NCBI RefSeq assembly: GCF_964275005.1
Contig: NC_092700.1
Span: 20,937,050-21,001,049, forward strand
DNA length: 64,000 nucleotides
Direction of reading: 5' to 3'
Source: Diadema setosum
Lineage: Eukaryota > Echinodermata > Echinoidea > Diadematoida > Diadematidae
A program made the translations under genes and the position numbers. Shown here piece by piece: positions 1 through 64,000 of the stretch; the first letter of the stretch is position 1; every line of letters begins with the position of its first letter. Under the pieces are notes generated by a model. It was given only the letters and a program-made list of their open reading frames with translations. It did no database searches and was not told the DNA's origin.

Positions 1-588
1 AAAGACGCGCGTGCGGAATTTCAACTTTGACGCCTGTGCATTCCTTTGTTATGGGTCGAAATCGATCGGAAATCAATGGATACTGTTACTCAAAGTATCA
101 GGAATCCAAATCAGTCAAAAAAATTGCATTTCCATGTTTCTTAAGCGCTCTGCGCGCGAAATTGCGCGGACGGACGCGCACGCGAGAAAATGTTTGAAAC
201 GCTTATAATTGTCTGAAACTTCGAAATTTCCCATTGGGAAGTCGTTTTGAGCCTTTTAAAATTTTGACGCGCGCTTACGCGCGCCTAATGATGACCTGGG
301 TAACTAGCGTTAGAAAGTAAGATAGAGCGTGACCTGAACTTTATGTCCAGCGAAAATGATACAGAAATGACATCTAGTTATGAAGTTATGATTGATCATG
401 TGACAAGGTCCGAAAATCACAAAATGGCGCCTAGATGACGTCATAGATATGTTACTGTCATGAAAACCTTATTGTGGCTAGATATTGTTATGAGACATGT
501 TGACTGAAAATGTCATGTCATTCCGTGATGTCATTGTTGAGATATTGACGACACAAAATGTGGCAGAAAGAAAGAAGAATAAAAAACG
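1..588 (+). repeat. Dispersed repeat, copy 1 (cut by window edge)
   Basis: Closely matches 7018-7606 in the same orientation, starting AAAGACGCGC and running through the ACAAGGTCCGAAAATCAC region to GAAGAATAAAAAA. It contains several GCGCGC-rich stretches. No coding capacity or terminal structure was recognised. Confidence 0.85.
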
Positions 589-1749
589 AGATATGAAACT
601 CGTCACACTGAAGACGAGTTAGGTGATACGCTTGGGGTCATCAGATGTCGGTCATCCGTGATCGACAAAGAAAAGAATGTAATATAGCACCTTGAAGTTA
701 TAATGAGATACTTAGTTGAACTTTTTTTGGGGCCTACATTTATTATTCAGATCACATTTGTTTTTCTGTCACACAAACTATGTGGAAATTCTGTGCGTGT
801 ACGACTAAGTCGATTTACGGACTTTTTGAGCCTCAATTGCGCGGCCGAGCCCCGCAATTTAGTCCATTTACACTGCCGGGCTCGGCCGCGCTTTTGATTC
901 AAACCTTTCAATATTTTGTCGTAGTGGCGCTCTACTTGTAAACAAACGCAATTTGGTATTGTCTGGTTTTCAGATCCTTTGGCAACTGAATTCCGTGGCG
1001 ACGAAGTCGCCGTTCGGGCAAAGGCCTTTGCCGAAGGAGAAAATCCTTTGCAGGACAAAACCACCTTAAACTATACTAGTTTTCGACGTTGAAGTGGTTA
1101 ATATCCTGAATAGCGAAATAGTACAGGCGAGTGTTTGGAAGCCACAATAAAATTGGCCGCGCATTTAGCCCAGTTTGCGTTTACACTGAGAAAAAGGCCG
1201 GGCGCGACCGCGGCTCAGCCGCGGCCGAGACCACATTAGCGTGGCCTAATGCGAGGCCATTTTGGCCCCGCATTTGGCCTTTTGCGCGTTTACACCGAAA
1301 TGAAGGCGGTCTCGGCGCGGCCGAGCCGCGGCCGAACCTCGCACTGTAAACGGGATCCAAGTGATCCTCGGCACGTACAAATAAAACATGACAATTAAGT
1401 GTTTATAACCATCCTGGCTTTAACAGTGGCCTTTTAAAATATGACCTTTGACCATTATTTACATAACCAATATGACTCCCTCTCATCTTGCTATCATAGT
1501 GATCAGTTCAAAGAGCTCTTACAGCTATATACAAGCCTGTGAGATTTACAAGCAGTAAATCCAATGAAGCCTCCGATACAAAACAAGGGATATAGAGCAA
1601 GTGAGTCTGTTTACATGAGAATGTGATTTATACCTGGACGAAAGTGATATCTCAATTAAAGAGAAAAGGGCAAAAGAAAAACGGGCCAAACGTACGGCTC
1701 CAGCGAAAGAGACATCGCCTTTAACCATGTAACTATAGGTCTCCTCCAA
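589..1749. other. Intergenic stretch with GC-rich palindromic segment
   Basis: No gene is seen. A half copy of the AGGTGATACGC motif is at about 619-631. At 838-900 and 1150-1345 there are GC-rich, partly self-complementary segments (GCGGCCGAGCC, CGGCTCAGCCGCGGCCG, GGCCGAGCCGCGGCC) resembling a decayed fold-back element. Confidence 0.5.
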
Positions 1750-4362
1750 CTAAGAGTACACTTCGAACGTAAGCTTATACGTGAATGATAATTTATGACG
1801 ATCTCACATGATCGACACACATTCATAGGGGACAGTTAGAAGTGGAAGGTGTGCTTAATCGTTTCATTAATTCCTAATCAATGACAATCCTACTATAGGC
1901 ATGTCATAATTTCTCATCTAAAATCAATGGCCTATAGGACTCATGCATCATTACTTGTATCGTGCATATACTTTGTTTTTTAAGCTTTGAGTGAAACGTG
2001 TCATAACATAATTCTGTAATTCCATCAGCAGTGATTGACATAATAAAGAAGAAAGATATATCACCGTATTGAACGCTTAGAACCTAACCGGGGGAGGGGG
2101 GTATTATAGCATAATACTCGGTTCTTTACTGGCCAGATGCCAACAACACCCATCACCCACGGCTACGCATAGAGAAACAGCCATGGCGAAAATAAAACTT
2201 TGCTTTCTCATAGGCACAATGACACAAAACCCCATCAAACACACTTTTATTGGCAGGGATGGACATGAAAAAGTTCATTACTAATACTAAACAGCGTATG
2301 CATTCCATTCATGTGGAGCGAGATACCTCTATAGCAACATAAAGCCTGTCTTCAACTCCGTTGATCGAACAATGACAACCTGAAATTTCAAAGAGATGAG
2401 CGAGACGCTATATACACCTGGCCTAGAGTTAATTTATTCAGTTCTCATTCCTACTTCAAGTTGGGTTATGTCATTGTAATCATTCCCATCTGCAGTATAA
2501 CAAATCCAAAATGAGGGAAAAGGGGAGAGAAAAACGAGAGGTGGCAAAAGAAAAAATGCATGCACAACTGCAATCCACATCATTGCGTGTGACAAGTGAA
2601 GCAAATGTATTAGTTGTTATAGCAGTGTTTTATGAGCATAAACAGGCAAATTGCTTTATAGACAGACAATGTCAAATTTAAAAACAATCAATTTAATGTC
2701 AGAGAAGATGGTAAACAAGATGCATTGAAACTGTAACTAAATCGCTGCTCTTTTACTCGGTCACGGAACGTCCAACTTTATATCCAACAAAAAAAAAATG
2801 TTAGGGGAAAGAAACAAATTTAGATATAACATTCTTAAATTAAAAACAAGGAAAAGAAAATGTCCACGTCAGGATTAAAAAAAAAACTCCGCACGAACAT
2901 GCATTATATTCTAGATGGGAATACGGTCTTGATGCAAAGGTCCAATGATTGTCTCATTACTTTAAAAGCAATCTATGGTTCCCTTACCATCACCAGTACC
3001 ACACCACAACGACGTCTCTAAAATCAATGGTAGCACATTTATCATTGCATCGTGCATTAACTCCCTTTTCCTAAACTACCAATGGAACGTGTCATATTAT
3101 TGTGTATTTCGATCAGTAGTGACTGACTTTGAAGAAGAAAGATAATGCAAAAAATTGAACGCTTACCACATTACTTATAGGGCTATTCCAGTTTGGTACT
3201 GATCTGTTCTATTCTCCCAAATGCCAACAACATATGTCACCTATGGCTAAACTAGTGAAACAGCCATGACGAAAATAAACGACAGAGAACCCCGTCATAA
3301 TCACTACGCTTGGAAAGGTGTTGCCCAAAATTCCTCATTATGAAGCAACATCAAGTCACTTCCTTCCCTGCCTGTCTTTAACTCCGTTATTTGGTCAAAC
3401 AATAACAACCTGGAATTCCAAAGAGATCAGCGAGACGCCATGCACCTGGACTAGAGTTAATTAATTCAGTTCCCATTCCTGTTAGTTATGTAAATGTACA
3501 CGTTCCTAAATATCCTGCTACAGTATAACAAGAACAAATGAAGAGAAAAGGAAAGAGAAAACGAATGGTGGCAAGCGGGGCACTGTTTCAAGGGGCAATT
3601 TACAACATTACGTGTGACAAAATTAATGAAGCAAACCCAACCTCCAAACTCCAATACAAAACAAGGGAAATAGAGTAGCTGTGTTCATGACATCAGTGTG
3701 AAGCTGAACTGCTGAAAAAAAAGAAAAAAGAAATAAAAGGAAAAAGTCTTGCGGGACTCGATTAACTTCTCTCCTTCCGGTCGGGCATTATAAACACGCA
3801 GCGTGCTAAGCGATTCTGCCACACGGAAGATCCGAAGATCCTGTGCGAAACTTAAATCTATCTATGTATGCTATACACAACACAAATTTACATTGATATT
3901 CAGTTTTTTGGCGATATACGTAAAGTGACTGATAGCGCTATTCAACTTCCCACGAGTGGCCGCGAGGATTCGATCAATATACAGTTGCAAAGATAAATCG
4001 GGAATCGTTTCGACCAGATTCCATTCTCATTTTCAGTGATCGACAGCGAAAATAATGTTAAGTTGCGACTTGAAGTAATATTGAGAAATATTCGTGAAGT
4101 CCAATTCTTTATACAGTCCTACATAATTCAGATGAAATTGTTTCTGTCATGCAACCAATTGAAAATTTCGTGTGGTGTCACCGTGTCCAAGTAAGTTGAT
4201 TGGAAATGATATGTGAATGAATATTTACCAATAGGTCTTCATATTGTTAAAAAAAATCAAGCATGGCCATGCTGTCTTTTAAGAGTCATCTTCACTTTGT
4301 AATTTCAAGTCCAAGTTGCCAGTCAAAGCAATGTGGTCTCCAACACAAAACAAAGGGATATT

Positions 4363-4402
4363 GTGTGTGTGTGTGTGTGTGTGTGTGTGCCTGTGTGTGT
4401 GT
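4363..4402 (+). repeat. (TG)n microsatellite
   Basis: About 40 bp of near-pure TG repeat with one CC interruption. Confidence 0.95.
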
Positions 4403-4476
4403 ACGTTTACATGAAAACGTGCTTTCTACATGGACGAAGGTGAATACTCCATAAAAAAAAAGATATACGTATTTTG

Positions 4477-4562
4477 TTTCGTGCTCTTATGGGGTTCGAA
4501 CCCGTACGTGTGCAACCTCACGTCTCTTGTGACGTCGCCTTTATCCTCTCGGCCATGTACGT
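4477..4562 (-). repeat. tRNA-like sequence (class II-like), probably a pseudogene or SINE head
   Basis: Read on the minus strand: TGGCCGAGAGGATAA (A-box-like, typical of Leu/Ser tRNAs), a GTCACAAGAGACGTGAGG anticodon-arm region and GGGTTCGAACCCC (perfect B box and T stem), ending near GAGCACG. The acceptor pairs incompletely and no discriminator context is clear. Confidence 0.45.
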
Positions 4563-6195
4563 CTTGACGAGAAAATATGAGGAGGGTAAGCTTATATGTG
4601 AAAGATGATTCAGGAATCGTTTGGTCCACATTCCATTCTCATTTTCAGTTTTTAGCTGCAAAATTATCAACCTGACGAGGAGATTTGAAAAAAAATAAAA
4701 TGCATGATCACTGCAGCTTATTGTCTCAGCTACCACATACATAAGTTTCAGAGGAAATGGAGCAAAATCAGCTGAGATAAAGGTGCTTAAACGTTGTCAA
4801 GTCAATGCATGGTTAAAAAAAAAAAATCACCTCCCATAGACATAACACGTCAACTTGTCTGATTTTGAGTCTTTACCTTTAATCACAATTTGAAGTATGA
4901 TGGTAAGTCTTCTCGAACGAAGAGTGTGGAACGGAAGCTTCTACGTGAAAGATGAATCATGACGATCACCCGTGACCGACACATCTTCAAAGGGATCAGT
5001 TATTAGAAGTGGAAGCCCTCGTGCCAAGATATTGTCTCAGCAATTCCAAAGCAATGATACCCTTACATTTAGGTATACCATAATTTCCCTCTGAAATCAA
5101 TGGTATTATTCATGTACAATTGCTTGCCTTGTCCATAAACTTTGCTATACAAACTTTCAGTGCAATGTGTCATTACATAATTCTGTAACTTCATTAGCAG
5201 TGATTGACTACATAAATAAAGATAATATCAAATTGAACGCTTAGCGCGTATAACTAAGGGGGATTTTAGCCTGATGCTCTGTTGTTCACTGCTCAGATAC
5301 CAACAACACTCCTCACCTGCGGCTACGTATAGAGAAACAGCCATGACGAAAATAAGTTTTTCCTTTTCTTTAGCAGATAGACACACAACCCCTTTAAACA
5401 CACTATAATTGACATGGAGGGACAAGAAAAGGTTCATTACTACTACTAAACAGTGATGCCTTCTACTCATGTGGCACAAGATACCTCTATAGCAACATAA
5501 AACCTGTCTACAATTCCGTTCTTGGGTCAAACAATAACAACCTGGAATTTCAAAGAGATGAGCGAGACGCCATACACCTGGCCTAGAGTTAATCTATTCA
5601 GTTGCCATTCGTGCTCCAGTTGAGTTAGAGAGAGAAAAAAAATAATAGCGTCCTGCGGGTCTCGAAGGTAGTGCACAATGACCATGGAGCGCGCTAAGCG
5701 ACTATAAAGCCACACGGCTGTCCCGAAGATTGGATGTGAAATTCATATCTTTATATCATTTACAACATGAAAAGGTTCATTACTACTACTAAACAGTGAT
5801 GCCTTCCATTTATGACAACCTGGAATTTCAAAGAGATGAGCGAGACGCCATACACCTGGACTAGAGTTAATCAATTCAGCTCCCATTCCTGCCAGTTATC
5901 TAGACGTACATGTTCCTACCTATCCTGTTACAATATAACAAGAGCCAATGAAGAGAAAAGGAAAGAGCAAACGAAAGGTGGCAAGCGGGACACTGTAACA
6001 AGGGGCAATTTACAACATTAAGTGTGACAAAATTAATGAAGCAAACCCAATGTCCAAACTCCAATACAAAACAAGGGAAATAGAGCAGCCGTGTTCACGG
6101 GTTACGTACACTTAATAAAATAATATGATAAATGACATCGGAGTAAAGCTGAATTGCCGAAAAAAAAAAGAAAAAGAAAAAACGGGAAAAATCCT

Positions 6196-6280
6196 GCGGG
6201 AGTCGAACTTCTCTCCTTCCGGTATGGCATTATGAACACTCAGCGCGCTAAGCGATTACGCCACACGGCTGTCCTGAAGA
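6196..6280 (-). repeat. tRNA-like SINE fragment in the tandem block
   Basis: On the minus strand GTGTGGCGTAATCGC resembles an A box and AGTTCGACTCCC a B box, followed by CGCAGGATTTTT. Related, more decayed pieces are at about 3765-3845 and 5650-5735. The acceptor does not pair well, so this is a tRNA-derived repeat rather than a tRNA gene. Confidence 0.5.
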
Positions 6281-7017
6281 CCGAGTGCGAAACTTAAATG
6301 TATAATAATACTGTCGTGACTGGTTGACTTGTGATGGCGCTATTCAACTTCTCACAAGTGGCAGCGTGGATTCGATCAATATACAGTTGCAAAGATAAAT
6401 TGGGAATCGTTCTGTACAGATTGCATTCTCATTTTCAGTTTTAAACTACAAAATTATCAACCTAATGAGGAGATTTGAAAACATAAAATGCACGATTACT
6501 AAAGCTTATTGTCTCAGCTACAACATACGTATGTTTCAGAGGAAATGGAGCAAAATCAGATGAGGTAAAGGTGCTTAAACGTTGTCAAGTCAATGCATGG
6601 TTTAAAAAAAAATCACCTCCCATAGACATAACACGTAAACTTGTCTGATTTTGAGTCTTTACCTTTAATCACAATTTCTAGTATGATGACGTCATTATAT
6701 TTCAAAACCATCACATGGACTTGAGAGGCAAATGTTCAAAGTACAACATATCTGAATTTGGGATAATATTGAGCTTAAACAACAGAGATACGAGCAAATG
6801 AATGTCTGAAAGAGTACCTGAAAAAAATCAATTCCACTTTTTTTATTTAAAATGACGATATGATGACGTCATCGCGTATTCCTGGCAATATTGATACTTG
6901 GAATGTTATTTACAATTCATATACTTTTATAATATGCAATAGAAATATAGGGTCAACGGACGATTTAAAGAGCTATGGCGAAATAAACAAAGACATGTTT
7001 TTTCACTATATTTGCAG

Positions 7018-7606
7018 AAAGACGCGCACGCGGAATTACAACTTTGACGCCAGTGCATTCCTTTGTTATAGGTCGAAATCGATCGGAAATCAATGGATAT
7101 TGTTACTCCAAGTATAAGGAATCCAAATCAGTCAAAAAAAATGCATTTTCATGTTGCTTACGGGCTCTGCGCGCGAAATTGCGCGGACGGACGCGCACGC
7201 GAGAAAATGTTTGAAACGCTTAAAATTGTCTGAAACTTCGAGATTTCCCATTGGGAAGTCGTTTAGAGTCTTTTAAAATTTTGACGCGCGCTTACGCGCG
7301 CATAATGATGACCTGTGTAACTAGCGTTAAAAAAAGTAAGATAGAGCGTGACCTGAACTTCATGTCCACCGAAAATGATACAGAAATAACATCTAGTTAT
7401 GAAGTTATGATCGATCACGTGACAAGGTCCGAAAATCACAAAATGGCGCCTAGATGACGTCATAGATATGTTACTGTCATGAAAACCTTATTGTGGCTAG
7501 ATTTTGTCATGAGACATGTTGACTGAAAATGTCATGTCATTCCGTAATGTCATTATTGAGATATTGACGACACAAAATGTGGCAGAAAGAAAGAAGAATA
7601 AAAAAA
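7018..7606 (+). repeat. Dispersed repeat, copy 2
   Basis: Direct counterpart of 1-588, with scattered substitutions (for example GCGCGTGCGG against GCGCACGCGG). The three palindromic hairpin units follow it immediately. Confidence 0.85.
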
Positions 7607-7776
7607 AGAGAAATTTTGACAATCACAATAGGTGATACGCTGATAGCGTATCACCTAAAAAGAGAAATTTTGACAATTACAATAGGTGATACGCTGATAG
7701 CGTATCACCTAATAAAAAAAAATAAAGAGAGATTTTGACAATCACAATAGGTGATACGCTGATAGCGTATCACCTA
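7607..7776. repeat. Three tandem hairpin units (AGGTGATACGCT palindrome)
   Basis: Perfect 12-bp inverted arms AGGTGATACGCT / AGCGTATCACCT with a 3-nt GAT loop occur at 7630-7656, 7684-7710 and 7749-7775. Each is preceded by GAGA(A/G)ATTTTGACAAT(C/T)ACAAT. Spacing is 54 then 65 bp, the difference lying in the A-rich linker. A half-palindrome is at about 619 in the copy 1 repeat. Confidence 0.95.
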
Positions 7777-8670
7777 ATGACTTGCCTAGTTGAATGATCG
7801 ATATAAATAAAGCACATGAAATGGCGTAGAAATGCATTTCCAATGGTACACCGGACATGCCGGGACGGCTTTCCTTCCGATAAGGGATTTGGCCGGATAT
7901 AGGAGACTCAATGTTTAATACATGCTGCTGCCTACCCAATAAAGGCTCAATGTATGGGACCTACATGTATCAATTTTTGCGTGAACATGTCACGTCCTCT
8001 TCAGCTGGTCAGCGTTCAGAATTCTCTGATAATTTGCCTGATCGCCCGATCGCCTGCTAGCAGGCCCTGATTTAAGATTATTACACTGTAGACGTTTTGT
8101 GTCAATGTCCTTGCTGTGATTTGGGGGTAGTGTATGTTTTGATGCATGCCATTTAGATGAAAATTAGATATGGATGTATGTCACTTATGTTGGGAATGAT
8201 AGTATTCATCTGAATTTGTTCAGGAATTTTGTCTGACTATGCAATCCCCATGTACTATATTAGATTGAACCAAAAAAAAATGGCGGAAAGATCGCGTCCG
8301 GATAATAGAGAGATCCGGATAACGGGAGGCCAGATAGAAACGGTCGGACTGTACTATGAGAACTACGATTCATACGTATCATAGACCACACTGAAAAAAG
8401 AAAAAAGAAAAAGGTGCAGCAATGATAGATACCCGGCCGGGTAAAAAAAAAAAAAAAAAAAAAAAAAAGCCTTGTTTTTCCCTTATGATTCTACAGTATA
8501 GGTACATCAACGCATTTTTAATAGAAATTTCCTGCGACACTCGTCTATACTCAGCATTAATCTGGGAAAGAAATCAACAAATCTCTAGGAATTCTTTTGT
8601 ACATTGCGATCAAGATCTAATCTCCCGAATTCTTTGGCCTATGAAAGGGGAAAACACATCTACATAATAA
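7777..8670. other. Region downstream of gene A
   Basis: No gene is seen. It includes a 26-nt A-run at 8443-8468. The stretch directly after the gene A stop (8670 and lower) should hold its 3' UTR, but no AATAAA on the minus strand was clear close to the stop. Confidence 0.5.
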
Positions 8671-9360
8671 TTATAAAGATGTTGTGGTGGGTTCCTCTTT
8701 GTCCGTGTTCGCATACTGATTTTCGACCATTTCATTGGCACATGCTTCAAAAACGAGATACCCATTTTCGTCCAACTCGTGCTCTTCTCTGTGCTTGCTG
8801 GAGTATATTGTTACAGAGTATAGAGAGTTTTTTAGGCTCATTTCAAGAGGGTTATATCTGTCATTTCCCTCTGTAGTCGGGTATTCGTGGACGTGTGGCG
8901 GTTCTCTTGTGGGTGCTGATTGGTCCGAAGTTGAAGGAATTTCTTCGTATTCAATGACCCCATATTTGCTAGGGTTATCTACTGGTGTGGAATGGGTGAA
9001 GCGATCTTTGCAGATTGCTTGTCCAAAGGATTGGACACTCTTAATGTTAAACGTCTTTTCCTTTCCAAAACATCCCAGAGGATCGTTATAAACAGCTCTG
9101 CATGGATCTATGTCGGGCATCAAGTAGCCGCATTTATCAACGTCAATTTCAGTTGCAGAGGAGTCCCTAGACTGAATCGATTCGACGCCTCTCTTCTTCA
9201 TCTCATTTTCTGACATCTCCATGTATAGCTCTGTGTCGGCATTGTCTGTGGTGTTTTGACACTGCGCAATGTCTTCAACATCTCGGTGTAGGACGTCATG
9301 GAGAGGCGGGGAAGTCATGTCTGCTGCTTCGTTGAGCATTTCTGCTATGACCGTGTGATC
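8671..9360 (-). CDS. Gene A last exon: tyrosine-rich cytoplasmic tail
   Basis: A 690-bp terminal exon entering in phase 0 after TTGACAG and ending with TAA at 8671-8673 (229 residues). There is no enzymatic domain; it is a serine/threonine- and acid-rich signalling tail. Tyrosine motifs by residue within the exon: YMEM at 46 (Y-x-x-M, the PI3K p85 SH2 consensus), GYLMP at 79, SKYGVI at 133 (ITIM-like), IEYEEIP at 138 (the Y-E-E-I Src-type SH2 consensus, also ITIM-like), SLYSVTIY at 181-186, ENGYLVF at 201 and NQYAN at 216 (Y-x-N). An LDENGYL-type motif recurs. Motif recognition follows known SH2 specificities; phosphorylation is inferred. No clear AATAAA was seen close to the stop. Confidence 0.88.
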   Translation of the reverse strand, partial: DHTVIAEMLNEAADMTSPPLHDVLHRDVEDIAQCQNTTDNADTELYMEMSENEMKKRGVESIQSRDSSATEIDVDKCGYLMPDIDPCRAVYNDPLGCFGKEKTFNIKSVQSFGQAICKDRFTHSTPVDNPSKYGVIEYEEIPSTSDQSAPTREPPHVHEYPTTEGNDRYNPLEMSLKNSLYSVTIYSSKHREEHELDENGYLVFEACANEMVENQYANTDKEEPTTTSL

Positions 9361-9730
9361 CTGTCAATGAAAATGGAGAGTAAGAGATAACGTTTTGACG
9401 GGCATCATTTTGATTGCCGAAAATTTACTTTTTTGTGTGTGAAAAAAAAAAGTTTTAAACATTAATACGTCATGTTAACTGAACTGAATATTGTAGTCCA
9501 GGGCAATTGGACATCTGAAGTCACAAGGCTTGAGCTTTTACAATTACCCTGTGCCTAGACCCTTATCAATTTCATGGAGCTCATCGGAGAAATGAAGAAG
9601 CATACGACAGCATATTATTAACAATTTATTTGTAAACCAAACTCCAAAAATACACATACAATTGTATCTGGTACTTTGTAACAAAGGGGTTAATGAAAGT
9701 GTATTTATTTATTTTGAATAATTGAAGGCC

Positions 9731-10207
9731 TGAATATAAGAACGACCCAAGTCCAATTTTGGGCCAAATTCAGTTTGACATGGGAAATGCATTCATACGT
9801 AGCTTAAGCTTATGCATGGACTCATCTTGTGTATAAATGATAAATCCTAATTACCCCCGAAAGTGCCTGAAATAAATGAGTTAAATCTTATATGAATGTA
9901 AGAATGAAGGACTTGGGTCATTCTTACATTCATATGATAGCGCCCTCTCTCGTCCTTCTCTCATCTCTATAGCAGAATATCATGTATATGAATCAAAGAA
10001 CGACCCAAGTCCATCACACAAAATGGCGGCTCCACAATTAATGTAGATGTTGATTGTCATAATGATTATATGTTCTAATTTGTATATAGAATGTTGCCTT
10101 ACCATCACATTTAAATAGAATATTATTGGACAAATAAAAAAGATATGAAGTTTTTTTTAAGTTTACTCGAAATGGTCTTCCGTGGACTTGGGTCGTTCTT
10201 ATATTCA
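9731..10207. mobile_element. Inverted-repeat element (TGAATATAAGAACGACCCAA ends), copy 1
   Basis: Starts TGAATATAAGAACGACCCAA and ends with the reverse complement (TTGGGTCGTTCTTATATTCA). Inside are further copies of the GACTTGGGTC motif and a small palindrome at about 9893-9942. A second copy is at 17014-17513. It lies in the last intron of gene A, its right end about 30 bp from the exon 10238-10409 donor. Confidence 0.85.
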
Positions 10208-10237
10208 TATACTCAATTCATAGCCTACTGTAACTAC

Positions 10238-10409
10238 CTCTCCAGGGTTCTGGTAGATGTGATACATGCACTCCCTATCATCTGTGGAGTTGCCAGTTAT
10301 GTTGCACTGATGCTCAGGTAAAGGGCAATGCACCGCAGAAGAGTCACTATTAATAGCGTGCATTGAGATGGTATTCGAGTTATTTAAATCTTCTGTGCGC
10401 CTACATTTT
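10238..10409 (-). CDS. Gene A exon: membrane-proximal cytoplasmic segment
   Basis: A 172-bp exon entering in phase 2 after CTCATAG and ending in phase 0 at GAG|GTAGTT. It starts with the basic cluster KKCRRTED, then a serine/asparagine-rich linker, and ends MYHIYQNPGE, which contains YQNP, a Y-x-N pattern of the kind bound by Grb2-type SH2 domains when phosphorylated. The gene B exon (46670-46841) is exactly the same length and ends in the related YIYQDLAN. Unspliced reading would stop a few codons on (after GYELSI). A transposon terminal repeat ends about 30 bp beyond the donor. Confidence 0.85.
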
Positions 10410-10887
10410 CTATGAGGAGAATAAAACAAATAAAAAAACGAAACAATAACACAATAACAATCAAACAAAACGAAGGCTCTGTAGAAAATACATGTCATCA
10501 GAATTAGTATATCAAAGCTGTTATTTTTGCGACCGTTTCGCCTGTCGCGAATCACGGTTGAACCCCGAATTTAACCACACGGGGAAATGTCTCAGACTTA
10601 CAGGCATAATGTTTAGTTCACTTATGATAAACAAGATGTCAAAATCGCGATAAAATCGTCTCACAAAATTGTCCTTGACCTCATCATTCGCGAAAACACC
10701 AGCACGAGAAGATAACAGCTTATTTTCAATAAAAATGTCTGCAGTATTATCCTCTCATTTACATTGCATGAAAAAGAAAACAGCTCATGATCTAATTTAG
10801 TTTTAATACTTACAGTTCAATATAACGTATGAATTTCATTACCCGTCATTTCGAGTAATGATTCTTCTCGTAGTCCTATGAAAGTAT
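10410..10887. other. Gene A intron, no recognised element
   Basis: AT-rich intron sequence upstream of the membrane-proximal exon. Nothing beyond the acceptor region was recognised. Confidence 0.5.
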
Positions 10888-11060
10888 ACAAATGATGCAC
10901 AGGATAGAGTGTGTTAGTGAAGGTGCGGCGCGCTCGAGAGTATTGACAATGGTGCGACATGCACGAGGCGCAGCCGAGTGCATGTTTGCAACCGTTGTCA
11001 ATACTCGAGAGTGCGCCGCACCTTCACTAACGCCACGAAATAATCCTGTGCATCATTTGT
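10888..11060. mobile_element. 173-bp fold-back MITE-like element
   Basis: The ends are perfect inverted repeats (ACAAATGATGCACAGGAT), and most of the interior is also palindromic: GTTAGTGAAGGTGCGGCGC and GTATTGACAA recur inverted. There is no coding capacity. Confidence 0.9.
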
Positions 11061-11410
11061 TTTATAAAATGGGTCGAAAACTAACAGCATTATTCACGTA
11101 CCTTTGTGGGTCAATACCAGTCAGCTACATGTAGCACTCGCTCAAAAGTCAAGATGTCCGAAGATGTTCGTCCCAAACATTTACGCACGTCGCACTCGGA
11201 AATCCCGCACATAAGTACTGTACGTACGTATAAGAGTATACGTACGCCACGTGTTATGCACAAGAAAGGCCGCCGGCTGTTGTAGTGGCAGCCCGCGGCC
11301 CGAACTAGAAGTTGTTTACAGGATTGACAGCGCGTATGGTAGCGCGTGACGCACTTGTAACAACTGATTGAGTGCGCACTGCTAGTGTAAACATTGTGAC
11401 GTACGTCAGG

Positions 11411-11447
11411 CCAGGGAGGTGGAAGAGAGACTCTTCCACCTCCCTGG
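11411..11447. repeat. Perfect 17-bp hairpin
   Basis: CCAGGGAGGTGGAAGAG, loop AGA, then its exact reverse complement. It sits in a CpG-containing part of a gene A intron (11100-11750) otherwise without recognised features. Confidence 0.95.
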
Positions 11448-11876
11448 TCAGGCCGTGCATTTACTAAGAAATTAATGCACGCGCACGTGACTCATTTCAG
11501 CGCTTCCAATTGGCTACATTCTTGAACCCATTTCACAACAGTAGGTCAATATAAACTCCGTCCATAACAAAATGCTAATCCTTTCTCTTTGTTCGTTGTG
11601 ACGTCCTAATTTGTACGCTTCTTGCATTTTCCTTACCTTCCTAGTTTTCTTTGTGACGTCATACCTTGTGCGCTATTTGTCTATGTGCGCCCTTGTGCGC
11701 TAATAGTGTATGTGCACATTTTGTTATGGACGCGCTACCATAACAGTGACGACGCATCTTTTATTTTGATCTGCTTCAAAATAAAGTGTCACATGTATTG
11801 ACTTGACAAAGCACTATGGGCGAAAATTCGTCGAATTAACGTCTCCAACGGAGTTTGTATTGACCTACTGTTGTGA

Positions 11877-12273
<397 letters not shown>

Positions 12274-12344
12274 GCAGATGTTTTGGATCCAAATTGAGCC
12301 AAATTGTTGGTTATTATCCATACCTTTGTCCACAAGGATTACAT

Positions 12345-12470
12345 ACACAAAGGGTTGAAGAATTGGTCCGCTGGGTAATCGAGCCTGAACCACTATAAAG
12401 TCTCACTGGACGTTTCATGACGAATGATCCGGGTTCGATTCCCGGAGGAGACACCTCTTTTTTTTTTTTT
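12345..12470 (+). repeat. Degenerate tRNA-like fragment with T-run
   Basis: CCGGGTTCGATTCCCGG is a perfect T stem-loop (B box), followed by AGGAGAC, which partly pairs with GTCTCAC upstream, and a long T-run. The anticodon arm is missing, so this is a truncated tRNA-like sequence. Confidence 0.45.
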
Positions 12471-12599
12471 TTTGACTCGTGCATGTCATTTTCAAAAAAT
12501 AAGAATGATTATTCAAAAGATACGCAACGTCTTCTGTTTCGTCGTATACGTGGAAAACTAAAAAACATTATCAAGGGGGTGAATTATGCTCACACTCAC

Positions 12600-12714
12600 T
12601 TTTCACGGTGATGGCTCCACCAAGCCATGGCTAACGGGACAAACGTCATGACAACAAAACAGACAGAGATTCCAATAGTCAGTGTAATGCATTCTGTCTC
12701 CAGGCCTTCAGGAA
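12600..12714 (-). CDS. Gene A exon: transmembrane segment
   Basis: A 115-bp exon entering in phase 1 after TTTCAG and leaving in phase 2 at AAA|GTGAGT. It encodes a short acidic lead (VPEGLETE), a hydrophobic helix of about 24 residues (ITLTIGISVCFVVMTFVPLA and following MAWW) and a basic stop-transfer end (SHHREK) continued by KCRR in the next exon. This predicts a single-pass type I membrane protein. The gene B exon at 48089-48209 has the same phases, length class and a similar HHHKKR end. Confidence 0.88.
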
Positions 12715-13488
12715 CTGAAACGTAATTCACCAAATCGATCCCTCATCAGATTCAGACGGAATACATGGAAACAGTTCCCAACATGTTTTAAAGGCACTTC
12801 CATTTTAATTAGCTTCCTTATAGAATACGTCAATTTAGCTTGACGTAGTTAAGAAAACATCCGCTCTGCCTATCTCCTAAACGTGCGAGTGAGTTGTTCT
12901 TCTCTTTTATGTCGATGTGAAGCCTCAATACCTTGTCGAATCAAACATTATCTTTATATGTCTCTAAAATTTTGAAAACTATGGATTCCAAAATAAAAAT
13001 AGAATAAGAACTTGAAACAGACGATTTTGTCGAAAGGGCAAATATATTCCATTCACGAAAATCACCTTCTCTTACATTCAATCAGAACCAACGCTGCATT
13101 GACATAATATATGCGCATATATGTAGAAAAATTATGAGAGGAACTCAACTGTATTACATGAAGAAAATAGAGAAGAACTCTGCGAGAGCGCAGACCTCCG
13201 CCAAGCATGCAGCTCATTTCCATCACTGATCTTGTTCTCCTATAGAGATATCAGTGATTTTCACCCATACCTACTTATAGCATTGTGTGTTGAAAGTCGC
13301 CCTATTTCTCAATGATAGAAGCCTTTGTTACGTCATAAATCCTCCGCTACACGGCGAGCCTCGCCCTAGCAGAAACTAGATCACGCACTTTATATATTAG
13401 TACGCGCATGCAAACCTCAAATAAGTGCAGCATGAACTCCCATGTTAATTGACTCTACCTGCCAAAACATCAAAAATCCTTAATAAAT
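12715..13488. other. Gene A intron and start of a dispersed repeat
   Basis: No exon is seen. From about 13160 it contains a repeat (AGAGCGCAGACCTCCGCC, GCATGCAGCTCATTTCCA) whose second copy is at 14330-14815. The first copy is interrupted by the element at 13489-14177. Confidence 0.6.
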
Positions 13489-14177
13489 GTGACCGTGCAT
13501 CACAAAACGAGCAAAAAGTCGCACACACTGATTTTGCGTGAGGACTGACAATAAGCGAAATAGCCGACCTTGAGTTTTTCATATTTTCTGAAAGAGCAAG
13601 TCTTCTTTGATATTATGCTTAAATTTGGGGTCATAAAACGGGCTGGAAAGTGTGTTTTTTTAGCAGTTTATCTCGAACATTTTTGGTAGAATAGTGTGAT
13701 TAGGTATGTCTTGGGAGACCCTTTTTCATTTCTTAAAAACCTTGTACACACTCTTCACTTTCAACTCTAATAACTTTTGAAAGGATAGTGCTACTGCTTT
13801 TAAAGTTGGCATAAATTATGGACAGAATGTGTTAAAGAGGTGTGAGGTGTGTTTGATTTCAGTTTAATCTGATAATCCCTTCATTATTGTTACTCGGGCG
13901 GTTTACTTCCTGTTTTTTGTCCCATTCATCGCACAGCCAGCACGGTTTGGTAAAGATTAAGCGCTTGAATACACACTGTACTTCAGAGCCTCTTTTCTCA
14001 GTTCACACTTTTCCTGAGTTTGTGCTTTCTTTCGAATATTTAGATAGATTAGGAGTGTCCGATTGATTAGAGTTATACATCATTTTAAAGCTTAAAATCT
14101 GCTCTTTCAGAGTAATTATGGTCTTAACTAAAAATTCATGTCTGGCGACTGTTTGTTTGTTTTGTGGTGCAGGGTCA
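13489..14177. mobile_element. 689-bp terminal-inverted-repeat transposon (GTGACC ends), copy 1
   Basis: Starts GTGACCGTGCATCACAAAAC and ends GTTTTGTGGTGCAGGGTCAC, inverted repeats of about 33 bp. No long open frame. Flanked by AAAT on both sides. The related repeat copy at about 14600 has the uninterrupted site (CATAAATTCCCC), so AAAT is a target duplication. Other copies: 16100-16758, 26669-27176 and 43633-44353. Confidence 0.9.
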
Positions 14178-14324
14178 CAAATTCCCCAAAAAAATCTCGG
14201 ATCACTACCAAAAGTTTATCGTTTGTTACTTGTGCCATTCTTAACCTTTCCTGCAAGTTTCATTCTAATCCTTTAATTACTTTTTTAGTTATTTTGCACA
14301 CGGACAAACTAACTAACTAATAAA

Positions 14325-14815
14325 CTAGAAAAGCACTCTGAGAGCGCACACCTCCGCCTAGCATGCAGCTCATTTCCACCATTGATCTTGTTCTTTCATA
14401 GAGATATCAGTGATTTCCACCCATATATGCAGGCCTAGTGCTTGTAGCATTATGTGCAGCTGAAATTCGCCAGATGGATTCCCAATATAGAAGCCTTTGT
14501 TACGTCATAAACCTTCAGAGCACTTAGTACGCGCGTGCAAACCTCAAATACGCGCAGCATGAACTCCCAAGTTCATTGACCCTGCCTGCCAAAATATCAA
14601 AAATCCTTCATAAATTCCCCTAAAATTCACGGATCACTACCAAAAGTTCATCGTTTGTTACTTGTATCATTCTAAACCTTTCCTGCAAGTTTCATCAAAA
14701 TCCGTTGACTTCTTTTTCAGTTATTTTGCATACGGACAAACTAACTAACTAACCAACTAACGAACACACAAACCAACGGTAACGAAAACATAACCTCCTC
14801 CCTTGGCGGAGGTAC
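14325..14815 (+). repeat. Dispersed repeat with CTCCGCC / GGCGGAGG ends
   Basis: Begins near AGAGCGCACACCTCCGCC and ends CCTCCCTTGGCGGAGGTAC, with ACGGACAAACTAACTAACT before the end. A tandem, interrupted copy lies at about 13160-13488 plus 14178-14320. It resembles the 3' part of a non-LTR element; the family is not identified. Confidence 0.65.
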
Positions 14816-15153
14816 TAAAAGAACAAAACGCTTTGAAAAATGTGGAGATATCTTAAAGCAGTTTTACACACTTTATTTCCTTTATGATTTTGCATTTTGC
14901 GATCGTGGCGTATGTAACTAGGTCAATGACACAATGAGAATCATTTTTATTTTTTTTATGTCGCCTTACTGCCTTTGAATACAAATAATAATACTCGCGA
15001 GATCGATGATTAAATCATAATATAGATTATCCGTTGGGTATAGGTGATGAAAAGCGCTCGATTCTGTGAAGCAGAGCATTTTAGGCTTACTTGTGCTAGG
15101 GAGTCTTGACATATATGTATATATAATATATATAACATATATATATATATATA

Positions 15154-16050
15154 CAATGCGTATCAAAAAAAAAAAGGTAATCCAACTTTGGAGGGCTACT
15201 ATTTCATAATTATCAGCTATTGAGAGCGCACTGTTAGTTGTGAGGAAAAGGGAACTCTTTCTCTTTCCATTGATACCTATTTATGTTGATAAATGTCATG
15301 CATGACTGAGCACATGAACTTTAAAGACAACAATGACAAATTGCACTTTTTCCAAGTTTGCCTGTTATTGTGAAGGAACAATGCATGTCTCACTGCATGG
15401 ATGAGATCTGTCAATGAAAGTAGCCAAAGAGGCCAGCCTGTACGATTGCATATTTGTGTGTAGGGTTTGTGCTTAGGGTTTTTTTCCTAACCTTTTATGG
15501 TTCATAACCTTTAAGATGGCCACCTGTTGGATAACTAAAGTCACTCCCACAGAGGTCAACCCACACAATCCATTTTCTTTGTTCATATTCAACACATAGC
15601 TCGCAGCGACAAACCATGTCTTAAATGTGAAGAGAGAAAAATGGATAATGGTTTCTTAGCCTTTATGGGAAGGACCAAGTTTACAACAACGTGGCCATGT
15701 CGAAGGCTATAAACCATAAATGGTTAGAAGAAACCCTTATCACGTACCTGCAGTCATGCAGGATGGCCTGATGATTCGACCACCTCCACTGACAGATCTC
15801 ATCCATGCAGTGAGATATGCATTGTTCCTTCACAGTAACATGCAAACTTGGAAAACGTGCAATTTGTCATTGTTGTCCTTAAAGTTCATGCGCTCAGTCA
15901 TGCATGACATTTTGTCAACATAAATAGGTATCAATGAAAGGAGGAAGAGTTCCCCTTTCCTCTCAACTAACATTGCACTCTCCATAGCTGATAATTATAA
16001 GATAGTAGCCCTCCAAAGTTGGATTACCTTTTTTTTTTGATACGCACTGT
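15154..16050. mobile_element. Near-palindromic ~0.9 kb fold-back element, copy 1
   Basis: The left end (TGCGTATCAAAA, then GGTAATCCAACTTTGGAGGG) and the right end are reverse complements. Inverted matching continues almost to the centre, for example GCATGGATGAGATCTGTCA near 15395 and its complement near 15800. A related copy is at 48548-49345. There is no intact protein. Confidence 0.88.
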
Positions 16051-16099
<49 letters not shown>

Positions 16100-16102
<3 letters not shown>

Positions 16103-16758
16103 CCCTGCAACACAAAACAGACAAAAAGTCGCCAGACAGGGATTTTTAGATAAGAACAGATTTCAAGCTTTAAATTGATGTATAACTCATATCAAATGGA
16201 CTCTTCTTACCTATCTAACTATTTGAAAGAAAGCACACACACCAGAAAAGTGTGAACTGAGAAAAGAGGCTCTGAAGCACAGGGTCTATTCAAGAGTTTA
16301 ATCTTCACCAAGCCGTGCTACCTGTGCAATGAATGGGAAAAAAAAAAACAGGACGAAAACCACCGGTTTAAACAAAATGAGGGGATTATCATATCCAGCT
16401 CAAATTGAGGTAGTTCTAGTAACACTTTCTGTTCATGATAAATGCCAACTTTAAAAGAAGTTATTTGAGTTGAACGTAATAAGTGTGTACAGGGTTTTTT
16501 TTTTTACGAAATAAAGGGGGACTCTAAAGACACACCTAATCACACTATTCTAAAGAAAGTGCTCGAGATAAACTGCTAAAAACACACTTTCCCGCTCATT
16601 TTATGATACGAAATTTCAGCATAATGTAGAAGAAGACTTGGTCTTTTAGAAAACATGAAAAAGTCAAGATTGGCCGAATTGACCCTATTCGCTTATTTTC
16701 AGTCCTCACACAAAATCAGTGCGTGCGACTTTTTGTTTGTTTTGTGATGGACGGTCAC
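16100..16758. mobile_element. GTGACC-type terminal-inverted-repeat transposon, copy 2
   Basis: TGACCCTGCAACACAAAAC at the left and GTTTTGTGATGGACGGTCAC at the right. Internal sequence matches copy 1 in reverse orientation. It is inserted at the end of a (TA)n tract (16058-16099). Confidence 0.88.
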
Positions 16759-17013
16759 ATAATTATAATTAAAATATTCAAACTTTGCTACACACTCTGT
16801 CAAGCTAGCACTCAGGAAAATACGATTATGCAAACGGTGTAGTTGTTATCGTTGTTGCTATTGATATGTACATTGCATCACTTTAGGGTCCTGAATGTCA
16901 CGCTGTTACGCGATAGCGTGAACAGCTGTAACGAGTACTTGATTCCCCTCAGCTTATAAGTAGGTAATGCAATGGAGGGGAAATATCTAGTGGTAACAAA
17001 GAAATTGAAGACC

Positions 17014-17513
17014 TGAATATAAGAACGACCCAAGTCCAATTTTTGGCCAAATTCAGTTTGACATGGGAAATTGTAGCTTATGCATGGACTCATCTTGTGT
17101 ATAAATCTGCCAATGATAAATCCTAATTACCCCCGGAAGTGCATGAAATGATGGGTGGTAGAAGGCTTCACGGTGCACCACGTATTCTTTCTGGAGTATG
17201 TGAGTGGCCCTGAAAAGGGCCTACCCAATCCCGACGTTTCGGCAAGCATGTTCTCACCGTTCTTGAGAACGGCGAGAACATGCTTGCCGAAACGTCGGGA
17301 TTGGGTAGGCCATCAAGTCCATCACACAAAATGGCGTCTCCACAAACAATGTAAATGTTAATTGTCATAATGATATATGTTCTTATTTGTATATACAATG
17401 TTGCCTTCCCATCACAGTTAAATAGAATATTATAGGACAAATAAAAAAGATATGAAGTTTTTTTAAGTTTACTCGAAATGGTCTTCCATGGACTTGGGTG
17501 GTTCTTATATTCA
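17014..17513. mobile_element. TGAATATAAGAACGACC-type element, copy 2, with nested hairpin element
   Basis: The ends match copy 1 (9731-10207). The middle is replaced by a different element, which begins near GTAGAAGGCTTCACGGTG and contains inverted arms of about 44 bp at 17219-17263 and 17267-17310 (GCCTACCCAATCCCGACG, one mismatch). A related sequence is at 44515-44635. Confidence 0.85.
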
Positions 17514-17640
17514 GATACTCAAATAAATCTTTGAAAAGAACAGGGCAAACGCATTTCAATAACCAATGAATTTACCCACAGAAACAGAAAGCAAAGAAGG
17601 AACTAGAATCGTCATTGTCTACTGAAGAAACGAAGCTCAC

Positions 17641-17703
17641 CCAAAGAAGCCACGATATCTGTTTCTTGCAATGTTGTCAGTTCTTCAATGGACTGCCATT
17701 CGC
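17641..17703 (-). CDS. Gene A exon: short juxtamembrane stalk
   Basis: A 63-bp phase 1-1 exon (21 codons) between acceptor TTATAG and donor G|GTGAGC. The encoded stretch is acidic and without cysteine (EWQSIEELTTLQETDIVASL), as expected for a linker between the CCP module and the membrane. Support comes only from splice consensus, phase compatibility and an open frame. No clear homologue was found in gene B, so the exon may be optional there, lost, or missed. Confidence 0.6.
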
Positions 17704-17988
17704 CTATAATGATTTTAAATGAAGACAGCAGCAGGTAAAGTAAAGGGGAAATACAGTCCAAACATAAGTTAGTCCGATAAAAAAGAGTAAAATCTTACTA
17801 GTTAAACGGTAAAAATTTGACTGATATTGGATGAAAAATAAGGAAGTTATGACATTTTGAAGTTTTGCTACTTTCTGCAAAACAGTTCTTGTACAGTGGA
17901 TATGAATATGCAAATGAGTGGGCTAACCACGTTGTGCGTCTGGTAATATAATGGCATACTGCACGGTGAATTAATTTGTATGACTAAC

Positions 17989-18210
17989 CGTGTGTTGCGT
18001 TATCGACTGCATGGCAAGACGGGACTGACGCGTTCCAAACCGGGAAGTAATTCGACCATCCAGGTGGTCCCATACACTGCAGTGTCGCGCTGCCATTAAG
18101 CATGAAGCCTTCGCCACAAGTAAGAGTTATCTTTGATCCAAAACTTGTGATATTGGAGTCCCAATGGCCATCAGACACAGGTCCGGGGTGCTCACAAATC
18201 CCGACAGAAA
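17989..18210 (-). CDS. Gene A exon: CCP/sushi domain
   Basis: A 222-bp phase 1-1 exon (74 codons), acceptor TTTAAAG, donor G|GTTAGT. It shows the four sushi cysteines: VGICEHPG, KITLTCGEGFML, SATLQCMG and VWNASVPSC, with the conserved tryptophan before the last cysteine. NIT and NAS are possible N-glycosylation sites. The gene B exon 59104-59331 is very similar at nucleotide level, pointing to recent duplication or gene conversion. CCP modules occur in complement-related and adhesion proteins; no specific role can be assigned. Confidence 0.93.
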
Positions 18211-18679
18211 CTTTAAAGAGAAAGGTGGTTAAAAAAATGTAAATATTAAAAATAACTAAACAAAATAAAGTAGAAAAACACCGAAACACAACATCCGACA
18301 AAAAAAAAGCCTATCACCACATTTAAGACTAACAATGTTTAAGCCAGATTTTCTGCTGTTATCGCCCAAGTACACAATTGACACGGTCATGACCAGTGTG
18401 ATAACAAATTCAATATAAATGAAAGATGAAAAGAAGAAAATTCTTGTGAAATGTATAAAAAACAAATTGTACCAAATGTAGACAGAGTTTCTTCCGTTTC
18501 CAAATCATAGGGGAAATTTAATATGTAAGAATTCAGAGTAGTGCAATATTGTAATTCCTATGTTTGTCCTTGTTCAAGTTTTTTATCAGAAGTTGTGTAT
18601 ATATAACAATAACATTTAATTTACATTTTCTGTAATTCACACAGTCATGACAGTATGGATAGAGTACTTCATCATACCC
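18211..18679. other. Gene A intron upstream of the CCP exon
   Basis: AT-rich sequence with the CCP acceptor tract. Nothing else was recognised. Confidence 0.5.
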
Positions 18680-21600
18680 CGTTCCCACTGCCGATCAGAT
18701 CAACTCGATCAAGCGAGATCAATCCCGATCACCTATTTTGACCAGACCAATCCCGACCAAATGCTCGATCGTCCTTCAACACGATCCCTTGCCGACCGCT
18801 ATTCGATCTTTTACGATCCATATCCGACCATTCTCGACATCTCCAGAATCTCTCCTCGACAACCACACAGATCTCTACTCGAACATCCCGATCTACACAC
18901 AATCAATACACGATCGCTACACGGTCAATACTCGATTTCTACTAGACTTCTTAGACCAGCTCGACATGACTCGATCTGTGTAAGATCTTGCATCGAACGG
19001 GTCGGCAGGTTCGTACAGTGATCGAGTGAAAGAAGAATTGGTTACAGTATTCGTTTGGTTATATGAGACAACTCAGTATTTATGCTTGAATACGGCGTGG
19101 CCCAAAAGAGTGCTATAAAACTGGTTATTAATTGCAAAAGCATGAATGAACGAAAGATTATCTTTAGTATAGGTTTTACCGGCCAATTTCGCAGTTTTGT
19201 CAGTCCATTTGATAAAAGGTTCATTCAATTTAGCGAAAATCCTCATCACTGCACATTCTGTCATTCAAAATTGCAAGTAGTTCGTTCAATTTAGCATTCC
19301 GATCAATGAGATTTGCACATAACGTGTGCCTTTCGAATTCGTAAAACGGGCATTCAAATTGGCACGTGCTCTTCAGACATTCAAATTCGCCAGCACTGGC
19401 AAAAGGGGTATTTCAGTCATTCAATTTCGCGTATGGGCAGTCAAATTCCTATATATATAACATGTTCATTGAAATTAACGTCATGTTATTTCTTTTTTGA
19501 AAAGGTTATAACATTTAAACGCGTATTTCTATGTGACTTATTGTTTCATCCACGCACTGTTAAGCAGTAAAAGTATCGTATTTTTTACCATAATTATTAT
19601 CATATAACTCGAGTTTGCTGTTCTGTAACGCCCCTTTTCTTTCATACATGACATTTTAGGCCTACATGTACCAATACTCTAGTTTAACTTCATCTTCTTA
19701 CAGTCATGACGGCACAAGTTAGATACAGACGTATTTCTCAAGGGGACAGAAAAAGAATTATAGGAATATTTGATGATCATAACCTTGACTTCCTACAACT
19801 GGCCGACACACGGAATAAAGCGCTCAACGGCGAGATAAGTTGTGGCCATGCACATGTTGCACTATCTTCGGACTTGAAGAGACACTAAGCACATTAAAGA
19901 AAAAAAAAATGTTGCCAAAATCTCTGAAATGAGTACGGAAATATGAAATGTAATGACGCTTGGAAAACAATAACTATGTTAAGAAAATAAAGAAAGAAGC
20001 AAACCATAAGCATGCGTGCTAAATTGACTGCAAAAGATGTTAAATTGATTGCCAAAAATGAATTGGAATGAACGAGAGCAGCATGTCCGTGATCACGTGA
20101 CTATATCATTCTAAACTGAATGAGCAAATAACCAAATGGTGCTTGTTTTACGAATTTCAATTGAAAAAGTGTCAATTAGAATGAGGCTAAAGGTAATTTG
20201 AATGCTCCAAAATTAATTTGAATGAAGAGATCATAAAATTGAACTACCGAACATGTCATCTATGGTATATTTTGCTAAATTGAATGCAGCAATTAGGAAT
20301 TGGACTGACAAAAGTGCGAAATTGGCCGGGAAAACCTATAGTTGATATGTTAGAAGAACACTTCCTATTTTTAAACCACAATCATCAATTCTCGTGCAGG
20401 CGTTTCGATTCTATTCATTTTTCCTGAAAAAAAAAAATGACAAAGACTGATCACTACTGTTTGTGAGTCCAAAAAGGTACAAAAAATGCATTCAGTTGTA
20501 TTCATTCATTTTATTCGTTTTCAGTACCTATTTTTGACGCATTCGTTATCAGTTTTTACGGCTTCACTATCGCTCAGTCAAGTAGGATATCAGTGCCCAA
20601 AGTTACAGATTTTGTAAATCACAAATTTTCATGGAGATCAAAGCGCCTGCACAAAGATTGATTATCATTGTGTCAAATAAAATTTGAGGTGTTCTTTCTA
20701 TTGAATAATGTAACGATTTCATTCAGTCGCTCATATCTTTTTAAATAAGAGACAGTTTTGTAGCACTCTGTCTGCCGGGACACCATGTATAATATAATAG
20801 GTTCGTTCATATGCATTCGATATTTGCAGTGGATGTGAAGAATAGCAAATCTAAGTTTGATGTCTCATTAAAAAAAAAAAAAAAAAAAGTTACACCGCCA
20901 CGCTTCGTAAGTGCATTACATATAGGTGGGCTGAAATTAATTTGGTTTAAAATGAAACATAGGCCTATATGACCATAAATGCACCATTATATAGAGTTGA
21001 AAAAAAATGGACTATTCTACAACCCTAATGAGTCGTGTTATCTTTGTCATTATTGTTCTCATTACTAAAGAATGAAAAAGTGAATGAAAAATATGTATGT
21101 AGTCATTGATAAAGTATAGGACCAAGAGTGTGTAAAAGAAAATATATGTATCATTAATTTCTAAATTCATGAAGTGTGCTGATATGTGGAACAGAGTACA
21201 TTATTATGAAAATAAAACAATATAACATTTTACACCAGCAAGATGAAAATCTTGGTTGTTTATTTTTTTGTCAACTCAGCCAATCGATATCAAGGTGGAC
21301 TTCAAGCAATGTACATACAACTCTTAATAAAAAAAAAGACCCTTATTAAGCGAAGCAAAAGTGTAACATCTACGTAAATAAAAGTAAAGTAAGTCACTGA
21401 GCATTTATAAATCTATGTTACAACTACTGTTTTAACACGTCAGCGTAAGAAATAGATTTTATATCAACGTAACCAGCTTCAACTTTAAAACAGACAAGCT
21501 AGCAAAAGAATTCAAGAAACATTTCTCAGTTTATAAGTAAAGTAGATAATCTAGAAAATTTCCTTTCACGTTACAGTCATATTGCCAGAATACCGAATTT

Positions 21601-22317
21601 TTATCAGTTTCAGTTGTGTTTCCTTTCTTTCTTCTGGTATATTTGTCTGGAGAGTCTAATTCCGCCATGTCTGCTGTCTAGGGTTTGTTGTCTTTTCTCT
21701 CTTCGTGGCCCTTTTCTTTTCTTCAGTGGGCCAGGAGTGGCTGAAGATACTGACGACATTTAACTTTTTAACGTGACCAAGGACTGCATATATTTTTTCT
21801 TAATACCTGAACAATAAATGAGTGTTAAGAAAGTACGTCTGCACCTGCTGCAACCACTGTCAAAAAGTGCTCGGTATTTGATCGAGTGCCGGTCGAAGCA
21901 TGATCGAGTTTAGTCGAGTATCAATCGATAGCAGTCCTGTATCGGTCGTGTAGCGGTCGAGTTATTCATGAAACTGATGAATCCTGGATCGAGATGATCT
22001 GAAATCAATCGTGTAGCATTCGAGTATAACTCGAAATGATCGGGAACTGAGCTCGGGGGAAAAATCCGTCCCGACCACACTAGATTTCTATACGACCGAT
22101 TCCCGATCAGCTCGATCTCTTCTCGATCACTACCCGAGCTGTTGGTGTTCGGGCTTCCTACTCGAATATTTTGGACATGTCCAAAATTATCGTGAAGGAA
22201 GCAGAAGCGATGCCGATCAAGGTAGATCGACCCCGAATACTAATGCCGAGCGAGCCCGACCAGGCTAAAAAAGCTTGATCGGGATTGATCGAGTTGATCT
22301 GATCGGCAGTGGGAACG
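18680..22317. mobile_element. 3.6 kb inverted-repeat element with CGATC/GATCG subterminal motifs
   Basis: Ends are inverted: CGTTCCCACTGCCGATCAGA at the left and its complement TCTGATCGGCAGTGGGAACG at the right, continuing for over 30 bp with one small insertion. About 330 bp inside the left end and 450 bp inside the right end are dense in ACTCGATC, CCGATC and GGTCGAG motifs, the pattern expected of subterminal transposase sites. The interior is AT-rich. It lies in the WSC-to-CCP intron of gene A. A target duplication was not obvious. Confidence 0.82.
19706..19888 (+). pseudogene. Possible transposase DNA-binding (HTH) fragment
   Basis: A 60-codon frame inside the 3.6 kb inverted-repeat element, beginning MTAQVRYRRISQGDRKRIIG, then FDDHNLDFLQLADTR. 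The RRIS...R.RII...D..A.T pattern resembles the N-terminal helix-turn-helix of some eukaryotic DDE transposases. It ends quickly and no catalytic domain follows, so at best it is a relic. Confidence 0.3.
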
Positions 22318-22491
22318 CGCCATCACAGAAGTAGTGATAAATCAAAAAGGTTATAAAAGAAAGTCTGAAAATCAGTACTATTTCTACTGAAAATGCTATC
22401 AACATGACTAAACATAAAGACATTTTAGGAATAATGAGAAAAGGAAAAGACGTTAGTATACTGTCATGGTTCGAATGCTTGTGATACTCAC

Positions 22492-22758
22492 GGTTATATA
22501 AACAGTGGACTTGCTGGCCGGATCCTGCAGGCGTCCAAGAATGAGTAGAGCTCACACTAGAAATGAAGTTGGTATAATATTCTTCTGATCCAAAACACCT
22601 GCAGTTTCTTCCATCAGTCACAGCCATGTCTTGGTTTCCGGTTTTCCCTCTACAGATGGATGCACACTCTTCGTCAAAATGGACATTAAAGCCGGAAACA
22701 TTAGATATAGCCTGAAAAGCGTCACGATCGCCCTGGTAGCATCCAAGAAATCCAGGTT
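22492..22758 (-). CDS. Gene A exon: WSC-like domain
   Basis: A 267-bp phase 1-1 exon (89 codons), acceptor ATGCAG, donor C|GTGAGT. It begins PGFLGCYQGDRDAFQAI, the hallmark WSC opening (lGCy.D), followed by EECASIC and NCRCFGSEEYY and ending HCLYN. Six cysteines are seen. The usual C-terminal cysteine pair of longer WSC domains (CsG...CGG) is absent, so this is a shortened form. WSC domains are cysteine-rich and putatively carbohydrate-binding. The paralogous exon in gene B (59978-60256) aligns along its whole length, which supports the boundaries. Confidence 0.9.
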
Positions 22759-24379
22759 CTGCATGTATGCGAAAAAAAAAAAAAAGATCGTTAAAATCTG
22801 AAAGCTATTTCCTAAAGCTAAATCCAATTCAATTCATTTCAATTCAAACTATATTTCATTTTTCGAAAGAACATAAACGTTTCACATTCTTCGGTAACAG
22901 AGAATAAGATTACATAATCAAAACAAAATAAATTTGAATTTTTGATTTGAGTTGATTTTATTTATTTCTGCTTAATTCCGTTACATCAGATATGATTATG
23001 TACACGTCATTTATGACAAACAGTATATCGACACATCATTTTTAGTACAATTATACAAGAAAAATACAAACAGCATGGGGACTTAAACAGAAGGGTCTCC
23101 AAAATAAGCCGAGGCTTGACGGTATGGAGACTCTATGCTTAGCTACTCTCGATAGAATAGAATAAGGAAATTGAGATAATATAATTGTGGAACCTTGGGG
23201 TAACAAATATGTCGTCATGAAAATTGACTGACTGAAGTGCTAAAGATGATAATTTTTAGATTATAACAATACGCACAACGTCGAAAAATGGAGGGACCCA
23301 CTAAAAAGACAAAGCTTCTAGAATGTGGACTCCTCAGGTACAGAATGTCAAATAGAAAAATTAACTGATGCAAAAAGGGGAGATAAGGCTGGGGAAAAAG
23401 TCAGGAAAAAAGTCTATAAAAAGTTTGGAAGCCCACTATGAAGACAGAGTGACAAACAGACACACACATACACACGCTAATAAACATTAAACGAGACTAC
23501 GACGACGACACTAATAAAGGCGGACTAAAAGACAAGACAGAATAAGACAAGACTAACATAACAGGAAGACAATACAACGGAGAGAAAGGCAAAACAGATC
23601 CAGCGATCCTCGACAGAATTATATCGAAGAAATAATGGGATACGTGAAAAGGATACAGAAATTTCGATAAACAGAGAGAAATAGATGCAGAAGTAACATA
23701 ATCAAAATCAATTGTGCTCTGTAAGTGTATCAGTGCGCTTAGAAACACCAGTATGAAGCGTCATATAAATGCAAGTATTATTATCATTATTATTATTATT
23801 ATTATCAGGACATGAATAGAATAGTAATTAATCAACTATGAATAGTAATTAATCCAAGTGACACTTTTCTCGTGAGTCCAGTCTCAATTATTCCCTTTAC
23901 AAATTTTCGATTGTTGAGAAAGTATAAATCACCGACCACTAAACTGATAAAGAGACGTTGTTGTTTTTTTTTTCTAAAGTGCACGTGGTATATAGTGATA
24001 CGTCTATATTGAACATCAAGTTTTTAAGACGAAAGCGCCTCAGAACAGTTGACAGTACATGGAGATTAGACGGACATTATCTTCGCACCATTGTCATGGA
24101 AGGCAACATAAGGTTGACAGTCATAACAAGGGAATCATTATACATGAAATACACGAGATGGGTGCAGTTATCAAGGACAGCGAGCTCTTCTCTCCTATTT
24201 TGGAAAATAAAAACACATAAAACAAACTCACACAATTTCTGGTGGCGAGATCGGGCCATCAAAGCATAAACCATTAATTTTCTTTAAAATGATGGCCAGA
24301 CTACCGGGCCACCAGTAGAGATGTCCAGCCTCTCACAAATAAATAGTAAATCGTTTGCACCTTTCATGTTCCATCTCAC
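22759..24379. repeat. Gene A intron with dispersed repeat (GAGACTC / ACGACGAC region)
   Basis: From about 22820 to 23560, AT-rich sequence with CAATTCATTTCAATTC and GGAGGGACCCACTAAAAAGAC resembles a segment at 38160-38660 (GGAGGTATCCACTGAGAAGAC) and more weakly 62150-62400. It looks like fragments of one dispersed family. A (TTA)n tract is at about 23773-23805. Confidence 0.5.
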
Positions 24380-24496
24380 CTCTGCATGTGAGTCTCACAG
24401 TCATGTTTGAGAGACACTTAGTTGCTTGTGATAGACAATCCTGTACCCTTGCACTCCGACAACCTGTGCATCGATATAGCGGAAATGATTCGAAAA
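24380..24496 (-). CDS. Gene A exon: SRCR domain, second half
   Basis: A 117-bp phase 1-1 exon (39 codons) between acceptor AAACAG and donor AGAG|GTGAGA. Joined to the preceding exon it reads YRCTGCRSARVQDC, then TKC and VRLTCRG, supplying SRCR cysteines 5, 6, 7 and 8 in the usual spacing, plus one extra cysteine in CTGC. Together the two exons give about 111 residues, the normal SRCR length. It is short and was found by searching for the missing C-terminal SRCR cysteines; frame and phase agree exactly with both neighbours. A reading frame on the opposite strand here (24355-24729) is judged to be chance. Confidence 0.87.
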
Positions 24497-24747
24497 CTGT
24501 TTATCAAAAACTTATCAAGCATTATCTGCGGTACGAAGAAACGTTTGCCATGCCTCTGAAACTTCCAGAGGATCTGGAGTTTGTGGGAAAAACAAAATAT
24601 ATTCTAGGTAATGATATATATCGCATTGATTTCGTAATTCGTAATATGAGTATTCCTAAATGTGTGAGTGTACTTACTCATTTGTCAAGTTATATTTCCA
24701 TTTCAGGAAATACAGATAAAACATATTGATATGTGCATTGCATTTAC

Positions 24748-24963
24748 CTGTAGAATATGAAAGCAATTGAGTCTTGTTTGATGTTCCTATTCTTGACATT
24801 ATATGAGGCGAATAATATTTTACCGCCGGGAAGCCGAGCTCTCTGCAGACTAAATCAGCAGCTAAAAGATTGAAGCCTTCATAGCACACAAATCTGTCTG
24901 AGTCCAGGCCCACTAAGCCCTCAATGGGAGAGGGTCCTCCAGCCAGTTGTACTGGTGATATTT
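24748..24963 (-). CDS. Gene A exon: SRCR domain, first half
   Basis: A 216-bp phase 1-1 exon (72 codons) after acceptor TTTCAAG, ending ACAG|GTAAAT. It opens with ISPVQLAGGPSPIEGLVGL, the classic SRCR start (V-x-L-x-GG), followed by RFVCYEGFN and ADLVCRELGFP, matching the positions of conserved SRCR cysteines 2 and 3. The usual WGTVCDDGW is replaced by RFVCYEGFN, so the two tryptophans are missing. Group A SRCR domains are commonly split between two exons, and the second half is found at 24380-24496. Known SRCR domains mediate extracellular protein or ligand binding; the ligand here is unknown. Confidence 0.9.
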
Positions 24964-25388
24964 CTTGAAATCAAAATGAGTATGCATTTCTAAACATGAA
25001 TGTTTGATTTGTTGAGCTTTAATATTGAAACATTTGATGTAATAATGATATAAACACTACATCATTTCAATTACAATAGTCCGTAGGTCAAGTAACACGT
25101 AGGCCTAATACGAGAACTGACAGCTCGTCTTCATTCAAATTACAGAGGATAACTATTGTTGTTTATGAAAAAAACTTGAGTTTTTTTATGTGTATCACAC
25201 AAACCATTGTCATCAGCGCTAAATTCGTTTGTATGCTGAATCCTTCAATTGTAAACAGCGCTAATTCAACTGCACAAAAATGACGAAAATTCAGTATTTT
25301 GTTGAAGTGTAGAACATGATGTTATTCCTGAGTGAATAATGAGAAAAAGAATCCTTTCACTATATACCGAAATACCCACAAACAAGGT

Positions 25389-25448
25389 AAAACAAAGTGG
25401 TCCTAATAAAAAGATGGGACCCACCTCTTCTTATTGGGACCACTTTGT
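25389..25448. repeat. Short inverted repeat in a gene A intron
   Basis: ACAAAGTGGTCCTAATAA is mirrored by TTATTGGGACCACTTTGT, followed by a T-run and G-run. Probably a small MITE remnant. Confidence 0.75.
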
Positions 25449-25762
25449 TGTTGTTTTTTTTTTTTTTGGGGGGGGGGGTATCTCAGTCATTTCAAAGCCA
25501 GTTTTCATTTTTATTAACTAGTATTTTCTCTTAGAATCGTACGTACACCTGCTAAAATATTCCATAGTTTTTAACTATTTCGCAAAACGTTAAAACATAA
25601 GTTCCCATCTCAACTAAAAGTAAGTAGGGTTACCTTATTTTTTTCTCAGAAAAAAATAAGATTAAAATGTCCTACAACGCGTTGTTCAGGGAAAATGATG
25701 TAAAAAGTATATGGAAACTGTCATATTCATTGTCTACAGAGGTATAAAGCAATGATATTCAC

Positions 25763-26071
25763 CTTCGTAACACCGTACGTTTATCATGAAATTCGCTACA
25801 TTTATGCTCCCATATACACGCACTTTCGTCTGATGTGTCAGTGATAAAACGGACGACATCACGTTGTGCCCCACAACAATAGTCTGAAATGCTCTGTTAG
25901 ATGTTAAATCTTCTATATAAGAAGCCATCCATGCGGTGTTGATAGACTGGATTTTAATGAGGAGTCGCCGTCCTGAAGGTGCCTGCATAACCCAACTACT
26001 GTTGGCGATGCATGCTCTATCACACGATATGTTGAGGTCTAGTGGCTTTTCCGAGTATTTGAGAGTCAAAT
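25763..26071 (-). CDS. Gene A exon: CUB-like extracellular domain
   Basis: A 309-bp phase 1-1 exon (103 codons). The acceptor is a pyrimidine-rich stretch ending CTGCAG at 26072, and the donor is G|GTGAAT at 25762. The product has a beta-rich CUB-like pattern: two close cysteines (SCDRACIANSSW), a hydrophobic strand (RRLLIKIQSIN), a near-terminal VRVYGS segment and a final RCYEG. It lacks the usual CGG start and the central C-x-Y-D, so it is a divergent CUB domain. It is the most N-terminal gene A exon I could identify. Another beta-sandwich family is possible; CUB is the best fit because CUB commonly occurs beside SRCR and CCP modules. Confidence 0.72.
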
Positions 26072-26668
26072 CTGCAGACGCAAAAGGAACGTGCGCACAT
26101 CAGGGATAATTGGAAGTAAACGTTCAATCTATTTAGTATTGCGTGAAAAGAGAATTACATTCCAACATAATTGAGCATTTATAACTGGAAAGTGTTTTGC
26201 AGTTCACAATTGTACGAATAAATTATTGTTGTTACAACATTTACTGACATTTCTTCTTTTTAATGAAATCTATTTACTCTGCAGCGTTCCAGGGCTAAAT
26301 AGGGGTATTGAAGAGTACTACGAAACAAAAGTGTTAACAAAGGCATAATTTAACGTTTGCACATGAAACAAAAACCAAGCTTTAGGTGCTTCAAAATAGT
26401 TCCAAAATGTGGTTCACGGATAGAAATATCCAATGTAAAAATTAGAATCAGTACAATTAATGTTAAGAATGGTTCAGTTCATAAAATGTGAACAATAGTT
26501 ATAATCAAAAATGTTTCTAAACGAAACTGTCAACAATTCAGCCATGGCTTATTGAGAAAAATAGTCATATCTCATAATATTTTTTAAGCTTTATTGCGAA
26601 ATGTTTACGTAGTAGGGTGTTTTTGTGACACAGTTGAACTATCATACTGTATATGCATCAATGTGATA
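26072..26668. other. Region upstream of the gene A CUB exon
   Basis: AT-rich intron sequence. The phase-1 partner exon (expected signal peptide) was not recognised here or further upstream. Confidence 0.45.
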
Positions 26669-27176
26669 TCTCGAACATTCATTTAAAAAAAAAACAGTGT
26701 TTTTTTCTTCTTGAAGTATAGTGTGTTTTGGTATTACTTAGAGTCCTCCTTTCATTTCATAAAACCTCTCTACAGTGGACACACTCTTCAATTTCAACTC
26801 AAATAACTTTAGAAAGGATGGGACTACTGCTTTGAATTTTGGCATTAATCATGGACAGAATGTTAATAAATCTTGCTCAATTTCAGCTTAATCTGATAAT
26901 CTCTTCATTGGTGTTGCTCCGATGGTTTACATCCTGTTTTTGTTTGTTTTATTTGTGTGTGTGTGTGTGTGTCGCATTCATCGTACAGCTTTTTTACGGT
27001 TTGGTAAAGATAAAGTGAGTGTGTGCTTTCTTTTCAGTATTTATATAGGTCAGTAGAGTCCATTTGAATTGAGTAATACATAATTTTAAAGCTTATAGAG
27101 TCTGCTCTTTCAGAATATGCTCTTATCTAAAAATCCATGTCTGGTGACTTGTTGTTGGTTTTGTGATGCAGGGTCA
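26669..27176. mobile_element. GTGACC-type transposon, copy 3, 5'-truncated
   Basis: Matches the interior and right end of copy 1 (CACACTCTTCAATTTCAACTC, then CCATGTCTGGTGACTTG, ending GATGCAGGGTCA) but lacks the left terminal repeat. Confidence 0.8.
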
Positions 27177-28571
27177 AATTATACTTCGTCTAATGACATG
27201 GAGTTTTTAGTAATTCAATGATAAGGCTGCCCGCCCACCCCCATGTTATCAAATTTCCAATTCTATCGTTCTTGTCAATGCTTGTACAACTTCCCAAGTA
27301 TTATACCCCCTGACGTTCCAATTAATGTGAATACACAACTTTATTCTTAAATAACACAAAACCTCAAGTGAAAACTATTGCACTCGGACAAAATTCTTAA
27401 GCCCTTATGGAATATCAACGTCGCACATATTAAATATTTCACGTAGAGGTGACAACAGATCTATTTGAAGATTAGCTGCTGATGTAATCTAATAAATCTC
27501 TGTTTGGGTTTTTATAGATTATTGAAAACAGGGTCGTTGTTAAATGAAAACAAGAGATTATTAAGCAGAGGGGTGAAGGGGTATGAATGCTCTTCAGTTT
27601 CTCTCCCTCTGTTCTATTCTGTTTAAATGACCTTTGTAAGATTACAATTGCTAATTTCAACAAACATGTCGGGGGGGGGGGGGGTACGAACCAGCGGGAA
27701 TTGAACCTATCATCTACTGCTATCGGGGCAGCGATACAGGGCATCCCTTGTTGCCGCAGTGATACAAAGAACTTGGAACAAAATTGATACCCCATAAAGC
27801 TCCGAAATTTCGACATTGTTATGCTAAGTACAGTCTAAGGAGGGCAAAGCATATTAAGTGTAAGCAAGAGATTATGAAACAGAGGGATGAGGATATGGGA
27901 TGATGTTTGTTAGAATTTGGATTAACAGTTGCGATCTTACAAATTTCATTCGTACAGTGGGAGACAAATAGAAGAAAACTCATACCCCATATTGGGTAGT
28001 TGTTATTTTCTATTGTTTTGGCAACGTCCTAATTCATTAATGCATAACTCCTCCTTCTTATAAGATGTCTGCTGAGTTTTTACAATATAGAATCGGTTGA
28101 TGTATGGTAACTATGCAGTTCAATTCATTTCGTTTTGCTTATGATTATTCAAGAAGAAATAAAAAAAAACAATTTCATTATTTTGTTTCATTTTGAATTT
28201 GTCTGAAACCACCATTCGCTTTGATACCACTCAAATCATACTTGTGGACATGGACTGACTGACTGATGCTTCACTTAAAGGACAATTTCACCTTAATACA
28301 CTTGTGATTTAGTGAATGAAGCAATATCAGTAGTATCAGAAGACATCACTGAAAGCTTGACAAAAATTGGATAATCCCTTCAAGCTTAAAAATCGTTAAA
28401 GTTTCTGTGCAGTGTCACTGCTGGATGAGAAGACAATACCACAGATTACGATGTCAAGTGCGTAAAACAAAATGAGGAAAATATCAAGAGATTTCCACAA
28501 CATTTATTTTTTTGAAAGAAAATCAAACTTTGAGAAAAATATACATTCCCTATTGTTGCTAATGTATGTTA
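27177..28571. other. Intergenic, one tRNA-like relic
   Basis: At about 27690-27770 the minus strand shows GGTTCAATTCCCGC (B-box-like) preceded by a GATAGCAGTAGATGATA arm, a decayed tRNA-like sequence beside a G-run (27671-27684). The rest holds AT-rich repeats without a recognised gene. Confidence 0.4.
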
Positions 28572-28663
28572 TTAACCCGTTGAGGACGAGTCCCGAGTAT
28601 ACTCGGGCAGGCGTCTATGGGAAATGCGTGTTGTAGCAAAATTAGTCCTCCTCAACGGGTTAA
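28572..28663. mobile_element. 92-bp MITE with TTAA ends
   Basis: TTAACCCGTTGAGGACGA at the left and TCCTCAACGGGTTAA at the right are inverted repeats, with an inner CCCGAGTATACTCGGG palindrome. The TTAA ends suggest a piggyBac-type target preference (inference). Confidence 0.9.
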
Positions 28664-28700
28664 GGAGAATATTATTATTATTTTGTATTGTTTAGTTCGT

Positions 28701-28995
28701 TAAAGGGGATGGCTAGTAATTGATCAGTAGTGGGAATCAGGGGGAATGCTGGGGGATGACTGTTGCAATCCTTGTCGGATTTATTTCGGAATACATTTTA
28801 TATCTATTCTTGTGTGATCGTTAACAAACGCCTAGACACTGTACAGGCATGCTAACCTGGAAACATTGATCTGCACATTACTTGAATATGAGACCATTCT
28901 GAAGCAAATATTTTTCACACAACAAAGATTGGAACAATCATCCCCCTGCATTCCCACTGCATGTTTCCCCTGATCAGTAACCAGCCATGCCCTTT
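28701..28995. mobile_element. 295-bp inverted-repeat element
   Basis: TAAAGGGGATGGCTAGTAAT at the left corresponds to an imperfect inverted repeat at the right, ending GGTAACCAGCCATGCCCTTTA-like sequence. Inner matches include GGGAATGC(T/A)GGGGGATGA. The arms are about 65 bp. Confidence 0.75.
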
Positions 28996-31575
28996 AAAAA
29001 GATTATTCATTTCTCCTAGAACCCCCACTAGTACACATAATCAATATTTTTGCAATAAAGCCTATGATATAAGAACTCACTAAAATTGCAAAAGTAATTC
29101 CCATCCATTAAACAAAAACAAAAACTATTGCGCAATATCCCTTCTTCAGAGAAATACTTGACACCGGTCACTGTTCAAGCGCACGTCAGATCTGATTTGT
29201 GATAGTGGAGATAAATCGAAGACAGTGTTAAAGAATAAACAAAAACAAAACAAAACAAAAAACTTAATAGATAGGCATTCAGCGAATTATTATTGAGATA
29301 TTTTCCTATCTTATTTCAAAATTAAAGGGAAAGATATAACTAGATTCTCTCAATGCTTTGCTTACAACATGAATCATCAGGCTGCCAAGTATGAGTGGTT
29401 GGGTGTGGTGACATCTCTCAGGTCGTTTTCACACGTATCGAGACTGTGTAATCACGATTGAATCGTGTCACAACGGGAGAACCTTTACGGCCACAACTTG
29501 CACCTATCAGTCCAGAAAGGAGCACCTTCAAAGGTGCACACTGGTCTGAACGGTGCAAAGTTCCCCGTAATGGTGCTTCCAGTGTGACACTGGTAAAGGT
29601 GCAAGGTTGAATCGGTTTTTTCCTAAAGTGTTAACGGAATTAAATCTGACATCTTTATACATTAGAAAGCGACGAGATTTAAAGTACTCGTAATTAAACT
29701 TTTAAAAGACAAAAATAGCGATGGAATAGGGAAGGTCGTTCATGAACAGTGGCGGTAAGTTGTTGAGAGCTTTTTGTGCGATTGAATAATTTCTGCCAAT
29801 GGTCAGACACCACTATATTTTACATATGTACATCTGTAGTATGCAGATCTGTGATATTTTAAGGTTCAAGTGAGACTCATGATAATTTTGCCCATGTTCA
29901 TTTCGTGATATACCAAAGGCTTGACTGCACGTGATAACCTGGTAAAGTGAAACTATTTGGCTAGTCTTTGCTTGTATACGTAAATTAATCAAATAACGAG
30001 CTGAACTATGTGATTTCATTGGATTCCTAAACGTTTCAACAATGAATAGGCTGGATCTGAAATAACCACTTGAGAATGTCAATCATCCGTTTTATTTGAA
30101 CAAACGAAATGTACATGCAGCGAGAATACAATCCACGTACTTTCGAATCTGTTGAAAGATACAAAATAGTATCCTGTGTCTGTTTGTTTCGTTCAAGCTA
30201 TGATTGAACGAGAGTCTGTATTCTTCACAAACATCGTTCGAGGATCCATTATTAAGCATACAAAAGTGTCAAAAGCTTTTTGTTTCGAAGACGGTCTTTA
30301 ACCACCATCACTGTCTCTTTCAAACGTACCATACTAAAGTTGATTTCTTTTGCTTATACTGGTTAGCGACAAAGGTTAGGGTTACGTTTTCTAGTACTAC
30401 AGTTTGGGTTAGGGATATGAGGAGGTTCAGAGTCAGGATTAGGGTTAGGGTCAGGGTCTGGGGAAATTGCCTATATATAGGACGTAATTGCCCCATAGAC
30501 ACATCTTAATGAAATATGATTTAGAATATTTCGAACAATGAGAGCGAGCGTAAATAAATTCAACTGATTTAAAAGAAAGTAAACACTTTTCAAAGTTCAT
30601 ATTTCTCAAAGGATATCTGGATAAAACAGAATGTGTCCTATGTAGTATAAAGGGTATGCCCGAATCTAATTGACTAAGTTAATACAGAGAGAGACTTTAC
30701 ACAAAATGAGTTAACGCATATGTTTGTTTGTTTGTTTGCTTTTTGTCCAAGGCACAATTTAGAGTAAAAATTGCAGAAATTGACATTTTGTCATTCATTT
30801 GAAAATACCCTTCAAGAGAGCAAAGATATCAAAATACCAATTATTTAATTCAATGAGAGACATGAATTGAAGAACAAATACAAGTTTTCGTTCTCTTCAT
30901 TTCTTCCAGAGTATTTATGTTTCCATAACAAAAACAGAATGGGAAACTATACAGGGGGGAGATGAGAATTTATTGTCAACTCCATCTTCTAATGTCTTAG
31001 AAGTAAGACGCAAAGGTTGTAAAATGGACAGAATTTCTTTATTTCTTTTTTTTTTTTGAATTCAATAATTCATGAGGAAAAATTCAAGAACAAAATATTG
31101 TTCTCAATTTTACAAATTTGAAATAACATAATTTCTACTATTTTTGGCAAGATTGCTTCTCTAATGGCATTTGAATTTGAATTTGAGACAAGATAACTCG
31201 TTTTCTTTTATTATTTCTTGCCTTTTTATCTTTAGGGTCTACAATGATATCACCATCATACGTTTATATTTGCAAATGAATTCGTGTTAAATCTATCTTT
31301 TGTTCTCCTTGATTATGGAAGAGCACTTACATGTATGACAACTTCATTTTTGCAATTTTTACTTTTATGCCTTGGAAGAGAAAAACAAGACTTGTCCACT
31401 CATGCGTAAAATGTCCCTTTTTATGGACCTACCTATTGATAGCCAATAAAATCGCCTTTAACATGGAATACAAAACATTACTATTTAGCTAAATATTCTA
31501 TGAGAAACAGGAATTTGAAAAAGTGTTTACTTTAGTTCTTAATTTTTGCAGAGTGTATATAATATATATATATAT
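28996..31575. other. Intergenic, no recognised gene
   Basis: AT-rich. Two small items are noted: an imperfect telomere-like tract at 30375-30463, and a segment near 29810-30080 whose minus-strand frame includes SQAFGISRNEHGQ but has no recognised domain. Confidence 0.45.
30375..30463 (+). repeat. Degenerate interstitial telomere-like tract
   Basis: Contains GGTTAGGGTTACG, TTGGGTTAGGGAT, ATTAGGGTTAGGGTCAGGG and similar, imperfect TTAGGG-related repeats. Confidence 0.6.
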
Positions 31576-33868
31576 ATGGGTGAAAACGTTGAACGATGTA
31601 CAATTGGGCAAATCAGGGGTCAAAATTAAAACATGTGACTCACTGCTATAAATATATCTCAGTGAAATGTCATTGATGTCAGCTTTCTTGCAAACCCGAT
31701 TATACTGCGATATTTCCAAGGGTGTTGTTTTTATTCAAGGTTGAATAGAACTGTGACATATTGGCGAACGTCTCTGACAAAAATAATCACTGTTCTAGTA
31801 AAAATTCAAAAAAAGATTAAAAAAAGACTAAATGAAGATATTTTCATCTGGTTTATCTGTTTGAAGACTGTGTTAATTTGTTCCTAAAATATTGCTTACC
31901 TCCTGTGAAGTTTTCAAAAGCGAATACACACGGAAGTTTAAGAAAAAGTGGACTTTTTGTCATTTAAGCAAAGATTTTCATATTCTTATCTTCACTTTCA
32001 TCTCATTTGAACAAAACATATAGCAGGGGTCTCATTTGTTTACATGTTAATGCTCAGTAGATAATAATAATCAATCTATTGCATTTCGTTTGATCAAATC
32101 ACCATAAAAGCCCTCTACAGATGCTGAAAGTAAGCCATGTTTTGATCAGAGACGTTCAGGTTTCACTCATAGACGTTCCTCAAACATAGGCAATAAAAAA
32201 CGATGTCCATTGATCCATTATTAACAGTTTTGTGAACCAACAACATTATTCAGTTATTAAAAACATGTCAATCTTTTGTCAACAATTCAGAACGGTAATT
32301 TCAATTTGAATCATTTTTCATACTAACCGGTTGTAACTACAAACCTCTAATTGTAAGAGGAATTTCGATTTTTACACCAAAAATCAAGTACAAACCTGTT
32401 CTTGTTATATTATTCAGATCTTATAACACTTTTGAATGACAGACAACAAAATTACATGAAATACTTGCAATTTCGACCACTTTACCTAATAACTAGTTTA
32501 TATCAGAGACATTTTCTTTTCCATCAGGGACGTTACGGCTGTAAGTTATCACTAGAATTAAACATCAAAATCCATATTTTAAAAGATACTCCTATCAAAC
32601 ATAACATTCAGCATTCATTGAGAAATTATTAACAGGTACCTAGGCTTATATGTCAAGAATTGTTTTGTTTATGAAGACCACTACTTTGTATTTCATCTTC
32701 CGGTTTATACACAGGTGTGCCCGCACGCTATCAATAATATCTTTGCTTTGAAATGTATTTCAAATCTATAACAAAGGTAAACATGAATTTACTAATACTA
32801 ATTTAATTCGACCACTATGCCTAAAATATGATTGTCTGTGTATGTCAGGCCAATTCTGATTTTTATCAAGGACCGTATCTGGGCCACTAATGATGTCTTC
32901 TCAGAAAGCTGTACTTAACCTTTACTCATCCTAGAAGCATCAAAAAGTAATGCGCTTTTTTGTATGGTATGACAGATATAAATTGTAAACAATGTAATGC
33001 AGTTGCCACAACACCAAACACATAAGAATATCAACCGTGTGATATAGCAACTATTTGTTGACCAAAAGTTAACTGAAAACCTATTTCAAGAGGTTGACAA
33101 TGAAAACATTTCACCTGTCACATCGGTATGGGATTATTAAGCTTTCTTCATTCTACCCAAAGGCGATACATAAGTAGTGTTGTAGAGGAAACTAAGTAAG
33201 GGACATTGTTGATAGACGTTTTTCTTCTATTTTTTGTTTCATCACAGACATTCGTACTTTTCCTTTTCTCGTGTACTTGGCTTGCAAACCTAGAAAATAT
33301 CACTAGAATATCTCGCCTTACTTCAAAAGGAAAAAGCTTCATTAAAGGGGAAATTCAGCCCAAATATAAGTTAGTCGCTGATAAGAAAGAATACAATTTT
33401 ACGGGCTCAACAAAAAATAAGTAAGTTATGACATTATGAATTTTTTCAGAAAACAGTTTTTGAATGGTCATTAGGAACCTGCAAATGGCAAAGTGAGCAT
33501 ATCATCCCCCTCACAACTTGCCATAACGTTTGTACATAAACATTAAATTTTGAAATTTCCAGTTTTTCATTCAAACATGATTAGGCCCTAGGCTTAAATC
33601 CGGGTATACCTAACTGATCACTATTCTGAAGGTAATCAACCAGGAATAGCATCATGTTTCAGATTTCAAAGACAGAAACATTAATTTTTCGTTATTTTTT
33701 TTTTCTAAATGATCAATGGAAAATTGAGGGTTATGACCAAAGACGCTTAACTAATAAGACATGAAAGTGCGCGCTAATCCTGTACAAAACAAATGGACAG
33801 CGCGCGGTCCTCAAGCGTATAAGCACATCACCTGAGACGCGCTGCCTTGACGCTTGACAAACAACAAG

Positions 33869-33886
33869 GATATTATAATAATAATA

Positions 33887-33930
<44 letters not shown>

Positions 33931-34034
33931 TATAATAATAATTATTATTATTATTATTATTATATATTATATTATAATAATAATTATTATTATAATATAT
34001 TATATAATAATAATAATAATTATTATTATTATTT
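33869..34034 (+). repeat. (TAA)n/(TTA)n microsatellite
   Basis: About 165 bp of AAT and ATT trinucleotide repeats directly upstream of the LINE fragment. Confidence 0.95.
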
Positions 34035-34603
34035 TGTATAATGAAAATGTATATCAGTGTTTGTGGCTGAAAAAAATAAAAACTACCATTGATATGTTGG
34101 GAATGTCAGATTTGTGGTTTAAATGCGAAACGACAAATAGTACTTGGATAAAATGTTCAATTGATCAACGTTTGAAAGATTGTTTGTCTCAAAACTGGTA
34201 CTCTGCTATGTATAATAATCCTCAATGCATTAACTACAGAATCTTTAAAAAGTCTCTTCAATTAGAAAAAATTATTATTGATCTTCCTAAAAAATATCGA
34301 ATACGTTTTTGTAGATTCCGCTGCCAAAATCATCGTCTTCCTATAGTTACAGGGAGATTATATTATGACAATGTTAAGAGAAGTAAAAGAGCATGCAATC
34401 TTTGTCAATTACAACTAATTGGAGATGAATTCCATTATTTGTTTGTTTGTCCGGCTTTTTCCACGGAGAGAAAATTGTATCTAGACAGCAACTTCACAAA
34501 AAGGCCAAATACTTTCAAAATGGAAAAATTATTTAATACAACCAACTTAGGCACACTTTTAAATCTGGCTAAATATTGCAATACCATAATGCTTCGTTTT
34601 TAA
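34035..34603 (+). pseudogene. LINE (non-LTR retrotransposon) ORF2 C-terminal fragment
   Basis: An open frame of about 190 codons ending in TAA. It carries the C-terminal pattern of many animal non-LTR reverse-transcriptase proteins: IRFCRFRCQNHRLPIVTGRL, then RACNLCQLQLIGDEFHYLFV followed by CPAF, a CxxC...H...C zinc-finger-like end. The catalytic reverse-transcriptase and endonuclease regions are absent, so this is a typical 5'-truncated insertion. It lies within the 6.3 kb inverted-repeat element. Family (for example CR1- or RTE-like) is uncertain. Confidence 0.8.
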
Positions 34604-35205
34604 TCTTCTTTAGTCATGTAATTAATCAAAATAGTTTGACTAATCATCAAGCAATTGTAATTTGTAATACTTTGTAATACTTTGTCGTGTATATATTGTA
34701 TAAAATTTTACAATTATTGTTATTTTTTGTTTTCTGTTGCTGCTGGTGCCCTGTTACGCATCATTGTTTTACTGTTAAAGTTCACCTTTAGATGTATTGA
34801 TATGCCAAATAATTTCACATTATTTCTTATCTAAGGTTATACAAATTGATTTTCGATATACATAATTTTTTCCTCTATGTGTAAATATGTTTTATACTTC
34901 AGTGTAAATATGTTTCATCGTATTACTGTGTAAATTAGTTTCAAACTGGATTAAATGTAAATATGTGTAATAGTGTAAAAGTGTTTAAAAAGAAAAATCT
35001 GCATCAAAGTGTAAATATGTTTCATGTTAATAATTATGTTGAAATTGCGTTCTCCAATACCCTAATGGGGTGACATGAGAATAAAATTACTGTCATTACT
35101 GTCATTACAGCATCGGCTTCAGGGACAGCGCGTCTCAGGTGATGTGTGTCTTTGCCTGAGACGCGCTGTCTTTGAAGATGTTGTTGTTTATCAAGCGTCT
35201 TTGAT

Positions 35206-37877
35206 TGTGGGATCACGTTGTTGCCAAATTTTTACCTCCACGAAATAATCCTTATTACTCTAAAATCTCGTTCTTCAAAATAATCTCCTTAATCGAAAAA
35301 AAGCTACGACTATAATTTTTAAATCTTTTTAAGATAATAAAGATACCACTACCTTTGGAAATGAATGATGTTCCTAGGTGTACTGAGTTTGTACTTAGCT
35401 CTCTTTTGTATCGTCATGTAGGGTAGCCATTTTGTGTCCATTGTTATAGCGCGCCTTCGTATCTTATTATCTCTACTATCTTTGGTTATGACATGGTTAT
35501 CTCACTCATTTGCATATTCTTATCCACTGTACGAGAACTTGTTTCCAGAAATTAGCGAAACTTCAAAAAGGCACTTGATTAAGGGTGCAATTGATCACAA
35601 TTAAGGGGGCAAGTGTGCACCGCAGGTGTGCTGCTATTGTTTCAAATTGAGTGCAAATTTTAACCTTTATTTCTCAGTGTGTAAACCTGTAATTTTACAG
35701 GTTCAAAAGCAAATGTTGTGATGTGCATTAAAAACAGAGTCCGCATTATACATTAAACTGAATTTCTCCTCCACTTGGTTTCCAATATCCTTAATCAGTG
35801 CATGGTACTGACTTCGTCGCTTGCTACCTGGAACCAGGGTTGGGATAGTCATTATTTTGTAAACAGATGGCACCTCGAAGAACTCCGTCCAGTCTTGCCA
35901 GTACCACGGCCGTGGTCTGGAACTTATAGGCTACATGAAAATGACTTAACCTAAAGATCCTGAACAGGAAGAAATTCTAATATTCGGAGCATTTAAAATC
36001 CATCCGGTCTACCCATCTTGCTGTAAGAAAAAAAAAATAGAGTTGAAATGATAGTGAAACTAGCTTACCATGCGCTGGAAGAACAATGTTCGAACAATTG
36101 AACGTCTCTGATCAAAATTATAAAATCAACATTGCTTTTAGATTGCGCAAATTATCTAGAACAATGTATGTACACGAGGGCCATCTACTGTGGAATAATG
36201 AAAGATCTACTTCTAACTGTATTAGTTGAAAATATGTAAAACGTCCCGTGTAACGTCTCTGACGTAAACATCTTTGCTTATCAGAATTTAATGGGTTTGA
36301 TTTTTATAAGATATTGGCATTATATTTGGATTGAGGAACCTAAGTGCTACAAACGTAGGCTTCAGTTCGCCATGATGGGTCATCAATATTGGTTTGAGAA
36401 CAGATCCTATTTGTTCAGAGAACGTCCCTGACCTAAACCTGTTTTTCTTACATTTCTGTTTCTCTAAAAAAAAAAAAATACGTACACTCAAGTGACTACT
36501 GCATGATAATCTTAGACTATTGACCTATTACTATTCATAAAACATAGTTTCTGTCCTGGCAATGTGTTTACACTTGCTCAATCAACAGAAAACCTTAAAT
36601 GTGAAACTTTTTTTCATATTTTCAACATCTTTCAGGAAGCTTCAATTTTCTTAATATTACAACACGCCTGTGTAAACTTTGTTCTACTTGTTCCTACTAC
36701 ACTAACCATAACCATCCAGAGCTAATTTTACTTTAATGTTCTCATAATTTTTATAGTGGATGTCTTTATTTCATGAAACAGTAATTATCAGAGACGTTTT
36801 TCATTTTGCTCAGAGACGTTCGGTCTTTGGTATTTTTGCAGATTCTTACATATTTACTGTCTATCCTTTTTTAACTTACCTCTAATCCAGAGATTAAAAT
36901 ACATAATTTCACAAATGATACTGATTGGCATATCTACGGAATAAAAGCTCTTATAAATCGGCACAAACACCAGGAAAGTTTTTGTTATTACGCACATTTT
37001 CAGGATTTGTGGGCATTTCCGTCATTGGACTGTGCTGACTCTATTCCAGGACGGCACGTCATTGCGTAAAATAAGCACGCAAATAAAGTATCATGCAGTG
37101 CGTAAGTGTCAAATGAGGGAATATCTCTTCAGAGATTTTCAGTCAGGGACATTCGTTTTGATCAGAGACATTCGCCAATTCAGGTTTTCAACCAGAACTC
37201 ATTTTTGTGGACAGTATGTTACTGAATTTGCCAATCATCATAGTTGCCTGGCTCACATTGACATACTGATCACCAGCTTTTATCTCAAGCATAACCCACT
37301 TTCATTAATAACACCATTAACCACTTGAACATCTCTGATGGTTATTCAGTATAATTTTCTTTTATGAGCCACCACTCGATTATTTCATACGGCTCTCACA
37401 CAAATTTTTATGGAATGGTAGTATGGATAAGACGCTAACTAAATATGGCCATACATGTTTTCATATTAATCCTGAATTTTTTGCGTCAATGCAAAGATAA
37501 TTCATTCAGACACGTTCTTTTTCAGACATAAGTGAATTCAACATTTCCTGATAAAATAAATAACACACACCTTCATGGCAGAAGTATTTGATTTAATAGT
37601 TGAAGTGTGTGGGCTTACTCACAAGGAAAAACTAAGCTGTAGAATTGGGTTAGAACAAAAATTGCATGATTGTGTGATTTTTTCGTAAAATGTGCATTTT
37701 TGGCAAATTTTTCAGCTTTAAAGCATTACATTTTTCTGGAAATGCTGTAACAACAGTACAAAGTATATATTTTCTGAAATTCACAACCCTCCCCTACCAA
37801 ATGATACCTAAAACTATGAAAAACACCCCCAGGTCACAATTTTACAGGGGTTTGAATATCGCAAAGCCCGAAAATGG
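35206..37877. other. Right part of the 6.3 kb element, no gene
   Basis: AT-rich. Notable content is the recurrent CAGAGACGTT-like motifs near 36100, 36250, 36419, 36787, 36809, 37142, 37161 and 37330. Around 35490-35580 there is another dispersed repeat (CTCACTCATTTGCATATTC) also seen near 17880-17925 in inverted form. Confidence 0.5.
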
Positions 37878-37905
37878 CCAATTGTACATCGTTCAACGTT
37901 TTCAC

Positions 37906-38127
<222 letters not shown>

Positions 38128-39218
38128 TGTTTTTTTATTCTCCTCTTGTTACAATGGGATGTGTTAAGTTCAATTCGATTCGATTCAAATTTATTTCCGT
38201 TTTCGACAATAAAAATAACAGAATATACATCTCACTTTCCTTAGTGATAGAAATCAAGTAAACGAAACAAAGTTGAATTTACAAAGTAAACAACATTAAT
38301 TCTAAACTTATAATAGTAACGTTACATTGCTAGGGGACTGAAGTTAAATGAAGCAAAGTGAAATATCAATATATACTTTGAGAAAAACGGAGGTATCCAC
38401 TGAGAAGACAATGTTTGTAGAGTGTGGGCCACTCGTGGAAAAAAAAAATCAATGAAAATATTGGTAAAAATCGGCATCAGAGCAACTACAAAAAGTTATG
38501 GAACAAAAACAGTTAACAGAAACATGTTAAAAGAATTGGGGGACATACAGCCGGAAGCCAACAAAGATTCAGACGAAGAAAGGACAAAAAAAAAAAAAGA
38601 TACGTACAGAGAACACCAACAAACATAATTTATAAAACAGACCAGAAACGAGATCGGGACAGCGACAAGACAAGTTAACGGGGGGAGACTGACTGACTTG
38701 TGTCATAATCATCATGAAATTAACAAAAACATGTTCCCGGACGTATGTATTCAATATATTGCTTTTGCTTGTAGTTAGGATAGTTAGGTTCCCATGTGCT
38801 GCCACTGTTTACATTCCGTTAGTTGCGAAATCTTAATTTGTATTGTTCTTTGTGATCAAGTGATTGCATGGCAAATAGGTTACATACCATTTTTGTGAAC
38901 CATATGATGACGATTGCAAATATATATACAATGGATGTGTAATCACCTAAAGAGTAGAAGGAAAGCCTAACACACATGGAGTAACAATCATTTCGAGCTA
39001 ACCAGTATCTACTCTGATCTACATAGCTTACAACATAAAATGTCTCATTGGATGCTAAGAATCTAGAAAACCAAATGATTTTTGCTAGCAAAAACAACAA
39101 CAACAACAACAACAAACAAGATATAGATGTATATTCTAATTTTTGAATTATTTTGAACCTTTGAGACAGCGCCTCATCTTACATGATTGTGTTTGCAAAT
39201 GCATTTTATGACCTTCTT

Positions 39219-39249
<31 letters not shown>

Positions 39250-40440
39250 TTAAATGTCTTCAGGTAAAAGTTCACACACACTGTATTTAATTATTCAGGA
39301 TAGAACCTTTCCTCTTGATGAAGTTATCTTAAAGCAGAATACTAAAGGAAACGCATATTTTGTTGGATTGTTCCCCCATTTCAAGCTTAGAGCATGTTAA
39401 ACACAGCGACCTTTAATTCATCCATTTAGAAAATTGCGTTTTGGAGAACGGCTGCTTAGAAAAATTGTATCCTGAATCATGTTCAATCGGAAGATCCGTG
39501 GTTATTTTGGGGGTGTGTCCATGACGTCATGGGGTGAAGGGCAAACCCGGAAGTATCACACAACAGCCTGAGCTTACCTATGTATGCTTCCGATGAGAGC
39601 GAGATGTCGAGGCTCGTACCCCAAAATCCCAGACATTTTTTATCAGAATGTCAAAAAAAAAAAATGAAATAAAATTGTTTTCTACTTCAAGTCTCCTGTG
39701 AAATCATACATTTTCTCGTTTAAATAAAGTCTGTTACGTGTTATTTAGGCCACGAATACAGAAGTTGTCAGGCCTAGTGCCTGTAGTGGGTGCTTCGTAG
39801 TCGATCAGTCACATGCATGCGCCCATCACCGGCCGCGTATGTCGCAGTGCAGTAGCCTTCGTGTATCAAAGAGCGGAGAAGTCTGGGCTTCGTACCTCTT
39901 TGGTACGTACTATCAGCAGCTCCTTGGTACTACTAGTACTACAGCTGTGTACCCCATAAATTCAGCGAGTCTTTTTTTTTTTTTTTTCGAGAATCGGGAC
40001 TTGCCAATAATTTCGCGAGTGCTTAAATTCGTGGTTGTGGAGTACACTACGAAAGGGGAAAATATATACGGAAAGAGAGTTAATATTTTCTCGTGTTTTT
40101 AAATTCGCAAAAATCATCGGGTTCGCGAAATTGACAAAAATAAAAAAATCCTCGCGAAACATTAGGCGTTTTATGTGGATAGCTAATACTAGATACTACG
40201 CAATGCGCGGGCATCGGCTAAGTCGATGTCTTGACTAGGCCGGCCGGCCTATCTGGTGATAAAATAAACGATACAGAGCACTGCGGTTTTCATCGATAGT
40301 GATAAAACTTTGATGGACTCGGTGAAGTACCGGTAATGAATGGATCGTGTAGTGAATTTGTGAGGGTTCCTAGCTAGATAGAATGCTGATGAGCTGTGAC
40401 CGGGTGTACGGAGTGAGTATGATGTGATATGATACTACGT
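38128..40440. other. Intergenic, dispersed repeats
   Basis: Includes a family also present at 22820-23560 (38160-38660), a (CAA)n tract near 39091-39115, a (CT)n tract at 39219-39245 and a T-run at 39971-39987. No convincing exon was seen. Confidence 0.45.
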
Positions 40441-41545
40441 AGCCCGACCAGACGCTGCGCTACTTACAGCGACTGGGCTGTAAGGTAGGCCTACTGCTAG
40501 TACTAGGGTACAGAGCGTTGTTACAGGCCGAAATCGCCAAAAATGCGACACAAAAATGTAGAAACGCTAAGAAATTCACCTTAATTCACCTCCGATTTAG
40601 AAGATATCATTATATTACAAGATTTTATCGCGAAAATTGTTCGAAATGCTCATGTTTGACCTTCTACTGCACAGAACAATACCAAATTTGTGCCTCCTTT
40701 TGCCGATTTTCTCTTTAGTTTGCCAGGTAGAATTATTAAATGGGTAAAGTTGCTGTGGTGTATCGTGGAAGACGTCGATTATTCAATGACGAAAATCGTC
40801 CTGAATTATAATGCGATGTTTACATAGCGTTACAGTAAAAAGATAACTTTTCGTAGTAGGGTTAATTTGCAGTCTATTATTCCAAAAATCAGAATGAATG
40901 ATTAGATCTAATTTTTCGTGCGCCCGTGGTAGCTGTAGTATAGCCAAGGTATAGGCGCCTATATTTTTAAAACCGACCGCCCGGCCGTTTTCCATTGAAA
41001 AACACGTAGGCCAGTGAAAATCCAGTGAATGGGCAAATAGACCGGTGTTAACAATAATTAGGCCTAGGTCCTACGTGTATTTACTACCTTAATAAGGATA
41101 TTCTTCAATTCTATTTCCTCCTGTTTCCTCAAGTTATTTACATGTATCCCCCTTTTTTTTCTTGATTTATATTCATGTGCGAATGTTCCAGCGTATTGCG
41201 CCCCGGCCCACGCGTATTTTTGATTTTATACGCGAGAAAGCCATTGACTTGAGGGAGGAGGATGGTCGATCTTCGATGAGCAGGCCTAGGGCCTATAGTA
41301 ACAAAGGTCAGTGTACGATCTTTGATAGTGAGTCTACTGTAGTGTGTCTAGCATTTAGTAGAATTACTATCAAAGATCGTACACCGACCTTTGTTACTAT
41401 ACAATTCCGGAATCCACTCTTCTTAACGTTACATACGGCCGAGCTGCGAAGTTGAGATTGCGTGAAGGATAACTAGAACTTAAGGGCCTCCTGCTACTAG
41501 GCTATACAACAGCCCAGTCGCTGCACAGCTGCGTCTGGTCGGGCT
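40441..41545. mobile_element. 1.1 kb CpG-rich inverted-repeat element
   Basis: AGCCCGACCAGACGC and GCGACTGGGCTGT at 40441-40482 are matched inverted at 41509-41545. A second palindrome lies inside at 41294-41401, with 36-bp arms (TATAGTAACAAAGGTCAGTG and onward). No open frame of note. Confidence 0.7.
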
Positions 41546-43160
41546 AGGCCCTACGTAAGGATATAAATTAATGATAGAAAGACCTAACTGTTAGTGTGTG
41601 TTAGGCCTACAGTACTGTACAAGTACTGAGATGACACTGACCTGAGTCAAGAGCGCTATTACGAAGTTAATGTGTCTTACACTTAGGCCTACATCAAAGC
41701 TCATCACACAGCCGAAATTTTGACATGGACTTCTATTTTGTAAACGTAGCTAAAATCTTAAAGTCTTACGTACGGTAGGCCGTAAATCTAGACCCAAGTT
41801 AGTACAGCGATTTAATATTGTTTAATAAGCCTATAGGCAGTATACTGCTGCTCTGAAGTACGAGTTCAAGTCAGCACTAAGCTAGCTGGGTTCATTTTCA
41901 GTTCAGAATAAAAACAACTCTCACCAAAAAAAAAAAAAAAAATAAAAAAATTGAAGTCTATCTCTGGCATTGGTCCTGCGTCACCAGCATTGTCCCCTGG
42001 CCTGCCGTGTGGCCAGGGCTCGTACTGCCAATCCAGGAAATCCGTCCGCTTCAACCGGACCGCCCTGGGCCTTCCCCCCTAGCTCGCCCGCAGCCATCTC
42101 CCTCCTGCGCCCCGCCGTGCGGCTGGTCATCAACATCTATCTCTCCAACTTCACCAGGGTCATCATCGCTAGTTTCATCATCGCTGTCATCACTAGTACT
42201 ATATCACTCAGCTCATCATCACTTCCACATTAAAATTCCACCAAGAAATCATCCTGATCATCACTGACCTTAACGTATACAGTACGATGTAATTATCGAA
42301 AAACAAAATTTCAAAACTGTCTTTTTTTATGCAAATACCGGGTATCTACAACAACTTGTATGATACAATGCATGCATTATGCGCGAGGGGGCCTGCGGCG
42401 CTCGAGACCTTGCGCGATTCCTTTCACCCCGTGACGTCATCGGCAAAGCCTCGAAATTTACGCTGTGACCTAGATTTCAGGGGGGTGACAGGTGTAAATC
42501 TTCAATATCCTCTAACTCCACTTCAAAAAGGCCATTTGAAACGATGTAAACGATAAATAATTGTTCTATGTGTCCCACTTTTTGACTTCATATATAACAT
42601 AATATCTTCAGTATTCCCCTTTAAGCATTGGTTGGAGTTCTTTCATAAGACAGTCTTCCTAGTTTGATTTTATCTGCCAACATAGTGGTGTCAGGGTATT
42701 GCATGATTGCATATTATCCCGTTCTTGTCAAAATCGGTTAACTGTAATATCTGATGATCCCGTTTTTGGCATTTCATTTCAATATCGATATCGTTCAGCA
42801 TTTATCGGCTTCTCTTGTTATAATTTCACCAGTATTGGTTTTCATTTTAACCCTAATTATGAGTTCCATCCAGTTCTGTTAAGTGTGTAAAATTGAATGT
42901 AGAAAATAGATAACCGAAGGAAACCGAGAAGACACAGCATATAGAAATCTACTTTCTATGACTTCAAAAAGAGTCCTTACGTCCGATACCTACAGAAACT
43001 ATTATCAATCTGTGGTCATCCTTATCCCTGGTGCACTTGCAGCTGCTCTCAATCTTTGCTACTGCTCTCCAATATACCTGCAGTCTCCCACGGCAACGAT
43101 TCGTTGATATTTCGATTCTACATGAGAAATAAGAATTCTATCTCCAATGCATCAGGAGTT
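41546..43160. other. Intergenic between genes A and B
   Basis: No gene is recognised. There is an A-run at 41926-41942, then a GC-richer stretch at 41990-42200 with CATCATC-type repeats. Confidence 0.45.
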
Positions 43161-43407
43161 GAAGAGTTTGTTCGCAAAAACCGATAAGTCCATTTTTGAA
43201 GATTTTGAAGTACGGTCTCTGTCATAAAGTACAAAATAATACCCTTTAAATGATATATTGGTCACTACATATAAAGGTACATTTTTGAAGTTATGGTCAA
43301 AAGAAGCAAAAATTTTCTTATTATTCTTTTTATTTTTCTTGACCTTTAATCGCAAATATCTCCATTTGGCAAACATGGACTTATCGGTTTTTGCGAACAA
43401 ACGCTTC
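43161..43407. mobile_element. 247-bp MITE, copy 2
   Basis: Ends GAAGAGTTTGTTCGCAAAAA and the inverted TTTTTGCGAACAAACGCTTC. The interior matches 11919-12164 in the opposite orientation and 62993-63238 in the same orientation. Confidence 0.9.
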
Positions 43408-43632
43408 AGTTTTAACTTATCTCGAATCGTTTGACTATGAAGATACAGCAATAATTGTGTTAATCATGAGTTTCCAGTGCTTTTACAGTGAGATAAGGAC
43501 GTTTATCAATAAATCCCTATTCACCCTAAGGACAGCACATTTTACCTTCTATACTGATATGAAAACTACGTTTCATTGACAAAATCGGAATAAGACCCAG
43601 CAACATTAAATAGGTGGCTAGTTTCAAAAATT

Positions 43633-44353
43633 TGACCCTGCATCACAAAACCAACAAAAAGTCGCCAGACATGAATTTTAGATAGGAGTAGATTCTGAAA
43701 GAGTAGACTTTAAGCTTTAAAATGATATAAAACTCTCTTATAAACCCTATCTAAACATTGGAAAGAAAGCACACACTCTGGAAAAGTGTGAACTGAGAAA
43801 AGAGGCTCTGAAGCACAGGGTCAATTCAAGCGCTTATCTTCATCAAGCCGTGTTAGCAGCTGTGTGACGAATGGGACAAAAACACGGTGTAAACCACCGG
43901 AGAAACACAATGAAGGGGTTGTTAGATTACCCTGAAAAATGAGCATGCCTTATTGACACATTCTGTCATTGATTAATGCCAACTTCCAAAGCAGTAGCAT
44001 CATCCTTTGTAAAGTTGTTAGACCTGAAAGGGAAGAGAGTGTAAAGGATATTTAGGAAATAAAAAGAGGACTTTCAGAAACACGTAATCACAATATTCTA
44101 CGAAAAAAAAAAAGTGTTCGAGAAAAACACATTTTTCTGTTCATTTTCTAATTACAACCTTTAGCATAATATAGAATAATAATTCATTTATATAGCGCAT
44201 AGTGAGCATATTATGCTTCTCTAAGAAGACTTGCTCTATCAGAAAATATGGAAAACTCGAGATTGGTTATCGGTTGACCCGTTTCACCTATTTTCAGTCC
44301 TCACACAAAATCAGCGTGTGCGACTTTTTGTTGGTTTTGTGATGCACGGTCAC
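43633..44353. mobile_element. GTGACC-type transposon, copy 4
   Basis: TGACCCTGCATCACAAAACC at the left, GGTTTTGTGATGCACGGTCAC-like end at the right. Orientation as copy 2. It ends next to the decayed gene B tail copies. Confidence 0.88.
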
Positions 44354-44870
44354 AAAGGGTGTTTTCCCCCAGAAATTTAAGTGCTTTAAAGAAAAAACAC
44401 ATCTGAATAAAAAGATTAGTTTGTCTATATAAATTTCCTACGAATTTCACAAGTATAAATAATGCCTCAAGAACGAGATACCCACTTTCATCTAGCTCCT
44501 GCTCTTCTTTGGCACCACGAATTCTTTCTAGGGTATGTAGGGCAAGTAGGGTAGTAGGGAAGGTCCTTTTTAGGGCCACGTACTTACCCTAGAAAGAATA
44601 AGTGGTGCACCGTGAAACCTTCTACCACGCAAAGATTTCATCCCGCTCTTCTCTTTGCCTGCTTGAGTATAAAATATTTGCATAATATATTGAGTAGTTC
44701 AGGCTCATCGGAAGAGGATCATATTTACCATTTCTCTCGGTCACAAAGCGTATTTTTCCCTCAGAAATGTAGGTGCTTCAAAGAAAAAACACTTCTGCAT
44801 AAAAACATGTAGTGGTGAGTGGGCCTATCTCTTTGTCTATATAAATTTTTCATGAATTTCACAAATATAA
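44354..44870 (-). pseudogene. Decayed duplicate copies of the receptor tail 3' end
   Basis: Two tandem fragments homologous to the end of the gene B tail exon and its 3' flank lie at about 44354-44520 and 44740-44870. The first still reads EEQELDESGYLVLEA on the minus strand before losing frame. The fragments are separated by a small inverted-repeat element (44515-44635). They appear to be degenerate 3'-end duplications without an acceptor or full exon. Confidence 0.6.
44515..44635. mobile_element. Small inverted-repeat element between tail copies
   Basis: ACCACGAATTCTTTCTAGGG is mirrored by CCCTAGAAAGAATAAGTGGT. GTGCACCGTGAAACCTTCTAC matches the start of the nested element at 17152. It separates the two decayed tail fragments. 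Confidence 0.75.
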
Positions 44871-44872
44871 AA

Positions 44873-45496
44873 TCATGCCTGAAGAACGAGATACCCACTT
44901 TCATCTAGCTCTTGCTCTTCTCTTTGCTTGCTTGAGTATATATTTACAGAATATAGTGAGTTGTTCAGGCACATCGGAAGAGCATCACATTTATCATTTC
45001 TCTCAATTGTCGAGTATTCGTGGACGTGTGGCGGTTCTCTGGTGGGTGTTGACTGGTCGGAAGTTGAAGGGGTTTCTTCGGAAATAACCCCAAATTTACT
45101 AGCATTATCTGCCGGTCTGGAATGGGTCGAAAGATCTCTGCTGATTGCCTGTCCAAAGAATTGAACACTGTTTATGTCAGACGTCTTTTCCTTTTCAAAA
45201 CTTTCCAGACGATCGTAATTAGCAGATCTGCGTGGATCTATGTTGGACATTATGTAGCCGTTTTCGTCAACGACGTTTTCAGTTGCAGAGGAGTTCCTAG
45301 ACTGAACAAATTTGACATCTCTCTCCTTTTTCTTCATACTTCCTGACATGTCCACGTATTGCTCTTTCTCGGCATCGGCTGTGGTGTTTTCACACTGCGA
45401 GATGTCTTCACCATCTTGGTGTAGTATGACGTCATGGAGAGGACGGGAAATCACCTCCGGTGGATCATTGATCATTTCTTCTGTTAGAATGTGATC
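44873..45496 (-). CDS. Gene B last exon: tyrosine-rich tail, copy 2, early stop
   Basis: A 624-bp exon entering in phase 0 after TTGATAG and ending in TGA at 44873-44875 (207 residues). Motifs: EKEQYVDMSGS (Y-x-x-M at residue 47), ENGYIMSNIDP, REPPHVHEYST, SLYSVNIYSSK and DESGYLVLQA at the end. Relative to gene A, the Y-E-E-I region is altered (FGVISEETP, both tyrosines lost) and the C-terminal NQYAN segment is cut off, because the gene A TGT codon aligns with TGA here. The downstream DNA is still alignable to gene A coding sequence but eroded. Confidence 0.83.
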   Translation of the reverse strand, partial: DHILTEEMINDPPEVISRPLHDVILHQDGEDISQCENTTADAEKEQYVDMSGSMKKKERDVKFVQSRNSSATENVVDENGYIMSNIDPRRSANYDRLESFEKEKTSDINSVQFFGQAISRDLSTHSRPADNASKFGVISEETPSTSDQSTPTREPPHVHEYSTIERNDKCDALPMCLNNSLYSVNIYSSKQREEQELDESGYLVLQA

Positions 45497-45925
45497 CTAT
45501 CAAGGACAATGGAGAATAAAGGATAGCATGATGATGAATCGTGTTGATTACCGTCATTAACGGTTAAAGATTAAAAAAAAAACGCATTAACAGTTTAATC
45601 TTATTTCAAGTGAATCGATATGTGCTTAAAAAAATGTGTAAACATCATGGACAAAGTACACACTGTCGTCCAACTCATGCTCTACTTTTTGTTTGATTGA
45701 GTATATCGTGACAGAATAAAGCGAACTGTTCAGCCTATATTGTATATTGCAAGAGGGTCACGTTTACAATTTATAGTGGCGATTCTCTAGTGGGTTTGTC
45801 GGAAGTTGAAAGAATATCTTCGTAAAATGACCGGTCAGAAACTTTTCATCTACCAGCGTTATCTAAACTGAATGGACATAGTATCTCTGTCCCCGTTCAA
45901 ATCTCATTGGTCTGCGTTGACTTAC

Positions 45926-46180
45926 GTTGGAAATCATGTAGCCGTTTCCATCAACGTCGTTTTCAGTTGCAGATGAGTCTCTAGATTGAACAAATTTGAC
46001 GTCTCTCTTCTTCTTCTTCACACTTCCTGACATGTCAGTGTATTGCTCTTTTTCGGCATTGATTGTGGTGTCTTGACACTGCGAGATGTCTTCACCATCT
46101 CGGTGTAGTATTATGTCATGGAGAGGCCGGGAAATCGTGTCTGCAGGATCGTTAATCATTTCCCCTTCAGAAGTGTGATC
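45926..46180 (-). CDS. Gene B tail exon, duplicated copy 1 (Y-x-x-M)
   Basis: A 255-bp exon with phase 0 at both ends (85 codons): acceptor TTGATAG and consensus donor AAC|GTAAGT. It contains ISRPLHDIILHRDGEDISQC and EKEQYTDMSGS (Y-x-x-M at residue 47) and ends NGYMISN. It corresponds to the first part of the neighbouring tail exon 45496-44873. Beyond the donor the homology continues for a short distance but frame and similarity decay, so the GTAAGT is the natural end. Splicing it in adds a second tandem Y-x-x-M module without shifting frame. Expression is untested. Confidence 0.72.
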
Positions 46181-46669
46181 CTATCAAGGAAGATGGCAAG
46201 TGAAGGAAAGCATGAAATCATTAACAGTTTATGTGTATTCATCACAATAAATGACGTAAGCATTGTCGTTTAGATCATTCTGAAAATATGGCACCACGAG
46301 GCTCCATAGTCACACGCTCCTATAACATTATAACAATTTTAATCGCGAGTATCGGCGAATGGTAATATTCACACGGCAGGATACTGACAATTTACCGAAA
46401 AAACAAACTTTAAGAAGTGTTAAACCTTTCTGGCGCCTTTGTATTAATTAGATTATTAATTAGAGCTAATTTCAAAATGTTTCTAATCTATTCCATTCAT
46501 GATCTTTTTCATTCTGAGCAGAAATATTATGAGTTCATTTTTGCACGGAAGAGATCTCTTAAAAGGCCCTTTTAAAATTGCTGCAGAAGGAATTCACCTT
46601 TTTAGAAGCCAAAGGAGTTAGGTTCAAAGATAATGACATGCTTTCATAACGATAATAAAAGGTGATTAC

Positions 46670-46841
46670 GTTTGCAAGGTCCTGGTAGATGTAAGACACA
46701 TCCTCCAGATTATCTGTGGAGTTGCCAGTTTTGTTGCGCGGATGTTGCGGAAGAGGACGATGTGCAGCTAGTGTACCGGTATTGATAGAGTGCAGTGAGC
46801 GGGTATGCAATTCATTTGCAACTTTCGGGCGCCTACGTTTC
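46670..46841 (-). CDS. Gene B exon: membrane-proximal cytoplasmic segment
   Basis: A 172-bp exon, identical in length and phase (2 to 0) to gene A exon 10238-10409. It begins with RKRRRPK after CAATAG and ends SYIYQDLAN|GTAATC. Shared landmarks with gene A include HSIN/HAIN, PLP..., TGNSTDN and the terminal YIYQ. The Y-x-N pattern of gene A (YQNP) is YQDL here, so the two tails may recruit different partners at this site. Confidence 0.82.
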
Positions 46842-47632
46842 CTATTGAGCAAAATGAAGGATACGAGAGAAAGGTTCTGGGGAGTATGACGCTGTAAAAA
46901 ATCAAAACACTGATACATAATTAGGAAAATGAGAAGAACTCCGGCAAATAATTCACTTGTTTACCTGTTTCTGCAGCAGAATCCGTATATTTCAAATTAT
47001 ATGAAAATTATTCATTTCATTCATAGATACTTTAAATGGTTTGAATTCCATTTGCCCTCGTTTTATCCACAAATGTCATTGTGTATGAGGCAGGGTCATA
47101 TTTGTAATACTAAATATGTTGCAATGTACATACTGTAAGCATCTATGCATTGTGTGTGGATATTTCCTTGCAGCTTCTTCCACAGGCAGCCTGTTTTCCT
47201 TCCAGATGAGATTCAGGAAATGCGTATCAAAATAGAAATAATATGATTATGGCTATAATGTTGACAGGGATGTTTGGTGCTTCCAAAGAGTATGCAAGCC
47301 CCCTACTGGAGAGCGGGATTTTTTTGATTATTCATGATTTAATATTCATTGGGTTTGTTATTGATTCCATGATAACACAGAAAGTAATTGTCCCAAAGGA
47401 TGGCGTTTACGCCAGAAATTGTTAATTCTGCAATTTCGCGATTTTTGTAGACTGCTCAGTTTTCAGTTACTGTTTTTTTTTTTCATGCGAATCTTAATCC
47501 TTACTCACTGCTTTCCTCATAGGAGGTAACACGAGGTACGATTATAGTTGTAATAATGATTATGATAACAATAAGTAAATAAATAAATATATATATATAA
47601 TAATAATGATAGTGATAATAATAATGATAATA

Positions 47633-47685
<53 letters not shown>

Positions 47686-48088
47686 CATTATTATTATAAT
47701 TATAAGGTCTTATTTACCCAGGGAAGCCACTTCAGTGTTGCCACTGGTCTACCAGAGGGCCCTGCTATTATTATAATATTATTACCCTATTATTACCATC
47801 CCCTCAAAGTGTAATATTCTTATGGCTTAAAACCATTAATATTAGCAACGATTCTTCATATTTTTGGCCCTATTCCACCTGCAATTAGTAACGAGATACC
47901 ATTGAAGACTTGCTACGGCAAAGTGCTAACACTAACACGTTCTCACTAAATTATTTTATATACGAAATTGTTAGTGGATGTAAACAAGAGCTTACCTAAA
48001 CGATGAAATCGCTCCTTCCCTCCCCCTCCCCCAAACACACAAAGACACAGACACACACACAGAAAAACAGACACTCAACAAGTCTCAC
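46842..48088. other. Gene B intron with trinucleotide microsatellite
   Basis: A (TAA)/(TTA)n tract at about 47580-47705 is the main feature. A short plus-strand frame (47243-47425) has a hydrophobic stretch but no recognised family and opposes the host gene. Confidence 0.5.
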
Positions 48089-48209
48089 CTCTTCTTGTGA
48101 TGGTGGCACCAAAGCAGAGAAAGGACGACAAGCAACATGAGAACGACGAACAGAAAGGTTCCCATGACGTAGAGGACTGAAGTAATATATATTTGAAGAT
48201 GGCCAGACT
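48089..48209 (-). CDS. Gene B exon: transmembrane segment
   Basis: A 121-bp exon entering in phase 1 after ACACAG and leaving in phase 2 at AG|GTGAGA. It encodes a short lead (ESGHLQIYITS), a strongly hydrophobic helix of about 24 residues (VLYVMGTFLFVVLMLLVVLS and following LLW) and a basic HHHKKR stop-transfer end. It matches the position, phases and ending of the gene A exon 12600-12714, though the sequences have diverged, as usual for membrane segments. Confidence 0.87.
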
Positions 48210-48547
48210 CTGTGTTTACAATAAGAAATACAACTTTCGTGACATGAAAAAAAAAAGAACAGCATGTGCGTAAAAATGTGAAGAGATTTTAAAGGAGCTT
48301 CTCAATATGTGGCTTATGATATTGCATTTTATGATTGTGATATTTTATCACTTAGTCAGTGCAAAGGTAGAATTTTTTATGTTCTGCAAGGTCAGGACAA
48401 CATAAATACGGGTGAATTAAAAACGAGAAATCAATGATAGCACAACGTGCACACATGCACACACACACACACACACAATTATATTTATATATAGCTTAGC
48501 AAATAAAAGAAAGTAAATATTTTTTCACGTTTATACAGAGCGTGTAA

Positions 48548-49345
48548 AAAAAAAAAAAAGTAATCCAACTTTGGAGGGCTCCCATTACTTAATTGTCAGC
48601 TATGACATGTATGAAGAGCACAATGTTGGTTGTCAGGAGAGGGAAACTCTTCCCCTCCTCATTGATGCCTAATTTTGTTGACAATTGTCATGCATGAATG
48701 AGCATATGAACTTTAAAGACAACAACGACAAATTGCACTTTTTCCAAGTTTGCCCTCTATTATGAAGGAACAATGCATCTCTCACTGCATGGATGAGATC
48801 CGTCAATGAAAGTTGCCAAATAGACCAGCCTGTACAAATGCATGTTTTTGTTTAGTATTTGTGTTTAGTGTTTGTATTCAAGTTTTTTCCTGACATTGTA
48901 TGGTCCATAACCTTTGATATGGACTTTTGTCCGATAACTTGGTCACTCCCAAAGAGGCCAACCCACACAGTCCATTTTCTCTGTTTATATTCAACATATA
49001 TTGATAGCTTCCAGTGACAACCATGTCTTGAATATGAAGAGAGTAAAATGGATAATGTTTTCGCCTGTATGGGAAGGGCTAAGTTACCGACAATGTGGCC
49101 ATGTTGAAGGTTATGGACCATAAAACATTAGAAGAAACCCTAAAACATGAATCTACAGTCGTGCAGACCGGCCTGATGATATTTTGACCACATTCATTGA
49201 CAGATCTCATCCATCCAGTGAGACATGCATTGTTCTTTCGCAATAACACGCAAACTTGGAAAAAGTACAATTTGTCATTGTTGTCTTTAAAGTTCATGTG
49301 CGCAGTCATGCATGGCATATGTCAACATGATTAGGTGCCATTACT
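48548..49345. mobile_element. Near-palindromic fold-back element, copy 2
   Basis: Matches 15154-16050: GTAATCCAACTTTGGAGGGCT at the left, GCATGGATGAGATC near 48786 with its inverted partner near 49205, and TCATGCATG(G/A)C near both ends. The right end lacks the terminal GGTAATCC arm, so it is truncated. Confidence 0.82.
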
Positions 49346-50895
49346 TCCCATTTCACTGTGGTTTAGTTTCCCCCTTGACTTTTCCACTTTGATTATGTTT
49401 GAGGTTATAAAAGAGATAAAGATAACCTAAACTTGTTTTTGCTATTTCATTCATGTCTCTCTGTTTATATTGTTATCTTGAAGTGTATTTGCAAATGAAA
49501 GACAACATGTCAATTTTTTTCAATTTTATCTTTTGTGACTTGTAATTTAATCAAGGTAACCAAGTTAATGGCCTATTAAACTTCCTTTTATATAGCATAT
49601 GGTACATTGATTCTCATTAAATTCTTTTATTGGTTTCGCGTTTTTAGATTCATATGCATATATGTTGTCTTGGTATATATGAATAATTCCTTTGTAAAAT
49701 GTGCTAGATCCACTTTGCATGGTAAGGAAGAAACGTATGATTTTTATTTTATGCCTTCGAGTGTATCATGCAATGACACCATGTCCAACAATACTACCCC
49801 TCTATGCGAAAAAGAAAACATGTCTGGGAAAAATCTGCAAGATATTGTTTTGGATGTGGTGAGTGTTGATCTTTTGGAATCAAAGTTTTATCACGTGATG
49901 TACCATACGTAGTATCTTATCATAGTGAATAGTTTCTGTGACTTTGTGTATTTTTCTGGGAAGATTTATAATCCCTATACTTTTTCCTCCTGTTTCCTCC
50001 ATCTCTACGAAGAAGTAATATTCAAATAAAACATTTAGAGTCAATACTCAAGTAATATGTGGCTCATCTGAAGGGCTACACAGGCAGGACAGTGTGGTCA
50101 AGCGTGCACACGGGTTTCTGAATTGATCCTGCTAGATTTAGGTCCTTTTGAAAGAACACTCATTTTATTTTCCTTGAATTCTCCATTTTTCCGTGAGAAT
50201 TTTAAAAATTTGAAAAGTTCTCTGTATACCACCAATAAAAGTGAATACACTTTTGTCAAAAAGTCTTACTCGAATAAAAAAAGGATTTATTGCCGTCACT
50301 TTATTTTTGAGTACTTAATATCAACTGTTAGCTTTAACTGATACGGTTCGTGATTGACATCAGTTTACAAGTATTTATAGGTAAGTAAGGAATGGCAAAC
50401 ATCTATGTCACTGTATATCAACGTAAAATATTGTCAATAACCATTGGATTTAGTAAGAAGAATCAAAGAGGGAAAGGGGTAAGAGGACAGAACTTAATAT
50501 CACAGAGCTCACCAGAAGGAGTCGTGGTAGCTGTCTTTGGCAATGACGTCTGCCGATCGCCTATTCATAGACAGCAAGTAAGTTGATGGTACATATACAC
50601 GCACTATTAAAAGACATGTCAATTACATTGGTTTAACAAGTTATTTCTAAACCCTTCTGTAAGTAGTCCATGATTTTCCTCAACTACTGACATCTAGAAA
50701 AAATATCATTATTGTCTGTTTTTATTGCTGTCGTTATAACAGAAACTGCAGTAGCTGATAAACAGACAAATCGTTTAGTCTCTCAGGCTGTTGACGATAG
50801 TAATATCCGCAAACTTAATTTAGCACTGCTTTTCCAAATTTATTCATTAAAGACACACCATCCCCTTAGCATGCAAATTTTTGAAAATTTGGTGA
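49346..50895. other. Gene B intron, left flank of the array
   Basis: AT-rich. Plus-strand frames at 49607-49912 and 50712-50918 have no recognised domain and oppose the host gene. It contains the insertion site of the tRNA-like array. Confidence 0.45.
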
Positions 50896-50911
50896 GAACA
50901 CTTAGATATTG
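50896..50911 (+). repeat. Left 16-bp target-site duplication of the array
   Basis: GAACACTTAGATATTG directly abuts the first array base. The same 16 bases follow the array at 57857-57872. The last four bases (ATTG) also match the array unit at this point (TTTTCATTG|CAACTG), a 4-bp microhomology. Confidence 0.9.
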
Positions 50912-51007
50912 CAACTGATTGACAAATTGCCCTACATCGACGTAAATAAGCACTGAATTGATCAGTGTTTTTTAGTAGTAGCCATGATAAAAAATCATGG
51001 GCGTACA

Positions 51008-51079
51008 TACTCGAGCAGGATTCGAACCTACGACCTCCTGATCACCGGACAGGCGTCATCTCCACTAGACCACCGAGCT
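51008..51079 (-). tRNA. tRNA-like element (exemplar; 24 direct copies, 269-bp spacing)
   Basis: On the minus strand a 72-nt sequence folds as a tRNA: 7-bp acceptor (one A-A mismatch, two G-U), 3-bp D stem, anticodon stem of 4 pairs plus one T-T mismatch, 5-nt variable loop, and a 5-bp T stem with TTCGAAT loop. A box TGGTCTAGTGG and B box GGTTCGAATCC both match the Pol III consensus. The anticodon position reads GGT (threonine-type), but position 33 is C instead of the near-invariant U, so it is probably a tRNA-derived SINE-like promoter rather than a translating tRNA. A T6 run 14 nt downstream (50989-50994) is a likely Pol III terminator. Further copies start at 51008 plus multiples of 269 up to 55850, then at 56120, 56389, 56658, 56927 and 57196. 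Confidence 0.8.
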
Positions 51080-54000
51080 TTCGCCCGACAGCAAGTGTTG
51101 GTTCTAATCCTTATAGCATGCAGCGGGTACTGCTTTGTTATTCAAATTCATGAAATTCTTCCGTCGAGATGTTTTCATTGCAACTGATTGACAAATTGCC
51201 CTACATCGACGTAAATAAGCACTGAATTGATCAGTGTTTTTTAGTAGTAGCCATGATAAAAAATCATGGGCGTACATACTCGAGCAGGATTCGAACCTAC
51301 GACCTCCTGATCACCGGACAGGCGTCATCTCCACTAGACCACCGAGCTTTCGCCCGACAGCAAGTGTTGGTTCTAATCCTTATAGCATGCAGCGGGTACT
51401 GCTTTGTTATTCAAATTCATGAAATTCTTCCGTCGAGATGTTTTCATTGCAACTGATTGACAAATTGCCCTACATCGACGTAAATAAGCACTGAATTGAT
51501 CAGTGTTTTTTAGTAGTAGCCATGATAAAAAATCATGGGCGTACATACTCGAGCAGGATTCGAACCTACGACCTCCTGATCACCGGACAGGCGTCATCTC
51601 CACTAGACCACCGAGCTTTCGCCCGACAGCAAGTGTTGGTTCTAATCCTTATAGCATGCAGCGGGTACTGCTTTGTTATTCAAATTCATGAAATTCTTCC
51701 GTCGAGATGTTTTCATTGCAACTGATTGACAAATTGCCCTACATCGACGTAAATAAGCACTGAATTGATCAGTGTTTTTTAGTAGTAGCCATGATAAAAA
51801 ATCATGGGCGTACATACTCGAGCAGGATTCGAACCTACGACCTCCTGATCACCGGACAGGCGTCATCTCCACTAGACCACCGAGCTTTCGCCCGACAGCA
51901 AGTGTTGGTTCTAATCCTTATAGCATGCAGCGGGTACTGCTTTGTTATTCAAATTCATGAAATTCTTCCGTCGAGATGTTTTCATTGCAACTGATTGACA
52001 AATTGCCCTACATCGACGTAAATAAGCACTGAATTGATCAGTGTTTTTTAGTAGTAGCCATGATAAAAAATCATGGGCGTACATACTCGAGCAGGATTCG
52101 AACCTACGACCTCCTGATCACCGGACAGGCGTCATCTCCACTAGACCACCGAGCTTTCGCCCGACAGCAAGTGTTGGTTCTAATCCTTATAGCATGCAGC
52201 GGGTACTGCTTTGTTATTCAAATTCATGAAATTCTTCCGTCGAGATGTTTTCATTGCAACTGATTGACAAATTGCCCTACATCGACGTAAATAAGCACTG
52301 AATTGATCAGTGTTTTTTAGTAGTAGCCATGATAAAAAATCATGGGCGTACATACTCGAGCAGGATTCGAACCTACGACCTCCTGATCACCGGACAGGCG
52401 TCATCTCCACTAGACCACCGAGCTTTCGCCCGACAGCAAGTGTTGGTTCTAATCCTTATAGCATGCAGCGGGTACTGCTTTGTTATTCAAATTCATGAAA
52501 TTCTTCCGTCGAGATGTTTTCATTGCAACTGATTGACAAATTGCCCTACATCGACGTAAATAAGCACTGAATTGATCAGTGTTTTTTAGTAGTAGCCATG
52601 ATAAAAAATCATGGGCGTACATACTCGAGCAGGATTCGAACCTACGACCTCCTGATCACCGGACAGGCGTCATCTCCACTAGACCACCGAGCTTTCGCCC
52701 GACAGCAAGTGTTGGTTCTAATCCTTATAGCATGCAGCGGGTACTGCTTTGTTATTCAAATTCATGAAATTCTTCCGTCGAGATGTTTTCATTGCAACTG
52801 ATTGACAAATTGCCCTACATCGACGTAAATAAGCACTGAATTGATCAGTGTTTTTTAGTAGTAGCCATGATAAAAAATCATGGGCGTACATACTCGAGCA
52901 GGATTCGAACCTACGACCTCCTGATCACCGGACAGGCGTCATCTCCACTAGACCACCGAGCTTTCGCCCGACAGCAAGTGTTGGTTCTAATCCTTATAGC
53001 ATGCAGCGGGTACTGCTTTGTTATTCAAATTCATGAAATTCTTCCGTCGAGATGTTTTCATTGCAACTGATTGACAAATTGCCCTACATCGACGTAAATA
53101 AGCACTGAATTGATCAGTGTTTTTTAGTAGTAGCCATGATAAAAAATCATGGGCGTACATACTCGAGCAGGATTCGAACCTACGACCTCCTGATCACCGG
53201 ACAGGCGTCATCTCCACTAGACCACCGAGCTTTCGCCCGACAGCAAGTGTTGGTTCTAATCCTTATAGCATGCAGCGGGTACTGCTTTGTTATTCAAATT
53301 CATGAAATTCTTCCGTCGAGATGTTTTCATTGCAACTGATTGACAAATTGCCCTACATCGACGTAAATAAGCACTGAATTGATCAGTGTTTTTTAGTAGT
53401 AGCCATGATAAAAAATCATGGGCGTACATACTCGAGCAGGATTCGAACCTACGACCTCCTGATCACCGGACAGGCGTCATCTCCACTAGACCACCGAGCT
53501 TTCGCCCGACAGCAAGTGTTGGTTCTAATCCTTATAGCATGCAGCGGGTACTGCTTTGTTATTCAAATTCATGAAATTCTTCCGTCGAGATGTTTTCATT
53601 GCAACTGATTGACAAATTGCCCTACATCGACGTAAATAAGCACTGAATTGATCAGTGTTTTTTAGTAGTAGCCATGATAAAAAATCATGGGCGTACATAC
53701 TCGAGCAGGATTCGAACCTACGACCTCCTGATCACCGGACAGGCGTCATCTCCACTAGACCACCGAGCTTTCGCCCGACAGCAAGTGTTGGTTCTAATCC
53801 TTATAGCATGCAGCGGGTACTGCTTTGTTATTCAAATTCATGAAATTCTTCCGTCGAGATGTTTTCATTGCAACTGATTGACAAATTGCCCTACATCGAC
53901 GTAAATAAGCACTGAATTGATCAGTGTTTTTTAGTAGTAGCCATGATAAAAAATCATGGGCGTACATACTCGAGCAGGATTCGAACCTACGACCTCCTGA

Positions 54001-57000
54001 TCACCGGACAGGCGTCATCTCCACTAGACCACCGAGCTTTCGCCCGACAGCAAGTGTTGGTTCTAATCCTTATAGCATGCAGCGGGTACTGCTTTGTTAT
54101 TCAAATTCATGAAATTCTTCCGTCGAGATGTTTTCATTGCAACTGATTGACAAATTGCCCTACATCGACGTAAATAAGCACTGAATTGATCAGTGTTTTT
54201 TAGTAGTAGCCATGATAAAAAATCATGGGCGTACATACTCGAGCAGGATTCGAACCTACGACCTCCTGATCACCGGACAGGCGTCATCTCCACTAGACCA
54301 CCGAGCTTTCGCCCGACAGCAAGTGTTGGTTCTAATCCTTATAGCATGCAGCGGGTACTGCTTTGTTATTCAAATTCATGAAATTCTTCCGTCGAGATGT
54401 TTTCATTGCAACTGATTGACAAATTGCCCTACATCGACGTAAATAAGCACTGAATTGATCAGTGTTTTTTAGTAGTAGCCATGATAAAAAATCATGGGCG
54501 TACATACTCGAGCAGGATTCGAACCTACGACCTCCTGATCACCGGACAGGCGTCATCTCCACTAGACCACCGAGCTTTCGCCCGACAGCAAGTGTTGGTT
54601 CTAATCCTTATAGCATGCAGCGGGTACTGCTTTGTTATTCAAATTCATGAAATTCTTCCGTCGAGATGTTTTCATTGCAACTGATTGACAAATTGCCCTA
54701 CATCGACGTAAATAAGCACTGAATTGATCAGTGTTTTTTAGTAGTAGCCATGATAAAAAATCATGGGCGTACATACTCGAGCAGGATTCGAACCTACGAC
54801 CTCCTGATCACCGGACAGGCGTCATCTCCACTAGACCACCGAGCTTTCGCCCGACAGCAAGTGTTGGTTCTAATCCTTATAGCATGCAGCGGGTACTGCT
54901 TTGTTATTCAAATTCATGAAATTCTTCCGTCGAGATGTTTTCATTGCAACTGATTGACAAATTGCCCTACATCGACGTAAATAAGCACTGAATTGATCAG
55001 TGTTTTTTAGTAGTAGCCATGATAAAAAATCATGGGCGTACATACTCGAGCAGGATTCGAACCTACGACCTCCTGATCACCGGACAGGCGTCATCTCCAC
55101 TAGACCACCGAGCTTTCGCCCGACAGCAAGTGTTGGTTCTAATCCTTATAGCATGCAGCGGGTACTGCTTTGTTATTCAAATTCATGAAATTCTTCCGTC
55201 GAGATGTTTTCATTGCAACTGATTGACAAATTGCCCTACATCGACGTAAATAAGCACTGAATTGATCAGTGTTTTTTAGTAGTAGCCATGATAAAAAATC
55301 ATGGGCGTACATACTCGAGCAGGATTCGAACCTACGACCTCCTGATCACCGGACAGGCGTCATCTCCACTAGACCACCGAGCTTTCGCCCGACAGCAAGT
55401 GTTGGTTCTAATCCTTATAGCATGCAGCGGGTACTGCTTTGTTATTCAAATTCATGAAATTCTTCCGTCGAGATGTTTTCATTGCAACTGATTGACAAAT
55501 TGCCCTACATCGACGTAAATAAGCACTGAATTGATCAGTGTTTTTTAGTAGTAGCCATGATAAAAAATCATGGGCGTACATACTCGAGCAGGATTCGAAC
55601 CTACGACCTCCTGATCACCGGACAGGCGTCATCTCCACTAGACCACCGAGCTTTCGCCCGACAGCAAGTGTTGGTTCTAATCCTTATAGCATGCAGCGGG
55701 TACTGCTTTGTTATTCAAATTCATGAAATTCTTCCGTCGAGATGTTTTCATTGCAACTGATTGACAAATTGCCCTACATCGACGTAAATAAGCACTGAAT
55801 TGATCAGTGTTTTTTAGTAGTAGCCATGATAAAAAATCATGGGCGTACATACTCGAGCAGGATTCGAACCTACGACCTCCTGATCACCGGACAGGCGTCA
55901 TCTCCACTAGACCACCGAGCTTTCGCCCGACAGCAAGTGTTGGTTCTAATCCTTATAGCATGCAGCGGGTACTGCTTTGTTATTCAAATTCATGAAATTC
56001 TTCCGTCGAGATGTTTTCATTGCAACTGATTGACAAATTGCCCTACATCGACGTAAATAAGCACTGAATTGATCAGTGTTTTTTTAGTAGTAGCCATGAT
56101 AAAAAATCATGGGCGTACATACTCGAGCAGGATTCGAACCTACGACCTCCTGATCACCGGACAGGCGTCATCTCCACTAGACCACCGAGCTTTCGCCCGA
56201 CAGCAAGTGTTGGTTCTAATCCTTATAGCATGCAGCGGGTACTGCTTTGTTATTCAAATTCATGAAATTCTTCCGTCGAGATGTTTTCATTGCAACTGAT
56301 TGACAAATTGCCCTACATCGACGTAAATAAGCACTGAATTGATCAGTGTTTTTTAGTAGTAGCCATGATAAAAAATCATGGGCGTACATACTCGAGCAGG
56401 ATTCGAACCTACGACCTCCTGATCACCGGACAGGCGTCATCTCCACTAGACCACCGAGCTTTCGCCCGACAGCAAGTGTTGGTTCTAATCCTTATAGCAT
56501 GCAGCGGGTACTGCTTTGTTATTCAAATTCATGAAATTCTTCCGTCGAGATGTTTTCATTGCAACTGATTGACAAATTGCCCTACATCGACGTAAATAAG
56601 CACTGAATTGATCAGTGTTTTTTAGTAGTAGCCATGATAAAAAATCATGGGCGTACATACTCGAGCAGGATTCGAACCTACGACCTCCTGATCACCGGAC
56701 AGGCGTCATCTCCACTAGACCACCGAGCTTTCGCCCGACAGCAAGTGTTGGTTCTAATCCTTATAGCATGCAGCGGGTACTGCTTTGTTATTCAAATTCA
56801 TGAAATTCTTCCGTCGAGATGTTTTCATTGCAACTGATTGACAAATTGCCCTACATCGACGTAAATAAGCACTGAATTGATCAGTGTTTTTTAGTAGTAG
56901 CCATGATAAAAAATCATGGGCGTACATACTCGAGCAGGATTCGAACCTACGACCTCCTGATCACCGGACAGGCGTCATCTCCACTAGACCACCGAGCTTT

Positions 57001-57062
57001 CGCCCGACAGCAAGTGTTGGTTCTAATCCTTATAGCATGCAGCGGGTACTGCTTTGTTATTC

Positions 57063-57856
57063 AAATTCATGAAATTCTTCCGTCGAGATGTTTTCATTGC
57101 AACTGATTGACAAATTGCCCTACATCGACGTAAATAAGCACTGAATTGATCAGTGTTTTTTAGTAGTAGCCATGATAAAAAATCATGGGCGTACATACTC
57201 GAGCAGGATTCGAACCTACGACCTCCTGATCACCGGACAGGCGTCATCTCCACTAGACCACCGAGCTTTCGCCCGACAGCAAGTGTTGGTTCTAATCCTT
57301 ATAGCATGCAGCGGGTACTGCTTTGTTATTCAAATTCATGAAATTCTTCCGTCGAGATGTTTTCATTGCAACTGATTGACAAATTGCCCTACATCGACGT
57401 AAATAAGCACTGAATTGATCAGTGTTTTTTAGTAGTAGCCATGATAAAAAATCATGTACGCCCATGATTTTTTATCATGGCTACTACTAAAAAACACTGA
57501 TCAATTCAGTGCTTATTTACGTCGATGTAGGGCAATTTGTCAATCAGTTGCAATGAAAACATCTCGACGGAAGAATTTCATGAATTTGAATAACAAAGCA
57601 GTACCCGCTGCATGCTATAAGGATTAGAACCAACACTTGCTGTCGGGCGAAAGCTCGGTGGTCTAGTGGAGATGACGCCTGTCCGGTGATCAGGAGGTCG
57701 TAGGTTCGAATCCTGCTCGAGTATGTACGCCCATGATTTTTTTTCATGGCTACTACTAAAAAACACTGATCAATTCAGTGCTTATTTACGTCGATGTAGG
57801 GCAATTTGTCAATCAGTTGCAATGAAAACATCTCGACGGAAGAATTTCATGAATTT
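57063..57856. repeat. Fold-back junction: 394-bp inverted arms with 6-bp spacer
   Basis: Direct units run to ATCATG at 57451-57456, then TACGCC, then the same sequence in reverse complement from CATGATT at 57463. The arms 57063-57456 and 57463-57856 are near-perfect inverted copies, with one visible substitution near 57745. Both sources share ATG at the switch point, a 3-bp microhomology. Confidence 0.93.
57652..57723 (+). tRNA. tRNA-like element, inverted copy
   Basis: The single complete tRNA-like copy in the inverted terminal part of the array, now on the plus strand. A box, B box and fold match the direct copies. Its terminator run is longer: T8 at 57737-57744, because the A that follows T6 in the direct units is T here. 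It is the only unit pointing against the host gene. Confidence 0.8.
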
Positions 57857-57872
57857 GAACACTTAGATATTG
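57857..57872 (+). repeat. Right 16-bp target-site duplication of the array
   Basis: GAACACTTAGATATTG, identical to 50896-50911. Its first three bases (GAA) also continue the inverted array unit (AATTTGAATAAC), a 3-bp microhomology. Host sequence resumes as AAGCAAACAC. Confidence 0.9.
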
Positions 57873-59103
57873 AAGCAAACACTATTTGGAAACCTCCTCT
57901 TAATTTTGAACACAAGAGGATCTTTATTTGTCGAGTTAAATTGACCGTTAAGATTCGAATATTTTTTTTCGTACTACGATAAAATTACAAATCTAAACTA
58001 CTAGTCTAGTTTAACAGACCTGTGTGATGCACCTATGTAGTTCATGTAAGTTTTATGTTGTTATTTGCCGTGGATAACAAAGTGAAAGAAGCTAGTGAAT
58101 TCTTCCTTTCTGACAGCTTGAACATGCATATATATGTTTTGTTCGAAGTATAAGTATCATATTACAACTACAGGGGGATAAGTTTGTGCAACTGTGCCTC
58201 GTACACAGAATACGTTACGGTGAGCATTTGGTGCATTTGTTGAATCTTAACGGTTAACAACCTTTCAATATAACAGACATGTTATAGCTTTACAATAGCC
58301 TTGTCATTCTGGTGGAATATATCATGTTCTGTGGTATTTGGAATGGCATGCAAAAGGGATGGCCCATCTTTAAGACATTTAGAAAATAAAATAGTTCATG
58401 TAGGCCTAAAAAGTTTTGGAAAAACGATGTAACACAGTTCCGTTTTGCTTTTTCTTAAGATACTTATAGCTTACACACATACAAACTGATTAGTTCATGG
58501 TTATGATTTATGCACTTAAAGTACCGTCTGTATGTGATGATTTTGTGCTGAATTCGTCATCGCGTCTCTCAAATACGTAAACATGTACAAATGGAATTAC
58601 TGCACCAAGAAGCGGACATATTTCCCTGATATACATTTGAAATTTGAAACACCATTGCTACACGCATCAAAAGGATTCTTGAAGCAAAAGGATGGGGGCC
58701 TCCCTCGGAGAGTCTAAATGTAGATAAAAGATGCTAATTTCACATTAACATTTGTTTTGGCAATTATTGGCTATTAAGGGAAGAGACTGTAAGGACATTT
58801 AAAAGCAGTAAAAGGCTCCATTCGCATTGATGACTCACCGCATCATAAGAAAAATCAAATGTGTACTCATATACATTTACGATTACCACTCTTAACATAA
58901 AAAAGAGATTTAGATCAGCAGTTGCGATCTCACATATGTTATTTGTACAAAGGGGTGTCAAGATAAAGAAAACTCGACCAGACATCATGTCTCAATATTT
59001 TAGAAAATTAGATAACTGTCTCATTGTTCTTCTTTTACACGAAAATTTTATTTCTCGTTACATTATGATATGCTTTAAGATGAATAAAATATGAAAGTCA
59101 CAC
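57873..59103. other. Gene B intron, right flank of the array
   Basis: AT-rich intron sequence. A minus-strand GCG|GTGAGT donor-like site at about 58839 ends an open stretch, but phase and sequence do not match a gene A exon, so it is not called. Confidence 0.45.
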
Positions 59104-59331
59104 CTTTCGTTGTAAATTCGACTGCCAGGCAAGATGGGACTGACGCGTTCCAAACCGGGAAGTAAGTCGACCATCCAGGCCGTCCCACACACTGGAGTGT
59201 CGCGCTGCCAGTTTTTAGTAGCATGAAGCCTTCACCACAAGTAAGAGTTATCTTAGATCCAAAGCTCGTGTGATTAGAGTCCCAATAACCATCAGACACA
59301 GGGCTGGGATGCTTGCAAAACCCGACAGAAA
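59104..59331 (-). CDS. Gene B exon: CCP/sushi domain
   Basis: A 228-bp phase 1-1 exon (76 codons), acceptor CGCAAG, donor G|GTGTGA. It contains VGFCKHPSPVSDGYWDS, ITLTCGEGFMLL, TLQCVG and VWNASVPSC, the four sushi cysteines and tryptophan. Compared with gene A it has two extra residues (LKTGSAT for NGSAT). High nucleotide similarity to 17989-18210 indicates recent common origin or conversion between the two genes. Confidence 0.93.
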
Positions 59332-59977
59332 CTTGCGATAGAAGAGAATAGGTTCAATTTCAAGTAAACTATGCTGAAACTAACGAAACAATCAAAATGA
59401 TATAAAGAAAATTAAATACGGAAACAGAAAGAAGCAAACAAGAATGTTCATCATAAAAGTAATCATTTTTGCTGTCGCCACCATTGCTGACAAAATCGTT
59501 ATGACAATGAAGACACTCTATCTTTTTGTACCCACATATGTGATAAACTATCACCCCAACAGTTGACTTGTAACCCGTGTTTCCATAAAACCCGATGAAA
59601 ACAGGAAGTTTGGCATTCTCATGAACTATATCAAACACAGAAATTGCGCCTATTGGCAATCTACAGTAAAGAACATTTATAAGCACGTGCATATTAGGGA
59701 GAATGTCAGTGAGAACTGAGAACATTGTATGTAATTCGCTTTTTGTTTTGTGTTTTTTTTTTCTTTTCAGCGGTATCTGATAACAGATGACTTGTTTCAA
59801 TAGTGATGACAATGTCTGTTGACGTACTGATGCATTACATAGCTGCATCCCTAAAATACTGTTGACGTGTTATTTACACGATGAAATATAATGCTATTTA
59901 CAATGGCTATCAGAGAATAATGAGAATATTAAAGAAAAAATCCTTACTGTCATAGGTCGAATACTTTTGATACTCAC

Positions 59978-60256
59978 TGTCAAACAAACAACTGACATGC
60001 TGGTCGGATTCTCCCTTGGTTTGGGTTGTCCAAGAATGAGTAAAATGAGTATAGCTCTCTCCAGAACTGAAGTTGGCATATTTTTCTGATTGATAACATG
60101 TGCAGTTCCTTCCATTAACAATAGCAATGTCGTGGTTTTCGGGTTTCCGTCCACAGGTAGACAAACACTCTTCGTTCGACTGAAGTTTAAAGCCGGAAAC
60201 GTGTAAAGCCTCAAAAGCGTCACGATCGCCCTGGTAACACCCAAGAAATCCAGGTT
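59978..60256 (-). CDS. Gene B exon: WSC-like domain
   Basis: A 279-bp phase 1-1 exon (93 codons) with acceptor ACGCAG and donor A|GTGAGT. It opens PGFLGCYQGDRDAFEALHVS like its gene A counterpart, then NEECLSTC, NCTCYQSEKYANF and SCLFD, giving the same six-cysteine pattern. NCT and NFS are possible glycosylation sites. The 12-bp length difference from gene A lies in the loop before the last cysteine (QTKGESDQHVSC). It is the most N-terminal gene B exon visible. Confidence 0.9.
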
Positions 60257-62992
60257 CTGCGTTCATACAGAATGATTATTTATGACACTACATCTACAAA
60301 CAATTTCTTAATGCTGAATCGTTTGTGATTGTAGTTTTCCGGTGACAAAATTCTTAATAAACCTTATATATCAATGTTGAATAGATAGATGAAAACACCC
60401 ATAAATTGTGGAAGTTATGTATACTTTCATTCATATTATTTACTTTTAGATAGTAAGAATGATATGCCTTATCATACACTTATTTATATACTTATTTGAA
60501 CTGAATGATCATTTCTCAAAAGAGAAAAAACAACAAAATTTACAACACTGTCGGGATATGGATGCAGGACGGGCATCATTTTTGGCCTATCTACGGGCAA
60601 GAGGAGGTGAGAGTCTGAACAAGAGAACTGCTAGACGCCGATTTTGATTCAAAGTGAAATCACTTAACCCTTTTTTTTTAAAATAAAGCTATCGTTATCC
60701 TCGATCCAAACGGAGACAAGTTTTGTCGAATAATTCAATTTCTTTCTGAAACTGTTTCTCTTTAAAGAATTATAATGATAACGAGATGGAATGAACCATT
60801 AATCGACCTTGAAATTCGATACATTTCCTACCTTTGAAATGTTCGGGATATAGAATTGTTCCTAGTGTCTTAGTACGCAGTTAAAATCTAAGTAGTCTTC
60901 AATAAGATATTCTGTCCGAAAACTACATTCATTGTGTTAAATCAATGCAAAACTCAACGAAATTTGTTATTTACATGTACGGGATACAATTGGGGTGGCT
61001 CGACAAAACACATATTCATGAATTGGTATTGTATAACTATACATGACTGGAATGGCAATTTCGCAGTTCATTTTACTTTTTGTTGTTTACCTATCACAGT
61101 GTTATGTCAGTGATAAGTTCATTAATCATTGCATAGGTTTTAAGTGGATTTTCATTCACCTATACGGAAGTGAGATTACTATCCAATAAAAAGACATCAC
61201 ATAAAACCATAAAAAGCAGACACATGACAAACATTAGTGTAGAGATATTCAACTCTGTAGTTTAGATGGTGTTATAAGTGTCCGGAGGCAAGATATTAAC
61301 ATACACAGTAAATCATTCCCTAACAAAAAAGCGGACGTGCATATTACAGACAAAAGTCTTCGTATTTCTGACAGGAGGTATCTAATGCTCTCCAACTTTT
61401 ACAAGTAATTATTTTTTTTTTCTTTTCAACCAAGTCATCTTATTTTCCTTTGTCAGGGTACTACAGTAACATGACAAATATGAATATGTAACCCATCCCC
61501 CTTTTTACGACATACTATGTTTGAATTTACTAGTATTTATATCATCATTATTGTTTTCTTTTGTTGCCCTCTTTTAAATTTGGTTGCCCGAAAAAAAGTT
61601 TCATCGTTCAACAAAATACCAAAATATCAAAATAATTCATCATAATCATAAAATCATATAAATTAGCAGGTTTGATAATGTGTTCATATTACCACAGACT
61701 ATGACTATTAAAAGAAATAAGAAAGAAGAACATTGATAAATGCAAGAATTGAATAAAACGTTGAGTTTATAGTTACAAACCACTGTTACTATGGTAGGTG
61801 CAGGTATAATCAGGGGCTTTAAATGCCACATACTGTGATTGAGTTCACTTTATTGAATTGAAGAATAGGCTTTACTTTTCGTGATACCACATAATCTTTC
61901 ATGAATCTAATTTATTTAACATAGGGGTAGACCTAATTCTATCATTGAATAGATAGAGTTTTGCCTTAGAATTTGGTCACTAAGAAACAGTTTGGATGAA
62001 TTTCACTGGAAAACAAGACTGGGTTGGACGATGAAGACTGACGGTGGCCTGGCAACCCTGGACGGTCGGCAGACACCTGGATTTTTTTTTCCATCCTTGA
62101 GCCTTTAATCATTCTCACTACTCTGGATGAGCAAACACATAAAGGCTCGATTTGACTTGATTTGAGTTGATTTGGTTTGATTTATTGATTCCTGTATTAT
62201 CATTATACATTGAAGTTAATTTCGTTCATTCATTTATTTCTATTTCGAAACATATTAATACAATAAAATAAAACCTTCATTAAAATCATTCCTTATAAAT
62301 AATTATTATATTTTAACTGAGCACTTATCAGACAAAGTGAAATGATAAAAAAAGGTAAAGGCTAAAAAGAAGAAAAAAGACAGAGGCAGAAACAATGTAA
62401 ACTTATACGGATAGTTTCTGGTACATTTCACCAAAAAGATATTTTTTTAACGAGCAATCTAAATTGACGTAAAGTCTTACTTCCCTTGATTGATGGAAGA
62501 AGGGTATTCCAAAGACTTGGGCCATTGTAATGTATGAAAGATTGAGTCGTTGGAATCTAGTTTTATGGTGTATGAGTATTCTAAGCATTCCTAATGTTGT
62601 AATTATGGATAGACCGACTCAGAGTGCATTAAGTCTGAAATTCTTTAGGAAGAATAATGTTACAAACTTTAAACGTAAAAAATCACACTTTCAAGACAAA
62701 TAAATTCTTAAACACCTAAAATTGTCATCTTGCGCAATAATGGCTTACCCGAAGCTACTGTAAATATAAATGAAAATTTAATAATTATAGTAATCTCCTT
62801 ACATCAAATTGAAATTACGATGATTCCAGTTCGCGTTCAAAATAATGTATGAAGTCTTATGAACATTCAAAATCAATTTATTTACTGACTTCCAAATACT
62901 TATACAACCAAGTTGAATATTCATATCATAAAACAATGTCTTAGGATCTGTGCCTTTGCACTTTTGTCATCTGCAACAATCCGCCATCATAT
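60257..62992. other. Upstream region of gene B, no recognised exon
   Basis: Searched on the minus strand for CUB or SRCR modules; none was seen. It contains AT-rich repeats, including a TTGAGTTGATTTGGTTTGA tract (62150-62190) like those at 22940 and 38170. Confidence 0.45.
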
Positions 62993-63238
62993 GAAGGGTT
63001 TGTTTGCAAAAACCGATAAGTCCATTTTTCAAGATTTTGAAGTATGATCTCTGTCATAAAGTACAAAATAATACCTTTTAAATGATATATTGGTCACTAC
63101 ATAAAAAGGTATATATTTTAAGTTATGGTCAAAAGAAGCAAAAATTTTCTTATTATTCTCTTGATTTTTCTTGACCTTTAATCGCAAATATCTCCATTTG
63201 GCAAATATGGACTTATCGGTTTTTGCAAACAAACTCTA
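62993..63238. mobile_element. 246-bp MITE, copy 3
   Basis: GAAGGGTTTGTTTGCAAAAA at the left and the inverted TTTTTGCAAACAAACTCT at the right. The interior matches 43161-43407. Confidence 0.88.
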
Positions 63239-64000
63239 TATATGTTGAATACGGCAAGGAGAGGCCCAAGGATAGACCCTTGTAGTACTCCACATTATTT
63301 TTATTTCTTTAAGTTTAGATTGGACACCATTAACACATGCTAATTGTTTATGATGTGAGAAATAAAAAAAAGTGTTATTATTTGGCAGTTTCAAATAACA
63401 GATTTAATCTCATCTACATCATTAGCAAAGTCTTGCAGTTTAGTACCAATATTAACAAAGCAATCATTAAATTCATCTATAATATATTGATTTGTGGCTG
63501 TTTTTTTTTATTTCTAAAATGAAACGATTCAATAATAGCATTTTAATTACTTTTATACAAAATATTATTGTTCATTTCGAAATACTTTTCAAAATACCTT
63601 TAGCTTCATCAAACATCCTACTGAAATAATCCTTTTTAGCTTGTAGTATAGTAACGGCTACATAATTCCGACATTCTCTATACAATTGATTTCGATACAA
63701 AATAGGATTCAAAAGACATATTTCATACAATTGTGGGGGGGCGGTAACAGAAATTTATCAAATCCATTGTTAACCACGCTTTTTCATTTCTATACTCAGG
63801 TCAAAATGATTTCTTTGGAAAACATTCTTCATAATTTTCTAAAATAATCGCAAAGAAAAAAAAAATCATAATTACCATTTACATCACGCATAACGAAAAC
63901 ATTCTCCTACTGTACGTTAATCATTCATTTTCATCAAAAGACCGTAAATCAAATTCGTTAATCATTGTCTCTGATCTTTATATGACTTTGAATTGTGGAT
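63239..64000. other. AT-rich end of the window
   Basis: No gene or structured element was recognised. Confidence 0.45.

Follow-up and report, generated by a model that had tools for sequence, protein, structure and literature searches.

The genome of the sea urchin Diadema setosum contains a tandem array of 269-bp units with a tRNA-like sequence in every unit, placed between two copies of a short direct repeat and plausibly within an intron. The locus raises the question of what kind of element forms such an array and how it was made. The window analysed here is the whole stretch of 64,000 nucleotides around the array, and further copies were collected from the genome. Judged from sequence, the best explanation is a non-coding element family of retroelement type with a 269-nt unit.

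Architecture of the array in the window

A single array with a period of 269 was reported by TRF for the window, with 24.3 copies and 99% matches (50908-57456). The intervals between units were identical in 23 of 24 cases and the remaining interval was longer by one base, in agreement with the 24 nearly undiverged direct units described in a first-pass annotation. The 24 direct units are followed by an inverted arm of about 1.5 units, and 16-bp direct repeats flank the whole (Table 1). One complete inverted unit had been described before; the full unit is indeed present, but it is only part of the arm. At the joint, the two arms overlap by 3 bp, ATG. The tail, i.e., the stretch between the two end points A and B, is found at the inverted-arm end only. 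The annotated flanking duplication was recovered, with GAACACTTAGATATTG on that strand of the window at both array borders (50896 and 57857) and at no third site. Its unambiguous part amounts to 9 bp, because up to four bases on one side and three on the other are ambiguous with the element.

Table 1. Positions of array features within the 64,000-nucleotide window.
Feature	Position	Strand	Source
Left target duplication, GAACACTTAGATATTG; final four bases (ATTG) possibly element	50896..50911	+	
Long arm with outer end A (ATTGCAACTG...): 24 complete 269-bp units plus a partial unit of 92 bp	50908..57456	+	
Terminator-like T6 run for Pol III, ~11 nt beyond the 3' end of the first tRNA-like part	50989..50994	-	
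tRNA-Thr-like sequence with A and B boxes, first of 24 in the long arm	51006..51080	-	ARAGORN/Rfam
tRNA-like sequence, last of 24 in the long arm	57194-57268	-	ARAGORN/Rfam
Short inverted arm: partial unit of 101 bp, one complete unit and ~36 bp more up to end B	57454..57859	-	
tRNA-like sequence of the inverted arm, facing outward (right)	57651..57725	+	ARAGORN/Rfam
Tail, from the A to the B start point (~37 bp)	57824..57859	-	
Right target duplication; initial three bases (GAA) possibly element	57857..57872	+	

The tRNA-like fold annotated for every unit was found by ARAGORN in 24 genes on the minus strand and one on the plus strand of the window. Each of these 25 sequences reached 42.8 bits with the Rfam tRNA model, for which the gathering score is 29. 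The A and B boxes noted earlier are also present on the tRNA strand of the unit, as TGGTCTAGTGG and GGTTCGAATCC, respectively, which we take to match the box consensus. The expected T-run terminator exists as one T6 run per unit, the sole run of four or more T on the sense (tRNA) strand. It lies in mid-unit and is therefore not the end of the unit.

Matches to Sushi and weak matches to SRCR domains were located on the minus strand. One Sushi exon lies about 1.2 kb to the right; the remaining matches lie more than 25 kb to the left and may belong to a different gene.

Dispersed copies with two fixed ends

The genome query with one unit gave at least 256 matches (39 of 411 candidate regions scored), and a query with a 99-bp end gave 830 candidate regions, 40 of them scored. 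The family sample comprised 38 loci, namely the window and 37 others from the matches listed in the one-unit search. These 37 are biased towards young copies because they were chosen as best matches. Two arms were present in 30 of the 38 loci, always as plus units followed by minus units and never in the opposite order, with the tRNA strand facing outward in each arm. The other eight loci (L013, L014, L027, L034, L035, L038, L039 and L040) held units of one orientation only.

Both ends were resolved by script in 28 of the 38 loci and 10 stayed unresolved. One A end and one B end were found in 27 of the 28, and no locus had two A or two B ends. End A corresponds to unit position ~1 and end B lies ~37 bp further round. 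Among the 27, A was on the left in 15 and on the right in 12. The 28th locus, L030, had no duplication, and its B end was paired with a non-canonical end. In the resolved loci, A and B directly adjoined the duplication, without an A-rich or short-repeat tail.

To score target duplications, the flanks of each locus were compared for their longest exact match. A match of at least 10 bp occurred in 30/38 loci, compared with 5/1406 flank pairs taken from different loci. The script detected no duplication of this length in eight loci, including L038, where it gave 9 bp and inspection by eye gave 12 bp. Duplications were present in 27 of the 28 loci resolved at both ends, with a maximal length of 11-17 bp that was 12 or 13 bp in 19 of the 27. 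Their A+T content was 73%, compared with 64% in the flanks. Outside the script-resolved set, inspection by eye placed L012, with a 15-bp duplication, and L026, with a 13-bp one, alongside the 27. L027 and L038 had an A end and a duplication, with the B arm only as a trace. One canonical end and no duplication were seen in L013, L014, L034, L035, L039 and L040. The earlier suspicion of a mobile insertion rather than a satellite gained ground, since unrelated loci carry the unit in variable copy number with an inverted end and duplications of 11-17 bp. These data support a mobile element.

The position of the central joint differed along the unit from locus to locus. Central joints were enriched for microhomology, with an overlap of at least 2 bp in 15 of 28 against 15.5% for simulated random joints of the 269-bp unit; the comparison is approximate because observed overlaps were BLAST alignment ends and simulated ones exact matches. 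Eight of the 28 joints had 1-8 unassigned bases rather than an overlap. A 56-bp insertion in L026 comprised the two ends alone, B and A, and lacked the tRNA part; its 12-bp flanks had a single mismatch. An early joining of two short cDNAs would give such an insertion, and a transposon cut out by its ends hardly explains it.

Template and mode of synthesis

Variants were called against the window's own unit. In six loci, a private variant, absent from the 37 other loci, ran through all covering units of both arms. Four of them were substitutions (L022, C31T in 7/7 units; L028, T263A in 11/11; L031, T228A in 12/12; L045, G213A in 7/7) and two were insertions as placed by the aligner (L024, i81T in 7/7; L032, i86T in 6/6). 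L030 and L039 had one variant in common, which occurred in all covering units of each. Higher-order repeats were found in single arms, with two units in L036, three in L020 and four in L040. The clearest cases therefore had a single unit as template, and others a small multimer. Across 176 full units from the 38 loci, units differed on average by 1.0 substitutions within and 2.2 between loci, or by 1.2 and 2.4 with the window left out. At least four full units were available in 17 loci. A variant other than A248T was present in every full unit of eight of these, two of which were one-armed, and the other nine, including the window, had no variant in every full unit except A248T. This is the commonest difference and was found in every full unit of 24 of the 37 other loci. 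The window unit had no base that differed from all other loci. The reading of one template per array is neither supported nor excluded for these nine loci. For the six arrays with private variants, the origin from one unit can be read from the repeats themselves and is compatible with a circular RNA of retrozyme type; we infer the same origin for the window array. Gene conversion after insertion is possible and would need to act between opposite arms.

The variable joints, the fixed ends A and B and the private variants that fill six loci favour synthesis of the array on site by reverse transcription. The proposal that a ready-made array had been inserted as a single body found no support, for the same reasons. 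In our main reading, to which we assign a probability of about 0.72, the element is non-autonomous and moves by Penelope-type, two-ended target-primed reverse transcription, with repeated copying of a circular (or terminally redundant) 269-nt RNA. An endonuclease would cut an AT-rich target on both strands, ~12-13 nt apart, and leave 3' overhangs. Both 3' ends would prime reverse transcription of the element RNA, one at A and the other at B, ~37 nt off; judging from this geometry, the tRNA strand would be the RNA sense. The reverse transcriptase may then circle repeatedly on a circular RNA of one unit, or of two to four units in some loci, so that the arms lengthen as tandem arrays. The two cDNAs would be joined 3' to 3', often by microhomology, and filling-in would duplicate the target. 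The machinery would most likely be provided in trans by a Penelope-like element (PLE). The tRNA-like box, with its two internal motifs, is probably the promoter of the element RNA, and we infer transcription by Pol III. The T6 run speaks against plain Pol III transcripts, which would be too short to serve as template: because the run would halt Pol III before A and B, a template spanning the full unit needs read-through or another polymerase.

A linear template would change only part of this scheme. In that case, a Pol III read-through RNA would extend from just upstream of one tRNA-like part to the T6 run in the following unit. Such an RNA would arise naturally from the A and B boxes and the single run of four or more T per sense unit, and it would hold both start sites. 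Its terminal redundancy of ~100 nt would let the reverse transcriptase, on reaching the 5' end, re-anneal to the repeat near the 3' end and start another round without a scar, and the exact 269-bp registers are explained as well as by a circle. However, T6 read-through and dozens of successful re-annealings would be required for the window array, and the six loci with private variants would then demand one RNA molecule or source throughout. We regard a linear template as unlikely, if still worth keeping in mind.

The other explanations depart further from two-ended reverse transcription. A tRNA-derived SINE moved by a LINE, with the inverted arm from twin priming and the tandem units from later unequal crossing-over, is improbable. 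LINE-driven insertions usually have variable duplications, and twin priming produces inversions; both features fit the family, which like tRNA-derived SINEs, as these are generally known, is short and non-coding and has a tRNA-like head with A and B boxes. Its facing tandem arrays differ from a SINE, and 30 of the 38 copies are two-armed. The two fixed start sites, each used at one of the two ends in 27 of 28 loci, speak strongly against this reading, and ends A and B have no A-rich or short-repeat 3' tail. Unequal exchange alone is also insufficient for opposite arms that have private variants in common, as in six loci. A fold-back DNA transposon with tandem-repeat arms, similar to TU or FB elements, appears very improbable. 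Facing tandem-repeat arms, target duplications and the sea urchin host recall the TU elements, to which the first-pass annotation had drawn a partial analogy. That analogy has weakened, since the two ends do not form matching terminal inverted repeats (with a ~37-bp difference between A and B in 27/28 loci) and the joint shifts along the unit from copy to copy, often at microhomology. The 269-bp units with tRNA-like boxes and the maximal duplication lengths of 11 to 17 bp also differ from TU elements as we know them, and a fold-back transposon does not account for private variants filling six loci. An ordinary satellite or an assembly artefact would match the near-identity of the units, and we give it almost no credence. 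For the family, it was refuted by loci that are dispersed over many contigs with separate duplications of their own. The size and scaffold N50 also agree with a PacBio HiFi assembly, given as 912,728,646 bp and 39,828,611, respectively, in passages of PMC13264686.

Relation to Penelope-like elements and retrozymes

Parts of the layout proposed for two-ended reverse transcription are known from PLEs. A purified PLE of the anole cleaves and extends both strands in vitro, and it has two adjacent internal start sites of reverse transcription, with the intervening stretch appearing as the genomic tail (PMC11167929). Penelope copies of Adineta, as described in passages of PMC3846280, carry inverted pLTRs, one of which has a 31-bp tail, and duplications of 9-10 bp. 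As far as these sources describe Poseidon of Anolis (PMC11167929) and Pen2a of Adineta vaga (PMC3846280), the family resembles them in its inverted arms with 3' ends outward, a tail of 30-40 bp at one end, two internal start sites, target duplications, tandem arrangement and AT-rich targets. Unlike PLEs, it lacks an open reading frame and a recognised hammerhead, each of its units carries a tRNA-like Pol III box, and a single arm can hold as many as 24 units. The open reading frame for reverse transcriptase and GIY-YIG of autonomous PLEs is absent from the 269-bp unit, which is far too short for it.

Retrozymes are the second point of reference. Metazoan retrozymes are described in passages of PMC7229834 as tandem repeats of 150-450 bp with type I hammerheads that are found as circular RNA, and PLEs are suspected there to be their machinery. 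According to passages of PMC7761336, retrozymes apparently have no promoters, and the metazoan repeats contain no motif that reveals the moving machinery. Within what these two articles (PMC7229834, PMC7761336) describe, the family has in common with retrozymes the non-coding tandem units of a few hundred bp, with 269 bp falling inside a retrozyme range of 170-400 bp, copy numbers from dimers to dozens, duplications longer than 4 bp, a proposed circular RNA template and a stable predicted fold. The fold of the monomer was stabler than that of shuffled sequences (z -3.39); the A/B end region by itself was not (z -1.17). The main text of PMC7229834 does not use the word 'inverted'. In contrast to retrozymes, which are defined by the hammerhead in these sources, the family has A and B boxes and no recognisable hammerhead. 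An Rfam search of the unit to E = 5 returned only tRNA and a weak snoRNA match, far under the cut-off, and no hammerhead. A core-motif scan of both strands of the doubled unit did not find CTGANGA. A genome-wide hammerhead search, with 73 of 104922 candidates scored, recovered no control. The family was not classed as a retrozyme because the defining hammerhead was not found in the unit. A stem around site A appeared by eye to covary between the window unit and one old copy in L016; no claim is made from it because other old copies apparently do not keep the stem.

The first-pass annotation had found no class to name. The PLE-like layout and the retrozyme-type tandem units come near to one, and on this evidence the family may best be read as working like a PLE-moved retrozyme with a tRNA box. 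A literature search of titles and abstract openings, with few subscription journals, found no tRNA-bearing tandem element of PLE type. A more specific reading is tentative, and we hold it at somewhat less than even odds. It takes the family as a SINE-like parasite driven by PLEs through rolling-circle, two-ended reverse transcription, in which the element's own Pol III promoter would replace the ribozyme. The RNA circle, or an equivalent, would have to form by another route, perhaps through the tRNA-like part and the tRNA-processing machinery. If this reading is true, the loci are natural records of single PLE integrations.

The family bears on the integration steps of PLEs, the later of which are awaiting validation (PMC11167929), and on the questions of machinery and promoter in retrozymes. 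The 38 loci, among hundreds of candidate regions, would keep the start sites, the stagger and the cDNA joints of single events. Arrays of many units seemingly arise in one step, which may be a route to seed satellite-like DNA in introns.

Candidate machinery is encoded in the genome. At least 51 GIY-YIG matches were obtained (150 of 247 candidates scored), some of them in open frames of 740-1004 aa, and one open frame combined RVT_1 with GIY-YIG. Of the 51 GIY-YIG places, 13 supplied 16 pieces for comparison with the unit, and these gave only chance-level matches. The assignment to PLEs rests on the layout because the pieces compared share no sequence with the unit. Two PLE copies were seen at both ends. 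Both had inverted end repeats; a search found no duplication for the C3 copy, and by our reading the repeats of the C16 copy have the reverse orientation. Neither copy is a full model of the layout of the array family. In one genomic PLE copy, a hammerhead-like core was located within inverted end repeats.

Old copies and a short insertion of the 269-bp-unit family

Old tandem copies of the unit adjoin a young array at L016, a further locus of the 269-bp-unit family (see table). Their presence beside the young array indicates a long history of the family within the Diadema setosum genome. At L026, another family locus, an insertion comprised the two outer ends alone and the tRNA part was absent. 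It was flanked by 12 bp on each side, with one mismatch between the flanks.

Coordinates of family loci, Penelope-like copies and other features
Feature	Location	Details
Old tandem unit copies	L016:4044-4871	66-78% identity
Insertion, B end + A end only	L026:4617-4696	56 bp
Penelope-like copy	G000:C3:5513060-5519000 (L053/L057)	inverted end repeats, 168 bp, 97%
Penelope-like copy, another family	G000:C16:23201653-23207900 (L049/L056)	
tRNA match	L058:1127-1193	36.5 bits; upstream of GIY-YIG element
Tandem repeat	window 7603-7777	54 bp, 3 copies
Receptor-like exon runs (by eye)	window 8671-26099 and 44873-60275	- strand

Penelope-like copies and a tRNA match

The inverted end repeats of the C3 copy contained a hammerhead-like core, and no target duplication was found at this copy. 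The C16 copy carried a 418-bp pLTR with a second, inverted copy behind the ORF, an arrangement adjoined by TA runs. The tRNA match at L058 resembled the 269-bp unit over 32 nt only (75%). It is possibly a lead to a partner element, or simply a tRNA gene.

Other features of the window

The two receptor-like exon runs were similar and are perhaps tandem paralogues. Sushi was present in both and a weak SRCR match in one. The 54-bp tandem repeat included the palindrome-like AGGTGATACGCTGATAGCGTATCACCT.
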